Assembly (NCBI RefSeq): GCF_001044255.1
Contig: NZ_JYNX01000013.1
Span: forward strand, 1 to 64,000
Source of the DNA: Mycolicibacterium chubuense
Lineage (GTDB): Bacteria > Actinomycetota > Actinomycetes > Mycobacteriales > Mycobacteriaceae
Direction: 5' to 3'
DNA: 64,000 nucleotides
The position numbers and the translations under genes are program-made. Of the stretch, positions 1-64,000 are shown piece after piece. The stretch's first letter is position 1. Each line of letters opens with the position of its first letter. The notes beneath the pieces were generated by a model that searched no databases, was not told the origin of the DNA, and saw only the letters and a program-made list of their open reading frames with translations.

Positions 1-87
1 CCGCGTCGTATTCGGACACCTACACACCGATCACAACAACCGTCACCCCGCTTGCCAAACAGCAGCGGCTTGACATAGGAGAAACCC

Positions 88-504
88 ATGGTGGTGCCGT
101 CGTCGACACCCGAGGCGCAACGTGTGCTGCGGGTCCTGGTCTACAGCAGCAATCCGAGGACTCGTGAGCAGGTTCGGCTGGCCCTGGGCAAGCGGGTGCA
201 CCCCGAGCTCCCCGAACTGAGCTACCTGGACGTCGCCACCGGCCCGATGGTGATCAAACAGATGGACGAGGGCGGGTTCGACCTGGTGATCCTCGACGGC
301 GAGGCCACCCCGGTCGGGGGGATGGGGATCGCCAAACAACTCAAGGACGAGATCGAGCACTGCCCACCGGTGCTGGTGCTGACGGGGCGGCCCGACGACG
401 CGTGGCTGGCCAACTGGTCCCGCGCGGAGGCGGCGGTCCCCCACCCGATCGACCCCATCCGGCTCGGCGACGCCGTCGTGTCGCTCCTGCGCGCCGCGGC
501 CTGA
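88..504 (+). CDS. CheY-like degenerate receiver protein (Rv3143-like)
   Basis: A 138-residue single-domain protein with the length and fold pattern of a response-regulator receiver and no output domain. The ATG is preceded by AGGAG at good spacing. Asp70 in the ILDGE segment sits where the phosphoacceptor belongs, and a VLTGR segment matches the conserved Thr strand. The usual N-terminal acidic pair is missing (the strand reads VLVYSSN), and the conserved Lys near the C-terminus is replaced in an HPIDP segment, so normal phosphorylation is doubtful. In M. tuberculosis the comparable protein, Rv3143, also lies just upstream of nuoA. A regulatory or scaffolding role near NDH-1 is inference. No kinase is adjacent. 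Confidence 0.75.
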   Translation: MVVPSSTPEAQRVLRVLVYSSNPRTREQVRLALGKRVHPELPELSYLDVATGPMVIKQMDEGGFDLVILDGEATPVGGMGIAKQLKDEIEHCPPVLVLTGRPDDAWLANWSRAEAAVPHPIDPIRLGDAVVSLLRAAA

Positions 505-532
505 GCCGCCGACACGCGAAAAACCCTGCTGG

Positions 533-553
533 CCTTGCCTTTTGGAGGCAAGG
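533..553 (+). terminator. Hairpin after the receiver gene
   Basis: CCTTGCCT and AGGCAAGG form a perfect 8-bp stem around a TTTGG loop, 28 bases past the receiver stop. There is no T-tract, as is common for mycobacterial terminators. It probably separates the receiver transcript from nuo; attenuation is an alternative. Confidence 0.5.
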
Positions 554-625
554 GGGGATCCCGAGGGGACGCCACTAGCGATACTAATCAAAATGTGTGG
601 CTTGCATCCCGAACAGGGCTAGGCT

Positions 626-640
626 GTGTGATAGCTCACA
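626..640 (+). promoter_or_regulatory. CRP-like site upstream of nuoA
   Basis: The 15-mer GTGTGATAGCTCACA fits the mycobacterial CRP pattern GTGNNANNNNNCACA exactly and is a near-palindrome (TGTGA-N4-TCACA). It ends 30 bases before the nuoA start. A TANNNT element (TAGGCT, 620-625) abuts it but lacks a clear -35. cAMP-CRP control of the nuo operon is inferred. Confidence 0.5.
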
Positions 641-670
641 TCGACAGCCCCCGAGGAGCGCCCGCGCAGC

Positions 671-1045
671 ATGAGCCTGTACACGCCGATCCTGGTTCTT
701 GGTGCGATTGCTGCGGTGTTCGCCGTCGGTTCGGTGGGCATCGCGGTGTTGATCGGACCCCGCCGCTACAACCGCGCCAAGCTCGAGGCCTACGAGTGCG
801 GTATCGAACCGATGGACGCCTCCGACCCCGCGGCGGCGGCCACCGGCCAGCGCTTCCCGATTCGGTACTACCTGACCGCGATGCTGTTCATCGTCTTCGA
901 CATCGAGATCGTGTTCCTTTACCCGTGGGCGGTCGCTTTCGACAGTCTCGGTCTGTTCGCACTGGTCGAGATGTTGCTGTTCATGATCATCGTCTTCGTC
1001 GCCTACGCCTACGTGTGGCGCAGAGGAGGCCTGCAATGGGACTAG
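671..1045 (+). CDS. nuoA: NADH-quinone oxidoreductase subunit A
   Basis: First gene of the nuo operon. The 124-residue product has three membrane helices (roughly 8-30, 67-88, 95-116). The second carries the conserved acidic FDIEIVF segment, and the loop before it has the YECG motif that approaches the quinone site in complex I. GAGGAG precedes the ATG. It is a membrane-arm subunit linking the peripheral arm to the proton-pumping module. Its last ten bases overlap nuoB, indicating translational coupling. Family assignment is secure. Confidence 0.97.
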
Positions 1046-1590
1046 AGGAACGCCTTCCGGGCGGCATCCTGCTGTCCACCGTCGAGAAGGTGGCCGGCTA
1101 CGTGCGCAAGGGGTCGCTGTGGCCGGCGACTTTCGGTCTGGCGTGCTGCGCGATCGAGATGATGGCCACCGCCGGACCGCGGTTCGACATCTCGCGGTTC
1201 GGCATGGAACGGTTCTCCGCGACGCCGCGCCAAGCCGATCTGATGATCGTCGCGGGCCGGGTCAGCCAGAAGATGGCGCCGGTGCTGCGGCAGATCTACG
1301 ACCAGATGGCCGAGCCCAAATGGGTGCTGGCCATGGGGGTGTGCGCGTCGTCGGGCGGGATGTTCAACAACTACGCCGTGGTGCAGGGCGTCGATCACGT
1401 CGTGCCGGTGGACATCTACCTCCCCGGCTGCCCGCCCCGGCCCGAGATGCTGTTGCACGCGATCCTCAAGCTGCACGACAAGATTCAGCAGATGCCACTC
1501 GGGGTCAATCGCGAGGAGGCGGTGAGGGAGGCCGAGCAGGCGGCGCTGGCGATTCCGCCGACGATCGAGCTCAAAGGGCTGTTGAGGTGA
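1036..1590 (+). CDS. nuoB: NADH-quinone oxidoreductase subunit B
   Basis: A 184-residue peripheral-arm subunit that binds the terminal [4Fe-4S] cluster N2, which reduces quinone. Cys37, Cys38, Cys103 (VCASSGG) and Cys132 (PGCPPRP) are the cluster ligands and match the usual spacing. A longer in-frame reading from further upstream would run through nuoA, so the ATG at 1036 is chosen: it gives the family length and follows AGGAGG. It overlaps nuoA by ten bases, and its stop overlaps the nuoC start. Confidence 0.97.
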
Positions 1591-2267
1591 GCACCGACGG
1601 CAACGGCGGTGGCCCCGAGGTCATCGGCGTGCGGCGCGGCATGTTCGGCGCCAAGGGCAGCGGAGACACCTCGGGGTACGGGCGCCTCATCCGGCCGGTG
1701 GCGCTGCCCGGGAGCACGCCGCGGCCCTACGGCGGCTATTTCGACGGCGTGGTCGACGCGTTGACGGCCGCACTCGGCGACGACGTGGTCGCGGAGTCCA
1801 TCGAGCGCGTCGTCGTGTTCCGCGGCGAACTGACGCTCGAGGTGCACCGGGCCCGGCTGCTCACGGTGGCCCGGGCGCTGCGCGACGACGCCGCACTGCG
1901 CTTCGAGCTGTGCCTGGGCGTCAACGGCGTGCACTACCCCGAGGACAGCGGCCGCGAACTGCACGCCGTCTACCCGCTGATGTCCATCACCCACAACCGG
2001 CGCCTGCGCGTGGAAGTGGCCGCGCCCGATGCCGATCCGCACATTCCGTCGCTGTTCTCGGTCTATCCCACCACCGACTGGCACGAGCGGGAGACGTTCG
2101 ATTTCTTCGGCATCGTCTTCGACGGCCATCCGTCGCTGACCCGCATCGAGATGCCCGACGACTGGGTCGGCCATCCGCAACGCAAGGACTACCCGCTGGG
2201 CGGGGTGCCCGTCGAATATCACGGCGCGCAGATACCCCCGCCCGACGAGCGGAGGGCTTACAACTGA
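1587..2267 (+). CDS. nuoC: NADH-quinone oxidoreductase subunit C
   Basis: A 226-residue peripheral-arm subunit, separate from NuoD as in other actinobacteria (fused in E. coli). The family signature [12 protein letters not shown] and the C-terminal RKDYPLGG motif are present. The GTG start overlaps the nuoB stop by four bases (GTGA). About 35 N-terminal residues before the core fold are poorly conserved and Gly-rich. It forms part of the quinone-pocket scaffold with NuoB and NuoD. Confidence 0.96.
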
Positions 2268-3595
2268 TGACGATTTCCCAAGGCCCACCCGAGCGGGTGG
2301 TCGTCGTCGGCGGCCAGGATTGGGACCAGGTGGTCATGGCAGCGCGGCAGAACGCGGCCGAGCATGCCGGCGAGCGCATCGTCGTGAACATGGGACCCCA
2401 GCATCCGTCGACCCACGGGGTGCTGCGCCTGATCCTCGAGATCGAGGGCGAGACGATCGTCGAGGCCCGTTGCGGTATCGGCTATCTGCACACCGGGATC
2501 GAGAAGAATCTCGAATTCCGGACGTGGACACAGGGTGTCACCTTTGTCACCCGGATGGACTATCTGGCAACGTTTTTCAACGAGACGGTGTACTGCCTCG
2601 GCGTAGAAAAGCTGCTCGACGTCACCGACGCCATCCCCGAGCGCGCGTCGGTGATCCGCGTGATGATGATGGAGCTCAACCGGATCTCCAGCCACCTTGT
2701 CGCTCTGGCCACCGGCGGAATGGAACTCGGCGCGATGACCGCGATGTTCCTGGGTTTCCGCGAACGCGAACTGATCCTGTCGGTGTTCGAGACCATCACC
2801 GGCCTGCGGATGAACCACGCCTACGTCCGGCCCGGAGGTGTGGCCGTCGACCTCCCGCCCGAGGCCATGCCGCAGCTGCACGACCTGCTGAACCTGCTGC
2901 CCGAGCGGCTGCGCGATCTGGAGAACCTGCTCAACGAGAACTACATCTGGAAGGCGCGCACGCTGGGGATCGGCTACCTCGATCTCACGGGATGCATGGC
3001 GCTCGGCATCACCGGACCCGTGCTGCGCGCCACCGGCCTTCCGCACGACCTGCGCAAGGCGCAGCCGTACTGCGGCTACGAGACCTACGATTTCGACGTC
3101 ATCACCGACGACCGCTGTGATTCCTACGGCCGCTACCTGATCCGGGTCAAGGAGATGCGGGAGTCCCTGAAGATCGTCGAGCAGTGCGTGGAACGTCTGG
3201 AACGGCTCGCCGATCAGCCGGTGATGATCGAGGACAAGAAGCTGGCGTGGCCGGCCGATCTCGAGGTCGGCCCCGACGGTCTGGGCAATTCACCCGAACA
3301 CATCGCCAAGATCATGGGCCGCTCGATGGAGGGCCTGATCCACCACTTCAAGATCGTCACCGAGGGAATCCGGGTGCCCGCGGGGCAGGTGTACACGGCA
3401 GTGGAGTCGCCCCGCGGGGAGCTCGGGGTGCACATGGTCTCCGACGGCGGGACGCGGCCGTACCGGGTGCACTACCGGGACCCGTCGTTCACGAATCTGC
3501 AAGCGGTCGCGGCGATGTGCGAGGGGGGCATGGTGGCTGACGCGATCGCGGCGGTGGCGTCGATCGATCCGGTGATGGGCGGGGTGGACAGGTAG
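2267..3595 (+). CDS. nuoD: NADH-quinone oxidoreductase subunit D
   Basis: A 442-residue 49-kDa-type subunit lining the quinone-binding pocket with Nuo[12 protein letters not shown] near residue 43 is the hallmark motif, and the C-terminal region ends in the family [11 protein letters not shown] segment. The ATG overlaps the nuoC stop by one base. A longer in-frame extension upstream is an artefact of reading through nuoC. No unusual residues were noticed. Confidence 0.97.
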
Positions 3596-4470
3596 TGAGT
3601 ATCTTTCTCGAACTCGGGCAGCGGCCCGACGAACCCGGTCCGCCGATCCACGGCCCGGCCGGCTATCCCGCCGACGTCACGGCGCGACTGCGCGACGACG
3701 CCGCCGTCATCATCGACCGGTACCCCGACTCGCGGTCGGCCCTGCTGCCGCTGCTGCATCTGGTGCAGGCCGAGGACGGCTACCTCACTCCGGCCGGGAT
3801 CGCCTTCTGTGCTGAGCAATTGGGCCTGACCGCTGCCGAGGTGACCGCGGTGGCGACCTTCTACTCGATGTACCGCCGCACCCCGACCGGCGATTACCTG
3901 GTCGGCGTCTGCACCAACACGCTGTGCGCGGTGATGGGCGGCGACGCGATCCTGGAGACCTTGGAGGACCATCTCGGGATCGGGGCCGGGCAGAGCACTC
4001 CGGACGGCCGAATCACGTTGGAGCATGTCGAATGCAACGCGGCGTGCGACTACGCACCCGTCGTGATGGTGAACTGGGAGTTCTTCGACAACCAGACGCC
4101 GTCGTCGGCGCGCGACCTCGTCGATGCGCTGCGCGAGGGCGAAAGGCCGACACCGTCGCGCAGCGGGACGCTCTGTACCTTCCGTGAGACCGCGAGAATG
4201 CTTGCCGGGCTTGCCCATTCGGGCAGCACCGACGACGCGGGCGCGGTGGGCGCGGCGACGCTGGCCGGGCTGCGCATCGCCCGGGAACGCGGCATGAGCG
4301 CCCCGGACACCGACGGACCCCCCAGCGACAGCACCGCCGACGCCCCACGAGACGAGCAGGCCGAAGCGGCCGAGGCCGTCAAGGACGAGGCGGCACCCGC
4401 ACCGTCGGCCGATGTTCCCGCCCGCGGGCACACCGCGGAGACCGATCCGACCGCGACGGACACGCCATGA
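3595..4470 (+). CDS. nuoE: NADH-quinone oxidoreductase subunit E
   Basis: A 24-kDa-type thioredoxin-fold subunit of the NADH module. Cys106, Cys111, Cys147 and Cys151 ligate the [2Fe-2S] cluster N1a. The GTG start overlaps the nuoD stop by one base. At 291 residues it is longer than the canonical ~160-residue core: residues after about 200 form a low-complexity tail rich in Ala, Asp, Glu and Pro that is probably disordered. M. tuberculosis NuoE also has an extension, as I recall, but a shorter one. The tail's function is unknown. Confidence 0.95.
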   Translation: MSIFLELGQRPDEPGPPIHGPAGYPADVTARLRDDAAVIIDRYPDSRSALLPLLHLVQAEDGYLTPAGIAFCAEQLGLTAAEVTAVATFYSMYRRTPTGDYLVGVCTNTLCAVMGGDAILETLEDHLGIGAGQSTPDGRITLEHVECNAACDYAPVVMVNWEFFDNQTPSSARDLVDALREGERPTPSRSGTLCTFRETARMLAGLAHSGSTDDAGAVGAATLAGLRIARERGMSAPDTDGPPSDSTADAPRDEQAEAAEAVKDEAAPAPSADVPARGHTAETDPTATDTP

Positions 4471-5819
4471 CCCCTTTGACCCCCGTGCTCAGCAGCTTCT
4501 GGGACGAGCCCCAACCGTGGACACTCGAGACCTATCGCCGACACGGCGGCTATCAGGCGCTGGAGCGCGCCCTGTCGATGAGCCCCGATGACGTCATCAC
4601 CACGGTCAAGGATTCCGGGCTGCGGGGTCGCGGCGGCGCCGGCTTCCCGACGGGGACCAAGTGGTCGTTCATCCCGCAGGAGCGGAGCCCGCGGAGCGAC
4701 CAGAAGGCACAGGGTGACGAAGGTCCCGCGGCCAAACCGCACTACCTGGTGATCAACGCCGACGAGTCCGAACCCGGCACGTGCAAAGACATGCCGCTGA
4801 TGCTGACCACACCGCACTTCCTGGTCGAGGGCGCGATCATCGCGGCCTACGCGATCCGTGCCCACCACGCGTTCATCTACCTGCGCGGTGAGGTGCTGCC
4901 GGTGCTGCGCCGGTTGCAGACCGCCGTCGCCGAGGCGTACGCGGCCGGCCATCTGGGCACCGACATCGGCGGTTCGGGCTTCGATCTGGAACTCGTGGTG
5001 CACGCCGGTGCCGGGGCCTACATCTGCGGCGAGGAGACCGCGCTGCTGGACTCCCTGGAGGGCCGCCGCGGCCAGCCCCGACTACGGCCGCCGTTCCCGG
5101 CGGTCGCGGGCCTGTACGCCTGCCCGACCGTCGTCAACAACGTCGAGTCGATCGCCAGCGTGCCGCCCATCCTGCGCAACGGCGTGGACTGGTTCCGGTC
5201 GATGGGCACGGAGAAGTCGCCCGGGTTCACGCTGTATTCGCTGTCAGGGCACGTGACCACTCCGGGCCAGTACGAGGCGCCGCTGGGAATCACGCTGCGC
5301 GAACTGCTCTCCTACGCAGGCGGTGTGCGCGCCGGGCACGAGCTGAAGTTCTGGACCCCCGGCGGGTCCTCGACTCCCCTGCTGACCGCCGAACATCTCG
5401 ACGTGCCCCTCGATTACGAGGGCATGGCGGGCGTGGGGTCGATGCTGGGCACCAAGGCCTTGCAGATCTTCGACGACACCACATGCGTGGTGCGCGCGGT
5501 GCGCCGCTGGACGCAGTTCTACGCGCACGAATCCTGCGGGAAGTGCACCCCGTGCCGGGAGGGCACGTACTGGCTGGCGCAGATCTACGAGCGCCTCGAG
5601 ACCGGCCGGGGCACCGAGGAGGATCTCGACAAACTGCTCGACATCTCCGACAACATCTTCGGTAAATCGTTCTGCGCGTTGGGTGACGGCGCCGCCAGCC
5701 CGATCCTGTCCTCGCTGAAGCACTTTCGCGACGAGTACGAGGCGCATCTGGATCCCGCCGGGTGTCCCATCGACCCGTACGCGTCGATGCTGGCGGCACC
5801 GGAAGGAGTGGGCGCATGA
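4467..5819 (+). CDS. nuoF: NADH-quinone oxidoreductase subunit F
   Basis: A 450-residue NADH- and FMN-binding subunit that takes hydride from NADH. The glycine-rich [10 protein letters not shown] loop binds NADH/FMN; Cys357, Cys360, Cys363 and Cys403 bind the [4Fe-4S] cluster N3. The ATG overlaps nuoE by four bases (ATGA). Residues about 70-84 contain a charged segment ([11 protein letters not shown]) not present in the M. tuberculosis protein as I recall it, just after the NADH loop; it is in frame and probably surface exposed. Confidence 0.97.
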
Positions 5820-8200
5820 CGCTGGCCGAGCACAGCCACGACGCACCGCCGGTCGAGATGGTCACGCTGACGATCGACGGCACCGAGGTGAGCGTCCCGA
5901 AGGGCACCCTGGTGATCCGCGCCGCCGAGCTGATGGGGGTACAGATCCCCCGCTTCTGCGACCATCCGCTGCTCGACCCCGTCGGCGCCTGCCGTCAGTG
6001 CCTGGTCGAGGTCGAGGGGCAGCGGAAACCGTTGGCGTCCTGCACCACCACCGTGTCCCCCGACATGGTGGTGCGCACGCAGTTCACCTCCGAGGCCGCC
6101 GACAAGGCGCAGCACGGGGTGATGGAACTGCTGCTCATCAATCATCCGCTGGACTGCCCGATCTGCGACAAGGGCGGCGAGTGCCCACTGCAGAACCAGG
6201 CGATGTCGAACGGCCGCACCGAGACCCGTTTCGACGACGTCAAGCGCACCTTCCCCAAACCGATCGCGATCTCCTCGCAGGTGCTGCTGGACCGCGAACG
6301 GTGCGTGCTGTGCGCGCGGTGCACACGCTTCTCCGACCAGATCGCCGGGGATCGTTTCATCGACCTGCTCGAACGCGGGGCGAGCCAGCAGGTGGGCATC
6401 GCCACCGGGGAGCCGTTCCAGTCGTACTTCTCCGGCAACACCGTGCAGATCTGTCCGGTCGGGGCGCTGACGGGCACCGCCTACCGGTTCCGCGCCCGGC
6501 CGTTCGACCTGGTGTCCAGCCCCAGTGTCTGCGAGCACTGCGCTTCGGGGTGCGCGCAGCGCACCGATCACCGTCGCGGAAAGGTGCTGCGCCGGCTGGC
6601 CGGCGACGACCCCGAGGTCAACGAGGAGTGGAACTGCGACAAGGGCCGCTGGGCCTTCACCTACACCGGGACCGGTGATCGACTGACCACACCGCTGATC
6701 CGTGAGGACGGTGCGCTGCGTCCGGCGTCGTGGTCGGAAGCACTCGGCGTGGCGGCAGGCAGGCTGGCGGCATCCGCCGGCAGAGCGGGTGTGCTGGTCG
6801 GCGGCCGGTGCACCGCCGAAGACGCCTACACCTATGCGAAGTTCGCCCGAATCGTGCTGGGCAGCAACGACATCGACTTCCGCATCCGGCAGCACAGTGT
6901 CGAGGAGGCGGAGTTCCTCGCCGCGCACGTCGCCGGCCGGCCGATGACGGTCACCTACACCGATCTCGAGAAGGCCCCGGCCGTGCTGCTGGCTGGGTTC
7001 GAGCCCGAGGAGGAGTCGCCGATCGTCTTCCTGCGGCTGCGCAAGGCGGTGCGGCGGCACGGTGTCCGCGTGTTGTCGGTGGCACCGCTGGCGTCGCGCG
7101 GTCTGCGCAAGCTGTCCGGCGAGGTGTTCCTCACCGCCCCGGGCGCCGAACCCGCGGCGCTGGACGGCCTGGCCGGCAACGAGCTGCTGTCGATGCCCGG
7201 CGCACTCATCCTGGTCGGGGAACGGCTCGCAGCCACGCCGGGTGCGCTGACGGCCGCGGCGCGGCTCGCGGCCTCGACCGGGGCACGGTTGGCGTGGGTG
7301 CCCCGCCGGGCCGGTGAGCGCGGAGCCCTCGAAGCGGGGGCGCTGCCGAACCTGCTGCCCGGTGGACGCCCCGTCGGCGACGACACTGCACGGGCGCAGA
7401 TGGCTGCCGCGTGGAACGTCGACGGGCTGCCGGCCGCGCCGGGACGCGACACCGCCGCGATTCTCGCGGCCGCCACGGCCGGCGGGCTGGACGCCCTGTT
7501 GGTCGGCGGGGTCGACGTCGACGACCTGGTCGACCCGGCGGCCGCCGTCGCGGCGCTCGACGCCGCACCGTTCGTGGTCAGCCTGGAGCTGCGCCACAGT
7601 GCGGTGACCGAGCGTGCCGACGTGGTCTTCCCGGTCGCCCCGGTCGTGGAGAAGGCCGGCTCGTTCGTCAACTGGGAGGGCCGGATCCGGCCGTTCGAGG
7701 CGTCGTTGCGCACCAACGCGATTCCCGACCAGCGGGTGTTGACCTACCTGGCCGACGAGATCGGGATCGACCTCGGCCTGCCGAGCGCCTCGGCCGCGGC
7801 CGACGAACGCGCCCGGATCGGACTGTGGGCAGGAGCCCGCGACGCCGCCGGACAGGCCGCGCCACCATCGCCCGCACCGGAGCGGGGTCAGGCGGTGCTC
7901 GCAACGTGGCGCCTCCTGCTGGACAACGGCCGACTGCAGGACGGCGAACCGCATCTCGCGGGCACGGCCCACCGCCCCGTGGTGCGGCTGTCCGCCGCCA
8001 CGGCCGCCGAGATCGACGCCGCCGCCGGTGACCCGGTCACCGTGAGCACCGAACGCGGCACGATCACCCTGCCGTTGGCCGTCACCGACATGGCCGACCG
8101 CGTGGTCTGGCTGCCGATGAATTCACCCGGCAGCACGGTTCATTCGACGCTGGGCGCGACGTCCGGAGCTGTCGTATCGATCGGACGGGAGCAGCCGTGA
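5816..8200 (+). CDS. nuoG: NADH-quinone oxidoreductase subunit G
   Basis: The 794-residue large iron-sulfur subunit of the NADH module. The N-terminal ferredoxin-like part has a [2Fe-2S] set ([16 protein letters not shown]), then [11 protein letters not shown] and CVLCARC cluster motifs. A later CEHCASGC motif begins the molybdopterin-oxidoreductase-like domain that fills the C-terminal half. The ATG overlaps the nuoF stop; an in-frame extension into nuoF is discarded. It relays electrons from NuoF/NuoE toward NuoI. Length agrees with other mycobacterial NuoG proteins. Confidence 0.97.
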
Positions 8201-9423
8201 CCTATCCCGACCCGACGCTGTTCGGGCACGATCCATGGTGGTTGATCCTCGCCAAATCGCTGGGCATCTTCGTGTTCCTGCTGTTGACGGTGCTCACCGC
8301 CATCCTGCTCGAGCGAAAGATCCTGGGCCGCATGCAGATGCGGTTCGGCCCCAACCGGGTCGGTCCGCACGGACTGCTGCAGTCGCTGGCCGACGGCGTC
8401 AAGCTCGCCCTCAAGGAGGGATTGATCCCCGCCGGGGTGGACAAGTGGATCTACCTCGCTGCGCCGGTGATCTCGGTCATCCCGGCGTTCATGGCGTTCG
8501 CGGTAATCCCGCTCGGTGGTGAGGTGTCGATCTTCGGCCACCGCACCGCACTGCAGTTGACCGACCTCCCCGTCGCGGTGCTCTACATCCTGGCAGTCAC
8601 CTCGATCGGCGTGTACGGCATCGTGCTCGCGGGATGGGCGTCGGGCTCGGTGTATCCGCTCCTGGGCGGGCTGCGCTCGTCGGCGCAGGTGGTGTCCTAC
8701 GAGATCGCGATGGCGTTGTCGTTCGCCGCGGTGTTCATCTACTCGGGCACCATGTCGACCTCGGGCATCGTTGCCGCACAGACGGACACGTGGTTCGTGT
8801 TCCTGCTGCTGCCGTCCTTCCTGGTCTACCTGACGTCCATGGTGGGCGAGACCAACCGGGCCCCGTTCGATCTGCCCGAGGCCGAAGGTGAGCTCGTCGG
8901 CGGTTTCCACACCGAATACTCGTCGCTGAAGTTCGCGATGTTCATGCTCGCCGAGTACGTGAACATGACGACCGTGTCCGCGCTGGCCACCACGCTGTTC
9001 CTCGGCGGCTGGCACGCTCCGTGGCCGCTGAGCCTGTGGGAAGGCGCGAATACCGGGTGGTGGCCGCTGCTGTGGTTCACCGCGAAGGTGTGGGTGTTCC
9101 TGTTCGTGTTCATGTGGCTGCGGGCGACACTGCCCCGCCTGCGTTACGACCAGTTCATGGCGCTGGGGTGGAAGATTCTGATCCCGGTCTCGCTGGGCTG
9201 GATCATGATCGTCGCGACCACCCACACGCTGAGCAACCACGGTTACCAGACATGGTCGACCGCGGCGATCGGGCTCGCGGTCGTGGTGTTCGCGGCTCTG
9301 GGCACGTATCTGTGGCGGTCGCGGCGCGCCAAGTCGCCGTCTCCCCCGTCCCCCGTCCGTCCGGCGGGTCCCGGCGCCTTCCCGGTGCCGCCGATGCCGG
9401 TGAAGGAGCGTGCAGATGTCTAA
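8197..9423 (+). CDS. nuoH: NADH-quinone oxidoreductase subunit H
   Basis: A 408-residue membrane subunit with about eight helices. It sits beneath the quinone pocket and couples the peripheral arm to proton pumping. Conserved segments RFGPNRVGP and the [19 protein letters not shown] loop are visible (given here as recognised, not full extent). The GTG start overlaps the nuoG stop by four bases. The Pro/Arg-rich tail after residue ~375 is typical of actinobacterial NuoH. Confidence 0.97.
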
Positions 9424-9946
9424 GTTCTTCGACGCGGTGGCGGGTTTCGGCGTCACCTTCGGGTCGATGTTCAAAAAGCCGGTCACCGAGGAGTATCCGG
9501 AGAAGCCGGGGCCGGTGGCCAAGCGGTACCACGGCCGCCACCAACTCAATCGGTACCCCGACGGTCTGGAGAAGTGCATCGGGTGCGAGCTGTGCGCCTG
9601 GGCCTGCCCCGCCGATGCGATCTACGTCGAGGGCGCCGACAACACCGATACCGAACGGTTCTCGCCCGGGGAACGCTACGGCCGCGTGTACCAGATCAAC
9701 TATCTGCGCTGCATCGGCTGCGGCCTGTGCATCGAAGCCTGCCCCACCCGCGCGTTGACGATGACCAACGACTACGAGATGGCCGACGACAACCGGTCGG
9801 ACCTGATCTACGGTAAGGACAAGCTGCTGGCCCCGCTGGCTCCCGGGATGGAGCCGCCGCCGCACGCGATGGCGCCGGGCAGCACGGACGACGACTACTA
9901 CCTCGGCAACATCACGCCGCCGTCGGCGAGGAGCACGCATGGGTGA
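9416..9946 (+). CDS. nuoI: NADH-quinone oxidoreductase subunit I
   Basis: A 176-residue TYKY-type ferredoxin subunit with two [4Fe-4S] motifs: Cys54, 57, 60, 64 and Cys99, 102, 105, 109. These are clusters N6a and N6b, feeding N2 in NuoB. The ATG at 9416 is preferred over the GTG two codons upstream because AAGGAG lies seven bases before it. It overlaps nuoH by eight bases. The N-terminal ~20 residues form the amphipathic anchor typical of NuoI. Confidence 0.97.
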
Positions 9947-10670
9947 GACAGTGCTGTTCTGGGTGCTCGCCGTCGTCACGGTGGCGGGCGCGCTGGGTGT
10001 GGTGTCCGCACCTAAGGCGGTCTACTCGGCGATCTCGCTGGCCGTCACGATGATCGCGCTCGCGGTGCTCTACATCGCCCAGGACGCGCCGTTTCTCGGC
10101 GTGGTCCAGGTGGTGGTGTACACCGGCGCGGTCATGATGCTGTTCCTGTTCGTGCTGATGCTCATCGGCGTCGACTCGTCGGAGTCGCTGGTGGAGACAT
10201 TGCGCGGGCAGCGGGTCGCGGCGATCGTGATCGGCGTCGGTTTCGGTGTGCTGCTGATCGCCGGCATCGGCACCGTGTCAGCGGCCGGTTTCACCGGGCT
10301 GTCCCAGGCCAATGCCAACGGCAACGTCGAAGGCCTCGCCGCGTTGATCTTCACGAAGTACCTGTGGGCCTTCGAGTTGACCGGTGCGCTGCTCATCACG
10401 GCCGCGCTGGGCGCGATGGTGTTAGCGCACCGGGAACGCTTCGAGCGGCGCAAGACCCAGCGCGAGCTCGCGGCCGAACGGTTCGCCCCCGGTGGTCACC
10501 CGACCACGCTGCCCAATCCCGGGGTGTACGCCCGCCACAACGCCGTCGACGTGCCCGCCCGGCTGCCCGACGGAACCGGCTCCGAGTTGTCGGTCAGCGC
10601 AATCCTGCAGCTGCGGCCGGTGCCCGACGACCGCGGTGCCGACCACGGCGGGAACGGCGAGAGCCGATGA
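9939..10670 (+). CDS. nuoJ: NADH-quinone oxidoreductase subunit J
   Basis: A 243-residue ND6-type membrane subunit. Five helices occupy roughly residues 1-170, followed by a hydrophilic C-terminal tail of about 75 residues, longer than in enterobacterial NuoJ but usual in mycobacteria. The [17 protein letters not shown] segment is the conserved pi-bulge helix of ND6. The start overlaps nuoI by eight bases and the stop overlaps nuoK. It is part of the proton-translocating membrane arm. Confidence 0.96.
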
Positions 10671-10966
10671 ACCCGGACAACTACCTCTACCTCTCGGCGC
10701 TGCTGTTCACCATCGGCGCGGCCGGAGTACTGTTGCGGCGCAACGCGATCGTCATGTTCATGTGCGTCGAGCTGATGCTCAACGCCGGGAACCTCGCGTT
10801 CGTCGCGTTCTCCCGGATCCACGGCCAACTCGATGGACAGGTGGTGGCGTTCTTCACGATGGTCGTCGCGGCCTGCGAGGTCGTGATCGGCCTGGCGATC
10901 ATCATGACCATCTTCCGGACCCGGCGCTCGGCGAACGTCGACGACGCCAGCCTGCTGAGGCACTAG
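10667..10966 (+). CDS. nuoK: NADH-quinone oxidoreductase subunit K
   Basis: A 99-residue ND4L-type subunit with three membrane helices. It carries the two conserved intramembrane glutamates, one in the [11 protein letters not shown] helix and one in the [10 protein letters not shown] helix, which belong to the proton pathway. The ATG overlaps the nuoJ stop by four bases. Six bases separate it from nuoL. Confidence 0.97.
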
Positions 10967-10972
10967 GCCACC

Positions 10973-12883
10973 ATGACGCTTCCCGTGTGGCTGCTCATCG
11001 CCCTGCCGCTGGCGGGCGCACTGGTGCTGTTGCTGGCCGGCCGACGCTCCGACCCCTGGGGCCACCTGCTGGGCACCGCCGCGGCGCTGGCGTCGTTCAT
11101 CTGCGCGGCAGTGCTTTTCGCCGACATGCTGGGCCGGGACGCCGAAGAGCGCGCGATGCACCAGAGCCTGTTCAGCTGGGTGCCCGTCGGCGAGTTGCGC
11201 GTCGACTTCGGCCTGCAGCTCGACCAGTTGTCGATGTGCTTCGCGTTGCTGATCACCGGTGTCGGCTCACTGATCCACATCTATTCGATCGGCTACATGA
11301 AGGAGGACGTCGGTCGCAGACGATTCTTCGCGTATCTGAACCTGTTCCTCGCCGCGATGCTGCTGCTGGTGCTCGCCGACAACTACCTCGGTCTCTACAT
11401 GGGCTGGGAGGGTGTGGGTCTCGCGTCGTACCTGCTGATCGGCTTCTGGTCGCACAAGCCGTCGGCCGCCACCGCGGCCAAGAAGGCGTTCGTCGTCAAC
11501 CGGGTCGGTGACATCGGGTTGGCCGTCGCGCTGATGGTGATGTTCTCCGCCATCGGCGCGGTGTCCTTCAGCGGCGTATTCGGTGCCGCGCCGCAACTGG
11601 GCGAGGGCACACTCACCGCGATCGGTCTGCTGCTGCTCCTCGCCGCGTGCGGCAAGTCGGCCCAGGTCCCTCTGCAGTCCTGGCTCGGCGACGCGATGGA
11701 GGGTCCCACACCGGTGTCGGCGCTCATCCACGCCGCGACCATGGTCACCGCCGGGGTGTACCTGATCGTGCGCTCGGCGCCGGTCTTCGACCTCGCCCCG
11801 CACGCGCAGACCGCGGTGGTGGTCGTCGGCGCGGTCACGTTGTTGTTCGGCGCCATCGTCGGCTGCGCCAAGGACGACATCAAGAAGGCGCTCGCAGCGT
11901 CGACGATGAGTCAGATCGGCTACATGGTGCTGGCCGCGGGTCTGGGACCGGCCGGCTACGCGTTCGCGATCATGCACCTGCTGACCCACGGCTTCTTCAA
12001 GGCCGGCCTGTTCCTCGGCGCCGGGTCGGTGATGCACGCGATGAACGACGAGGTGAACATGCGCCGTTACGGCGGGCTGCGCAAGGCCCTGCCGGTGACG
12101 TTCGTGACCTTCGGCCTCGGCTACCTCGCGATCATCGGAATCCCGCCGCTGGCCGGGTTCTTCTCCAAGGACGGCATCATCGAGGCCGCGCTCGGCGCAG
12201 GCGGCATCAAGGGCGTCATCCTCGGCACGGCAACGATTCTCGGAGCCGGGATCACCGCGTTCTACATGACCCGGGTGATGCTGATGACGTTCTTCGGGGA
12301 GAAGCGCTGGGCTGCCGGGGCGAGCGAAGCGACGGGAGAAAGACCCGTGGCGCATCCACACGAGGCGCCCGCGGTGATGACGTGGCCGATGATCCTGCTC
12401 GCGGTGGGCTCGGTGACCGCCGGTGGCGCGTTGGCACTCGGCGGCACCCTGGAGCACTGGCTCGAACCGGTGGTCGGCGCCCACGAGGCGCACCACGCCG
12501 TGCCGGTCTGGGTGGTGACCGTGGTGGTGCTGGCCGTGGTCGCGGTCGGGATCCTGATCGCCTACCGCATGTACGGGACGCGCGCGGTGCCCGCCGAGGC
12601 GCCGGCAGGATCGGCGCTGACCGTCGCCGCGCGGCGCGATCTCTACGGCGATGCGTTCAACGAGAGGGTGCTGATGGCGCCGGGGGCGCAATTGACCAGG
12701 GGACTCACCGAACTCGACGACGAGGCGGTCGACGGCGCGGCCAGTGGCCTGGCCGCGGGGATCGGCCGCCTGTCCGGGCGGCTCAGACAGGTGCAGACCG
12801 GATTCGCGCGTTCCTACGCGCTGTCCATGCTGGCCGGTGCGACGTTCGTCGTCGCGCTGATCCTGGCGGTGAACCTGTGGTGA
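10973..12883 (+). CDS. nuoL: NADH-quinone oxidoreductase subunit L
   Basis: A 636-residue ND5-type antiporter-like subunit at the distal end of the membrane arm, with about 14-16 helices and the long lateral helix at the C-terminus. Conserved YMGWEGVGL and [11 protein letters not shown] motifs carry proton-path residues. Residues ~445-460 hold a hydrophilic insert ([10 protein letters not shown]) before AHPHEAPAV that I do not recall in M. tuberculosis NuoL; its DNA contains a gcgagcgaagcg run. The stop overlaps the nuoM start. Confidence 0.97.
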
Positions 12884-14475
12884 CGACCGGAACGTCTTCG
12901 ATGTCCCTGCCGTGGCTGACCGTGCTCTGGGTCCTCCCGATGCTGGGCGCGGTGGTGGTGATGGTGCTGCCCGCGGCCGCCCGTTCGCTGGCCAAGTGGG
13001 TGGCGCTGGCCGTCGCACTGGCGGTGCTCGCCGTCACCGCGGTCGTCGCCGTCGGCTTCGACCCCGGCGGCGAGCAGTACCAGTTCGTCGAGAATTACCG
13101 CTGGATCCCGTCTTTCGGCACCGGCTACATCCTCGGCGTCGACGGCATCGCACTCGCCCTCGTGGTGCTGACGGCGGTTCTGGTGCCGCTGCTGATCGTC
13201 GCGGGCTGGAACGACGCCGGCGACCGGCTCAGCTGGGGCGGCCGCTCGGTGCACATCTACTTCGCGCTGACGCTGGCCGTCGAGGGGATGGTGCTGATCT
13301 CCCTGGTTTCGCTGGACATCCTGCTGTTCTACGTGTTCTTCGAAGCGATGCTGATCCCGATGTACTTCCTGATCGGCGGATTCGGCGGACGCGACCGCAG
13401 CCGAGCGGCAGTGAAGTTCCTGCTGTACAACCTGTTCGGCGGTCTGATCATGCTCGCCGCGGTCGTCGGACTCTATGTCGCGACGTCCACGAGCGGCGCG
13501 TTCGACGGGGGCACCTTCGACGTGCGGGCGATCGTCGCGGCGGTCGCCGGCGGCGAGTTCACGATGAACCCGGTGGTGATGCACCTGCTGTTCGGTGGCT
13601 TCATGTTCGCGTTCGCGGTGAAGGCGCCGCTGTGGCCGCTGCACCGCTGGCTGCCCGACGCCGCGGTCGAGGCCACCCCGGCCAGCGCGGTGCTGATGAT
13701 GGCGATCATGGACAAGGTCGGGACGTTCGGCATGATCCGGTACTGCCTGACGCTGTTTCCGGACTCCGCGAAGTTCTTCAGCCCCTTGATCATCACGCTG
13801 GCGGTGATCGGCATCATCTACGGCGCGGTCGTCGCGATCGGTCAGACCGACGTGATGCGGTTGATCGCCTACACGTCGATCTCGCACTTCGGCTTCATCA
13901 TCCTGGGGATCTTCGTGATGACCACGCAGGGCCAGTCCGGGTCGACGCTGTACATGGTCAACCACGGCATCTCGACCGCGGCGCTGTTCCTGATCGCCGG
14001 ATTCCTGGTGTCGCGCCGCGGTTCCCGCCTCATCAGTGCCTACGGCGGTGTTCAGAAGGTGGCGCCGGTGCTCGCCGGCACCTTCCTGGTGGCGGGGCTG
14101 GCCACGCTGTCGCTACCCGGGCTGGCACCGTTCATCAGTGAATTCCTGGTTCTCATCGGCACCTTCACCCGCTACCCGGTGTTCGGTGTGCTGGCCGCCG
14201 GCGCGCTGGTGCTCTCGGCGATCTACGTGCTGTGGATGTACCAGCGGATGATGACCGGACCCACCCCGCCGACCCTCGCCGAGGGCGACACCCGGCTGCC
14301 CGATCTGCGGGCACGCGAGATCGCCGTCGTCGCACCGCTGATCGCGCTGCTCCTCCTCCTCGGGGTGTATCCCAAGCCCGCACTCGACGTGATCAATCCC
14401 GCGGTGACGCACACGCTGACGACGATCGACCAGCCCGACCCGGCACCCCGGATGGCGGAAGGCCCGGCGCGATGA
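12880..14475 (+). CDS. nuoM: NADH-quinone oxidoreductase subunit M
   Basis: A 531-residue ND4-type antiporter-like membrane subunit with about 14 helices. The [14 protein letters not shown] motif and the essential Glu in the [13 protein letters not shown] helix are present. The GTG start overlaps the nuoL stop by four bases, matching the operon's pattern; an ATG seven codons later (12901) is the alternative. The stop overlaps nuoN. Confidence 0.96.
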
Positions 14476-16043
14476 ACCTGCCCACCCCGTCCATCGAGTA
14501 CAGCCTGATCGCGCCGATGCTGATCGTCTTCGGCGCGGCCGTCCTCGGGGTGCTGCTGGAAGCCGTCCTCCCCCGCCGGCTGCGCTACCCCGCGCAGGTC
14601 GCGCTCAGCCTGGCGGCTCTGATCGGCGCGTTCGTCGCGGTCGTTCTGGTCGCGCGGGACATGCACGGCGGCAACGGAACAACTGCGGTGATGGGGGCGG
14701 TGGCCGTCGACCGGCCCGCGCTGTTCCTGCAGGGCACCATCGTGCTCGTCGGCATCCTCGGGGTCCTGCTGATCGGCGAGCGCCGGATCGCCGTGCCCGA
14801 CCGCGGCGCGGAGCGCGGCGGACTGGACGCCTTCACCCCCCAGGCCTCCGCGATCGCCGGCAGCGTCGCCGAGAAGCAGGCGACCGCGGCGGGCGTGATC
14901 CAGACCGAGGTCTTCCCGTTGACCATGTTCGCCGTCGGCGGCATGCTGCTGTTCCCCGCGGCCGACGATCTGCTGACGATGTTCATCGCGCTCGAAGTCC
15001 TCTCGTTGCCGCTGTATCTGCTATGCGGGCTGGCGCGCCGGCGACGGTTGCTGTCCCAGGAGTCCTCCCTGAAGTACTTTCTGCTGGGGGCGTTCTCGTC
15101 GGCGTTCTTCCTGTACGGCGCGGCGATGCTGTACGGGTATGCCGGCACGCTGTCGCTGCCGGGCATCGCCGAGGCAGTGTCGGCGGACACGGGTTCACGG
15201 TCCCTGGCGTTGATCGGCATTGCGCTGCTCCTGGTCGGCGTGTTGTTCAAAGTCGGTGCCGTGCCGTTCCATTCGTGGATCCCCGACGTGTACCAGGGCG
15301 CGCCGACGCCGATCACCGCGTTCATGGCCGCGGCCACCAAGATCGCGGCATTCGGCGCGATGCTGCGCCTGTTCTACGTTGCGCTGCCCGGCCTGCACGA
15401 CGACTGGCGCCCCGTGCTGTGGACCATCGCGATCGCCACCATGGCCGTCGGCACCGTCACCGCCGTCACGCAGAACGACGTGAAACGGATGCTGGCGTAT
15501 TCGGCGGTGGCGCACAGCGGGTTCATCCTCACCGGCGTGGTCGCCGGCAACGAGTCGGGGCTGTCGTCGACGCTGTTCTATCTGTTCGCCTACGGGTTCT
15601 CCACCGTCGGGGCGTTCGCCGTGGTCGGCCTGGTCCGTGATGCCGACGGCGAGGAGGACACCGCGCTGGCGCGGTGGGCAGGGCTGGGGAAACGCTATCC
15701 ACTGGTCGGCATCGTGTTCTCGCTGTTTCTGTTGGCGTTCGCCGGGATTCCGTTGACCAGCGGGTTCGTCAGCAAGTTCGCGGTGTTCAAGGCGGCCGGC
15801 GAAGGCGGGGCCATCCCGCTGGTGGTGGTCGGCGTGGTCGCCAGCGCGATCGCGGCGTACTTCTATGTGCGCGTGATCGTGCTGATGTTCTTCACCGACC
15901 GTCCCGACGACGCGCCGACCGTGGTGGTGCCCAGCGTGCTGACGACGGCCGTCGTAGTGGTCACCGCGGCGGTGACGTTCCTGCTCGGCGCGCTGCCGCA
16001 ACCGCTGCTCGACCTGGCCAACGCGGCCAACCGCTTCCTCTGA
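14472..16043 (+). CDS. nuoN: NADH-quinone oxidoreductase subunit N
   Basis: A 523-residue ND2-type antiporter-like membrane subunit. The conserved FKVGAVPFHSWIPDVYQGAP region (in part) and QNDVKRMLAYSAVAHSG motif mark the proton channel. It is the last true nuo gene. A hydrophilic loop near residues 105-135 (rich in Ala, Arg, Gly) is typical of actinobacterial NuoN. The stop overlaps by one base the start of the following crotonase gene. Confidence 0.97.
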   Translation: MNLPTPSIEYSLIAPMLIVFGAAVLGVLLEAVLPRRLRYPAQVALSLAALIGAFVAVVLVARDMHGGNGTTAVMGAVAVDRPALFLQGTIVLVGILGVLLIGERRIAVPDRGAERGGLDAFTPQASAIAGSVAEKQATAAGVIQTEVFPLTMFAVGGMLLFPAADDLLTMFIALEVLSLPLYLLCGLARRRRLLSQESSLKYFLLGAFSSAFFLYGAAMLYGYAGTLSLPGIAEAVSADTGSRSLALIGIALLLVGVLFKVGAVPFHSWIPDVYQGAPTPITAFMAAATKIAAFGAMLRLFYVALPGLHDDWRPVLWTIAIATMAVGTVTAVTQNDVKRMLAYSAVAHSGFILTGVVAGNESGLSSTLFYLFAYGFSTVGAFAVVGLVRDADGEEDTALARWAGLGKRYPLVGIVFSLFLLAFAGIPLTSGFVSKFAVFKAAGEGGAIPLVVVGVVASAIAAYFYVRVIVLMFFTDRPDDAPTVVVPSVLTTAVVVVTAAVTFLLGALPQPLLDLANAANRFL

Positions 16044-16819
16044 TGTCGACCGATCTCGTGCTCACCGAAGACCATGGCGCCGTCCGCGTGATCACGCTGA
16101 ACCGCCCGCAGGCGCGCAACGCGCTCAGCCGCGATCTGATCCGCGCCTGCTACGCCGCGTTGACCGCCGCGGACGCCGACGAGTCCGTCCGCGCAGTGGT
16201 GCTCACAGGTGCCGATCCCGCATTCTGCGCCGGCGTCGACCTCAAAGAAGCTGCGCGCGATGGCCTTTCGTACTTCGAGGAGTTCCGCTCGCAGAGCTGT
16301 ATCGCCGCGGTGGCCGCCATGCGGACCCCGGTGGTGGGAGCGGTGAACGGGGCCACGTTCACCGGTGGTCTGGAGATGGCGCTGGGCTGCGACTTCCTGA
16401 TCGCCTCCGAGCGGGCGGTGTTCGCCGACACCCATGCCCGGGTGGGCATCCTGCCCGGCGGCGGCATGACGGCGCGGCTCCCCCAGCTGGTCGGTGCCGC
16501 GATGGCGCGGCGTCTGTCGATGACCGGAGAGGTGGTCGACGCTGCGCGCGCCGAGCGGATCGGTCTGGTCACCGAGGTGGTGCCGCATGGCCGGCTGCTC
16601 GAGCGGGCCGTCGAGCTCGCCACCCAGATCGCCGACGTGCCCGGGCCCACGATGCGCGGCCTCAAAGAGATCTACACCAGCGGCGCGGCCGCCGTGACCG
16701 ATCCCGCGCTGGCCGCCGAGGAACGCATCGCGTTCGCGCAGCACCGCGAGTTCGACACTCTCGGCGACCGCTTCACCGCCGTCGCGCAGCGCAACAGGGA
16801 GCAGATCAACCCGGGCTGA
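16043..16819 (+). CDS. Enoyl-CoA hydratase/isomerase family protein
   Basis: A 258-residue crotonase-fold protein. The oxyanion-hole segments FCAGVDLKE and NGATFTGGLEMALGCD are present, and Glu in GGLEMA matches the first catalytic glutamate. The second catalytic glutamate position (usually PE before the LG..PG.GG loop) reads ADTHARVGILPGGG, so classical hydratase activity is doubtful and isomerase or hydrolase chemistry is possible. The ATG overlaps the nuoN stop, so it is probably translated from the nuo transcript. It converges with tetR, with no spare bases between them. Confidence 0.85.
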   Translation: MSTDLVLTEDHGAVRVITLNRPQARNALSRDLIRACYAALTAADADESVRAVVLTGADPAFCAGVDLKEAARDGLSYFEEFRSQSCIAAVAAMRTPVVGAVNGATFTGGLEMALGCDFLIASERAVFADTHARVGILPGGGMTARLPQLVGAAMARRLSMTGEVVDAARAERIGLVTEVVPHGRLLERAVELATQIADVPGPTMRGLKEIYTSGAAAVTDPALAAEERIAFAQHREFDTLGDRFTAVAQRNREQINPG

Positions 16820-18627
<1,808 letters not shown>

Positions 18628-18628
<1 letters not shown>

Positions 18629-19743
18629 TGCTCGGACCGATGGACGAGTACCCGGTACACCAGGTTCCGCAACCGATCGCATGGCCGGGCTCCTCGGACC
18701 GTAACTTCTACGACCGGTCCTACTTCAACGCCCATGACCGCACCGGGGACATCTTCGTCGTCACCGGCATCGGCTACTACCCCAACCTCGGGGTCAAGGA
18801 CGCCTTCCTGCTGGTTCGGCGGGGGGACACCCAGACCGCGGTGCACCTGTCCGACGCCATCGACCAGGACAGGCTCAACCAGCACGTCGGGAACTACCGC
18901 GTCGAGGTGATCGAGCCGCTGCGCAAGCTGCGCATCGTCTGCGACGACACCGAGGGCATCGCCGCTGACCTGACATGGGAGGGGTTGTTCGACGTCGTCC
19001 AGGAGCAGCCGCACATCATGCGTCGCGGCAATCGGATCACGTTGGACGCGCAGCGCTTCGCCCAGGTGGGCACGTGGAGTGGGCAGCTGTCGATCGACGG
19101 TGAGGACATCGCGGTCGATCCGGCGCGCTGGATCGGCACCCGCGACCGCTCCTGGGGGATCCGGCCCGTCGGCGAGGCGGAGCCGGCAGGACGCCCCGAC
19201 GATCCGCCGTTCGAGGGCATGTGGTGGCTGTACGTGCCGATGGCGTTCGACGACTTCGGCATCGTGATCATCATCCAGGAGGATCCGCAGGGTTTCCGCT
19301 CGCTCAACGACTGCACGCGCATCTGGAAGGACGGCCGGGTCGAGCAGCTCGGCTGGCCGCGCGTGAAGATCCACTACCGCTCCGGCACCCGCATTCCCAC
19401 CGGAGCGAGCATCGACGCCACCGGAAGCGACGGCGGCGCGCTGCATTTCGATGTCGAGTCGAAGCTGGCCGTGCCGATCCACGTCGGCGGTGGCTACGGC
19501 GGCGACTCGGACTGGCTGCACGGTGTGTGGAAGGGCGAGCGCTTCACCGAGCGGCTGACCTACGACATGAACGATCCGGCTGTCGTCGGCCGCGCCGGGT
19601 TCGGCGTGATCGACCACGTCGGCCGCGCGGTGTGCCGCGACGCCGACAGCGCCGAATGTGAGGGTTGGGGGCTCTTCGAGCACGGCGCGCTGGGGCGCCA
19701 CGACCCGTCGGGCTTCGCCGACTGGCTCACCGTCGCCCCCTGA
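18628..19743 (+). CDS. Conserved hypothetical protein (Rv3169-like)
   Basis: A 371-residue soluble protein without signal peptide or membrane segment. I recognise it only by synteny and pattern as the Rv3169-type partner of the phosphotransferase. It is rich in beta-strand-like Trp/Tyr/Gly segments (e.g. MWWLYVPMAFDDFGIVIII), suggesting a lipocalin-like or AttH-like beta barrel, which would be inference. AGGAG precedes the ATG, and its start overlaps the upstream stop, so the two are translated together. Confidence 0.75.
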
Positions 19744-19769
19744 CCCGTCGCCGAAGGCGGAAACGAGGG

Positions 19770-21251
19770 TCAGGCTGGGTGCGCTTCGCGCTCCCCCGCG
19801 CGGCCGAACACCATCGATTCCTCGATCGACTCCAGGCGCTGGCCGATCGCATCGCGGACATAGGTGTGGCTGAGCATCCACGGCCGCCGTATCCCCGACT
19901 TGGGGAGGGCGCTTAGGCCTCTCAACACGTATCCCGACTTCAGGTTGAAGGCCGGCTGCTCGCCCATGGCCTCGTTCCCGAGGTGCGGGTAGGCGTGGGT
20001 GTAGCCATGAGAGTTCATGTAGGCCAACAGGTTCGCGACCGCACGTGCCGTCATGTCGGCGCCCAGCGTCCACGACGCGTTGGTGTAGCCCATGCACCAG
20101 GCCGCGTTCGGCACGTCCTCGAGCAGATGTCGGCGGTACATGAACCGTTGATGCGGTTCGACTTTCTCGCCGTCGACGGACAGGATGGCACCGCCGAGTG
20201 CCTGCATCTGCAGTCCGGTGGCGGTGATGACCGCGTCGGCGTCCAGACGACGACCGGACCTGAGCACGACGCCGTGGGCGTCGAAGTGATCGACGTGGTC
20301 GGTGACGATCTCGACGTCACCGGCCGCGACGGCCTTGAGCAGGTCTGCGTCGACCATGAAGCACATGCGCTGGTCCCACGGGTCGTACGGCGGCCGGAAG
20401 TGGATGTCGACGGGATAGTTCGCCGGCAGCTCGCGCTTGGTCATCCAGCGCAGTAACCGCTTGCTCAGGGCGGGCGCGCCCCGCGAGACCAGCCACAGCA
20501 GCGAGCCGAACATCGACATGACCCAGCGGGCCGCCAGATGCCCGGTGCGCCCGGGCAGGACTCGCCGGATCGCGTTGATGGGCGGCAACACCCGCGGCAC
20601 CGAGAACAGGTACGACGGAGTGCGCTGCAGCATCGTCACGTGCGCGGCCTTGCTTGCAAGCGATGGGATCATGCTCACCGCGGTGGCACCGCTGCCGATG
20701 ACGACGAGGCGCTTGCCGGTCGTGTCGAACTCTTCGGGCCAGAGCTGCGGGTGGATCACCTCGCCGCGGAAGTCGCCGAGACCGGGGAAGTCAGGCGCAT
20801 AGGGTGCGCTGTAGTCGTAGTAGCCACTGGCGAAGAACAGGAACCGGGCCGTGAAGACGTTCTCCGTGCCGTTGTGGTCGGCACGCACAGTCCACGTGTC
20901 CGTCGCGGAATCCCAGTCCGCGGAGCGCACCTCGGTCTGGTATCGGATGTGCCGGTCGATCCCGTGTTTGCGTGCAGCGTCGGCCATGTACTGCCAGATG
21001 TCGGGGCCGTCGGCGATGGCCTCGGGTCGCGTCCAGGGTTCCCACGGGAACGACAGCGTGAAGATGTCGCTGTCCGAGCGAATCCCCGGATAGCGGAACA
21101 GGTCCCACGTCCCGCCGAGCCGCTCGCGTCGCTCCAGGATCGTGAAGGTCAGGTCCGGGTTCTTCTCGCGGATGCGGTACGCGGCGCCGATCCCGGAGAA
21201 ACCGGCCCCGACGATGATGACGTCACTGTATTCCGACTCGCGCGCATCCAT
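19770..21251 (-). CDS. Class B flavin monooxygenase (Baeyer-Villiger type), copy 1
   Basis: A 493-residue FAD- and NADPH-dependent monooxygenase. The first Rossmann motif is VGAGFSG (residues 14-20), the second VIGSGATA near 190. The Baeyer-Villiger fingerprint FRGEVIHPQLWP is intact. The GGTWDLFRYPG segment is typical of the EthA/MymA group. The start chosen is the ATG at 21251; a TTG two codons earlier sits too close to the AGGGGG ribosome site. It is a clear paralogue of the next gene upstream, from which it is separated by only ten bases. The substrate is unknown. Confidence 0.9.
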   Translation of the reverse strand: MDARESEYSDVIIVGAGFSGIGAAYRIREKNPDLTFTILERRERLGGTWDLFRYPGIRSDSDIFTLSFPWEPWTRPEAIADGPDIWQYMADAARKHGIDRHIRYQTEVRSADWDSATDTWTVRADHNGTENVFTARFLFFASGYYDYSAPYAPDFPGLGDFRGEVIHPQLWPEEFDTTGKRLVVIGSGATAVSMIPSLASKAAHVTMLQRTPSYLFSVPRVLPPINAIRRVLPGRTGHLAARWVMSMFGSLLWLVSRGAPALSKRLLRWMTKRELPANYPVDIHFRPPYDPWDQRMCFMVDADLLKAVAAGDVEIVTDHVDHFDAHGVVLRSGRRLDADAVITATGLQMQALGGAILSVDGEKVEPHQRFMYRRHLLEDVPNAAWCMGYTNASWTLGADMTARAVANLLAYMNSHGYTHAYPHLGNEAMGEQPAFNLKSGYVLRGLSALPKSGIRRPWMLSHTYVRDAIGQRLESIEESMVFGRAGEREAHPA

Positions 21252-21261
21252 GACCAACCCC

Positions 21262-22731
21262 CTATGCCGACGTGACCGCCCTCACCGCCGCGCGGCCGAA
21301 CACCATCGACTCCTCGATCCGGTCGAACCGGTGGTCGATGACGTCGAGCACGTAGTTGTGCCGCACGTTCCACGGACGGCGGGTGCCCGAGCGCGGTAAC
21401 GCGTGCGGGGCGCGCTTGATGTAGTTCGCCTGCAGGTCGAACGCGGGCTTCTCCGCGATCGGCTCATCACCTCGGTGCGGGTAGGCATGCGTGTAGCCGT
21501 GAGAATTCATGTAGGCCACCAGCTTCGCGAAGGCCTTCGCGGTCATGTCGGCCCGCAACGTCCACGAGGCGTTGGTGTAGCCGATGCACCACGCGATGTT
21601 CGGCAGATCCTCGATGAGGTACTCCTTGTAGACGAACCGGTCTGTCGGGTCGATCTCGCCGCCGTCGACGAACACCCGGATGCCGCCGAGCGCCTGCAGC
21701 TGCAGACCCGTGGCGGTGACGATGATGTCGGCGTCCAGGCGTGCGCCGGAGCTCAGCACGATCCCGGACTCGTCGGCGTGGTCGATGGTGTCGGTCACCA
21801 CCTCCGCACGGCCCTGCTTCACCTTCTCGAAGAGATCGTTGTCGAGGACCAGGCACATGCGCTGATCCCACGGGTTGTACCGCGGTTTGAAGTGCACGTC
21901 GACGTCGTAGCCGGGCGGCAGCGCCGCCATCGTGCGGTTGCGGATCAGCCAGCGGCCGAACCGCGGCGCCTTGCGGAACATGAAGTACGTCAGCACGTGG
22001 AACATCGCGTTGCGGAAGCGCACCACGGCATGGGACAGCTTGCGGGGCAGGATCTTGCGGATGGCGTCGACCATCGGGTCGATCCGCGCCATCGACATCA
22101 TGTACGTCGGCGACCGCTGCAGCATCGTGACGTGTGCCGCCTTCTCGCTCAGCGCGGGAATGAGGCTGATGGCGGTCGCCCCGCTGCCGATCACGACCAC
22201 CCGTTTGCCCGTGTAGTCGAGGTCGTCGGGCCAGAACTGCGGGTGCACCACCTGCCCGCCGAATCGGTCGAGGCCGGCGATGTCGGGGCGGTAGGGCGCG
22301 TCGTAGCTGTAATAGCCGGTGCCGCAGAACAGGAATCGGGCGCGGAAGATGCGCTCCTGCCCGTCCTGCTCGGCGCGCACGGTCCAGGTGTCCGTCGACG
22401 AATCCCAGTCCACCGACGTCACGTGCGTGTCGAACCGGATGTGCTGATCGATGCCGTGCTTGCGGGCCGTGTCTTCCAGGTACTGCCGGATGTACTGCCC
22501 GTCGGCCACGTTCTCCTGGCGGGTCCACGGCTCCCATGGGAAGGACAGCGTGAAGATGTCGCTGTCCGAACGGATGCCCGGATAGCGGAACAGATCCCAC
22601 GTGCCGCCGATGCGCGATCGCCGCTCCAGGATGGTGTACCGCAGTCCCGGGTTGCGCTCGGTGGCCCGGTACGCGGCGCCGATCCCGGAGATGCCCGCAC
22701 CGATGATCAGCACGTCGGAGTAGTCCTGCAC
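21262..22731 (-). CDS. Class B flavin monooxygenase (Baeyer-Villiger type), copy 2
   Basis: A 489-residue paralogue of the downstream monooxygenase, over half identical by eye along its whole length. Motifs IGAGISG near the N-terminus, FGGQVVHPQFWP, and VIGSGATA are intact, so both copies look functional. The GTG start is supported by AGGAGG six bases upstream. It is the first gene of a two-gene operon divergent from gabT. Oxidation of ketones, sulfides or amines is possible; involvement in the neighbouring amine pathway (for example N-oxidation) is speculative. Confidence 0.9.
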   Translation of the reverse strand: MQDYSDVLIIGAGISGIGAAYRATERNPGLRYTILERRSRIGGTWDLFRYPGIRSDSDIFTLSFPWEPWTRQENVADGQYIRQYLEDTARKHGIDQHIRFDTHVTSVDWDSSTDTWTVRAEQDGQERIFRARFLFCGTGYYSYDAPYRPDIAGLDRFGGQVVHPQFWPDDLDYTGKRVVVIGSGATAISLIPALSEKAAHVTMLQRSPTYMMSMARIDPMVDAIRKILPRKLSHAVVRFRNAMFHVLTYFMFRKAPRFGRWLIRNRTMAALPPGYDVDVHFKPRYNPWDQRMCLVLDNDLFEKVKQGRAEVVTDTIDHADESGIVLSSGARLDADIIVTATGLQLQALGGIRVFVDGGEIDPTDRFVYKEYLIEDLPNIAWCIGYTNASWTLRADMTAKAFAKLVAYMNSHGYTHAYPHRGDEPIAEKPAFDLQANYIKRAPHALPRSGTRRPWNVRHNYVLDVIDHRFDRIEESMVFGRAAVRAVTSA

Positions 22732-22897
22732 CGCAACCTCCTGTGGTCCGCCCGCGTACCACCCACCCTAGGGCTCCGCCACCCGCCCCGTCGACGATCT
22801 CGCGCAATCTGTTGACTGGCCGTTCCGTACATAATCGCCGGTTCGGCTGTCCGGCCTGGACATGTACTGCTGTCGTGAATCTCCCTACGGTGAAGCC
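22732..22897. promoter_or_regulatory. Divergent intergenic region between monooxygenase and gabT operons
   Basis: 166 bp that must hold promoters for both operons. A TTGACT (22812-22817) and an AT-rich TACATAAT (22828-22835) are visible, but their spacing is too short for one promoter, so no exact promoter is called. No clear operator palindrome was found. Confidence 0.4.
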
Positions 22898-24250
22898 ATG
22901 ACAGCCATGCTCACCGGCGGACCCTCCCTCGATCAGCGGCGCCGGGTGCGCACCGAGGTTCCGGGTCCGAGGTCGCGGGAGCTGGCGGCCCGCCGCGCGG
23001 CGGCGCTGCCGGCGGGCCTGACCAGCTCCGCCGGTGTGTACGTGGCCGCGGCCGGCGGCGGGGTCGTCGTCGACGTGGACGGCAACTCGTTCATCGATCT
23101 GGGCAGCGGAATCGCCGTCACCACGGTGGGCAACGCGGCGCCGGCGGTGGTGTCCAGGGCGATGGCCCAGCTGCCGCTGTACACCCACACCTGTTTCCTG
23201 GCCACCCCGTACGAGCCCTACATCGAGGTCGCCGAGACACTGAACCGGATCACCCCGGGCGACCACGAGAAGCGCACCGCGCTGTTCAACACCGGCGCCG
23301 AGGCGGTGGAGAACGCCGTGAAGTATGCCCGCGCCGCCACCGGACGATCCGCGGTCGTCGTGTTCGACCACGCGTTTCACGGACGGTCGCTACTGACCAT
23401 GACGATGACCGCGAAGAACCAGCCCTACAAGCACGGCTTCGGCCCGTTCGCCCCCGAGGTGTACCGGGCGCCGATGGCCTACCCGTACCGCTGGCCCTCG
23501 GGACCGGAACACTGCGCTGACGAGGCCTTCAGTCAGTTCGCCCAGCTGGTCGACGCGCAGCTCGGCGCCGACGCGGTCGCGTGTGTGGTGGTCGAACCGA
23601 TCCAGGGTGAGGGCGGCTTCATCGTCCCCGCCGACGGGTTCCTGCGGTCGGTCGCCGCCTTCTGCCGGGACCGCGGCATCCTGCTGGTCGCCGACGAGGT
23701 GCAGACCGGCATCGCGCGCACCGGTAGCTGGTTCGCCTCCGACCACGAGGGCCTGGTGCCCGACCTGCTCGTCACCGCCAAGGGTCTGGCCGGCGGGTTG
23801 CCGTTGGCGGCGGTCACCGGTCGTGCCGACGTCATGGACGCCGCGCAGCCGGGTGGTATCGGCGGCACCTACAGCGGCAATCCCGTGGCCTGCGCCGCCG
23901 CGCTCGGGGTGTTCGAGGAGATCGAGACCGCCGACCTGCTGTCGCGCGCCCGGGTCATCGGCGACGTGATGGCGCGCGAACTGGCCGACATCGCCCGGCG
24001 CACCGGTGTGATCGGCGAGATCCGCGGCCGCGGCGCGATGATGGCGATCGAACTGGTGGTGCCGGGCAGCCGTGACCCGCACCGCGACGCGGTGGCCGCG
24101 CTGACCCGGCACTGCCTCGACAACGGCGTGCTCACCCTCACCGCGGGGACGTTCGGCAACGTGCTGAGATTCCTGCCCCCGCTGACCATCTCCGATGCGC
24201 TGCTCGTCGAGGCCTTCGACGTCCTGCGCGACGGCTTCTCCACCCTCTGA
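22898..24250 (+). CDS. gabT: 4-aminobutyrate / 5-aminovalerate aminotransferase
   Basis: A 450-residue class-III PLP aminotransferase. VADEVQTGIARTG carries the PLP-contacting Asp and TAKGLAGGLPLAAVTG the Schiff-base Lys; GAEAVENAVKYARA is the cofactor phosphate loop. It would convert GABA to succinate semialdehyde, or 5-aminovalerate to glutarate semialdehyde. The ATG at 22898 is preferred over one twelve codons earlier for lack of a ribosome site at the latter. It starts a four-gene operon with glutaryl-CoA dehydrogenase, which favours the C5 substrate as well as GABA. Confidence 0.88.
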   Translation: MTAMLTGGPSLDQRRRVRTEVPGPRSRELAARRAAALPAGLTSSAGVYVAAAGGGVVVDVDGNSFIDLGSGIAVTTVGNAAPAVVSRAMAQLPLYTHTCFLATPYEPYIEVAETLNRITPGDHEKRTALFNTGAEAVENAVKYARAATGRSAVVVFDHAFHGRSLLTMTMTAKNQPYKHGFGPFAPEVYRAPMAYPYRWPSGPEHCADEAFSQFAQLVDAQLGADAVACVVVEPIQGEGGFIVPADGFLRSVAAFCRDRGILLVADEVQTGIARTGSWFASDHEGLVPDLLVTAKGLAGGLPLAAVTGRADVMDAAQPGGIGGTYSGNPVACAAALGVFEEIETADLLSRARVIGDVMARELADIARRTGVIGEIRGRGAMMAIELVVPGSRDPHRDAVAALTRHCLDNGVLTLTAGTFGNVLRFLPPLTISDALLVEAFDVLRDGFSTL

Positions 24251-24268
24251 CCGAACGGGAGTACCACC

Positions 24269-25477
24269 ATGACCGCTCTTGCTTCTGCGCCGAAGAAGAC
24301 CATCTACGCGCCGCTGGAACTGTTCGACACCGCCCGCCTGCTCGACGATGACGAACGCGAGATCGGCGCGACCGTACGCAAATTCGTCGACACCGTGCTG
24401 CGTCCCGACATCGAGAACTGGTTCGAATCGGCCACCCTGCCCAAAGAACTCGCCAAGGAGTTCGGCGCCCTGGGCCTGCTGGGCATGCATCTGGACGGTT
24501 ACGGCTGCGCCGGCACCAACGCGGTCAGCTATGGACTGGCCTGCATGGAGCTCGAGGCCGGCGACAGCGGCTTCCGCAGCTTCGTCTCGGTGCAGGGATC
24601 CCTGTCGATGTTCTCCATCCACCGTTACGGGTCCGAGGAACAGAAGAACGAATGGCTGCCGCGGCTCGCGACCGGTGAGGCGATCGGATGCTTCGGCCTG
24701 ACCGAACCCGACTTCGGCTCGAACCCGGCCGGCATGCGCACCCGTGCAAGGCGCTCCGGCGCCGGAGAGAACGCAGACTGGGTGCTCGACGGCACCAAGA
24801 TGTGGATCACCAACGGCAACCTCGCCGACGTCGCCACCGTGTGGGCACGCACCGATGACGGTATCCGCGGGTTCCTGGTGCCCACCGACACACCGGGATT
24901 CACCGCCAACGCGATCCACCGCAAGCTGTCGCTGCGCGCGTCGGTCACCTCGGAGTTGGTGCTCGACAACGTGCGCCTGCCCGCGTCGGCGCAGCTGCCC
25001 CACGCCGCAGGCCTCGGCGCACCGCTGTCCTGTCTCAACGAGGCTCGCTTCGGCATCGTCTTCGGCGCGCTCGGCGCCGCCCGCGACAGCCTCGAGACGG
25101 CGATCGAGTACACCGGCACCCGCAGCGTCTTCGACAGGCCGCTGTCGAGCTACCAGCTGACCCAGGAGAAACTGGCGAACATGACCGTCGAACTCGGCAA
25201 GGGCATGCTCCTCGCGATCCATCTGGGCCGGATCAAGGACGCCGAGGGCGTCGCACCGGAACAGGTCAGCCTGGGCAAGCTCAACAACGTGCGGGAGGCC
25301 CTGGCCATCGCCCGTGAGTGCCGAACCCTGCTGGGCGGCAGCGGAATCACGCTGGAGTACTCCCCGCTGCGGCACGCCAACAACCTGGAATCGGTGCTCA
25401 CCTACGAGGGCACCTCCGAGATGCATCTGCTCTCCATCGGCAAGGCGCTGACCGGGCACGCCGCGTTCCGGTCATGA
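24269..25477 (+). CDS. Acyl-CoA dehydrogenase, glutaryl-CoA dehydrogenase type
   Basis: A 402-residue FAD enzyme whose sequence follows human glutaryl-CoA dehydrogenase closely: YGCAG, LEAGDSGFRS with the substrate-binding Arg, GCFGLTEPDFGS, FSLRAS-like KLSLRAS, and the catalytic Glu in TYEGTSE. It would oxidise and decarboxylate glutaryl-CoA to crotonyl-CoA. A small insert (RRSGAGENADW) lies before the VLDGTKMWI strand. It is 18 bases behind gabT and overlaps the aldehyde dehydrogenase, consistent with a C5-diacid route. Confidence 0.87.
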   Translation: MTALASAPKKTIYAPLELFDTARLLDDDEREIGATVRKFVDTVLRPDIENWFESATLPKELAKEFGALGLLGMHLDGYGCAGTNAVSYGLACMELEAGDSGFRSFVSVQGSLSMFSIHRYGSEEQKNEWLPRLATGEAIGCFGLTEPDFGSNPAGMRTRARRSGAGENADWVLDGTKMWITNGNLADVATVWARTDDGIRGFLVPTDTPGFTANAIHRKLSLRASVTSELVLDNVRLPASAQLPHAAGLGAPLSCLNEARFGIVFGALGAARDSLETAIEYTGTRSVFDRPLSSYQLTQEKLANMTVELGKGMLLAIHLGRIKDAEGVAPEQVSLGKLNNVREALAIARECRTLLGGSGITLEYSPLRHANNLESVLTYEGTSEMHLLSIGKALTGHAAFRS

Positions 25478-26934
25478 CCGCCGGCATCCGACACCTGATC
25501 GCCGGACAGTGGTTGGCCGGCAGCGGCGAACCGGTGCGCAGCGTCAATCCGGCCCGCCCGCACGTCGTGGTGGCCGAGGGCCGCGGTGCCGTCGCCGCGG
25601 ACGTCGACGAGGCGGTCGCGGCCGCCACCGAGGCTGCCAGAGCCTGGGCGGCGACCCCGATTCACCAGCGCGGTGCGCTGTTGCTCGCCGCGTCGGACGT
25701 GGTCGCCGGCCACGCGCGGGAGTGGGGACGGGAACTGGCCGTCGAAGAGGGCAAGACCCTGGCCGAGGGCATCGGTGAAGTGCAGCGCGCCGCCCAGATC
25801 CTGCGCTACTACGGCAACGAGGGCGACCGGCAGGCCGGAGAGATGTTCGCCTCACCGCGCTCCGGTGAGCGAATCCTGGTCACTCGTAAGCCGATCGGGG
25901 TCGTCGGGGTGATCACGCCGTTCAACTTCCCCATTGCGATCCCGGCGTGGAAGATCGCGCCTGCCCTGGTGTACGGCAACACCGTCGTCTGGAAACCGGC
26001 CGGCACCGTTCCGCTGCTCGCGATGCGGCTCGCCGAAGCGCTGACCACGGCCGGCCTGCCTGCGGGTGTGCTCAACCTGCTCGTCGGCGGACCGGACATC
26101 GGCGACGCCATCGTCGGTCATCCGGGTGTCGACGCGCTCACCTTCACCGGTTCCACCGGGATCGGGCGGCGCATCGCCGCCACCGGCGCGGCGCGCGGCG
26201 TGCCGGTACAGGCCGAGATGGGCGGCAAGAACGCCGCGGTGGTGCTCGACGACGCCGACATCGACCTCGCGCTCGAGCAGGTGATGCTGGGCGCGTTCCG
26301 CTCTACCGGCCAGAAGTGCACGGCGACATCGCGATTGATCGTCACCTCGGGAATCGCCGACCGGTTCCTGGAGTCACTGTGTGACCGGGCCCAGCGTCTG
26401 CGGGTCGGTGATCCCACCGACGACGCCACCGAGATGGGGCCGGTGATCAGCGCTGCTGCGCGGCAGAGCATCGCAGCCGGGATCGCGACCGCCGCCACGC
26501 AGGGTGGGTTCGTGCTGACCGGAGGGCAACCCTATGCGGACAGTGCCCGGGCCGAGGGCTTCTTCGTCGCGCCGACCATCCTGGAGCTCGACGGTGTCAC
26601 CGCGGACGTGTGGACCGAGGAGCTGTTCGGACCGGTGCTGGCGGTGGCGCGGGCAGCCGACGCCGAGGAAGCCTTCGCGCTCGCCGGCGACAGCGAGTTC
26701 GGGCTGTCCGCAGCGGTGTTCACCCAGGACCTCACCCGAGCGCTGCAGGCCGTGGAGCAGATCGACGTCGGCGTGTTGCACGTGAACTCCGAGTCTGCCG
26801 GTGCCGATCCGCACGTGCCGTTCGGCGGAGCCAAGAAGAGCGGGCTCGGCCCGAAAGAGCAGGGCGGCGCCGCGCGCGAGTTCTTCACCCACACCACCAC
26901 GGTGTACCTGCGCGGCGGGCGGGCGGGCGCGTGA
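25474..26934 (+). CDS. NAD(P)-dependent aldehyde dehydrogenase (semialdehyde type)
   Basis: A 486-residue aldehyde dehydrogenase. The catalytic Cys lies in GQKCTATSR, the general-base Glu in EMGGKN, and the cofactor motif FTGSTGIGRR is present. The ATG overlaps the previous stop by four bases; the open frame upstream is discarded. In this operon it probably oxidises glutarate or succinate semialdehyde made by GabT, and perhaps an aminoaldehyde or its gamma-glutamyl form earlier in the path. It is the only aldehyde dehydrogenase in the block. Exact substrate is not readable from sequence. Confidence 0.88.
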   Translation: MTAGIRHLIAGQWLAGSGEPVRSVNPARPHVVVAEGRGAVAADVDEAVAAATEAARAWAATPIHQRGALLLAASDVVAGHAREWGRELAVEEGKTLAEGIGEVQRAAQILRYYGNEGDRQAGEMFASPRSGERILVTRKPIGVVGVITPFNFPIAIPAWKIAPALVYGNTVVWKPAGTVPLLAMRLAEALTTAGLPAGVLNLLVGGPDIGDAIVGHPGVDALTFTGSTGIGRRIAATGAARGVPVQAEMGGKNAAVVLDDADIDLALEQVMLGAFRSTGQKCTATSRLIVTSGIADRFLESLCDRAQRLRVGDPTDDATEMGPVISAAARQSIAAGIATAATQGGFVLTGGQPYADSARAEGFFVAPTILELDGVTADVWTEELFGPVLAVARAADAEEAFALAGDSEFGLSAAVFTQDLTRALQAVEQIDVGVLHVNSESAGADPHVPFGGAKKSGLGPKEQGGAAREFFTHTTTVYLRGGRAGA

Positions 26935-28067
26935 CGCGGGGGGCGCTCGACGGCATCGTCGTCGTCGACTTCAGCAGGGTGCTCGCGGGACCGTACGCGA
27001 CGATGATGCTCGGCGACTTCGGCGCCGATGTCATCAAGGTCGAGCGGCCGGGCACCGGCGACGACACCCGGCACTGGGGTCCGCCGCACGATTCGGCGGG
27101 TGTGGCAACCTATTTCAACGCCGTCAACCGCAACAAGCGATCCGTCGCGCTGGACCTCGCCGATCCCGACGACCTCCTGCGAGCGCGCGAATTGGTCAGC
27201 GGCGCCGACATCGTCGTGGAGAACTTCCGCGCCGGCACCATGGAGAAGCTCGGGCTCGGCTACGAGGACGTGCGAAAACTCCGGCCCGACGTCATCTACT
27301 GCTCGATCACCGGATTCGGCCGCGCCGGCGGGGCCGCCCTGCCCGGTTACGACCTGCTGGTGCAGGCCGTGGGCGGGCTGATGAGCGTCACCGGCACCGA
27401 GCCCGGCGATCCCACCAAGGTCGGGGTGGCACTGGTCGACGTACTCGCGGGCCTGCACGCGCTCAGCGGCATCCTGGCCGCGCTCGCACACCGCGACCGC
27501 ACCGGCGAGGGTCAGCGGGTGGACACCAACCTGATGTCGGTGCTGCTCTCCTCGCTGGTGAATCAGGCATCCGGCTATCTGGGTGCGGGAGTGGTCCCGG
27601 GCATGATGGGCAACCGGCACCCGAGCATCACGCCGTATCAGACGTTCGAGACCGCCGACCGGCCGATCGCGATCGCCGTCGGCAACGACAAACAGTTCCG
27701 TGCGTTCAGCGCCGCCCTCGGCAGACCCGACTGGGCGGACGACCCGAGGTTCCTCACCAACCCCGTCCGTGTGAGCAACCGGGAAGCGTTGTGCGCGTTG
27801 ATCGAAGCCGAGATGAGCCGCCACGGTGCCGATCACTGGTATGCGGTCATGACGGCCGCGGGAGTGCCGGCCGGCCCGATCAACGACGTGTCCGAGGCGT
27901 TCGCCTTCGCGCGCCAGCTCGGCATCGACGCCACGGTCGGCATGCCCGACGGATCCACACCGCAGGTCGCCAATCCGATCGAGTTGTCAGCCACACCTGT
28001 CAGCTACCGGCTCAGCCCTCCCCCGCTGGGCGGTAGCGCCGACGGTTGCCGCTCGGAGAGCAGCTGA
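26931..28067 (+). CDS. CaiB/BaiF family CoA-transferase (glutarate CoA-transferase-like)
   Basis: A 378-residue class-III CoA-transferase resembling human SUGCT (succinate-hydroxymethylglutarate CoA-transferase): SRVLAGPYATMMLGD, KVERPGTGDDTR and YCSITGFG motifs, with the likely catalytic Asp in ALVDVLAGLHA. It would activate glutarate to glutaryl-CoA for the dehydrogenase two genes upstream. The GTG start overlaps the previous stop. The C-terminus departs from the family after SPPPLGG and seems about 25-30 residues short; this end overlaps the convergent pucR gene by 64 bp. Confidence 0.85.
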   Translation: MTRGALDGIVVVDFSRVLAGPYATMMLGDFGADVIKVERPGTGDDTRHWGPPHDSAGVATYFNAVNRNKRSVALDLADPDDLLRARELVSGADIVVENFRAGTMEKLGLGYEDVRKLRPDVIYCSITGFGRAGGAALPGYDLLVQAVGGLMSVTGTEPGDPTKVGVALVDVLAGLHALSGILAALAHRDRTGEGQRVDTNLMSVLLSSLVNQASGYLGAGVVPGMMGNRHPSITPYQTFETADRPIAIAVGNDKQFRAFSAALGRPDWADDPRFLTNPVRVSNREALCALIEAEMSRHGADHWYAVMTAAGVPAGPINDVSEAFAFARQLGIDATVGMPDGSTPQVANPIELSATPVSYRLSPPPLGGSADGCRSESS

Positions 28068-29521
28068 CGGGCCCGGATCGCGAGCCATAGTCGCACCCGG
28101 CTGTCCACGACGTCGACGTCGTCGGCCAGCAGCGCGCCGATGCGGCGCATCCGGTGGCGCATCGTGTGGCGATGGATACGCAGGTCGGTGGCCGCGGCCT
28201 CCAGATGACCGTTGCGCCGCAGATAGGCCTCGAGCGTCCCGACCAGCTCGGTGTCCAACGGCGTCAACGGTGCTGCCAGTACGGTCAACTCGACGGCACT
28301 GCGGCCGCCGAGGAGCACCCCGAACGTCCCGAGGTCGGCGAACGCGGCCATCCGTCCGGGGTGTGCCTGTCCGGCGATGCGGGCCTGTTCCACGCCCACA
28401 GCGATCTCGTCGACGCTGACGGCGTCGCTCACGCCGCCGGTGGGTGGCTGCGCCAACCCGGATGCGAGGCCGTCGATACGTCGTCTCTCGCTGCCCGGCA
28501 CCACGATCACCACCTCGTCGCCCACCGGGGCCATCAGATAGGGCCCGGCGGTCGCGAGCAGCCGCCCCAGATCCTGTTCGGCGGCCAGCATCGGTCCGAC
28601 GTCGTGGAGAACCGCCACCACGACATCGGCGTGCGGCTCGAAACCGAAATAGCGCAGCACGCCGTCGTCGACGACGGAGCTCTGCAGCAGCGCGCGCGTC
28701 GCCGCCGTACGCAGACGTTGCTCCGCCTCCGCCACACCGGCCGGCTTTTCCAGCGCGATCGAGATCAGCGACACCGCATGCGCGACGAGTAACCGCTCCG
28801 AGTTCGACATCGGCGCTGCCGTCCGCACCGCCAGCTGGCCCCGAAGCGGTTGCGCCGCACGGAGGTTCTGGACCGTGACGTAGCCCTCGGCATCGCCGGT
28901 GACATACGCGCCCCCTCGGCGCGCCGCCGGCGAGTGCGCGCCGTCGACGACGACGGCGAAGAGCCGGTCCTGCTCGCTGCCCGCCGCGGCCAGCACCGTG
29001 CCCTCGGTGCCGACGACCAGCACCGTGCCGGCCAGCTTCTCGGCCAGTGCTTCGACCACGCCGGGAATGCCGCCGCGCAGCGTCGCGCGGGCGAGCACCT
29101 CCTGCCCGTCCACCACGCGCTGCACCGCCCGGAGTTCGTCGGCCTTGACCGCGTCGATGACCGTGCGGGTGATCGCGATGAACGGTGTGGACGGGGGCAC
29201 CTCCAGAACCGGAAGGCCGAGTCCGTCGCCGGCAGCGAGCACGCCGGCGGGCACCTCGGCGAGTGTGGTCCCGGTGTCGACCGCCAGCGCGGAGACGCCG
29301 GCCGCGGCCAGGCGTGCGACGTAGTCGAACTGCGTCCGCTCATCGGTGCCGATGTTGATACCGGTGGTCATCACCAGTTCGCCGCCGGACAGGTACGGGG
29401 TCGGATCGGCCAATTCGATCGCGTGCGCCCAGGTGATGTCGCGCTCGGCGGCGGTCGCACCGGCGATGAGAGCCAGACCCAGACCCTCGACCTGAGCCAG
29501 CTCCCGCGCGGTGATCGCCAC
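28004..29521 (-). CDS. PucR-family transcriptional regulator
   Basis: A 505-residue regulator. The N-terminal purine-catabolism-regulator-like domain (about 10-125) is followed by a central region and a C-terminal PucR helix-turn-helix (EAAATDLRIHRHTMRHRM, residues ~455-475). GTG start, 11 bases after the upstream hydrolase stop; no strong ribosome site, suggesting coupled translation. It is last in the P450 operon and probably responds to a nitrogenous intermediate of the pathway. Its 3' end overlaps the CoA-transferase gene on the other strand. Confidence 0.87.
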   Translation of the reverse strand: MAITARELAQVEGLGLALIAGATAAERDITWAHAIELADPTPYLSGGELVMTTGINIGTDERTQFDYVARLAAAGVSALAVDTGTTLAEVPAGVLAAGDGLGLPVLEVPPSTPFIAITRTVIDAVKADELRAVQRVVDGQEVLARATLRGGIPGVVEALAEKLAGTVLVVGTEGTVLAAAGSEQDRLFAVVVDGAHSPAARRGGAYVTGDAEGYVTVQNLRAAQPLRGQLAVRTAAPMSNSERLLVAHAVSLISIALEKPAGVAEAEQRLRTAATRALLQSSVVDDGVLRYFGFEPHADVVVAVLHDVGPMLAAEQDLGRLLATAGPYLMAPVGDEVVIVVPGSERRRIDGLASGLAQPPTGGVSDAVSVDEIAVGVEQARIAGQAHPGRMAAFADLGTFGVLLGGRSAVELTVLAAPLTPLDTELVGTLEAYLRRNGHLEAAATDLRIHRHTMRHRMRRIGALLADDVDVVDSRVRLWLAIRARQLLSERQPSALPPSGGGLSR

Positions 29522-29532
29522 GAAGAGCAGTC

Positions 29533-30342
29533 TTACTCGTCGGCAGCCGCCGCGGCCAGCATGACGTGGCGCACCTGTTCGGCCGCATCCACGAACGCCG
29601 CGAACAAGGCCGTGCGGTCAGCCTCCGGACCGTCGTCGTCCTCCGGGTGCCACTGCACCCCCAGAAACCACCGGTGTGGATCCTCGACCGCCTCGACGAT
29701 GCCGTCCAACGCCCGGGCCGCGACGACCAGACCGGTACCCACCCGGTCCACCGCCTGATGATGGCCGGATCGTCCGATGACGCGCTGTGCGCCGAGGATC
29801 GCGGCCAGCCGGGTACCGGGAACGAGATCGATCGGCTCGTCGACGAACTCGGGCTCGCCGGGCGCTCCATGATGCAGGGTGTAGTCCACGATGTCGCCGA
29901 TGATCGTGCCGCCGCGCGCCACGTTCAGGAGCTGCGAGCCCCGGCAGATGCCGAGAATCGGGCGATCAGCTGCCTCGGCGGCGGCGATGACGGCGAGCGC
30001 GTCCCGGTCGGCGCGGAGGTCGACACCGTAGGCCTTCGGATGGGGCGGGTGGACTCCGTAGCAGGATGCGTCGATGTCTCCGCCGCCGAGCAGCAGCAGA
30101 CCATCGAATTCTGCTGCCTTGTGCGCGTTCGCGAGTGGCTCGGTGGTGTCCCAGATGTCGTATGACGCGCCGAGTTCGTGAAGCGTCGAGAGCGCCACGC
30201 GGGTGAACCGCCGGATCAGCGCGACATCCGCCGGGCTGATGTCCGGGAAGTTGAGCGAAGCGAGGACACAGATGTGGGCCCGGGGACGGTCGGGGGCGGA
30301 CGACGTCGGCATGACATCGCGGAGCTCCACCCGGTGGTTCAT
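29533..30342 (-). CDS. Class-I glutamine amidotransferase-like gamma-glutamyl hydrolase (PuuD-like), copy 1
   Basis: A 269-residue peptidase-C26 family enzyme. Catalytic nucleophile Cys133 lies in GICRGSQLLN, with His232 and Glu234 in QWHPED. PuuD removes the glutamyl group from gamma-glutamyl-GABA in E. coli putrescine breakdown; here it could release an omega-amino acid such as 5-aminovalerate. The ATG overlaps the stop of a second hydrolase (ATGA). Only about a third identical to that copy by eye, so different substrates or a heteromer are possible. Confidence 0.85.
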   Translation of the reverse strand: MNHRVELRDVMPTSSAPDRPRAHICVLASLNFPDISPADVALIRRFTRVALSTLHELGASYDIWDTTEPLANAHKAAEFDGLLLLGGGDIDASCYGVHPPHPKAYGVDLRADRDALAVIAAAEAADRPILGICRGSQLLNVARGGTIIGDIVDYTLHHGAPGEPEFVDEPIDLVPGTRLAAILGAQRVIGRSGHHQAVDRVGTGLVVAARALDGIVEAVEDPHRWFLGVQWHPEDDDGPEADRTALFAAFVDAAEQVRHVMLAAAAADE

Positions 30343-31049
30343 CGAGAGTCCTTTCGTTTACCCGCGCGGTCGACGAGGTCGGCGAACAGTGCGGCGTCGG
30401 TGGTCGAGGTGGGGCGGTCCTCGGGATGCCATTGCACGCCGAGGACGTCGGCGCGCCGATGCTCGGCGGCCTCGACGACGCCGTCGGCCGCGACGGCCGT
30501 CGCAGTCAGATCGGGAGCCAGTCGCCCCAGCGCCTGGTGGTGGTACGACGACACGTCGATGGTCTCGACGCCCACGATCGCGTGCAGCCGGGATCCGGCG
30601 CTCACCGACACCTGATGAACGGCGTTGTGGTGCAGCGTGTCGGTCTCCTCGACGTGCTGAACCAGGGTGCCCCCCAGCGCGACGTTGAGAACCTGCATCC
30701 CTCGGCAGATGGCCAAGGCCGGCAGCTCCAGTTGCAGCACCGCACGGATCACTGCCAGGTCGAACTCGTCCTGGAAGGCCACCGTGTCGTGGGTGTGCGG
30801 ATCGAGGTCGGCTCCGTAACGGCACGGGTCCACATCGGCACCACCCGGAAGGAGCACGCCGTCGAAAGCGGCCAATCTGCCGGGTAGTTCAGCGCCCGGG
30901 TCGGCGGCAGGGCCGTGCACCGTCACCGGTTCGCCGCCGGCCGTCCACACTGCCTCACAGATCGCCTCGGCGACCAGCGTCGCCGAGAAACGCAGGATCG
31001 GCACGTGCGGGGCCCGGCGGCCGGGCACGGCCACCAACGGCCGGTTCAC
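30339..31049 (-). CDS. Class-I glutamine amidotransferase-like gamma-glutamyl hydrolase (PuuD-like), copy 2
   Basis: A 236-residue peptidase-C26 protein with Cys115 in ICRGMQVLN and His208/Glu210 in QWHPED, so the triad is intact. The GTG at 31049 overlaps the previous stop (GTGA). An in-frame extension 46 codons upstream has an Arg-rich, non-family sequence and is rejected. It is coupled at both ends within the P450 operon. Presumed role: hydrolysis of gamma-glutamyl amides made by the GS-like ligase. Confidence 0.83.
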   Translation of the reverse strand: MNRPLVAVPGRRAPHVPILRFSATLVAEAICEAVWTAGGEPVTVHGPAADPGAELPGRLAAFDGVLLPGGADVDPCRYGADLDPHTHDTVAFQDEFDLAVIRAVLQLELPALAICRGMQVLNVALGGTLVQHVEETDTLHHNAVHQVSVSAGSRLHAIVGVETIDVSSYHHQALGRLAPDLTATAVAADGVVEAAEHRRADVLGVQWHPEDRPTSTTDAALFADLVDRAGKRKDSR

Positions 31050-31759
31050 GTCCCGAACGGGTATTCGAGGGTCGGCAGCCACTCCTCCCAGACATCGCGC
31101 AGGCGACCGGAATCGATGAGACGACCGAGTGCGTCGTCGATGTCGGCCAGAATGTCGGGCCGGTCCTTGGCCACCGCGATTCCCCATCGGTTACCGGTCG
31201 GCACCGTGAACGCGAGGTCGTAATCGGGATGAGTGGCGCCCAACGGGACGAACACCACGTCGTCGTCGACGACGGCGTCGACGTCCTTGGCGAGCAGCGC
31301 GGCGAGCATGTCGGCGTAGACGTCGTCGGAGCCGGGCCCGAACGGCACCGGCACCGCCCCCGTGAAGGTCTCGACCAGCGCCATGTTGGTGCTGTTCTCG
31401 ATCGCGGCGACCCTGCGGCCGACCAGATCGTCAGGCCCCTCGATGTCGTCGCCCCGCCGGATCAACACACCTTCGTGGAACACGGCGTACGGCCGGGTGA
31501 AGTCGACCTGCGCTCGGCGTTCAGCCGTGATGCCCTGCCCGCACAGCACCGCGTCGGCATCACCACGCTGTACCGCGGGAATCATCTCGACCCAGGGCAC
31601 GCGCACCCATTCGACGGGACGGCCGAGTTGTGACCCGAGCGCGTCGGCGACGGCGGGTTCGTAGCCCCGCCGGCCGTGTTCGGGCGTCCACAGCGAGAAC
31701 AGTGGGGGCGCTTCGGCGTCCAGACAGGCCAGACGCAGCGGATGCGAGGATGCGGTCAC
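31046..31759 (-). CDS. Family-3 solute-binding domain protein lacking a signal peptide
   Basis: A 237-residue protein with the periplasmic binding fold of polar amino-acid ABC systems: GYEPAVADAL, VEMIPAVQRGDADAV, VDFTRPYAV and RVAAIENSTN segments. It starts directly with the mature fold (RLACLDAEAPP). There is no hydrophobic signal, no lipobox, and no ABC permease or ATPase in the window. GTG start overlaps the GS-like stop by four bases. It may be a cytosolic ligand-binding or sensor/chaperone protein, or an enzyme of the cyclohexadienyl-dehydratase type that shares this fold. Confidence 0.75.
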   Translation of the reverse strand: MTASSHPLRLACLDAEAPPLFSLWTPEHGRRGYEPAVADALGSQLGRPVEWVRVPWVEMIPAVQRGDADAVLCGQGITAERRAQVDFTRPYAVFHEGVLIRRGDDIEGPDDLVGRRVAAIENSTNMALVETFTGAVPVPFGPGSDDVYADMLAALLAKDVDAVVDDDVVFVPLGATHPDYDLAFTVPTGNRWGIAVAKDRPDILADIDDALGRLIDSGRLRDVWEEWLPTLEYPFGT

Positions 31760-33144
31760 GGCGCGTCGTTCCAGTACATCTGACGCTCCCAGTCGGTGAC
31801 GACCCCGCAGAAGCGGGCCCATTCGTCGGCGTGGAAGTCGACGAGCAGCGCCGACAACTCCGGACCGAGAGCCTGGGTGAGCACCTCATCGGCGCGAAAG
31901 GCGTCGATCGCCTCGCCGAGCGTGAGCGGCAGGGCCGGGAACAGCTCGTCCTGCACGGTGTCGTAGGACGAGCCTCGCGTCGGCGCTCCGGGATCGATCG
32001 CATTCTTCATGCCGTCCTCGCAGGCAGCGAGGATCACCGCGTGAGACAGGTACGGGTTGACCGCAGCGTCGGGCAGCTTGTACTCCAGTCGACCGTTCGC
32101 CGACAGGCGGACCGTGCAGGTCTTGTTGTCGAGACCCCAGTTGATCCGCGACGGCGCGAATTGTCCAGCGTCCCAGTAACGCTTGTACGAATTCACGGTG
32201 GACCCGTTCACCAGCATCGCACCGGCGGAGTGGGCCAGCAGACCACCGAGGGCGTGCTGTCCGACCGTGGACAGGTGCAGCTCGGTCACTCCGGGATCGA
32301 CGAGCACGTTGACCTCGTCGTCGCGCCAGAGACTGAAGTTGTGATGGCAGCCGTTGCCCATCATCCCGGTGGCGGGCTTGGGCATGAAGCTCGCATGGAT
32401 ACCCAATTCGCGGGCCACCTGTTTGCAGATCTGACGGTAGGTGGTGAGTCGGTCGGCCGTCAGGTCGGCTCGGTCGAACATGAAGTTCAACTCGACCTGG
32501 AACTCGTCCTCGTAGTCGCCTTCGACCATGTCCAGGCCCAACGCCTGGGCGTACTGGACGACCTTCTTGACGATCGGCCGGTTCCGCTCGAGGTGTTCGA
32601 TGTGATAGGCCGGGCTCGAGCCGGGCCGGAACTGCGCTTCCAGACCTTCGCCCTGCCAGGTCATCTCCGGTTCGCACCCCGTGCGCAGCTCCAACCCGGT
32701 CCGGTCGGAGAAACCGGCATGCATGCGGTGCAGTAAACCCCTGCTGTCGCAGGCGAACTCCGCGCCGGCCCGGTCGATGAGATGGTCAGGTTCATAGAGC
32801 CGGCAGAACACCCGGGCGAAGCTGGTGTCCCACGGCAGGACGGCGAAGGTGTCCAGGTCCGGAACAGCGGTGTACTCGGGCGCGTGCCCTCCGCCCGCCA
32901 TCAGATCGCCTTCGCGGGTGCTCTGCAGATTGGCGACCGCGGTCTGGTGCTGCTGCACCCCCTTGATCGACAACCGATGGAAATGCCGCGCCGGGACCAC
33001 TTTGCCGACGACGCGTCCGGTGATGGTGATCGCCTGGAAGTAGACGAACTCCACTCCGTGGTCATCGATGATCTCCTGCGCCTCCACCAAGCCGGGGCTC
33101 GTGGCGTTGAGCTGCCGGTGCGCGTCGAGCGGTGTGGTCGTCAT
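31756..33144 (-). CDS. Glutamine synthetase family gamma-glutamyl-amine ligase (PuuA/MorC-like)
   Basis: A 462-residue glutamine-synthetase-fold ligase. Metal-site segments GCEPEMTW, FQVELNF and NGCHHNFSLW are present, as is the C-terminal LEYKLPDAAVNPYL segment, where a Lys sits at a position usually Arg. It should use ATP and glutamate to gamma-glutamylate an amine rather than make glutamine for assimilation. GS-like genes follow a P450 and ferredoxin in the morpholine/piperidine loci of Mycobacterium (MorC). The ATG overlaps the ferredoxin stop by four bases. Confidence 0.85.
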   Translation of the reverse strand: MTTTPLDAHRQLNATSPGLVEAQEIIDDHGVEFVYFQAITITGRVVGKVVPARHFHRLSIKGVQQHQTAVANLQSTREGDLMAGGGHAPEYTAVPDLDTFAVLPWDTSFARVFCRLYEPDHLIDRAGAEFACDSRGLLHRMHAGFSDRTGLELRTGCEPEMTWQGEGLEAQFRPGSSPAYHIEHLERNRPIVKKVVQYAQALGLDMVEGDYEDEFQVELNFMFDRADLTADRLTTYRQICKQVARELGIHASFMPKPATGMMGNGCHHNFSLWRDDEVNVLVDPGVTELHLSTVGQHALGGLLAHSAGAMLVNGSTVNSYKRYWDAGQFAPSRINWGLDNKTCTVRLSANGRLEYKLPDAAVNPYLSHAVILAACEDGMKNAIDPGAPTRGSSYDTVQDELFPALPLTLGEAIDAFRADEVLTQALGPELSALLVDFHADEWARFCGVVTDWERQMYWNDAP

Positions 33145-33350
33145 CTGTTCACCTCGATGACGGAGAACGCGAACGAGATCGCCTGGGCAGGGCAGACATC
33201 GGCGGCCTCGGCGACGGCGTCGCGCTCCGATTCGTCGGGGCTCGGGTCGTACTCGAGCTTCCCGTCGTCATCGAGGGTGAAGACGTTCGGTGCGGCGATG
33301 GTGCACTGGCCGTGGTCCTGACACAGGCTGCGGTCGACGGTGATGCGCAT
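33141..33350 (-). CDS. [3Fe-4S] ferredoxin partner of the P450
   Basis: A 69-residue ferredoxin. Cys10, Cys16 and Cys53 (followed by Pro) are the only cysteines, a pattern that gives a [3Fe-4S] cluster as in MorB-type and other actinobacterial P450 ferredoxins. The ATG at 33350 is preceded by AAAGGA; a longer frame upstream would overlap the P450. It lies 37 bases after the P450 stop and overlaps the GS-like gene. It should pass electrons from a ferredoxin reductase, not found in the window, to the P450. Confidence 0.92.
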   Translation of the reverse strand: MRITVDRSLCQDHGQCTIAAPNVFTLDDDGKLEYDPSPDESERDAVAEAADVCPAQAISFAFSVIEVNR

Positions 33351-33387
33351 TGGGAGGTCCTTTCGGAGGAGGGTTGAGGGGTACCGA

Positions 33388-34590
33388 TCAGGCGACGGGG
33401 GTGAACCCGATCGGGAGGCGAATCGGTCCGGTGTTCCCGGAGTCGGGAAGCCAGGTGGCGCCGGGCAATTCGTGCGGGTCACGCAGGCGGCGAGCCAGCA
33501 GGGGCAGGGCCTCGCTCATGTCCGACCGTGCCACGAAGTGACCCAGACAATGGTGTACGCCACCACCGAAACCGAAGTGCGGCTTACGTTCTGCGGTGAT
33601 GTCGAAGCCCGCTCCGAAGACACGGGGGTCGGTGCCCGCGGATTCGCTGTAGAGGTGCACGGTGGTGCCGGCGGTGAACTGCACGCCGTCGAATTCGAAG
33701 TCCTCGAGCACTTCGCGGGTCACCCAGCGAACGGTGGGGTTCACCCGCATGACCTCCTCGACGGCCTTGCCCCCGAGGTCGGGCCGCTCAGCGAGCAACC
33801 GCCACTGCTCGGGATGGGCGATGAAGGTCTGCATGGCCAGGCCGAGCTGATTGCGTGTGGTGTCGAACCCGCCGAAGATCAGCAGCACCATGGCCTCTCT
33901 CAGCTCGGTGTCCGAGAGGCGTCCGTCTTCCGGACGGGAGGCGTTGACCAGCGCGGTCACGAAGTCGTCCTGCGGGTGCGCGCGACGATCGGCGATCACC
34001 TCGTCGCAGTAGACGTAGAGGCGCTGCAGCGCAGCCTCGATCTTCGGTAGATCCTGGCGCAACGTCACGCCGAGGGCCAGGCCGATGGTCGACGCCTCGG
34101 TGGAGATGACCTTCCAGTGTTCCTCGGGGAGGCCCAGCATGATGGCGATGACCCTGGCCGCATAGGGCTCGGCGAACTCGGCGACGAACTCGCACCGATC
34201 CGGCTCGGCGAAACCGTCGATCAGTTCGTCGGCCAGCGCCTGGAACCTCGGGACGAGGGTCGCAAGCAGTTTCGGAGAGAAGGCCGGGTTCATCAGCCTG
34301 CGGAGTCGGTGATGCTCCTCGCCCTCCTTGTTGAGGATCCAACTGGCGAACCAGTCGGCGAACGGACCCTCGGTGACGCCGTTGTGCGCCGGCCACGCGA
34401 CGCTGCCCTGCCGCAGCCTGCGGTCCTTGAGGAGCTTGTTCATCTGCTCGTAGCGCAGCACGGCGATGCCGTACGGCGTGGTCGCGTACCAGCTGCGTTC
34501 GCGGGCGTCGTGCACGTCCGCCGAGGTGATCGAGAACGACGGATCGGCGACATCGAATGCCGGCGGGGTTCCGAGGGTGACCGACGACAT
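33388..34590 (-). CDS. Cytochrome P450, CYP151 (PipA/MorA)-like
   Basis: A 400-residue soluble bacterial P450. Heme ligand Cys348 lies in FGFGGGVHHCLGH, the ExxR pair is Glu279/Arg282, and the I-helix oxygen-activating segment is GGFDTTRNQ (240-248). Followed by a [3Fe-4S] ferredoxin and a GS-like ligase, it matches the PipA/MorA arrangement known for hydroxylating piperidine, pyrrolidine and morpholine beside the ring nitrogen. The CYP151 label rests mainly on this context. GGAGGT precedes the ATG by eight bases. Confidence 0.85.
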   Translation of the reverse strand: MSSVTLGTPPAFDVADPSFSITSADVHDARERSWYATTPYGIAVLRYEQMNKLLKDRRLRQGSVAWPAHNGVTEGPFADWFASWILNKEGEEHHRLRRLMNPAFSPKLLATLVPRFQALADELIDGFAEPDRCEFVAEFAEPYAARVIAIMLGLPEEHWKVISTEASTIGLALGVTLRQDLPKIEAALQRLYVYCDEVIADRRAHPQDDFVTALVNASRPEDGRLSDTELREAMVLLIFGGFDTTRNQLGLAMQTFIAHPEQWRLLAERPDLGGKAVEEVMRVNPTVRWVTREVLEDFEFDGVQFTAGTTVHLYSESAGTDPRVFGAGFDITAERKPHFGFGGGVHHCLGHFVARSDMSEALPLLARRLRDPHELPGATWLPDSGNTGPIRLPIGFTPVA

Positions 34591-34631
34591 ATGTGCTACC
34601 TCCGAGTGATCGCGACCGTGGGTCCCTAAAT

Positions 34632-34658
34632 ACTCTAGAAGTAGATTCTTATTGTCAA
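34632..34658 (-). promoter_or_regulatory. Candidate promoter of the P450 operon
   Basis: On the minus strand TTGACA (34658-34653) is followed after 15 bases by TAGAGT (34637-34632), a TANNNT -10, in an unusually AT-rich stretch 40 bases before the P450 start. An AGAA-N5-TTCT inverted repeat (34637-34649 region) lies in the spacer, a plausible site for the GntR regulator. Confidence 0.5.
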
Positions 34659-34677
34659 GTGCTGTCCTCGGCCTGGG

Positions 34678-35412
34678 TCAGGACGTCTCCTCGGGCCACG
34701 CGACCGCCAGAACCCAGCCGGTGCCCAGCGGCATCTCGACGACGCTGCGGAAGGCCGACGGATCGGACGCCGCACCGGCCGAGGGCATCGCGCCGAGTCG
34801 GGATCCGACGATCCACCTCGGCGTGTTGGCCGCGATGACCCGACGCTCGGCATTGACCACCACGGCATCCTCGGCGGTCTGCCGCAGCACCTCGAGCAAC
34901 CGGTGTTCGACCTCACCGACGACGAGATCCGCACCCGCCAGACCGAGGAACGTGCCGTCGGCGACGATCGGGACCGCGGCGGTGATGGTGTACATGTCCG
35001 AGCCGCTGTAATCGACGTAGGGCCCGTAGGCCACCCGCGCCTGTCCGCCCTGAGCGAGCCGGTACCAGTCCATCTGCAGGTAGTCGTAGACGTCGATGCT
35101 GGTCGGATCGAAGTTCAGGCGAAGTCGCGTCGGCCGGTCATTGATGCGCTGCCACCAGGCCATGTAGCGCTCCCGGCCTTCGACGACCGACGGCGCCGCG
35201 ACGAAACCCATACCCCAGACGATGCTGCGCTCGGCATCGAGGAGTTCGGCCAGCAGCCGCTGCAGATTGCTGAAGTGCGCCTCGGTCAGCGCGGCCCGAG
35301 ACGGCCGACTCCGCAGCACCTCCTCGGCGACGCGGGCGAGCAGCGCGTAGACGGGTTCGAGGGTCTGCGACGCCTGCTCTGCCAGGCTGTTCGCCAGTGT
35401 CTCGGATGTCAT
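34678..35412 (-). CDS. Soluble Cache-domain protein
   Basis: A 244-residue protein with a Cache/PDC-like sensor region: RSIVWGMGFVAAP, MDWYRLAQGG, and YVDYSGSDMYTITAAVPI segments typical of dCache ligand domains. There are no transmembrane helices, signal peptide or output domain, which is unusual for Cache proteins. The ATG overlaps the stop of the GntR gene, so the two are co-translated. Similar proteins paired with GntR regulators may act as effector-binding partners; this is inference. It ends 87 bases before the P450 start. Confidence 0.72.
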   Translation of the reverse strand: MTSETLANSLAEQASQTLEPVYALLARVAEEVLRSRPSRAALTEAHFSNLQRLLAELLDAERSIVWGMGFVAAPSVVEGRERYMAWWQRINDRPTRLRLNFDPTSIDVYDYLQMDWYRLAQGGQARVAYGPYVDYSGSDMYTITAAVPIVADGTFLGLAGADLVVGEVEHRLLEVLRQTAEDAVVVNAERRVIAANTPRWIVGSRLGAMPSAGAASDPSAFRSVVEMPLGTGWVLAVAWPEETS

Positions 35413-36149
35413 GGGCCGGGCCCTCCGGTCGAGAGATCCAGGTTGACCGCGGTCACCCGCGCCAGCTGGCCCATCACATGGGCCTCGGCCAGCCGGCGGG
35501 CTTCCTGCGGGTTCTCGGCTGCCACCGCGGCGGCGAGGGCATGCTTCTGGTCGACATAGGCGGTGACGTCGATCGGCGGCCCGATCGGCAGCCAGATAAG
35601 GCCGGCGACCTCAGCCTGCAGGTTGGCCTCCCGGCGCGCCAGCCGGGCGGACTGGGAGGCGACGGCCACCTCGATGTGGAATCGACTGTCGGCGCGGATC
35701 CGGTCCCCCAACGTCGCGGCGACGCCGAGTTGATCGGTGAGGGCGAAGAGCCGCCGCACCATGTACGGCGCCGCACGTTCGGCGGCGAGCCGTGCCGCCT
35801 GCCCGGCGATGGCGGTGTGCTCGTCGAACAGATCCCGCAGATCAGACGCGCTCATCGCGGCCAGCCGCGCGGTCAGCCGATCGATCGGCGGGCCCGCCGG
35901 CCTGCGCACGAACGAACCGCCGCTGCGCCCACGCCTGGTCTCGATCAACTCCTGGTCGCGCAGCGTTGCCAGTGCTTCGCGCACGGTCATGGGGGCCACC
36001 CCGAACTGGGCCGCGAGGTCCACCTCGACGGGCAGTCGCTCACCGTCGTCGAGAAGTCCGAGATGAATGGCCTCGGTGATGCGCTGCACGATCTCGTCGG
36101 CGCGCCCCATCGGGGCCTCGGCCGCGACGAGGGGTGACAACGACGACAC
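35409..36149 (-). CDS. GntR/FadR-type transcriptional regulator (PipR-like)
   Basis: A 246-residue GntR regulator. The winged helix (about 18-85: LPVEVDLAAQFGVAPMTVRE) is followed by an FCD-type all-helical effector domain. PipR of M. smegmatis, which controls the P450 PipA, is a GntR-family protein as I recall. The GTG at 36149 is preferred because GGGAGGAG lies just upstream; the longer frame runs into the permease promoter region. Divergent from the APC permease with 137 bp between. Likely represses the P450 operon and/or the permease. Confidence 0.85.
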   Translation of the reverse strand: MSSLSPLVAAEAPMGRADEIVQRITEAIHLGLLDDGERLPVEVDLAAQFGVAPMTVREALATLRDQELIETRRGRSGGSFVRRPAGPPIDRLTARLAAMSASDLRDLFDEHTAIAGQAARLAAERAAPYMVRRLFALTDQLGVAATLGDRIRADSRFHIEVAVASQSARLARREANLQAEVAGLIWLPIGPPIDVTAYVDQKHALAAAVAAENPQEARRLAEAHVMGQLARVTAVNLDLSTGGPGP

Positions 36150-36222
36150 CGCCACTCCTCCCGTAGACCCGAGGGGCAATCTACTCGATCCCGGACCAAT
36201 CTCGCGCTTCCTGTTGCCCTTT

Positions 36223-36242
36223 AAACCATAAGACTGTAGTTT
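36223..36242. promoter_or_regulatory. Imperfect palindrome between GntR and permease genes
   Basis: AAACCATAAGACTGTAGTTT pairs at 12 of 20 positions with its reverse complement (outer arms AAAC/GTTT perfect). It lies in the AT-rich centre of the divergent intergenic region, where a GntR operator would be expected. Confidence 0.35.
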
Positions 36243-36286
36243 TCCGATCCATTGACCTGCGTCACAGCTATGGGAGAGAGCACGCC

Positions 36287-37807
36287 ATGACACAAACGAG
36301 TACGCCCGGCAGCCCGGCTGACGACTTCTACTCCTTCCACGACCACGATGACGCCGCGCACCTGCACGCGCTCGGCTACAAATCGGAGTTCAAACGGGAC
36401 ATGAGCCCGTGGGCGAACTTCTCCCTCGGCTTCACGTACCTGTCGCCTGTCGTGGGTGTGTACACGCTGTTCGCCTACGCGCTGGCGACGGGCGGACCAC
36501 CGATGATCTGGAGCTTCCTCCTCGTCGGACTCGGACAACTCCTCGTCGCGCTGACGTTCAGCGAGATCGTCGCGCAGTTCCCCGTTGCCGGCGGCGTCTA
36601 CCCGTGGGCGCGCCGGTTGTGGGGCCGCCGATACGCCTGGATGACGGGCTGGGTGTACATGGTGGCGCTCCTGGTGACCATCGCCTCGGTGGTGTACGGC
36701 GCCGGTCCTTACATCGCCGCCACGCTGGGGATAGACGCCACGGTGAACAGCACCATCTCCTTCGCGCTCGCGCTGCTCGCGCTGGCCACCGCCATCAACT
36801 TCATGGGCACGAAAGTCCTTGCGAAGGCGGCGATCATCGGTTTCACCGCGGAGATCATCGGCGCCCTGGTCGTCGGCATCTGGCTGTTGGTCGGGCACCG
36901 ACACCACAACCTGGGCGTGCTGTTCGACAGCTTCGGAGCAGGCGGAGACGGCAACTACCTGTGGGCGTTCGCCGCAGCCGCGCTGATCGGCATCTACCAG
37001 TATTACGGCTTCGAGGCGTGCGGCGACGTGGCCGAGGAGGTCCCCGATCCGGGCCGGCTGATCCCGAAGGCCATGCGCCGCACCATCTATGTCGGTGGGG
37101 CCGCGGCGACGTTCGTCTGTCTCGCCCTGGTGCTGGCCGTCACCGACATTCCCGGGGTCATCTCAGGAGAGAACCCCGACCCGGTCAGCTCCGTGTTGAA
37201 CGAGGCCTTCGGCCCGGTCGGCGCGAAGGCGGTCCTGGCCATCGTGCTGATCTCGTTCCTGTCCTGTGCGATGAGTTTGCAGGCCGCCGCCAGTCGGCTT
37301 GCCTACTCCTACGGCCGCGACGGAATGATCATGGGCAGTTCACTTTTGAAGAAATTCTCGACCACCCGGCACGTTCCGCCGTACGCACTGCTTCTCGCGG
37401 CGGCGGTGCCGGCCGTGATCGTCGTCGGTTCGAAGTTCTCCACCGATGCCATCACCAAGATCATCAGCTTCGCCGCGTTCGGGATCTATCTCGGATTCCA
37501 GATGGTGGTGCTGGCCGCACTTCGCGCGCGGTTGAAGGGCTGGGTTCCGAGCGGCAAGTACTCGCTGGGCAAGTGGGGACTGACGGTCAACGTCGCAGCT
37601 CTGATCTACGGCGTCACCGCGATGATCAACATGGCGTGGCCGCGAACGCCCGACGCTGCGTGGTACGACAACTGGATCGTCGCGCTGTCGGCAGCCGTCG
37701 TCGTCGGCATCGGTCTGATCTACATGGTCGTCCATCCACTGCACGACCGAAGCACCGGACCATACGCCGACGCCATCCCGGACCCCGCCCGCACCGCCGG
37801 CCTCTGA
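36287..37807 (+). CDS. APC-superfamily amino acid/amine permease
   Basis: A 506-residue inner-membrane transporter with about 12 helices and a 45-residue cytosolic N-terminus. YLSPVVGVYTLFAYAL and SEIVAQFPVAGGVYPWAR are typical APC motifs near helices 1 and 2; GFEACGDVAEEVPDP is the conserved helix-6/7 loop. GGGAGAGAG precedes the ATG. Divergent from the GntR regulator, it probably imports the amine or amino acid used by the locus, comparable in role to PuuP. Confidence 0.88.
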   Translation: MTQTSTPGSPADDFYSFHDHDDAAHLHALGYKSEFKRDMSPWANFSLGFTYLSPVVGVYTLFAYALATGGPPMIWSFLLVGLGQLLVALTFSEIVAQFPVAGGVYPWARRLWGRRYAWMTGWVYMVALLVTIASVVYGAGPYIAATLGIDATVNSTISFALALLALATAINFMGTKVLAKAAIIGFTAEIIGALVVGIWLLVGHRHHNLGVLFDSFGAGGDGNYLWAFAAAALIGIYQYYGFEACGDVAEEVPDPGRLIPKAMRRTIYVGGAAATFVCLALVLAVTDIPGVISGENPDPVSSVLNEAFGPVGAKAVLAIVLISFLSCAMSLQAAASRLAYSYGRDGMIMGSSLLKKFSTTRHVPPYALLLAAAVPAVIVVGSKFSTDAITKIISFAAFGIYLGFQMVVLAALRARLKGWVPSGKYSLGKWGLTVNVAALIYGVTAMINMAWPRTPDAAWYDNWIVALSAAVVVGIGLIYMVVHPLHDRSTGPYADAIPDPARTAGL

Positions 37808-37833
37808 CAGAACCGCAGGCGCGGACTCGTCGT

Positions 37834-38847
37834 CTACGTCGCCGCCGGCTGAATCTGCTCCCTGCCGGCCAGCGCGTCGACGATCTCGCTCAACGAATCC
37901 ACCGGGATCGGCCCGGGCTGATACAGGCAGATCCGGTCCGACACGCCCGCCACCCGGTCCCGGATGTGCGCCGCGACCTCGGCCGGGGTGCCACACGCGG
38001 CGATGGTGTGCAGCACGTCATCGTCGATCAGCCCACCCATCTCGGCCCACCGCCCCTGCTTGGACAGCGCGTGCAGCTCCGGTTGCAGATCCCCCCACCC
38101 GTGCACGTCGAGCACGGGTCGGTAGGCGGGGGTGGAGCCGTAGAACGCCAGAAGCCGCCGGGCCGACGCGTGGTCGGGGTCCGAATCGGCGACCGACACG
38201 ATGATCTCGGGGACGATCGCCAGGTCGGCGCGGCCACGCCCGCCCGCGGCCAGCCCGGCGTCCACGTTCGGCATCGTGACCTCGGTGAGGAAGCGTTTCG
38301 ACCCGAACGGCATCACCAGGAGGCCATCGGCGACCTCGGCGGCCATCCGCGTCAGCCGGGGGCCCAGCGCCCCGATGTAGATCGGAATCGGCGCGAAGTG
38401 CTCGCGGGGGCTGAAGGTCGGCGTCATCAGCGTGTGCCGGTAGTACTCGCCGCGATAGTCCAACCGCTCCCCCGTGCTCCACGCGCCGAAGATCGCGCGC
38501 AGCGCACCGACGAGGTCTCGCATGCGCTCCACCGGGTGCTCGAACTCCGCGCCGAAGCGCTTCTCGATCTGCGTGCGGATCTGGGTGCCCAGCCCGAGCG
38601 TGAACCGACCGCCGGAGAGCACCTGGTGGTCGACAGCCTGATGAGCAAGGTGAATCGGGTTGCGCGGAAACGCGATCGCGACGTTGGTCATCAGGTCCAG
38701 CCCACCCACCGTGGCGGCCAGGGTGAGCGGCGAGAACACGTCGTGGGGTCCTTCGAACGTGAACACTCCGCTTGCACCCGCGTCCCGCAGGGCGCTCGCC
38801 CGTTCGATCGCGCCGACGGGACCGAACAACGCCGTCATCACCTGCAC
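37834..38847 (-). CDS. LLM-class F420-dependent oxidoreductase
   Basis: A 337-residue luciferase-like TIM-barrel protein of the mycobacterial F420 group. GVFTFEGPHDVF, NVAIAFPRNPIHLAHQA and FTLGLGTQIRTQIEKRFG are family segments. GTG start; an ATG three codons later is the alternative. It ends 26 bp from the convergent permease and is divergent from the amine oxidase. It may reduce an unsaturated or imine substrate, but membership in the amine pathway is not established. Confidence 0.85.
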   Translation of the reverse strand: MQVMTALFGPVGAIERASALRDAGASGVFTFEGPHDVFSPLTLAATVGGLDLMTNVAIAFPRNPIHLAHQAVDHQVLSGGRFTLGLGTQIRTQIEKRFGAEFEHPVERMRDLVGALRAIFGAWSTGERLDYRGEYYRHTLMTPTFSPREHFAPIPIYIGALGPRLTRMAAEVADGLLVMPFGSKRFLTEVTMPNVDAGLAAGGRGRADLAIVPEIIVSVADSDPDHASARRLLAFYGSTPAYRPVLDVHGWGDLQPELHALSKQGRWAEMGGLIDDDVLHTIAACGTPAEVAAHIRDRVAGVSDRICLYQPGPIPVDSLSEIVDALAGREQIQPAAT

Positions 38848-38928
38848 AAGCGGCCACCCTAATGCGATTTCGGCGTGCTAATCGTCGCTACGCGCATGTT
38901 TGCACGCTGAATCCGCAAGGATGGGGCC

Positions 38929-40269
38929 ATGGTCGACGTCATCATCGTCGGAGCGGGCTTCGCCGGCCTGTCGGCGGCGCGCGAACTGACCCGCCTCGGA
39001 CGCGACGTCCTGGTGCTCGAAGGGCGCGACCGCGTGGGTGGCCGGTCCTTCACCGGCGAGGTCGGCGGCGTTCCCGTCGACCTCGGCGCGACCTTCGTGG
39101 GGCCGACGCAGGATGCGGTCCTGGCGCTGGCCGCCGAGGTGGGCTGCGACACGGTGCCGACGTACGGCCACGGCAAGAACCTGATCCGCTGGCGGGGCCG
39201 GGTGCGCTCCTACCGCAGCACCATTCCCCGGCTGTCGATCCTGGAGCTGGTCGACGTGTCCCGCATCCAATGGCGGTTCGAGCGGATCTGCCGCAAGGTT
39301 CCCGTCGCCGATCCCTGGACGTCGCCGATCGCGGGCGAACTCGACGGGCAGAGCCTCGAGCAATGGCTGCGTTCGATGCACGCCGGTGCGTCCACCCGCG
39401 ACCTGATGGCGATCATGGCGCGGGTGACTTGGGGGTGTGAGCCCGACGCGGTGTCCATGCTGCATGCGGCGCGCTACGTCAAGGCCGCCGGCGGGCTGGG
39501 CCGCATGCTCGACGTCAAGGGTGGCGCGCAGCAGGACCGGTTTCTGGCCGGCACCCAGCAGATCGCGCGGCGGATGGCCGAGCACCTCGGTGAGCGGGTG
39601 ATGCTCGGGGCCGCGGTCCGTCGCATCGAGCGCCGGGCCGGCACACTGACCGTGGTGTCCGAGCGCGGCGAATTCACCGCGGGCGCCGTGATCGTCGCGG
39701 TGCCGCCGGAGCACCGTGACGCGATCGCCTTCGATCCGCCGCTGCCCGGGGAGTACGAGGAGCTCGCCCGGCACTGGCCGCAGGGTCACCTGAGCAAGGC
39801 CTACGCCGCCTACGAGCGGCCGTTCTGGCGCGACGGTGGATGTTCGGGTGAGGCACTGTCCGACGAAGGTCCGGTGTTCATCACGTTCGACGTCAGCCCC
39901 CGTGACACGGGCCCCGGCGTGCTGCTCGGGTTCACCGACGCGCGCACGTTCGACCCGTTGACGCCCGAGAATCGCCGCGAGACGGCGCTGGCCGGATTCG
40001 CCGCCTTGTTCGGCGATGCCGCGTCGACCCCGATCGACTATCTCGACTACTGCTGGGGCGCACAGGATTTCGCGCCGGGAGGCCCGACGGCCGCGGTCCC
40101 GCCGGGGTCTTGGACGACGTACGGCCGCTGGCTGCGGGCACCGGTGGACGGCATCTTCTGGGCCGGCACCGAGACCTCTGACGTGTGGACGGGATTCCTC
40201 GACGGTGCAGTGCGCTCCGGTGTGCGCGCGGCCGGTGAGGCGCATCAGGAGCTGACGCGGCGCTCCTGA
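38929..40269 (+). CDS. aofH: Flavin-containing monoamine oxidase family protein (Rv3170-like)
   Basis: A 446-residue FAD amine oxidase. N-terminal [16 protein letters not shown] and [13 protein letters not shown] bind FAD; C-terminal [22 protein letters not shown] closes the flavin site. It would oxidise a primary or secondary amine to an imine with H2O2 release. Gene order with the following hydrolase matches Rv3170-Rv3171c as I recall, so it is probably backbone rather than part of the accessory block, though it could act on amines from it. The last 25 bases overlap the convergent hydrolase. Confidence 0.87.
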
Positions 40270-41216
40270 GCATCGACCGTCTCGATCAGCCACCGGAGTT
40301 GCTCGTTGACCTCGGACGGCCGTTCCAGGATCGCGCAGTGGCCCCCGGGCAGTTCCACGAAGCGCGCCAGGTTGGGCGCGGTGGCGGCGATGCGCCGCGA
40401 CGAAACTATCGGCAGCAGCCGGTCTTTCGCGCTGCCGATCACCATCGTGGGGACGGTCAGGTTCTTCAGGCCGATGTGCTGCGGGCCCAGGTGGTCGACC
40501 AGCACGCGTGCCCATCCCCCGCGCCCGGCAGCAGGCGTCGTGTGGAACAACTCGAACACGAAATCGACCACCGCGGCGTCGGCATCGCGGCCGACGGCGA
40601 TCATCTGGACGAACCGGCGGCTCGGCCGGTCGGCGGCGCGGACCAGCGGTGCGCCGCCGAACGTCCGCAGCACCGTGCCCGCCGCCCGGACGCGGGCCTC
40701 GGCCAGCGAGGCGGGCACCGGCAGCAGGTTGACGTGGCGCAGCAGATCACCGGTCGTCGTGTTGATCAGTGCCACCGCGGCGGCGCGCTGTGCGACCTGG
40801 TCCGGATGGCGTTCGGCCCAGGAGGTGATCGCGATGCCTCCCATCGAGTGCCCGGCGATGACGGCGCGCTCGCCGGGGGCGAGCGTCGCGTCGAGCACGG
40901 CGTCGAGGTCGGCGGCCAGATGGTCGAGGCTGTAACCGCCCCGGCCCGCCGGGACGCCGCTGCGACCGTGGCCGCGGTGGTCGAACGCGATCACGCGGTG
41001 GTGCCGGGCCAGGTCGGCGATCTGGTACGCCCACACCCGCAGCGCACAGGTGATGCCGTGGGCCAGCACCACCGGAGAGCCGTCCTCGGGACCGAACACC
41101 TCCGTGTGCAGGCGCACCCCGTCGCGGGAGCGCACGTCGACGACGCGGCCGTGGGCCAGGCTCTGCGCGGGCGCGAAGCCGGCGACGCGCCGTCGAACCC
41201 CACCACGTGTCGCCAT
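40245..41216 (-). CDS. Alpha/beta hydrolase (Rv3171c/hpx-like)
   Basis: A 323-residue alpha/beta-hydrolase-fold protein annotated in M. tuberculosis as non-heme haloperoxidase Hpx. The nucleophile elbow is GHSMGG, the acid probably lies in GSAKDRLLP, and the His in [19 protein letters not shown] holds the oxyanion region. The ATG is preceded by GAGGAG eight bases upstream; the longer open frame overlaps the divergent gene. Esterase or lactonase activity is more likely than haloperoxidation in vivo. Confidence 0.85.
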
Positions 41217-41316
41217 AGCCGCTTCTCCTCGGTTGCTGCGGTGCGCATGCGCATGTTGCCGGATTTCGTGACTGTACCGCCGCAGGGCGCGCGTACCGGT
41301 GCGGTTCAATGGTCGG

Positions 41317-42291
41317 ATGCGCGCGATACAGATTTCCAGCCTGGACGGGCCGCAGGCCGCCGAACTCGTCGAGATCGACGAACCGACCGCCGGCGACGAC
41401 ACCGTGCTCGTCGACGTGCACGCCGCGGGTGTCGCCTTTCCCGACGCGTTGCAGTCCCGTGGGCTCTACCAGTACAAGCCCGATCTGCCCTACAGCCCCG
41501 GCGCCGAGATCGCCGGTGTGGTGCGCAGCGCTCCCGCGGGCGCGCACGTGCAGCCGGGTGATCGGGTCGCCGGTCTCACGATGCTCTACGGGGCGATGGC
41601 CGAAGTCGTTGCGCTGCAACCGGAGAGACTGTTCAAACTGCCCGACTCGGTGTCGTTCGAAGCCGGTGCCGGCCTGTTGTTCAACGACCTGACGGTGCAC
41701 TTCGCGTTGCGGACGCGCGGACGGTTGAGCGACGGCGAGACGGTGCTGGTGCACGGGGCCGCGGGCGGGATCGGCACCTCGACGCTGCGCCTCGCTCCCG
41801 CCTTTGGCGCGGCACGCACGATCGCCGTGGTGAGCAGTGACGCCAAGGCCGAGGTGGCGCGCGCCGCCGGCGCGTCGGACGTCATCCCGGCTGACGGGTT
41901 CAAGGACGCGGTCAAGGAGCTGACCGGCGGGCGTGGCGTCGACATCGTGCTCGACCCGGTCGGCGGGGACCGCTTCACCGATTCGCTGCGCTCGCTGGCG
42001 CCTGGTGGCCGGCTGCTCGTGGTCGGGTTCACCGGCGGGGAGATCCCGACCGTGAAGGTCAACCGGCTGCTGCTCAACAACGTCGACGCCGTCGGGGTCG
42101 GCTGGGGAGCCTGGACGATGACGCACCCGGGCTATCTGGCCGAGCAGTGGGCAGAGCTCGAGCCGTTGCTGGCCTCCGGTGCGGTGCCCGCACCGCAACC
42201 CGAGGTGTACCCGCTCGAGCGCGCCGCGGAGGCGATCTCCTCGTTGGAGAACCGGACCGCGCGGGGCAAGGTGGTCGTGGCAGTCCGCTGA
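41317..42291 (+). CDS. NADPH:quinone oxidoreductase, medium-chain zinc-free type
   Basis: A 324-residue MDR-family reductase. VHGAAGGIGTSTLRLA is the NADP-binding loop and no zinc-ligand cysteines are present, as in quinone oxidoreductases. The ATG at 41317 gives the normal MRAIQI start; a GTG six codons upstream is less likely. Divergent from the hydrolase with 100 bp between. It probably reduces quinones or alpha,beta-unsaturated carbonyls. Confidence 0.87.
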   Translation: MRAIQISSLDGPQAAELVEIDEPTAGDDTVLVDVHAAGVAFPDALQSRGLYQYKPDLPYSPGAEIAGVVRSAPAGAHVQPGDRVAGLTMLYGAMAEVVALQPERLFKLPDSVSFEAGAGLLFNDLTVHFALRTRGRLSDGETVLVHGAAGGIGTSTLRLAPAFGAARTIAVVSSDAKAEVARAAGASDVIPADGFKDAVKELTGGRGVDIVLDPVGGDRFTDSLRSLAPGGRLLVVGFTGGEIPTVKVNRLLLNNVDAVGVGWGAWTMTHPGYLAEQWAELEPLLASGAVPAPQPEVYPLERAAEAISSLENRTARGKVVVAVR

Positions 42292-42302
42292 CCGGCCATG
42301 TC

Positions 42303-45116
42303 ATGCGGACTTTGCGCGCTTCTTTGCCCGCTGCGATAGTGGAGGGCGTGGCGCCCGCTCCCGCAGGATCCTTCGACGATCCGCTGGTTGCTGGATTCCT
42401 CGATTCCGCATCATCGCGGCCCACCGGGCTGATCATCGAGGGCGAGGCCGGCATCGGCAAGACCACGCTGTGGTTGTCGCTGGTCGACCGGGCGCGGGCC
42501 GACGGCTTCACGGTGCTCGGTGCACGGGCCGGGCAGGCCGAGTCGGTGATGGCGTTCGCCGCGCTGGCCGACCTGCTCGCCGACGTCGAGGCCGAGGCGT
42601 TCGCGGGGCTGCCGGCACTGCAGCGACTCGCCCTGGACAGGGTGCTGCTGCGGGCGGGCGCCGAGGGGCCAGCCACCGATCACCGGGTGGTGGCCGCGGG
42701 TTTCGTCGCCGTCCTGCATGCGCTCGGCGACGCCTCGCCGGTGCTCGTCGCCGTCGACGACGTGCAATGGCTGGACACGTCGAGCCGCACCGTCATCGAG
42801 TTCGCGGTGCGCAGATTGCGCGGCCGGTTCGGTGTGCTCCTGAGCGAGAGGTGCCGCCCCGGTGAGGGAGCGGCGGCCGGCTGGGTGACGCTGGGCAGGC
42901 CCGACGGCGTCGACCGGATCGCGGTGCGCCCCCTGGACACCGGCGCGCTGCACACGATGATCTCGGAGCGCCTGGGCCGCAGCTTCTCCCGTCCCACGGT
43001 ATTGCGCATCGCCGAGATCTCGGGCGGCAACCCGTTCTTCGCCCTCGAACTCGCGCGCGCGATCGGCGAGGGCGAGAAGCAGGGGCGAGCCGTCACCGAG
43101 CAGGCGCTGCCTCCGACTCTGACCGAGGTGGTCCGCACCCGGATCGGCCGGCTCGACGACGATGCCCGCGCGCTCCTGCTGGCCGCGGCCTGCGTGGCCG
43201 ACCCGTCCGTGGAACTGCTGGCCCAGGCCACCGGGGTGAGCCGAGAGGAGGTGGCCACCCGCGTCGAGCAGGCCGAAACGGCCGGCATCCTGACCTTGCA
43301 GGGAAACCGGGTGCGGTTCGCCCATCCCCTCTTGGCCAGCGGTGTCTACGCCGACGCCGGGGCGCCGGCGCGCCGCGCGATGCACCGCAGGCTGGCAGCG
43401 CTGGAGACCCTGCCCGAGCTGAAGGCCCGGCATCTGGCGCTGGCGTCGGCGACCGGAGACGACGAGATCTTCGCCGCGCTCGACACCGCGGCCAACTCGG
43501 CCCGGGCCCGCGGCGCACCGGCGGCCGCAGCCGAATTGGTGGACCTGGCCATCGGTTTGGGCGGCGACACCACGGCGCGGCGGCTCACGTCGGCGGAGAA
43601 CCACTTCCTGGCCGGCAACACCGCCCGGGCGGGCGAGGTGCTGGGCACCGTCGACGCGGTCGAGCCCGCGATCATGCGCGCCCTGGCGGCGAGCCTGCTC
43701 GCCACGGTCCTGATGTACCAGAACGAGCACGAGCAGGCGGTGGAACTGCTGCGCCGCGCCGTCGACGACGCCGTCGGTAACATACCGGTCCTGGTGCAGG
43801 TGTTGCTGCGATTGTCGTTCGCGCTCAACAGCATCGGCGAGCCCGACGATGCGACCCGGCACGCGCGTGACGCCGTGAAGTTCGCCGACGAGTTGGGGGT
43901 GCCGGCTGTCACCAGCGCTGCGCTGGCCTGGTGGGTGTACCTCAACTTCCAGCGCGGGCGGGGCCTCGACGCACAGGCGCTGCGGCGCGCCCTGGAGTTC
44001 CATGACAGCGCATTCGACGTCCCGATCATCTTCCGCGCCCCTCTGGTCCACGCGCTGACGTTGTCCTGGACGGGCCGCCTGGCGCAGGCACACGAACAGC
44101 TGACGGCGCTGCGCGAGGTGTGCGCCGAGCGCGGCGCCGAGAGCGACATGATGGCGATCGCCGGTTTCCTTGCGATGAACCACATCTGGTGCGGGCAGTT
44201 CGATGAGGCCGCCATCCGCGCCGCCGAGGCCGTCGAGCGCGCCGAGCAACTCGGCGGCGACGACGTGTTGATCATCCCGATGACCGTGCGTGCTGTGGCC
44301 GCAGCGTTCGCCGGCCGCGTGGAGGAAGCCCGCAAGGACGCCGACTGGGTGCTCGCCGCGACGAAGAGTCGCAGCGCTTCCCACATCGCCGACTGGCCCG
44401 GCATGACGTTGTGTTTCCTGGAGGAATCGCTCGGCAATCACCGCGAGGCTCTGGCCGCACTGAACCCGTCGTTCCTGTCCGGCCCGTCGCTGGCCACCGA
44501 GATCATGTACGCGTGGCACCTACCGGACGCGGTCGAGGCGATGGCCGCGGTCGGCCGATTCGACGACGCCGACGCACTGACCGGCCGGCTGGAGCGTGAC
44601 GGCGCAGAGCACGACCGCGCCTGGATGAAAGCCGTCGGAGCGCGGTGCCGGGCCATTCTTCAGGCCGCCACCGGCGACGTCGCCGGCGCCGAGCGGACCG
44701 CGCATCGGGCGATGACCGAGCACTCCCGGCTTCCGATGCCGTTCGAACGGGCCCGGACCCAGCTCGTGGTCGGCCAGCTGCAGCGCCGGCTGCGCCAGAA
44801 GCAGTCCGCAGCTGCCCATTTCACCGAGGCATTGCAGACCTTCGAACGGCTCGGTGTCCCGCTGTGGGCACAACGTGCGCGGGCCGAACTCTCGCGCACC
44901 GTGGTGATACCGAGCGACGATCTGACCGCGCTGACACCCTCCGAGCGGCGCGTTGCCGAGATGGCCGCCACCGGAGCGACGAACAAGCACATCGCGGCGG
45001 CGATGTTCATCAGCGCCAAGACCGTCGAGCACAACCTCACCCGGGTCTACCGCAAACTGGGGATCAGCTCGCGCACGGAACTGGGCAGGCGGATGGACCG
45101 GCCGGCAGACGGTTAG
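42303..45116 (+). CDS. Large LuxR-family ATPase regulator (STAND/LAL type)
   Basis: A ~937-residue regulator. Walker A GEAGIGKTT (Lys53) and Walker B VLVAVDDVQWLD (about 140-151) define an AAA/STAND ATPase. The middle is a long helical repeat region, and residues ~870-930 form a LuxR helix-turn-helix (TNKHIAAAMFISAKTVEHNL). The N-terminus is uncertain: the ATG at 42303 has no clear ribosome site and GTG codons at 42341 and 42350 are alternatives. It follows the quinone reductase by 11 bp. Likely ligand-triggered activator of nearby dehydrogenase genes; inducer unknown. Confidence 0.85.
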   Translation: MRTLRASLPAAIVEGVAPAPAGSFDDPLVAGFLDSASSRPTGLIIEGEAGIGKTTLWLSLVDRARADGFTVLGARAGQAESVMAFAALADLLADVEAEAFAGLPALQRLALDRVLLRAGAEGPATDHRVVAAGFVAVLHALGDASPVLVAVDDVQWLDTSSRTVIEFAVRRLRGRFGVLLSERCRPGEGAAAGWVTLGRPDGVDRIAVRPLDTGALHTMISERLGRSFSRPTVLRIAEISGGNPFFALELARAIGEGEKQGRAVTEQALPPTLTEVVRTRIGRLDDDARALLLAAACVADPSVELLAQATGVSREEVATRVEQAETAGILTLQGNRVRFAHPLLASGVYADAGAPARRAMHRRLAALETLPELKARHLALASATGDDEIFAALDTAANSARARGAPAAAAELVDLAIGLGGDTTARRLTSAENHFLAGNTARAGEVLGTVDAVEPAIMRALAASLLATVLMYQNEHEQAVELLRRAVDDAVGNIPVLVQVLLRLSFALNSIGEPDDATRHARDAVKFADELGVPAVTSAALAWWVYLNFQRGRGLDAQALRRALEFHDSAFDVPIIFRAPLVHALTLSWTGRLAQAHEQLTALREVCAERGAESDMMAIAGFLAMNHIWCGQFDEAAIRAAEAVERAEQLGGDDVLIIPMTVRAVAAAFAGRVEEARKDADWVLAATKSRSASHIADWPGMTLCFLEESLGNHREALAALNPSFLSGPSLATEIMYAWHLPDAVEAMAAVGRFDDADALTGRLERDGAEHDRAWMKAVGARCRAILQAATGDVAGAERTAHRAMTEHSRLPMPFERARTQLVVGQLQRRLRQKQSAAAHFTEALQTFERLGVPLWAQRARAELSRTVVIPSDDLTALTPSERRVAEMAATGATNKHIAAAMFISAKTVEHNLTRVYRKLGISSRTELGRRMDRPADG

Positions 45117-45895
45117 GTGATCCAGTCCGGTTGCGCGGCGACGTCGACGGCGGCGAAATCCTTGTGCGCGAGGCCGGCGATCGTCCCACCGTCCACGACG
45201 AATTCCGCGCCGGTGGAATAGCTCGATTCGTCGCTGGCCAGGTACACCACCAGGTTGCTCACCTCCCGAGGCTGGGCGATGCGGCCCAGCGCCGTGGTGA
45301 AGATGTCCTCCGGAACCCAGTCGGCCATCGGCGTTTTCACCAACCCCGGGTGCACGGAATTCACCCGGATCCCGAACGGGCCCAACTCCAGGGCGGTCGA
45401 CTTCGTCAGGCCACGGACCGCGAACTTGGTCGCGGTGTAACCGTGACAGGCCACGGTGCCCGCCATGCCTTCGATGGAGGAGATGTTGACGATCGATCCC
45501 CGCCCCGCGGCCTTCATCGGGCCTGCCACAGCACGGATCCCGAGGAACACTCCCGTCAGGTTGATGTCGAGGATGCGGTGCCATTCCGCGAGGTCGTAGT
45601 CCTCGATCGTGCCGATGTTGAGGATGCCGGCGTTGTTGACCAGGACATCGAGCGTCCCGAAATCCTCCACCGCGGTGGCGACGGCGGACCGCCAATCCTC
45701 CGGTCTGGTGACGTCGAGGTGGACGAAGCGGGCGTCGCCGCCCAATTCTGCGGCAACGCGCTCGCCCTCGGCGTCGAGGATGTCACCGCACACCACCTTG
45801 GCGCCGTGCGCCACCATCTCTTTCGCATGCGAGGCGCCCATCCCGCGCGCCGCGCCGCTGATGAGAGCGACCTTGCCGGCCAACCGTGCTGTCAT
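45113..45895 (-). CDS. Short-chain dehydrogenase (hydroxysteroid-dehydrogenase-like, FabG3 type)
   Basis: A 260-residue classical SDR. Cofactor motif SGAARGMGASHA, NNAG, and catalytic SSIEG...YTATK are present. Length and several segments recall mycobacterial FabG3/Rv2002 (3-alpha/20-beta-hydroxysteroid dehydrogenase). The ATG is chosen because AGGAGG lies five bases upstream. Its stop overlaps the stop of the convergent LuxR gene by three bases. Steroid or other secondary alcohols are possible substrates. Confidence 0.87.
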   Translation of the reverse strand: MTARLAGKVALISGAARGMGASHAKEMVAHGAKVVCGDILDAEGERVAAELGGDARFVHLDVTRPEDWRSAVATAVEDFGTLDVLVNNAGILNIGTIEDYDLAEWHRILDINLTGVFLGIRAVAGPMKAAGRGSIVNISSIEGMAGTVACHGYTATKFAVRGLTKSTALELGPFGIRVNSVHPGLVKTPMADWVPEDIFTTALGRIAQPREVSNLVVYLASDESSYSTGAEFVVDGGTIAGLAHKDFAAVDVAAQPDWIT

Positions 45896-46053
45896 GGTTC
45901 CTCCTGCGTCGGCGCCGGTGACGGGCGGCGTGGCCACACCATACAGATCACGCCGGGTGGATGGTCCGTGTTCCCGCGGTGTCGACGCGATCTGCCGAGC
46001 GCGCGTGTCCGCACGTCCGTGCGACGAATCACCACGTCGGCCATACTGTGCCG

Positions 46054-46848
46054 ATGAACGGGCTTGTGGGCAAAGGGGTTCTGGTGACGGGCGCGGCCTC
46101 GGGCATCGGAGCGGCCACGGTGCGGCGCCTGACCGCCGAGGGGGCGACGGTCGTGGGCATGGACCTGGCCCCCGACGCGCCGGACCTCCCGGATGCGGTC
46201 ACCTATCTGCGCGGGGACGTGCTCGACGGTGCGGTCGTGCGCGCGGCCGTGCACCGTGTGGTCGATCAGACCGGGCGACTCGATGGCGTGGTGCATTCGG
46301 CCGGCGTCGGAGGAGGCGGTCCGATACACCTGCTGCCCGACGAGGAGTGGGACCGGGTCGTCGACGTCAATCTCAAAGGGACCTTCGTGGTGATGCGCGC
46401 GGCGCTCACGCAGATGACGACGCAGGACCGGGTGGATGGCGAGCGCGGCGCGATCGTGACCCTGTCGAGCGTCGAGGGCATCGAGGGCACCGCGGGAGGA
46501 AGCGCCTACAACGCCTCCAAGGGCGGCGTCATCCTGCTGACCAAGAACGCGGCGATCGACTACGGGCCCAGCGGAATCCGCGTCAACGCGATCTGCCCCG
46601 GCTTCATCCGGACGCCGCTGTTCGAGTCGGTGATGGGGATCGAGGGCATGGCGGGTCCCCGTGAGGAACTGCGCCACGAGCACGCGTTGCGGCGTTTCGG
46701 CCGCCCCGAGGAGGTCGCCGCCGTGGCGGCATTCCTGGTGTCGCCGGACGCGGCATTCGTCAGCGGTCAGGCCATCGCCGTGGACGGCGGCTACACCGCC
46801 GGCCGGGATCATCACGTCACCGACCTGATGGGCCTCGGCGAGCAGTGA
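46054..46848 (+). CDS. Short-chain dehydrogenase/reductase
   Basis: A 264-residue SDR with TGAASGIGAATV, the HSAGVGG variant of NNAG, and SAYNASK active site. The substrate is unknown. A TACTGT (-10-like, 46044-46049) lies so close to the ATG at 46054 that the transcript could be leaderless or start almost at the codon; a GTG at 46048 is an alternative start. Divergent from the other SDR with 158 bp between. Confidence 0.84.
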   Translation: MNGLVGKGVLVTGAASGIGAATVRRLTAEGATVVGMDLAPDAPDLPDAVTYLRGDVLDGAVVRAAVHRVVDQTGRLDGVVHSAGVGGGGPIHLLPDEEWDRVVDVNLKGTFVVMRAALTQMTTQDRVDGERGAIVTLSSVEGIEGTAGGSAYNASKGGVILLTKNAAIDYGPSGIRVNAICPGFIRTPLFESVMGIEGMAGPREELRHEHALRRFGRPEEVAAVAAFLVSPDAAFVSGQAIAVDGGYTAGRDHHVTDLMGLGEQ

Positions 46849-46858
46849 GGTCAGCCGG

Positions 46859-47212
46859 TCACCACACGACGGCGATGGCTGCTGCCGCCAAGGCCAGCAC
46901 CCCCACCGCGGCGAACAGCGGACGCGGCACCGGATGGCCCGTGCGCCGTTGGCGCGCGTTCCCCATGCCCAGTACGCCTCCGAGCACGATCAGGATGACC
47001 AGCTTGACGCCGATCTTCGGGTAGTTCAGGTCGATTCCGGCCGGCCACGGTGCCGCCAGCGCGAGGCCTGTGAGGAGCGAGACGAGCAGGCCGTAGTCCA
47101 TCACGCGCGTCGTGGTGAACCTGCGCGCGGCCGCCTCGGCGACCCATGCTCCGAAGGTGACCGCGAACCCGACGAGGTGCAGCAAGACAACTACGGAACG
47201 TAGTACTTCCAT
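46859..47212 (-). CDS. Small four-helix membrane protein, unknown function
   Basis: A 117-residue protein with four predicted membrane helices (about 5-25, 38-56, 66-84, 97-115). There is a conserved-looking His12 in the first helix and short basic loops. No family could be assigned with confidence; it somewhat resembles small CopD/DUF-type integral membrane proteins of actinobacteria. No strong ribosome site. It is 35 bp from the upstream small secreted protein on the same strand. Confidence 0.65.
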   Translation of the reverse strand: MEVLRSVVVLLHLVGFAVTFGAWVAEAAARRFTTTRVMDYGLLVSLLTGLALAAPWPAGIDLNYPKIGVKLVILIVLGGVLGMGNARQRRTGHPVPRPLFAAVGVLALAAAAIAVVW

Positions 47213-47247
47213 GCCGTGAATCTACAACAGCGGGCACCGGCGCCGCT

Positions 47248-47493
47248 CTACGCCGCCGGCGGCGGCGGCCCGGGCACCAGATAGCAGTTCGTTCCGCCGA
47301 TGCCCAACACGTAGACCGTGTCGCAACGGGTGAAGCTGCCATCGGGCCCCGGCCCGGAATCGCAGCGGCCGCCCCCGTTGCCCCAGACCTCGAAGTTGCC
47401 GCACGGCGGTTGCGCCGATGCCGGCCCGGCGCTGACGAGGCCCGCGCCGAGAAGTGCCGCCGCGGCACCTGCTGCGAGCCAGAGCTTCTTCAT
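47248..47493 (-). CDS. Small secreted cysteine-containing protein
   Basis: An 81-residue precursor with a classical Sec signal: MKKLW, a hydrophobic core to about residue 22, and a likely cut after ASA near residue 28. The mature part has four cysteines, probably two disulfides, and a Pro-rich end (PGPPPPAA). GGAGGA precedes the ATG; a longer frame upstream is Cys/Arg rich without family features. Function unknown; similar small exported proteins are common in mycobacteria. Confidence 0.75.
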   Translation of the reverse strand: MKKLWLAAGAAAALLGAGLVSAGPASAQPPCGNFEVWGNGGGRCDSGPGPDGSFTRCDTVYVLGIGGTNCYLVPGPPPPAA

Positions 47494-47694
47494 GACTGTC
47501 CTCCTCCCTGCGCACCGCGCCGCAACGCAGCTGCACCGGAGGCCTGACCCCACGCACCCCTTCCTCCGGCGCATGCACCTTCGATTGTGCGCCCGACAGC
47601 GAGGTGGCCGCAGGCGATTTCCGTCCCGCTTTCGACCCGGCGGTGCAGGTCAGCGCCGGTGCCCGCGGCGTCGGCACCCAGTGCGGTCAATCCG
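47494..47694. other. Intergenic region with no gene seen
   Basis: About 200 bp between the secreted-protein gene and the promoter of the monooxygenase. Only the ribosome site of the secreted protein and GC-rich sequence were noticed; no coding signal or hairpin stands out. Confidence 0.5.
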
Positions 47695-47724
47695 TTGCGC
47701 GCTCACCCGTCGCGCAGATACGCT
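47695..47724 (+). promoter_or_regulatory. Candidate promoter of the HapE-like monooxygenase
   Basis: TTGCGC (47695-47700) and TACGCT (47719-47724, TANNNT) are 18 bases apart, directly followed by a perfect palindrome over the expected transcription start and 34 bases before the GTG start codon. Confidence 0.45.
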
Positions 47725-47738
47725 ACGCAACGTTGCGT
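47725..47738. promoter_or_regulatory. Perfect 14-bp palindrome, operator candidate
   Basis: ACGCAACGTTGCGT is an exact inverted repeat lying between the candidate -10 box and the ribosome site (AGAGGAG) of the monooxygenase. Its position suits a TetR-type repressor; no such regulator gene is adjacent. Confidence 0.5.
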
Positions 47739-47757
47739 TATGGCGAGAGGAGTACCG

Positions 47758-49695
47758 GTGACGCGGACGTTCCACGCAGGCCGGCGATTCGACACGCCCA
47801 CCGACGAGATCGCGGCCGCGCTGGCCGACGTCAGCATCCCGACTCTGCTGCTGTCCCTGGTCCATCTCACCGGTGATCCCCGGTTCATTCGCGAGTTCTC
47901 CCAGGCCGGTCTGTTCCTCAACGAGGTGCAGGGCTTCATGAGCGACGACGACAAGGCCCGTGCACGCGCCGCGGCCCTGCCCGTCATCGCCGATTACCGG
48001 GATCGCGGTTGCCCGCCCCTGGCGCCGCTGCCGCCCGACCTGGTCAAAGAGATGCTGGATTGGGCGGCGTGCGAATCGGTCGACGACGCCAACCTGCCGC
48101 TGGTGCTCGAAGAACTCGACCTCGAGGGCGTCGACCCGCGCCGCCCCGCCGCCCTCGATCCCGCTCGCGCTCAGGCGTTCCGGGTCATCGTGATCGGCTG
48201 CGGTGAAGCGGGCATCCTCGCCGGAATCCGCCTCGCCCAGGCCGGGATCGCCTTCGAGATCATCGAGAAGAACGCGGGTCCCGGTGGAACGTGGTGGGAG
48301 AACACCTATCCCGGCGCGCGGGTGGACGTCGCCAATCACCTGTACTGCTACAGCTTCGAGCCGAGTAATCACTGGGAGCACTTCTTCGCCGAGCAGCCGG
48401 AACTGGCCGCCTATTTCGGCGCTGTGATGGACCGCCACGGTCTGCGCCCCCACGTCCGGTGGAACACCGAGGTGCTGGGCGCGCACTGGGACGACGACAG
48501 CGCCACCTGGCGGGTGCAGGTGCGCACCCCCGACGGCATGCAGACCCTGACCGCCGACGCGGTGATCACCGCCGTCGGGCAGCTCAACCGGCCCGCCCTA
48601 CCCGATCTACCGGGCCGGGACACGTTCGCCGGACCGGCTTTTCACTCCGCGCGGTGGGATCACACGGTCGATCTCACCGGCAAGCGGGTGGCGTTGATCG
48701 GCGCGGGCGCGAGCGGTTTCCAGATCGCTCCGGCGATCGCCGAGCGCGTCGCCCACCTGGAGGTGTTCCAGCGCACCGCACAGTGGATGTTCCCCAATCC
48801 CATGTACCACGAGCGGGTGCCCGCCGGCGTGCGCTGGGCGATGGAGAACCTGCCGTATTACGCCCGCTGGTACCGGTTCCTGCTGCTGTGGCCGGGCGCC
48901 GACAAGGGCCTCGACGCCGCCCGCGTGGACCCCGGATACGCCGACCAGGGTCACGCCGTCAGTGAGGTCAACGCACTGGCGCGCATGATGTTCACCGACT
49001 GGATCACCACGCAGGTCGGTGACGACGAGGACCTGCTGGCCCGGGTTCTGCCCGACTACCCGGCCACCGGTAAACGCACGCTGCAGGACAACGGCAGCTG
49101 GCTGGCGACCCTGAAGCGGGCGAACGTGACGCTGAGGCGGACGCCGCTGCAACGGGTGGTCCCCGAAGGGGTGGTCACCGTTGACGGCGTCATCCACGAC
49201 GCGGATGTGCTCGTGTACGCGACCGGTTTCCACGCCACTGACCTGCTGATGCCGATGACGGTGACCGGGCGCGGTGGGGCCGATCTGCACGACGAATGGG
49301 GCCGACGGCCCTTCGCGTACCTCGGCATCACCGTGCCGAAGTTCCCGAACTTCTTCATGATGTACGGCCCCGGAACGCATCTCGCGCACGGCGGCAGCCT
49401 GATCATGCACTCGGAGTTGCAGATGCGCTACATCAACGCCTGCCTCGCCCACCTGATCGACACGGGCGCCCGATCCATGGAGCCCCTGGCCGAGCCGACC
49501 GGCGAGTGGCACCGACGCACCCAGGAACGGATCACCGCGACGGTGTGGGCGCACCCGGCCATCGAGCACTCGTACTTCAAGAACGCCGACGGCGAGATCC
49601 ACACCGTCAGCCCGTGGCGGCTCTGCGAGTACCGCGCGGCACTGGCCGATCCCGACTTCACGCAGTTCCGCGTCGACGCCGACGGGACCGCCTGA
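47758..49695 (+). CDS. Baeyer-Villiger monooxygenase with N-terminal extension (HapE-like)
   Basis: A 645-residue flavin monooxygenase. An extra ~140-residue N-terminal helical region precedes the FAD motif VIGCGEAG (residues 145-152), as in 4-hydroxyacetophenone monooxygenase. The fingerprint FAGPAFHSARWD (about residue 290) is exact, and the NADPH motif LIGAGASG follows. It would insert oxygen beside a ketone to give an ester or lactone. The GTG at 47758 is chosen for the AGAGGAG upstream; an ATG six codons earlier is the alternative. It is followed after one base by an alcohol dehydrogenase. Confidence 0.88.
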   Translation: MTRTFHAGRRFDTPTDEIAAALADVSIPTLLLSLVHLTGDPRFIREFSQAGLFLNEVQGFMSDDDKARARAAALPVIADYRDRGCPPLAPLPPDLVKEMLDWAACESVDDANLPLVLEELDLEGVDPRRPAALDPARAQAFRVIVIGCGEAGILAGIRLAQAGIAFEIIEKNAGPGGTWWENTYPGARVDVANHLYCYSFEPSNHWEHFFAEQPELAAYFGAVMDRHGLRPHVRWNTEVLGAHWDDDSATWRVQVRTPDGMQTLTADAVITAVGQLNRPALPDLPGRDTFAGPAFHSARWDHTVDLTGKRVALIGAGASGFQIAPAIAERVAHLEVFQRTAQWMFPNPMYHERVPAGVRWAMENLPYYARWYRFLLLWPGADKGLDAARVDPGYADQGHAVSEVNALARMMFTDWITTQVGDDEDLLARVLPDYPATGKRTLQDNGSWLATLKRANVTLRRTPLQRVVPEGVVTVDGVIHDADVLVYATGFHATDLLMPMTVTGRGGADLHDEWGRRPFAYLGITVPKFPNFFMMYGPGTHLAHGGSLIMHSELQMRYINACLAHLIDTGARSMEPLAEPTGEWHRRTQERITATVWAHPAIEHSYFKNADGEIHTVSPWRLCEYRAALADPDFTQFRVDADGTA

Positions 49696-49696
49696 C

Positions 49697-50722
49697 ATGC
49701 GCGCGGTGGTCATCGATCCCGACGCGACGGTGCGCGTCGACACCCGGCCGGATCCGGCACTGCCGGGGCCCGACGGCGCCGTCGTCGAGGTCACGGCGAG
49801 CGGTATCTGTGGTTCCGATCTGCACTTCCTCGAAGGGCACTACCCTCTCGCCGAGCCGGTGTCCGTGGGCCACGAGGCCGTCGGTGTCGTCGCCGAGATC
49901 GGTTCGGACGTGCGGCAATTCCGCGTCGGCGATCGGGTGCTGGTGTCCTCGGTCGCCGGCTGCGGCCACTGCGCGGGCTGCCGCACCGCGGATCCGGGGC
50001 GCTGCGTGTCCGGGCCGCAGATCTTCGGGTCGGGACTGCTCGGCGGCGCGCAGGCCGATCTGCTGGCCGTTCCCGCGGCCGACTTCCAGCTCCTGCGGAT
50101 CCCCGAGGGCATCGACACCGAGGCCGCGCTGCTGCTGACCGACAATCTCGCGACAGGCTGGGCGGCGGCCAAGCGCGCCGACATCCCACTGGGCGGCACG
50201 GTGGCGGTCATCGGCGCGGGCGCCGTCGGACAGTGCGCGTTGCGCAGCGCGTTACTGCTCGGTGCCGCAACGGTTCTGGTGGTGGACCCGGTGGCGGCGC
50301 GGCGCGACCGGGGCGCGGCGGCGGGCGCGGTCCCCGTCCCGGCGCCGGGCGCCGGGCCCGTTCTCGACGCCACCGACGGGCTGGGCGCGGACGCGGTGAT
50401 CGACGCGGTGGGCACCGACACCTCACTCGACGACGCGCTGGCCTGCGTGCGGACCGGCGGGACCGTGTCGGTGGTCGGGGTGCACGACCTGCAGCCCTAT
50501 CCGCTGCCCGCCCTGGCGTGCCTGCTGCGCAGCCTGACGATCCGCTCGACCCTCGCGCCCGTGCAGCAGACCTGGCAGGAGTTGATTCCCCTGCTGCGGT
50601 CCGGCCGCCTCGACGTCGGCGGCATCTTCACCGCCACCCTGCCGCTCGACGACGCTGCCGCCGGCTACGCCGCCGCGACGTCGCGCTCGGGCGGTCACGT
50701 CAAGATCCGGTTGAATCCCTGA
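49697..50722 (+). CDS. Zinc-dependent alcohol dehydrogenase, medium-chain type
   Basis: A 341-residue MDR enzyme. Catalytic-zinc ligands lie in GICGSDLHFLEGHY and GHEAVG; the structural-zinc loop CGHCAGCRTADPGRC has four cysteines. Cofactor loop VIGAGAVGQCAL. One base separates it from the monooxygenase, so the pair probably works in sequence: the alcohol dehydrogenase forms the ketone substrate, or oxidises the alcohol released from the ester product. Specific substrate unknown. Confidence 0.88.
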   Translation: MRAVVIDPDATVRVDTRPDPALPGPDGAVVEVTASGICGSDLHFLEGHYPLAEPVSVGHEAVGVVAEIGSDVRQFRVGDRVLVSSVAGCGHCAGCRTADPGRCVSGPQIFGSGLLGGAQADLLAVPAADFQLLRIPEGIDTEAALLLTDNLATGWAAAKRADIPLGGTVAVIGAGAVGQCALRSALLLGAATVLVVDPVAARRDRGAAAGAVPVPAPGAGPVLDATDGLGADAVIDAVGTDTSLDDALACVRTGGTVSVVGVHDLQPYPLPALACLLRSLTIRSTLAPVQQTWQELIPLLRSGRLDVGGIFTATLPLDDAAAGYAAATSRSGGHVKIRLNP

Positions 50723-50724
50723 TC

Positions 50725-52452
<1,728 letters not shown>

Positions 52453-52500
52453 TCACTGTCTGACGCCAAAGAGACGCTGTTATCCGGAAAACGAAGTTCG

Positions 52501-53223
52501 TCACCACCCACGGCGTCGCGGATGGGATCCGATCAGGTCGGCCGACCGTGTCTCGCGACTGCGGTAGACGACGTAGGGACGGAACAGGTAACCGACCGGT
52601 GCGCTGAACGCGTGCACCAGCCGGGTGAACGGCCACAAGCAGAACAGGGCGAGCCCGATCATCACGTGTAGTTGGTAGTAGATCGGCGCCCCGGCCATCA
52701 GATCGCCGCGCGGCTGCAGGACCCAGATCGAGCGGAACCACACCGACACCGACTGCCGGTAGTCGTACGCCTCACCGACCAGCCCGGAACCGAGCGCGGT
52801 GGCGCACAGGCCGGCCACGATCGCGGCCACCAGGACCACGTACATCAGCTTGTCGTTGACGGTCGTCGCCAGGAACACCGGTCCGCGCGTGCGCCTGCGG
52901 TAGATCAGCAACGCGATCCCTGTCAGGGTGGCCACCCCTGCGATGGACCCGAGGAGTACCGCCTGCAGGTGGTAGGCGTGCTCGCTGAGACCCACCGCCC
53001 GGGTCCACGACTCGGGGATCACCAGACCGATGACGTGCCCGACGATCACCACGAGGATGCCGAAGTGGAACATCGGGCTGGCGATGCGCAGCAGCCTGCT
53101 CTCATAGAGTTGAGACGAGCGGGTGGTCCAGCCGAACTTGTCGTATCGGTAGCGCCACCAGCTGCCGACGACGACGACAGCCACTGTCACGTACGGCACC
53201 ACGTCCCAGAAGATCTCCCCCAT
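52501..53223 (-). CDS. narI: Respiratory nitrate reductase gamma subunit
   Basis: A 240-residue cytochrome b subunit with five membrane helices. Heme-ligating His residues lie in FHFGILVVIVGHVIGLV (helix 2) and in HVMIGL...RLVHAFSAP (helix 5). It takes electrons from menaquinol and passes them to NarH. The ATG is one base from the narJ stop on the coding strand. Last structural gene of the nitrate reductase set. Confidence 0.96.
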   Translation of the reverse strand: MGEIFWDVVPYVTVAVVVVGSWWRYRYDKFGWTTRSSQLYESRLLRIASPMFHFGILVVIVGHVIGLVIPESWTRAVGLSEHAYHLQAVLLGSIAGVATLTGIALLIYRRRTRGPVFLATTVNDKLMYVVLVAAIVAGLCATALGSGLVGEAYDYRQSVSVWFRSIWVLQPRGDLMAGAPIYYQLHVMIGLALFCLWPFTRLVHAFSAPVGYLFRPYVVYRSRETRSADLIGSHPRRRGW

Positions 53224-53224
53224 C

Positions 53225-53869
53225 TCAGACCCCCTCCGGTGCCCGCCGCGGCGGCACTGTCAGCGTGAACGGCGCCAGGCCGACCGCCTCGGCGGCCGGG
53301 CCGTCGGCCGCCAACCGCCGGGCGCGCCGGATCTCCTCCTCGGAGGCGGGGGGCAACGTCGTCAGAACGGCGGCGAGCGCCGCCGCATAAGGCGACCCCG
53401 TGTCGTGCAGCGCGCGGTGCACGACCTCCAGCGGTGTCCGGTGCGCGGCGAGCAACCGCCGTCCGCGCTCGGCGTCCGTGGTGGCCGCGAACTCCAGCAC
53501 GACGGCCAGATGGTCGGGCGCCTCACCGACGGGTGGCACCGCCCCCGCGTCGCGGTACGCCTGCACGAACGCCAGCATCGCCTGTCCGCGGTTGCGGGTG
53601 TCGCCGGCGGTCCAGTACGTCAGGTACAGCGTGGCGCGCCGGTGCAGGTCGAACGTCTCGACATACTGCTGCGCCGCCTGCATCGGGCTCATCGCGCTGA
53701 GCGCGGCCGCGGTCCGCCGAAGTCGTTGTCCGGCAGCGCCGTCGGCGTACTCGAGGAGCTCGGCCGCGACGTGCAGTCGGTCCGTGTCGGGATAGCTCAG
53801 CAGGAGCGACGCGCATTGCCACACGACGCGGTCGGCCAGGGCGTCGCGCGAGCGGGCGAACAGCCTCAT
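53225..53869 (-). CDS. narJ: Nitrate reductase assembly chaperone
   Basis: A 214-residue TorD/NarJ-type chaperone needed to insert molybdenum cofactor into NarG; it is not part of the final enzyme. The YVETFDLHRRATLYLTYW segment is the family hallmark. The ATG at 53869 overlaps the narH stop; the longer open frame lies inside narH and is rejected. It acts in the cytosol. Confidence 0.94.
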   Translation of the reverse strand: MRLFARSRDALADRVVWQCASLLLSYPDTDRLHVAAELLEYADGAAGQRLRRTAAALSAMSPMQAAQQYVETFDLHRRATLYLTYWTAGDTRNRGQAMLAFVQAYRDAGAVPPVGEAPDHLAVVLEFAATTDAERGRRLLAAHRTPLEVVHRALHDTGSPYAAALAAVLTTLPPASEEEIRRARRLAADGPAAEAVGLAPFTLTVPPRRAPEGV

Positions 53870-55521
53870 TCGGTCCCCCTGGAATCCGGGAACATGCCGA
53901 CGGGAGCGCCGCGACCATCCCAGTTGAGCAGGTTCACCCGCGAGGGCCGGGTGGCGTTTGCGGCCATGCCGTCGCCGGTCTGACGGTGCCGCAGCGCGTG
54001 AAAGGTTTCCACGGCCACCGGTACCGGCTGGCCGCTGGCCTCCCCGAAGGGACCTGACTCGTACATGCCCGGTCCGCCCTCGAAGCTCAGCGAGCAACCG
54101 GGCTCCTCCACCGACCCCGGGTCGACATCGGCGTACGCCGTCGGAATGACATAGCGCTCTTCGTATTTCGCAAGGGCCAGCAGTCTGTACATCTCGTACA
54201 TCTGCTCTTCGGTCATGCCCACCGACTCGGGGATGTGGGGCTGGGTTTCGCGGCCGAGGTTGATGTCGCGCATGTAGGAACGCATCGCGGCCAGCCGCCG
54301 CAGCACGCCCTCGACGACGGTGGTGTCGCCTGCGGTGAACAATCCGGCCAGGTATTCGATCGGGATGCGCAGCGCCTCGAGCGCCCCGAAGAGATTGCCG
54401 ATGTCCTCACCGTCGTGTCCGTCGCGGCTGACCGCGTCGACCACCGGTGACAGCGGCGGGATGTACCAGACCATCGGGACGGTCCGGAACTCCGGATGCA
54501 GCGGCAGAGCCACCTGATAGGTGTGGATCAGGGCATGGACCGGCGAGCGCTGCGCCGCCTCGATCCACTCGTCGGAGATGCCCTCCGCCCGCGCGGCAGC
54601 CACCACCGCCGGGTCGCGGGGGTCCAGCAGGATCGACTTCTGCGCCTCGTAGAGATCCCGCTCGTCGGGCACCGAGGCCGCCTCGGTCACCCGGTCCATG
54701 TCGTAGAGCACCAGGCCCAGGTACCGCAGCCGGCCCACGCAGGTCTCCGAGCACACCGTCGGCAACCCGACCTCGATCCGCGGGTAGCACAACGTGCATT
54801 TCTCGGCCTTGCCGGTTTTGTGGTTGAAGTAGACCTTTTTGTACGGGCAGCCCGACACACACATACGCCAGCCGCGGCAGCGATCCTGGTCGACCAGCAC
54901 GATGCCGTCCTCGACGCGCTTGTACATCGCCCCCGACGGACACGAGGCGACGCACGACGGGTTGAGGCAGTGTTCGCAGATGCGCGGCAGGTAGAACATG
55001 AAGGTCTGCTCGAGTTCCAGACGGATTTGTTCGCTGACGCGGGCCAGGACGGGGTCGCCAGGCACGATCTCGGTGGAGCCGCCGAGATCGTCGTCCCAGT
55101 TCGCCGACCACTCCACCTTCATCGGCTTGCCGCTGATCAGGCTGCGCGGCCGCGCGACCGGGAAGTGTTCGCCCAGCGGCGCACTGGTGAGAGTGTCGTA
55201 GTCGTAGGTCCACGGCTCGTAGTAGTCGTCGATGGACGGGAGTTTCGGGTTGGCGAAGATGTGCAGCAGCTTGTGCAGGCGCCCGCCGCCGCGCAGCCGC
55301 AGCCGCCCGCGGGCGTCGCGCACCCATCCGCCGCGCCACCGGTCCTGGTCCTCGTAGGTCCGCGGATAGCCCTGTCCCGGGCGCGTTTCGACGTTGTTGA
55401 ACCACACGTACTCGGTGCCGGGGCGGTTGGTCCACGCCTGCTTGCACGTCACCGAGCAGGTGTGGCAGCCGATGCACTTGTCGAGGTTCATCACCATCGC
55501 CATCTGGGCCATGACGCGCAT
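53866..55521 (-). CDS. narH: Respiratory nitrate reductase beta subunit
   Basis: A 551-residue electron-transfer subunit with four cluster motifs: CIGCHTCSVTC, CEHCLNPSCVASCP, CRGWRMCVSGCP (Trp at one Cys position, giving the [3Fe-4S] centre) and CTLCYPRIEVGLPTVCSETC. It links NarI hemes to NarG. The ATG overlaps the narG stop by one base and AGGAGG lies about ten bases upstream. The reading frame stays open far into narG but that part has no NarH sequence. Confidence 0.96.
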   Translation of the reverse strand: MRVMAQMAMVMNLDKCIGCHTCSVTCKQAWTNRPGTEYVWFNNVETRPGQGYPRTYEDQDRWRGGWVRDARGRLRLRGGGRLHKLLHIFANPKLPSIDDYYEPWTYDYDTLTSAPLGEHFPVARPRSLISGKPMKVEWSANWDDDLGGSTEIVPGDPVLARVSEQIRLELEQTFMFYLPRICEHCLNPSCVASCPSGAMYKRVEDGIVLVDQDRCRGWRMCVSGCPYKKVYFNHKTGKAEKCTLCYPRIEVGLPTVCSETCVGRLRYLGLVLYDMDRVTEAASVPDERDLYEAQKSILLDPRDPAVVAAARAEGISDEWIEAAQRSPVHALIHTYQVALPLHPEFRTVPMVWYIPPLSPVVDAVSRDGHDGEDIGNLFGALEALRIPIEYLAGLFTAGDTTVVEGVLRRLAAMRSYMRDINLGRETQPHIPESVGMTEEQMYEMYRLLALAKYEERYVIPTAYADVDPGSVEEPGCSLSFEGGPGMYESGPFGEASGQPVPVAVETFHALRHRQTGDGMAANATRPSRVNLLNWDGRGAPVGMFPDSRGTE

Positions 55522-58500
55522 CAGTAGACCACCTCCTGGGAGCGTCGCCGCACGACGGTGACCTCGTCGCGCTGGTTTCCGGTCGGGCCGAGATAGTTGA
55601 AGGCGAACGCGGTCTGGGCGTAACCGCCCGCCAGGTGGCTGGGCTTGACCAGAAGCCGGGTCAGCGAGTTGTGGATGCCGCCCCGGGTGCCGGTCGTCTC
55701 GGTCAGCGGCACGTCGATCGTGCGCTCCTGGGCGTGGTAAACGTAAACCACCCCGTCCGGCATCCGGTGGCTGACGATCGCCCGGCACACCAACACTCCG
55801 TTGCGGTTGACCGCCTCCACCCAATCGTTGTCGCGGACGGCGATCTTCGCGGCGTCGGCCGGGCTCATCCACATCGTCGGCCCGCCGCGCGACAGCGAGA
55901 GCATGAACAGGTTGTCCTGGTACTCGGAGTGGATCGACCACTTGGAGTGCGGGGTCAGGTAGCGCACCGTGAGCCCGACGCCGCCGTCCGAGCCGGCGCT
56001 GCCCAGCTCGGGTTCGCCGAAGAGCCGGTGGATGTCTAGCGGCGGACGGTAGACCGGCAGCTGTTCGCCGAGTTCCTCGAGCCAGTCGTGGTCGAGATAG
56101 AAATGCATGCGGCCGGTCAACGTGTGAAAAGGCTTGAGCGCCTCGATGTTCACCGTGAACGGGGCGTACCGGCGGCCGCCGGTCTCGCTCCCCGACCACT
56201 CCGGGCTGGTGATGACGGGTACGGGACGCGCCTGGGTGTCGGCATAGGTGATGCGCTTCTCCTCGCTCCCCTCGGCCAGGTGGGCCAGCGGCCGACCGGT
56301 GCGGCGCTCAAGCTCGCGGAAGCCCTCGACGGCCAGCCGGCCGTTCGACGTGCCTGACAGCGCGAGCACGACGTCGGCCATCCGCTCGGCCGTGGTGATC
56401 GCGGGTCGCCCCGCGGCGGCGCCGCTGTCGAGCACCCCGAACTTCTGCGCGAGCTCCGCGACCTCCTGCACCGGCCAGGTGGTCACACCCTTGGTGGTGA
56501 CGCCCAGGTCGTCGACCAGAGGGCCCAGCGTGGACCACTTGTCCGCGATCGCCGTGTAGTCGCGCTCGACCACGCCGATGGGCCCGATGGTCCGCGCGGG
56601 CACCGGGACCTCCCCGGTCTCCCGCCAGTCATGTTGCCGGCCGGCGGGATAGGCCATCGCGGCCGGTGTGTCGTGCTGCAGCGCTCCCAGCACCACGTCG
56701 GTGCGGGTACCCAGATGTGTCGCGGCCAGCGCGGAGAACGCCCTGGCGATCGCGCCGAACGCCTCGTAATCCGACCGGGTTTCCCACGGCGGATCGATCG
56801 CGGGGCTGAAGGCATGGATGAACGGATGCATGTCGGTGGAGGACAGGTCGGCCTTCTCGTACCAGGTCGCCGCCGGGAGCACGACGTCGGAGAGCAACGT
56901 CGTCGATGTCATCCGGAAGTCCACCGACATCAGCAGGTCGAGCTTGCCCTCGGGGGTGTCGTCGGCCCACCGCACCCCTGCCGGACGCAGGTGCTCGGGG
57001 GTGGGGGTGGCCGACATGGTCGAGGTGGTGCCCAGCAGGTGCCGGAGGAAGTATTCGTTGCCCTTGCTCGACGAACCGAGCAGGTTGGCCCGCCACACGT
57101 CGAGCACCCGGGGCCAGTTCGCCGGGTCGTCGGGATCGGTGACCGCGAGATGAACAGCGCCGGAGGCCAATTGCTCACACACGTACTCCGCCACGTCACG
57201 GCCGGCCGCGCGAGCCTCGTCGGCGAGGTCGAGGCTGTTGCGGTCGAACTGGGGGTAGAACGGCATCCAGCCCATCGCCGCCGAGGCGGCCAGCACATCC
57301 ATGGTGTGCCGTCCGGTGAACCGGCCGCGCGCGGTCGGGCTGGCCAGGGCGTCGGCGCGGTACCCGTCGTAGCGCCACTGGTCGGTGTGCACGTACCAGT
57401 ACGCGGTGCCCGGCATCTGCCGCGGCGGCCGCGACCAGTCGGTGGCCATCGCCATCGTCGCCCAGCCGGTGACCGGCCGGCACTTCTCCTGTCCCACGTA
57501 GTGGGCCCAGCCTCCGCCGTTGCGGCCCATCGATCCGGTCAGCAGCAGCATCGCGAGCACCGCGCGGTAGGTGGTGTCCCCGTGGAACCACTGACAGATC
57601 CCGGCGCCCATGATGATCATCGATCGGCCACCGGATTCCTCGGCATTGCGCGCGAATTCGCGCGCCACCCGGATCACCTGCGCGGCCGAGACCCCGGTGA
57701 TGGGCTCCTGCCACGCGGGTGTGTAGGGAGCCCCGGAATCGTCGTAGCCGGTCGGCCAGTCGCCGGGCAACCCGGGCCGCGGTACTCCGTACTGGGCCAG
57801 CATGAGATCGAACACCGTGCACACGCGGTGCCCAGCGATCCGGCGCACCGGTACCCCGCGGCGCACGGTGGCACCCGACCCGTCGACGGTGTCGAACCGC
57901 GGCAACGTGATCAGCGCGGTCTCCCCCGGATCGCCGTGCGTCGGAGCCACCGTCAACGCGGGCACCAGATCGCCCAGGTCGAGATTCCACCGGCCCGCAC
58001 CGTCGTCGCCGTACCGGAATCCGAGCGAACCGTTGGGCACCGCAGGGGAATCCGAGCGCCCGTCGAGCAGCACCGGTTTGAACGCCGCGTTCTGCACCTC
58101 GTGCCCCAGGTCGGCGGCGGTGAGCATCTTCGCGGGCACCAGGGCGCCGTCGCGCTCCTCGAGCGTGACCAGGAACGGCAGGTCCGTGTAGGTGCGCACG
58201 TAGTCGACGAAGAACGGAACCCGTTGTGCGACGAAGAACTCCGAGAGAATGACATGCCCCATGGCCATCGCGAGCGCGCCGTCGGTGCCCGCCGCGCACG
58301 GCATCCATTCGTCGGCGAACTTGGTGTTGTCGGCGTAGTCCGGGCTGACGGTGACCACCTTGGTGCCGCGGTAGCGCACCTCGGCCATCCAGTGGGCGTC
58401 GGGGGTGCGGGTGACAGGCACGTTGGAGCCCCACATCACCAGGTAGGACGCGTCCCACCAGTCGCCGGACTCCGGCACGTCGGTCTGGTCGCCGAACACC

Positions 58501-59219
58501 TGCGGCGAGGCCACCGGCAGGTCGGCGTACCAGTCGTAGAACGAGGTCATCGCCCCGCCGATCAATTCGACGAAGCGGGAGCCCGCGGCGTGGCTGACCA
58601 TCGACATCGCCGGGATCGGGGAGAAACCCGCGATGCGGTCGGGCCCGTAGGTCTTGATCGTGTGGACGTGCGCGGCCGCGATCATCTCGCAGGCCTCCGC
58701 CCACGTGACCCGCACCAGGCCGCCCTTGCCGCGGGCCCGCTGGTAGCGCCGGCGCCGGTCCGGATCGGCCTGGATGTCGGCCCAGGCCAGCACGGGATCG
58801 CCCAACCGCGTCTTGGCCTCGCGGTACATCTCGACCAGCAGGCCGCGGGCATACGGGTACCGCACCCGGGTCGGCGAATACGTGTACCAGGAGAACGCCG
58901 CGCCGCGCGGGCAGCCGCGCGGTTCGTATTCGGGACGGTCCGGCCCCACCGACGGGTAGTCGGTCTCCTGGGTCTCCCAGGTGATGATGCCGTCCTTGAC
59001 GTAGACCTTCCACGAGCACGAGCCGGTGCAGTTGACGCCGTGCGTGGAGCGCACGACCTTGTCGTGGCTCCAGCGGTCCCGGTAGAACACGTCACCGTCG
59101 CGCCCGCCGTGACGGGTCACCGTGCGCAGGTCCGCGGAGAACTCACCCGGGGTGAAGAACCGGCCACTGCGCTCCAGCAGTTCCTCGACCTTCCCCCCGG
59201 TACGCGCCGGATTCGTCAC
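55521..59219 (-). CDS. narG: Respiratory nitrate reductase alpha subunit
   Basis: A 1232-residue catalytic molybdenum subunit reducing nitrate to nitrite on the cytosolic face. The N-terminal FS0 cluster ligands are His60, Cys64, Cys68 and Cys103, with the same spacing as E. coli NarG. The FYDWY Asp229 corresponds to the Mo-binding Asp of that enzyme, as I recall. The GTG at 59219 overlaps the narK stop (GTGA) and gives the length I remember for M. tuberculosis NarG; a 220-codon extension into narK is rejected. Confidence 0.97.
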   Translation of the reverse strand: MTNPARTGGKVEELLERSGRFFTPGEFSADLRTVTRHGGRDGDVFYRDRWSHDKVVRSTHGVNCTGSCSWKVYVKDGIITWETQETDYPSVGPDRPEYEPRGCPRGAAFSWYTYSPTRVRYPYARGLLVEMYREAKTRLGDPVLAWADIQADPDRRRRYQRARGKGGLVRVTWAEACEMIAAAHVHTIKTYGPDRIAGFSPIPAMSMVSHAAGSRFVELIGGAMTSFYDWYADLPVASPQVFGDQTDVPESGDWWDASYLVMWGSNVPVTRTPDAHWMAEVRYRGTKVVTVSPDYADNTKFADEWMPCAAGTDGALAMAMGHVILSEFFVAQRVPFFVDYVRTYTDLPFLVTLEERDGALVPAKMLTAADLGHEVQNAAFKPVLLDGRSDSPAVPNGSLGFRYGDDGAGRWNLDLGDLVPALTVAPTHGDPGETALITLPRFDTVDGSGATVRRGVPVRRIAGHRVCTVFDLMLAQYGVPRPGLPGDWPTGYDDSGAPYTPAWQEPITGVSAAQVIRVAREFARNAEESGGRSMIIMGAGICQWFHGDTTYRAVLAMLLLTGSMGRNGGGWAHYVGQEKCRPVTGWATMAMATDWSRPPRQMPGTAYWYVHTDQWRYDGYRADALASPTARGRFTGRHTMDVLAASAAMGWMPFYPQFDRNSLDLADEARAAGRDVAEYVCEQLASGAVHLAVTDPDDPANWPRVLDVWRANLLGSSSKGNEYFLRHLLGTTSTMSATPTPEHLRPAGVRWADDTPEGKLDLLMSVDFRMTSTTLLSDVVLPAATWYEKADLSSTDMHPFIHAFSPAIDPPWETRSDYEAFGAIARAFSALAATHLGTRTDVVLGALQHDTPAAMAYPAGRQHDWRETGEVPVPARTIGPIGVVERDYTAIADKWSTLGPLVDDLGVTTKGVTTWPVQEVAELAQKFGVLDSGAAAGRPAITTAERMADVVLALSGTSNGRLAVEGFRELERRTGRPLAHLAEGSEEKRITYADTQARPVPVITSPEWSGSETGGRRYAPFTVNIEALKPFHTLTGRMHFYLDHDWLEELGEQLPVYRPPLDIHRLFGEPELGSAGSDGGVGLTVRYLTPHSKWSIHSEYQDNLFMLSLSRGGPTMWMSPADAAKIAVRDNDWVEAVNRNGVLVCRAIVSHRMPDGVVYVYHAQERTIDVPLTETTGTRGGIHNSLTRLLVKPSHLAGGYAQTAFAFNYLGPTGNQRDEVTVVRRRSQEVVY

Positions 59220-60445
59220 GCGGTGCCCTTTCTTCGTCGGGGTTCGTGCGCGTGCAGGCGCAGCGCGGTGAACGCAAAGGCCGCCAGCGCGGTCGCGACG
59301 AGAAGCGCCAGGCCGATCGTGTAATCGGAATCCACACTGTCGTAGGTCGCGCCCATGACCAGCGGGGGGAAGTAACCGCCGAGGCCGCCGGCCGCGGCCA
59401 CGATGCCGGTCACCGATCCGACCGATTGAGCGGGTGCCCGCAGCGCCACCCAGGCGAAGACGCCACCGGTGCCGATGCCGAGGAAGAGGGCGAGTGCGAT
59501 GAACGTGGCCGCCGACCACAGGTCGGGCGGCGGTTGGAAGATCGCGACGAACGCCATCGCCGCGGTTCCGGCGAACGACGCCAGCACAACGTATTTCGGC
59601 GGGATCCGGTCGGCCAGCGCGCCGCCGACGGGCCGGGCCAGCACCGCGGCGACAGCGAATCCCGCAGTGCGGGCGCCGGCATCGACGGCGGAGAAGTGGT
59701 AGATGGTCTTGATGTAGGTGGGCAGGTAGTTGGCGAAGGCCACGAACCCGCCGAAGACGACGGCGTAGAGGAACGACATCTCCCACGTGACGGCGAGTTT
59801 GGCGGCCGCCTTCAGCTTCGGTACCACCGGGTCGGTGTTGGGGGTGAAGTGCGGGGAGTCCCGCATGAGCACCAGGCACAGCACGGCCGTCACGGCCAGG
59901 GCCACCGCGATGATCAGGTGGGTTGGCAGCAGCCCGAACCAGCGAACGAAACGCGGGGTGAAGAACGCCGACAGCGCCGTGCCCACCATGCCCATGCCGA
60001 ACACACCGGTCGCGAAGCCTCGCCGCGCGGGCTCGTACCAGTGATTGGCGAACGGGATGCCGACGGCGAAGATGGTGCCCGCGATGCCCAGAAAGAAGCC
60101 GAAGAGCAGCAGCAACGGGTAGGACCCGATCGAACCCGCGAAGCCCACCGCGAGCACTGGCACGATCGAGGAGACCGACACGGCGATGAACATCGCGCGG
60201 CCGCCGAACCGGTCGGTGAGCGACCCGACCACGATGCGCCCGAGCGCTCCCACCAGGATCGGTGTGGCGACCAGCATGGACGCTTGCGTGCTACTCAGCG
60301 ACAGGTCACCGGCATAGGTCGTCGACAGCGGCCCGATCATGTTCCAGGCCCAGAAGTTGATCGCCGAGACCCACGTGGCGAGCGCCAGATTCAGCCCCCG
60401 CCGCGCATCGATGTCCGGCGCCGTCGCCGTGTCCACCGTGTTCAC
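59216..60445 (-). CDS. narK: Nitrate/nitrite transporter
   Basis: A 409-residue major-facilitator transporter of the nitrate/nitrite porter family, 12 helices. Nitrate-signature glycine motifs appear in FFLGIAGTIFAVGIPFANHWY (in part) and GIGTGGVFAWVALR. The GTG at 60445 follows a GGGGGAGGG stretch about ten bases upstream. It lies 28 bp after pfkB and overlaps narG. Closest in kind to NarK2 of M. tuberculosis, which imports nitrate during hypoxia. Confidence 0.93.
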   Translation of the reverse strand: MNTVDTATAPDIDARRGLNLALATWVSAINFWAWNMIGPLSTTYAGDLSLSSTQASMLVATPILVGALGRIVVGSLTDRFGGRAMFIAVSVSSIVPVLAVGFAGSIGSYPLLLLFGFFLGIAGTIFAVGIPFANHWYEPARRGFATGVFGMGMVGTALSAFFTPRFVRWFGLLPTHLIIAVALAVTAVLCLVLMRDSPHFTPNTDPVVPKLKAAAKLAVTWEMSFLYAVVFGGFVAFANYLPTYIKTIYHFSAVDAGARTAGFAVAAVLARPVGGALADRIPPKYVVLASFAGTAAMAFVAIFQPPPDLWSAATFIALALFLGIGTGGVFAWVALRAPAQSVGSVTGIVAAAGGLGGYFPPLVMGATYDSVDSDYTIGLALLVATALAAFAFTALRLHAHEPRRRKGTA

Positions 60446-60473
60446 GTAACCACACCCTCCCCCGCCGTCGCGC

Positions 60474-61469
60474 CTATTTGCGCGATATCGGCTCCAATGT
60501 TTCTGTTCTCCAACGACTTTCTGTTGACTCGGCGGCCAGCTCGACGAACCGGTCGACATCCGCGGCGGCGAAGGCCGCCGTGCCGGGGGTGAGCAGCTTG
60601 GCCGCGGCGGCGGCGATCCCGTACCGGACCGCGTCGCTGATAGACCAGCCGCTGCTGAGCCCGACCGCGATGCCGGCGACCATCGCGTCGCCGGCCCCCA
60701 CCCCGCTGACGGCGTGCACCGGGATGGCCGGGAAGTGCCTGCTCTCGGTCGCCGTCGCGAGGATCGCGCCCTGCGGGCCGAGGGAGACCACGACGGCCTC
60801 GGTGAGCCCGCGCTCGATCAGCTCGTGCGCCGCCTCCAGCTGCTCGGGCAGGGTGCTCAGCGCACGACCGACACACTCCCGCAGTTCGCGCACGCTGGGC
60901 TTGAGCAGATACACCCCCGAGGTGACGTGGGTCAGCGCGTCGACCGACGTGTCGAGGATCAGCCGCGCCCCCACGTCCCCGCACAGGTCCGCGACGCGCT
61001 GATAGAAATCCACCGGAACCCCCGGTGGGAGGCTGCCGCTGGCGACGACGTAGCACGCCGAGGCGACGGCAGGTGGGATCGCCTCCCGCAGCTTGTCCAG
61101 GCACAGCGCGCACTCCGCCGGCGACAGGGTCGGGCCGGGGAGCACGAACCGGTACTGCTGATCGCCCGCACGGTCGTTGACCGTGAAGCTCTCCCGCGTC
61201 GCGCCTTCGAGGGGCACCAAGGTGTAGGGCGTGCGCGACGCGTACACGAGGTCGACCAGTCGCTCACCCGTCGAACCGCCCGCGGCGAACACCGCCACCA
61301 CGTCACCGCCGAGAGCGCCGGCGAAGCGTGCGACGTTGATGCCGCCCCCGCCCGCGTCGTACCGCACGGCGTGGCAGCGGACCTTGTCGGTCGGTCGCAC
61401 CTCGTCGGCGTCGGCGGTGACGTCGAGCGCGGGGTTCATCGTCAGCGTGACGATCGGCGCGCGGTTCAT
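60474..61469 (-). CDS. pfkB: PfkB-family sugar kinase (Rv2029c-like)
   Basis: A 331-residue PfkB/ribokinase-fold enzyme, phosphofructokinase or tagatose-6-phosphate kinase type. The N-terminal GGGGINVA substrate motif (40-47) and C-terminal [11 protein letters not shown] with catalytic Asp261 are intact. ATG overlaps the upstream fusion-gene stop by four bases; a 128-codon extension is rejected. In M. tuberculosis pfkB (Rv2029c) also follows Rv2030c and both belong to the DosR regulon. Confidence 0.9.
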
Positions 61470-63511
61470 AGCCCCATCGGATACGTCTCGGGATTCTCGC
61501 CGGCCACCCACACACTGGTCACCTCGAGCGGCTCCAGCGCCGTGGTCCTGTCGATGTGGATGATGGCGTCGAACTGCTCCCCCGGCCGGACGTGGTAGTA
61601 GTGGCTCTGCCGTTCGGTGTCCGGCCGGTAGATCACGCCGATCGCCCTGCCGAGCCGCACGGTGTCGAGCGGGGCGGCGGCGGCGCGGCTGATGGCGGCG
61701 GAGATCAGGAACTCGGGGTCGGGCATCTCGTGGAACAGCTCCTCGACGCTGCCGGCCAAAGCCGGCCGCACGGTCTTGCGTTCGGCGATGCCGCCCCACT
61801 CCGTGGCGGCGGTGACGGTGCCGGCGTAGGTCGTGAAGCCGATCAGCCGGCACGCCTCCCCGTTGGACTCACGCACCAGCTGCCCCAGGGTCAGCTGGCC
61901 GTCGGCGCCGACCTCGGTGGCACGTGCGTCACCGACGTGAGAGTTGTGCGCCCACACGACGATTCGCGCCGGCTCCGATCCGTCGTGGCCGTCGAGATGG
62001 GCGAGCAGCGCATCGAGGGTCTGGGCCATGTGCCGGTCGCGCAGATTCCAGGAGGTGACGCGGCCGCCGAACATCGCCCGGTAGTACATTTCCGCGTTGC
62101 GGACGGTCAGCGCGTTCTGCCGGGCGTAGAACAGCTCGTCCTCGGCCAACAGCCCGTCCCGGCGCAGGTATTCCAGCGCATTGCGCTGCATGTCGACGAG
62201 CTGGTCGACGGCCTGACGTTCGCAGGATAGCCCGGCGCCGAAGGCGGCCGCGAACCCGTAGGCCTGGCCGTCGTCGGCGCCGGTGTGGTCGAAACACGAA
62301 TACCGTTCCCGGGCGCGATCGGCAGCCACCGGGTCGACATTGTCCAGATAGCCGATCACCTCCCGCATCGACCGGTGCAGGCTGTAGAGGTCCAGTCCGT
62401 AGAAGCCGGCCTGCCGGCCACCAGCCGCACGCCGGGTCGCGTTGTGCGCATGCAGCCAGTCCACGAACTCCGCCACCACGGTGTTGCGCCACATCCAGGC
62501 CGGGAATCGCTCGAAACCGCTGAGCGCCTTCTCGGCCGTCCCGTCGTCGCCCTGGCCGCGGACATACCGGTTCACCCGGTAGGCGTCGGGCCAGTCGGCC
62601 TCGGCAGCCACCGCGGTGAAGCCTTTCTCCTGGATCAGCCACTTCGTGATCTCGGCCCTCGCCTGGTAGAACTCGTGGGTGCCGTGGGAGCTCTCCCCGA
62701 TGAGCACGATGCGTGCGTCCCCGATGACCTCCTCGAGAGCCTCGCGCGGCGGCACCCCCGACGGCGCGTCCACCACACAGCGGCGCAACGTCTCGGAGAT
62801 GCTCTCCGCCACGTGGATTCGAGGATTGCGGACCCCGACGGTGGGGGTGGCCAACAGCCGGCGCACCTCGTCATCGCTGACCTGACTGAAGTCCCAGAAC
62901 GACGCACCCACCGCGAGGAACGGGGTCGGCATCGACGCGCACACCAGGTCCTCGACGATCGCGGCGAACTCCCGGCATGTCGACTCCGGCGCGGCGGGCA
63001 CGGCGATGATGATCTCGGCGGGCTCCATCTCGCGCAGCGCCTGGACCGCGGCCAGCATGCTCGCGCCGGTCGCCAGTCCGTCATCGACGAGGATCACCGT
63101 CTGTCCCGCGATCTCCAGCGGCGGGCGGCCGCCGCGGTAGGCGGCTTCGCGCCGGATCAGTTCACGGCCCTCGCGTTCCGCCACATCGCGCAGTTCCTGC
63201 GGCGACACCGCGAGCGCACGCACCACATCGTCGTTGATCACCACCCGACCGCCACTGGCCAGCGCACCCATCGCGAATTCCTCACGGCCCGGCGCGCCGA
63301 GTTTGCGCACGATCATGGTGTCCAAGCGCACGCCGAGTGCCGCAGCGACCTCCCACGCCACCGGCACACCGCCCCGTGCCAAACCCAGCACGATGACGTC
63401 CTCTCGGCCGCGGTAGCGGCCGAGCAGCCCGGCCAGCACCCGGCCTGCCTCGTGCCGATCGCGGAACACCTGCCGAGGCGACTCGCCTGTCCTGCGTCGT
63501 GCGGTGGTCAT
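61466..63511 (-). CDS. Phosphoribosyltransferase/erythromycin-esterase fusion (Rv2030c-like)
   Basis: A 681-residue two-domain protein, the length I recall for DosR-regulated Rv2030c. Residues ~15-215 form a type-I phosphoribosyltransferase with PRPP loop [10 protein letters not shown] (142-151). Residues ~262-680 form an erythromycin-esterase-like domain with [10 protein letters not shown] (His276, His279, Glu280) and EADWP. The natural substrate is unknown and macrolide resistance should not be assumed. GGAGG precedes the ATG. First gene of the long hypoxia/nitrate run, with a DosR-like palindrome 57 bp upstream. Confidence 0.9.
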
Positions 63512-63567
63512 CGTCGTCCTCCGTTCGGTGGCTGCAGCCCCATCCGACCACTGCCGGCGCGTACCGG

Positions 63568-63587
63568 CTAGGGACCGAAGTCACCCT
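63568..63587. promoter_or_regulatory. DosR-box-like palindrome
   Basis: The core GGGACCGAAGTCACC (63571-63585) matches the DosR consensus core GGGACTWWAGTCCC at most fixed positions, with half-sites GGGAC and GTCNC in the right spacing. It lies in the 96-bp gap upstream of the Rv2030c-like gene, whose M. tuberculosis counterpart is DosR-controlled. Confidence 0.5.
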
Positions 63588-63607
63588 GCGCAGGGCCGTT
63601 CGGGCGG

Positions 63608-64000
63608 CTACGCCTGCTCGGGGACACGGTCCGGCTCGGCGCCGAACACGAACTGGCGGCCCGTCACGCTGAGCGGACGGATCCGGACGTAATGCGTCTT
63701 GGCCGTGGCCGTCCACGGAAGCAGGTTCGCCGCGTCGGCTTCGGCGATCTCCTCATCGCTGCGCAGCGAGCGCGCGGTGCCCTTGACGATCACGCTCCAG
63801 CCGTCGGCGACGGTGTGGTCGTCGGCCTCGAACAGCACCGTGCTGTTGATCGCCGCGCTCACCAGCTTGGTGCCCTCGGCGGTGCGGAACAGGATCGAAC
63901 GGTTCTGCACGGCGAAGTTCACCGGGAAGATCGCCGGGTTCCCGTCGACGCTGGTGACCAGTCGCCCGAGCGACACACTCGACAGGTGTCTCCAGCATTC
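63608..64000 (-). CDS. Pyridoxamine 5'-phosphate oxidase-family protein, 5' end beyond window
   Basis: At least 130 residues are present; the frame remains open to the right edge and begins ECWRHLSSVSLGRL, the usual start region of small split-barrel PPOX-family proteins of mycobacteria, so the true start lies outside. FPVNFAVQNRSILFRTAEGTK is the beta-barrel core (shown in part), and a GWSVIVKGTARSL strand follows. Such proteins bind FMN or F420 or act on heme-like ligands. It is in the same direction as the Rv2030c-like gene but separated by the DosR-like box. Confidence 0.85.
   Translation of the reverse strand, partial: ECWRHLSSVSLGRLVTSVDGNPAIFPVNFAVQNRSILFRTAEGTKLVSAAINSTVLFEADDHTVADGWSVIVKGTARSLRSDEEIAEADAANLLPWTATAKTHYVRIRPLSVTGRQFVFGAEPDRVPEQA

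Follow-up and report, generated by a model that had tools for sequence, protein, structure and literature searches.

Which genes carry a cyclic secondary amine beyond the P450 step, and what does the glutamine synthetase (GS)-like gene beside the P450 do? To our knowledge, bacterial use of piperidine, pyrrolidine, and morpholine is understood at the P450 step, the neighboring GS-like gene has no settled role, and the later steps have no genes. The questions arise from a 64,000-nucleotide stretch of Mycolicibacterium chubuense DNA (NZ_JYNX01000013.1, positions 1 to 64,000; here called the window), in which an earlier note, made from the letters alone, had seen an apparently complete locus for the degradation of piperidine- or pyrrolidine-type amines at positions 22898 to 36149. 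That interval fits the genes: 22898 is a possible start of gabT, and a GTG at 36149 opens a GntR-type gene. With corrections, a locus leading from piperidine to crotonyl-CoA is well supported by gene context.

Open reading frames and family profiles resolved two convergent sets of genes. On the plus strand, gabT (22862 to 24250; the frame opens at 22862, and 22898 is a possible internal start) is followed by gcdH (24269 to 25477), aldh (25474 to 26934), and caiB (26931 to 28067), with 4-nt overlaps between gcdH and aldh and between aldh and caiB. The earlier note had described a converging operon of these functions, and reading frames and families agree. By family, gabT encodes a class III aminotransferase for GABA or 5-aminovalerate; its product scored 547 bits against the GABA transaminase model TIGR00700 (cutoff, 507), a score that does not distinguish substrate length. 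The gcdH product, of the acyl-CoA dehydrogenase family, has glutaryl-CoA dehydrogenases as its best solved relatives (785 bits for 3swo, which we take to be GcdH of M. smegmatis) and keeps the human DSG(Y/F)RS and TYEGT segments. The closest relatives of 3swo (98% and 97%) sit within about 8 to 9 kb of P450s like the one described below. The caiB product belongs to the class III fold family, with succinate--glutarate CoA-transferase as its best NCBIfam model (362 bits versus a cutoff of 750), and the aldh product fell below every NCBIfam cutoff among the models listed; we annotate them as a putative succinate--glutarate CoA-transferase and a putative glutarate-semialdehyde dehydrogenase.

The minus-strand block begins with an FCD-type GntR regulator (35409 to 36149; GntR and FCD domains), 246 amino acids long from the GTG at 36149 and PipR-like by type and size. 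A gene for a soluble PDC/dCache protein (34678 to 35412) overlaps the gntR stop by 4 nt and is followed by a P450 (33388 to 34590), a putative cyclic-amine alpha-hydroxylase, and an adjoining small ferredoxin with CxxHxxC...CP spacing (33141 to 33350). Next come a GS-like ligase (31756 to 33144), annotated from families and solved relatives as a putative gamma-glutamyl aminoaldehyde synthetase, and a protein of the SBP_bac_3 fold (31046 to 31759), whose assumed GTG start at 31759 overlaps the GS stop. Two C26 (PuuD-like) hydrolase genes recognized by family profiles, gatB (30339 to 31187, its real start probably downstream of 31187) and gatA (29533 to 30342), precede a PucR-type regulator (28004 to 29521), which is last in the block and convergent with caiB. 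An APC-family permease gene (36287 to 37807, plus strand) diverges from gntR just beyond the interval of the earlier note; inside that interval, PucR, both hydrolases, and the SBP_bac_3 and PDC/dCache proteins had been passed over. Rejected as parts of the locus were an LLM oxidoreductase (37834 to 38847), an amine oxidase-like FAD enzyme (38929 to 40269) whose gene stays where the block is absent, and two Baeyer-Villiger-like oxygenases (19770 to 22731). Most of these flanking genes persist where the block is absent, and across 32 regions the LLM and amine oxidase-like genes stood beside the block only in the nearest relative (L031).

The P450, ferredoxin, and GS-like ligase had been likened, with a PipR-like GntR, to the pip and mor systems, and families and GntR/FCD domains agree. 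The window shares a P450 with ferredoxin with pip of M. smegmatis mc2 155 and mor of Mycobacterium sp. HE5, a likeness judged by gene content; a GS-like gene reportedly belongs to both sets. PipR (MSMEG_6700), a FadR-type GntR, has 245 amino acids (PMC2018728), against 246 for the FadR-type GntR of the window. The partners of MorA are an adjacent reductase and ferredoxin (PMC9477822), whereas no reductase gene lies in the window block. None of the open-access papers found tied the glutarate genes, the hydrolase genes, or the genes for the SBP-fold and dCache proteins to pip or mor, and no published link between the downstream glutarate half and pip/mor appeared among the open-access matches listed.

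To determine how consistently the two halves occur together, we examined their distribution across genomes. P450 relatives at 60 to 92% identity were present in 31 of 248 genomes of the genus, the next among the matches listed lying at 40% or below. By raw genome counts, with kinship ignored, the CoA-transferase gene occurred in 24 of these 31 genomes versus 18 of the 217 others, and in 18 of the 24 it lay within 15 kb of the P450. The named P450 loci are the best 80 of 181 confirmed places; 22 of these 80 hold two or more of gabT, gcdH, and caiB, in several gene orders (14 of 28 mycobacterial loci, 8 of 52 others), versus 0 of 20 control regions, places hand-picked rather than random in ten mycobacterial genomes only. 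The named loci and the genus genomes overlap, and these counts are not independent. Co-occurrence in other genomes, a check named beforehand, is borne out, and the grouping of genes is conserved and not a product of chance.

Of the alternatives, the one that survives best holds that the halves are independent: the gabT-gcdH operon would serve lysine, cadaverine, 5-aminovalerate, or glutarate, with a P450 block that simply landed beside it. We consider this rather improbable. It accords with the presence of the gcdH-caiB core in 18 of 217 genomes without the P450, with its location elsewhere in the genome in 6 of 24 P450 genomes, and with two sister relatives (G019 and G197) that have the same flanks and the gcdH core, both gabT and the P450 block being missing; PucR remains with the core in genomes without the block. 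Because 7 of the 31 P450 genomes lack the CoA-transferase gene, the P450 block can also occur without it. With other orders and G054 included, 22 of 24 P450 genomes carried gabT in the cluster, as did 5 of 16 readable others; its association with the P450 was not significant in independent pairs, in an underpowered test. That test covered 39 of 40 operons (G054 was dropped, its caiB lying outside its 8-kb piece), excluded G182 and G209 beforehand (caiB without gcdH in the fetched stretch), and counted gabT only if it lay no more than 3 kb from gcdH; in its tree, the two genomes with the empty site are sisters. Against independence stand the empty control regions and the recurrence of the P450-glutarate pairing, with varying gene order, among Streptomyces, Microtetraspora, Humibacillus, Nocardioides, and Arthrobacter; gene context ties a glutarate module to the P450 set in several actinobacterial orders. 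The joint absence of gabT and the P450 block from the two sisters with the same flanks also speaks for a link.

The two halves also look separately regulated, and separate regulators with no shared element again accord with independence. A 27-nt element in the gntR/APC interval (36220 to 36246, plus strand) was found in 20 of 24 loci with a pattern drawn up after viewing the intervals, and is a probable operator. A similar element precedes the P450 (34634 to 34660, minus strand), where related sites were present in 16 of 23 cases, above the 95th percentile of single-base shuffles, by which element significance was judged. No GntR-type element was found before gabT (0 of 12), and on this difference a single operator common to both halves was rejected. 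A TGTCC-N5-GGACA element precedes gabT in the window (22848 to 22862, plus strand) and in some relatives, and is a weak candidate for a PucR site. From this arrangement we infer two regulatory links: GntR would control the P450 block, aided by the soluble dCache protein in the role of amine sensor, and the gabT operon would be under PucR.

How would the opened ring be processed? The earlier note had 5-aminopentanal oxidized directly to 5-aminovalerate. Because of the C26 hydrolases, the residue pattern of the GS-like ligase, and the PuuC-type dehydrogenase of relatives, gamma-glutamyl intermediates are indicated instead, and the route is probably Puu-like. PuuD was the best-scoring model for both Peptidase_C26 proteins, though below its cutoff. 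The ligase scored 197 bits against the GGputSyn model (cutoff, 650); its best solved relative is glutamate--methylamine ligase, and an aromatic residue takes the place of the GYEAP glutamate, as in the glutamate--methylamine ligase 9qur. A plain glutamine synthetase was rejected as improbable, the ammonium-type glutamate being replaced.

A direct oxidation in which the GS-like protein serves nitrogen assimilation only is unlikely. It would explain the absence of a PuuC-type gene from the window block, and a Gulosibacter study reads the neighboring GS as ammonium assimilation (PMC9477822), but it leaves two C26 hydrolases with no other evident substrate, sits poorly with the missing ammonium-type glutamate, and must accommodate GS matches at 73 and a PuuC-type dehydrogenase at 20 of the best 80 of 181 P450 loci, in nine of them between the two hydrolase genes. 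A ferredoxin reductase was present at 49 of the same best 80 of 181 (7 of 28 mycobacterial), and it too is absent from the window block; the best homologues of the reductase and the PuuC-type dehydrogenase elsewhere in the genome reach 42% and 44%. Because these two genes of many relatives are missing in the window, "complete" was too strong. A family scan of the block found no PuuB amine oxidase gene.

For the glutarate half, davTD and gcdG are reportedly the corresponding genes of Pseudomonas putida. That system has an aminotransferase, a semialdehyde dehydrogenase, a CoA-transferase, and GcdH (PMC6667623), for which the window has GcdH and putative counterparts of the other three; it has a LysR-type GcdR where the window has PucR, and the window set adjoins a P450 block. 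With the Puu polyamine pathway known from E. coli, and with the corresponding pathway of Streptomyces coelicolor, the window shares a GS-like ligase and C26 hydrolases (PMC8998196); the PuuC-type dehydrogenase of that pathway is matched in related blocks and not in the window block, and where Puu uses an amine oxidase the window has a P450, with ring opening preceding glutamylation. P450/GS clusters in Gulosibacter molinativorax were linked to azepane ring opening in silico and by transcriptomics (PMC9477822). There a PipA-like P450 accompanies a GS gene, as the window P450 accompanies a GS-like one; in contrast, a caprolactam route is proposed there, with no glutarate half. On plasmid pGKT2 of Gordonia sp. 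KTR9, the window order recurs with an FCD regulator, a cache protein, and then a P450 that shares 69% identity with that of the window; unlike in the window, an FAD oxidoreductase and another P450 follow. We take the latter two for xplB and xplA, the RDX genes; the annotated pGKT2 neighbors listed include no glutarate gene.

Together, these results suggest, with a fair degree of probability, that the locus serves catabolism of a C5 cyclic secondary amine, most likely piperidine, through a Puu (gamma-glutamyl) route that is fed by the P450 and continues into a route of the davTD-gcdGH type. A C5 substrate is indicated because GcdH and the CoA-transferase are present; the pyrrolidine branch drawn earlier has no gene of its own. 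That pyrrolidine, morpholine, or another cyclic amine is the main substrate is doubtful: published work connects PipA with piperidine and pyrrolidine and MorA with morpholine (PMC9477822, PMC2018728), and the P450 genomes without CoA-transferase agree with such a substrate, but GcdH and the glutarate CoA-transferase suit a C5 product, and no morpholine-product-specific gene was recognized among the genes scanned.

We infer the substrate and every reaction of this piperidine route from gene context. The amine would enter through the APC permease, and the P450 would hydroxylate the carbon beside the nitrogen, with the small ferredoxin passing on electrons from a reductase encoded elsewhere. The carbinolamine would open to 5-aminopentanal, which could not close again because the GS-like ligase is proposed to join its free amine to glutamate. 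Oxidation of the aldehyde, by a PuuC-type enzyme in many relatives, would fall here to the plus-strand aldh product or to an enzyme encoded elsewhere. Release of 5-aminovalerate and glutamate would then be the task of the C26 hydrolases. GabT may then form glutarate semialdehyde, the aldh product glutarate, the CoA-transferase glutaryl-CoA, and GcdH crotonyl-CoA.

Two conserved genes are the least explained part: the soluble dCache gene beside gntR and the cytosolic SBP-fold gene beside the ligase. Both folds are best known from outside the cell. The SBP-fold gene nearly always adjoins the ligase gene; no signal peptide was seen in its product, and Cys33, Cys94, and Arg102 are invariant among 19 aligned sequences. 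The fold of the dCache protein is near amine and amino-acid receptors alike. dCache_1AM amine sensors share aromatic residues and a final Asp and do not have the carboxylate-binding Arg (PMC10104139); in the dCache protein studied here, Met replaces Arg in 65 of 77 sequences. A fuller hybrid scheme is possible but tentative: after P450 ring opening, the ligase would trap the aminoaldehyde as a gamma-glutamyl conjugate on its way to crotonyl-CoA, while the intracellular dCache protein would sense the amine with the coupled GntR and the SBP_bac_3-fold protein would bind or act on the gamma-glutamyl intermediate. Gene context offers a proposed full route for piperidine-type amines and a possible role for the ligase, and it places two conserved proteins in unusual settings, a dCache protein that is soluble and an SBP fold in the cytosol.

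The window covers the opening 64 kb of a contig 75 kb long, in a 5.9-Mb genome, and its relatives belong to Mycobacterium and Mycolicibacterium. On the plus strand, gabT is followed by gcdH, aldh, and a caiB-type CoA-transferase gene, with 4-nt overlaps at gcdH/aldh and aldh/caiB. Convergent with this gabT operon, the minus strand carries a block consisting of gntR, a dCache protein gene, the P450, ferredoxin, a GS-like ligase, an SBP-fold protein, two C26 hydrolases, and pucR; an APC permease gene is divergent from gntR. This gene content confirms the grouping of P450, ferredoxin, GS-like, and gntR genes with the gabT operon that the earlier note had reported, leaving the two C26 hydrolase, PucR, SBP-fold, and dCache genes unmentioned.

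The cooccurrence that the note had proposed to look for in other genomes does recur. CoA-transferase relatives (E ≤ 1e-140) were detected in 42 of 248 genomes, and GcdH relatives (E ≤ 1e-180) were commoner (64/248). The CoA-transferase was present in 24 of 31 P450 genomes versus 18 of 217 P450-less genomes (Fisher p = 3.5e-16, kinship ignored), lying within 15 kb of the P450 in 18 of those 24. We also scored gabT, gcdH, and caiB over set identity cutoffs in named P450 loci, the best 80 of 181 confirmed places (71 Actinomycetota, 9 Pseudomonadota). At least two of the three genes were found in 22/80 loci, a lower bound because a number of loci are truncated at a contig end or at the limit of the 10-kb flank; none of 20 control regions from mycobacterial genomes contained any of them. 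The 22 comprised 14/28 loci with mycobacterial titles and 8/52 others (three Streptomyces, Microtetraspora, Humibacillus, Nocardioides caldifontis, and two Arthrobacter), in which these genes lie on either side of the block in varying order. Among the open-access matches listed, we found no paper linking the known cyclic-amine gene sets (pip/mor) to glutarate genes.

The genome yielded 39 P450 matches, part of them fragments of one gene. Relatives of the window P450 at 60 to 92% identity occurred in 31/248 genus genomes, the next matches, among those listed, being at most 40% identical; its best solved relative is 3p3l, which we take to be AurH. In two of the 31 genomes (G009:C1:4071551-4072746 and G056:C1:2866581-2867767) the match was split in two pieces, as if the frame were broken. 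On the Gordonia sp. KTR9 plasmid pGKT2 (14482-21493), genes for an FCD regulator, a cache protein, and a P450 (69% identity to that of the window) precede those for an FAD oxidoreductase and another P450, presumably the RDX genes. Three mycobacterial genomes (loci L058, L060, and L061) carry a second, distant block type (P450 63 to 64%) with its own gabT, aldh, and CoA-transferase and a PuuC-type dehydrogenase (64 to 67%). One study proposes that related Gulosibacter P450s, which are accompanied by GS genes and share 53% and 52% identity with PipA and MorA, open the azepane ring (PMC9477822); a passage of another lists CYP151, among mycobacteria, only for a group called SAP species (PMC5018878).

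Two P450-less genomes, G019 and G197, matched the window on both flanks by blastn. The match breaks over gabT (22771-24291 and 22870-24249, respectively) and again over the P450 block and permease (29521-37871 and 29540-38864; in G197 also LLM). Thus gabT and the block are jointly missing, at two sites flanking a single gcdH-aldh-caiB-pucR core. Because G019 and G197 are sisters in the operon tree, this joint absence may be one event. Adjacent gabT was associated with the P450 across 39 operons (raw p = 0.0007); five supported independent pairs averaged 2.4 in agreement, 0.0 opposed, and 2.5 tied, with significance out of reach. Two tandem Baeyer-Villiger-like flavin monooxygenases (19770-22731, minus strand) lie next to gabT, and the pair also adjoins gcdH in G019 and G197.

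A 27-nt element in the gntR/APC interval (36220-36246) was present in 20 of 24 related loci. Scored against the 95th percentile of shuffles, related sites exceeded this threshold before the P450 in 16/23 cases and before gabT in 0/12. The pucR gene stays beside the core where the block is absent. The lack of the element before gabT and the retention of pucR with the core count against a single regulon, and control of the gabT operon by PucR is more likely.

Related blocks commonly have a reductase gene between GS and ferredoxin (Pyr_redox_2 in locus L064, for example), found in 49/80 named loci yet in just 7/28 mycobacterial ones; the window block has none. The best homologues in this genome of the reductase and of a PuuC-type dehydrogenase reach 42% and 44% identity, and the locus is therefore not self-sufficient. 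The reading as a cyclic-amine degradation locus is supported in part, chiefly by the recurrent P450-glutarate pairing, and the term "complete" overstates it.

The block also encodes two proteins of binding-protein and receptor folds. The cytosolic SBP_bac_3-fold protein (31046-31759, minus strand) is encoded next to GS, in the same orientation, in 64 of 67 named loci having both. No signal peptide was seen after removing the part overlapping GS, and none of 60 sequences had a hydropathy stretch over 1.6. Its model (pLDDT 87.5) is similar to amino-acid-binding proteins and to the ancestor of cyclohexadienyl dehydratase; Cys33, Cys94, and Arg102 are invariant in 19 sequences. Our guess is that it binds or converts a gamma-glutamyl intermediate. 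The dCache protein (34678-35412, minus strand), without a clear membrane helix, adjoins gntR on the same strand in 61/61 named loci having both. Its model (pLDDT 94) resembles domains of amine and amino-acid receptors (MkcA, PctD, TlpQ, McpU, CqsR, PacA, Tlp3, and PctA). All 77 sequences retain the first Tyr along with both Asp positions, and Met replaces the carboxylate-binding Arg126 of PctA in 65 of them. The most hydrophobic stretch falls around residues 120 to 160 in 45/70 sequences and within residues 1 to 40 in 11/70. Since hydropathy exceeds 1.6 in 28/70, the prediction that this protein is probably soluble rests on the position of that stretch and the modeled fold. PMC10104139 describes amine-type dCache domains, with GntR among the output domains.

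The ligase aligned best with glutamate--methylamine ligase 9qur, and in both the GYEAP-segment glutamate, the ammonium-deprotonating residue, is replaced by an aromatic residue. The extra dehydrogenase of relatives has PuuC as its best NCBIfam model (two examples scored 611 and 596 bits; cutoff, 850); copies at ≥50% identity occur in 20/80 named loci, some of them from Halomonadaceae and Xanthobacter, and sit between the two hydrolase genes in nine (L084, L085, L087-L092, and L095). Like the human enzyme, the window GcdH has the DSG(F/Y)RS and TYEGT segments. Its nearest solved enzyme is 3swo, whose closest relatives in 396 genomes (G344, 98%; G077, 97%) each lie about 8 to 9 kb away from a P450 sharing 84% identity with that of the window. 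A gamma-glutamyl polyamine (Puu) route is already known in Streptomyces (PMC8998196). The locus likely works by a Puu-type route, of which the GS-like ligase and C26 hydrolases would form the two ends. The aminoaldehyde would be held as a gamma-glutamyl amide, preventing re-closure to piperideine, and after release GabT, the aldehyde dehydrogenase, the CoA-transferase, and GcdH would lead to crotonyl-CoA.
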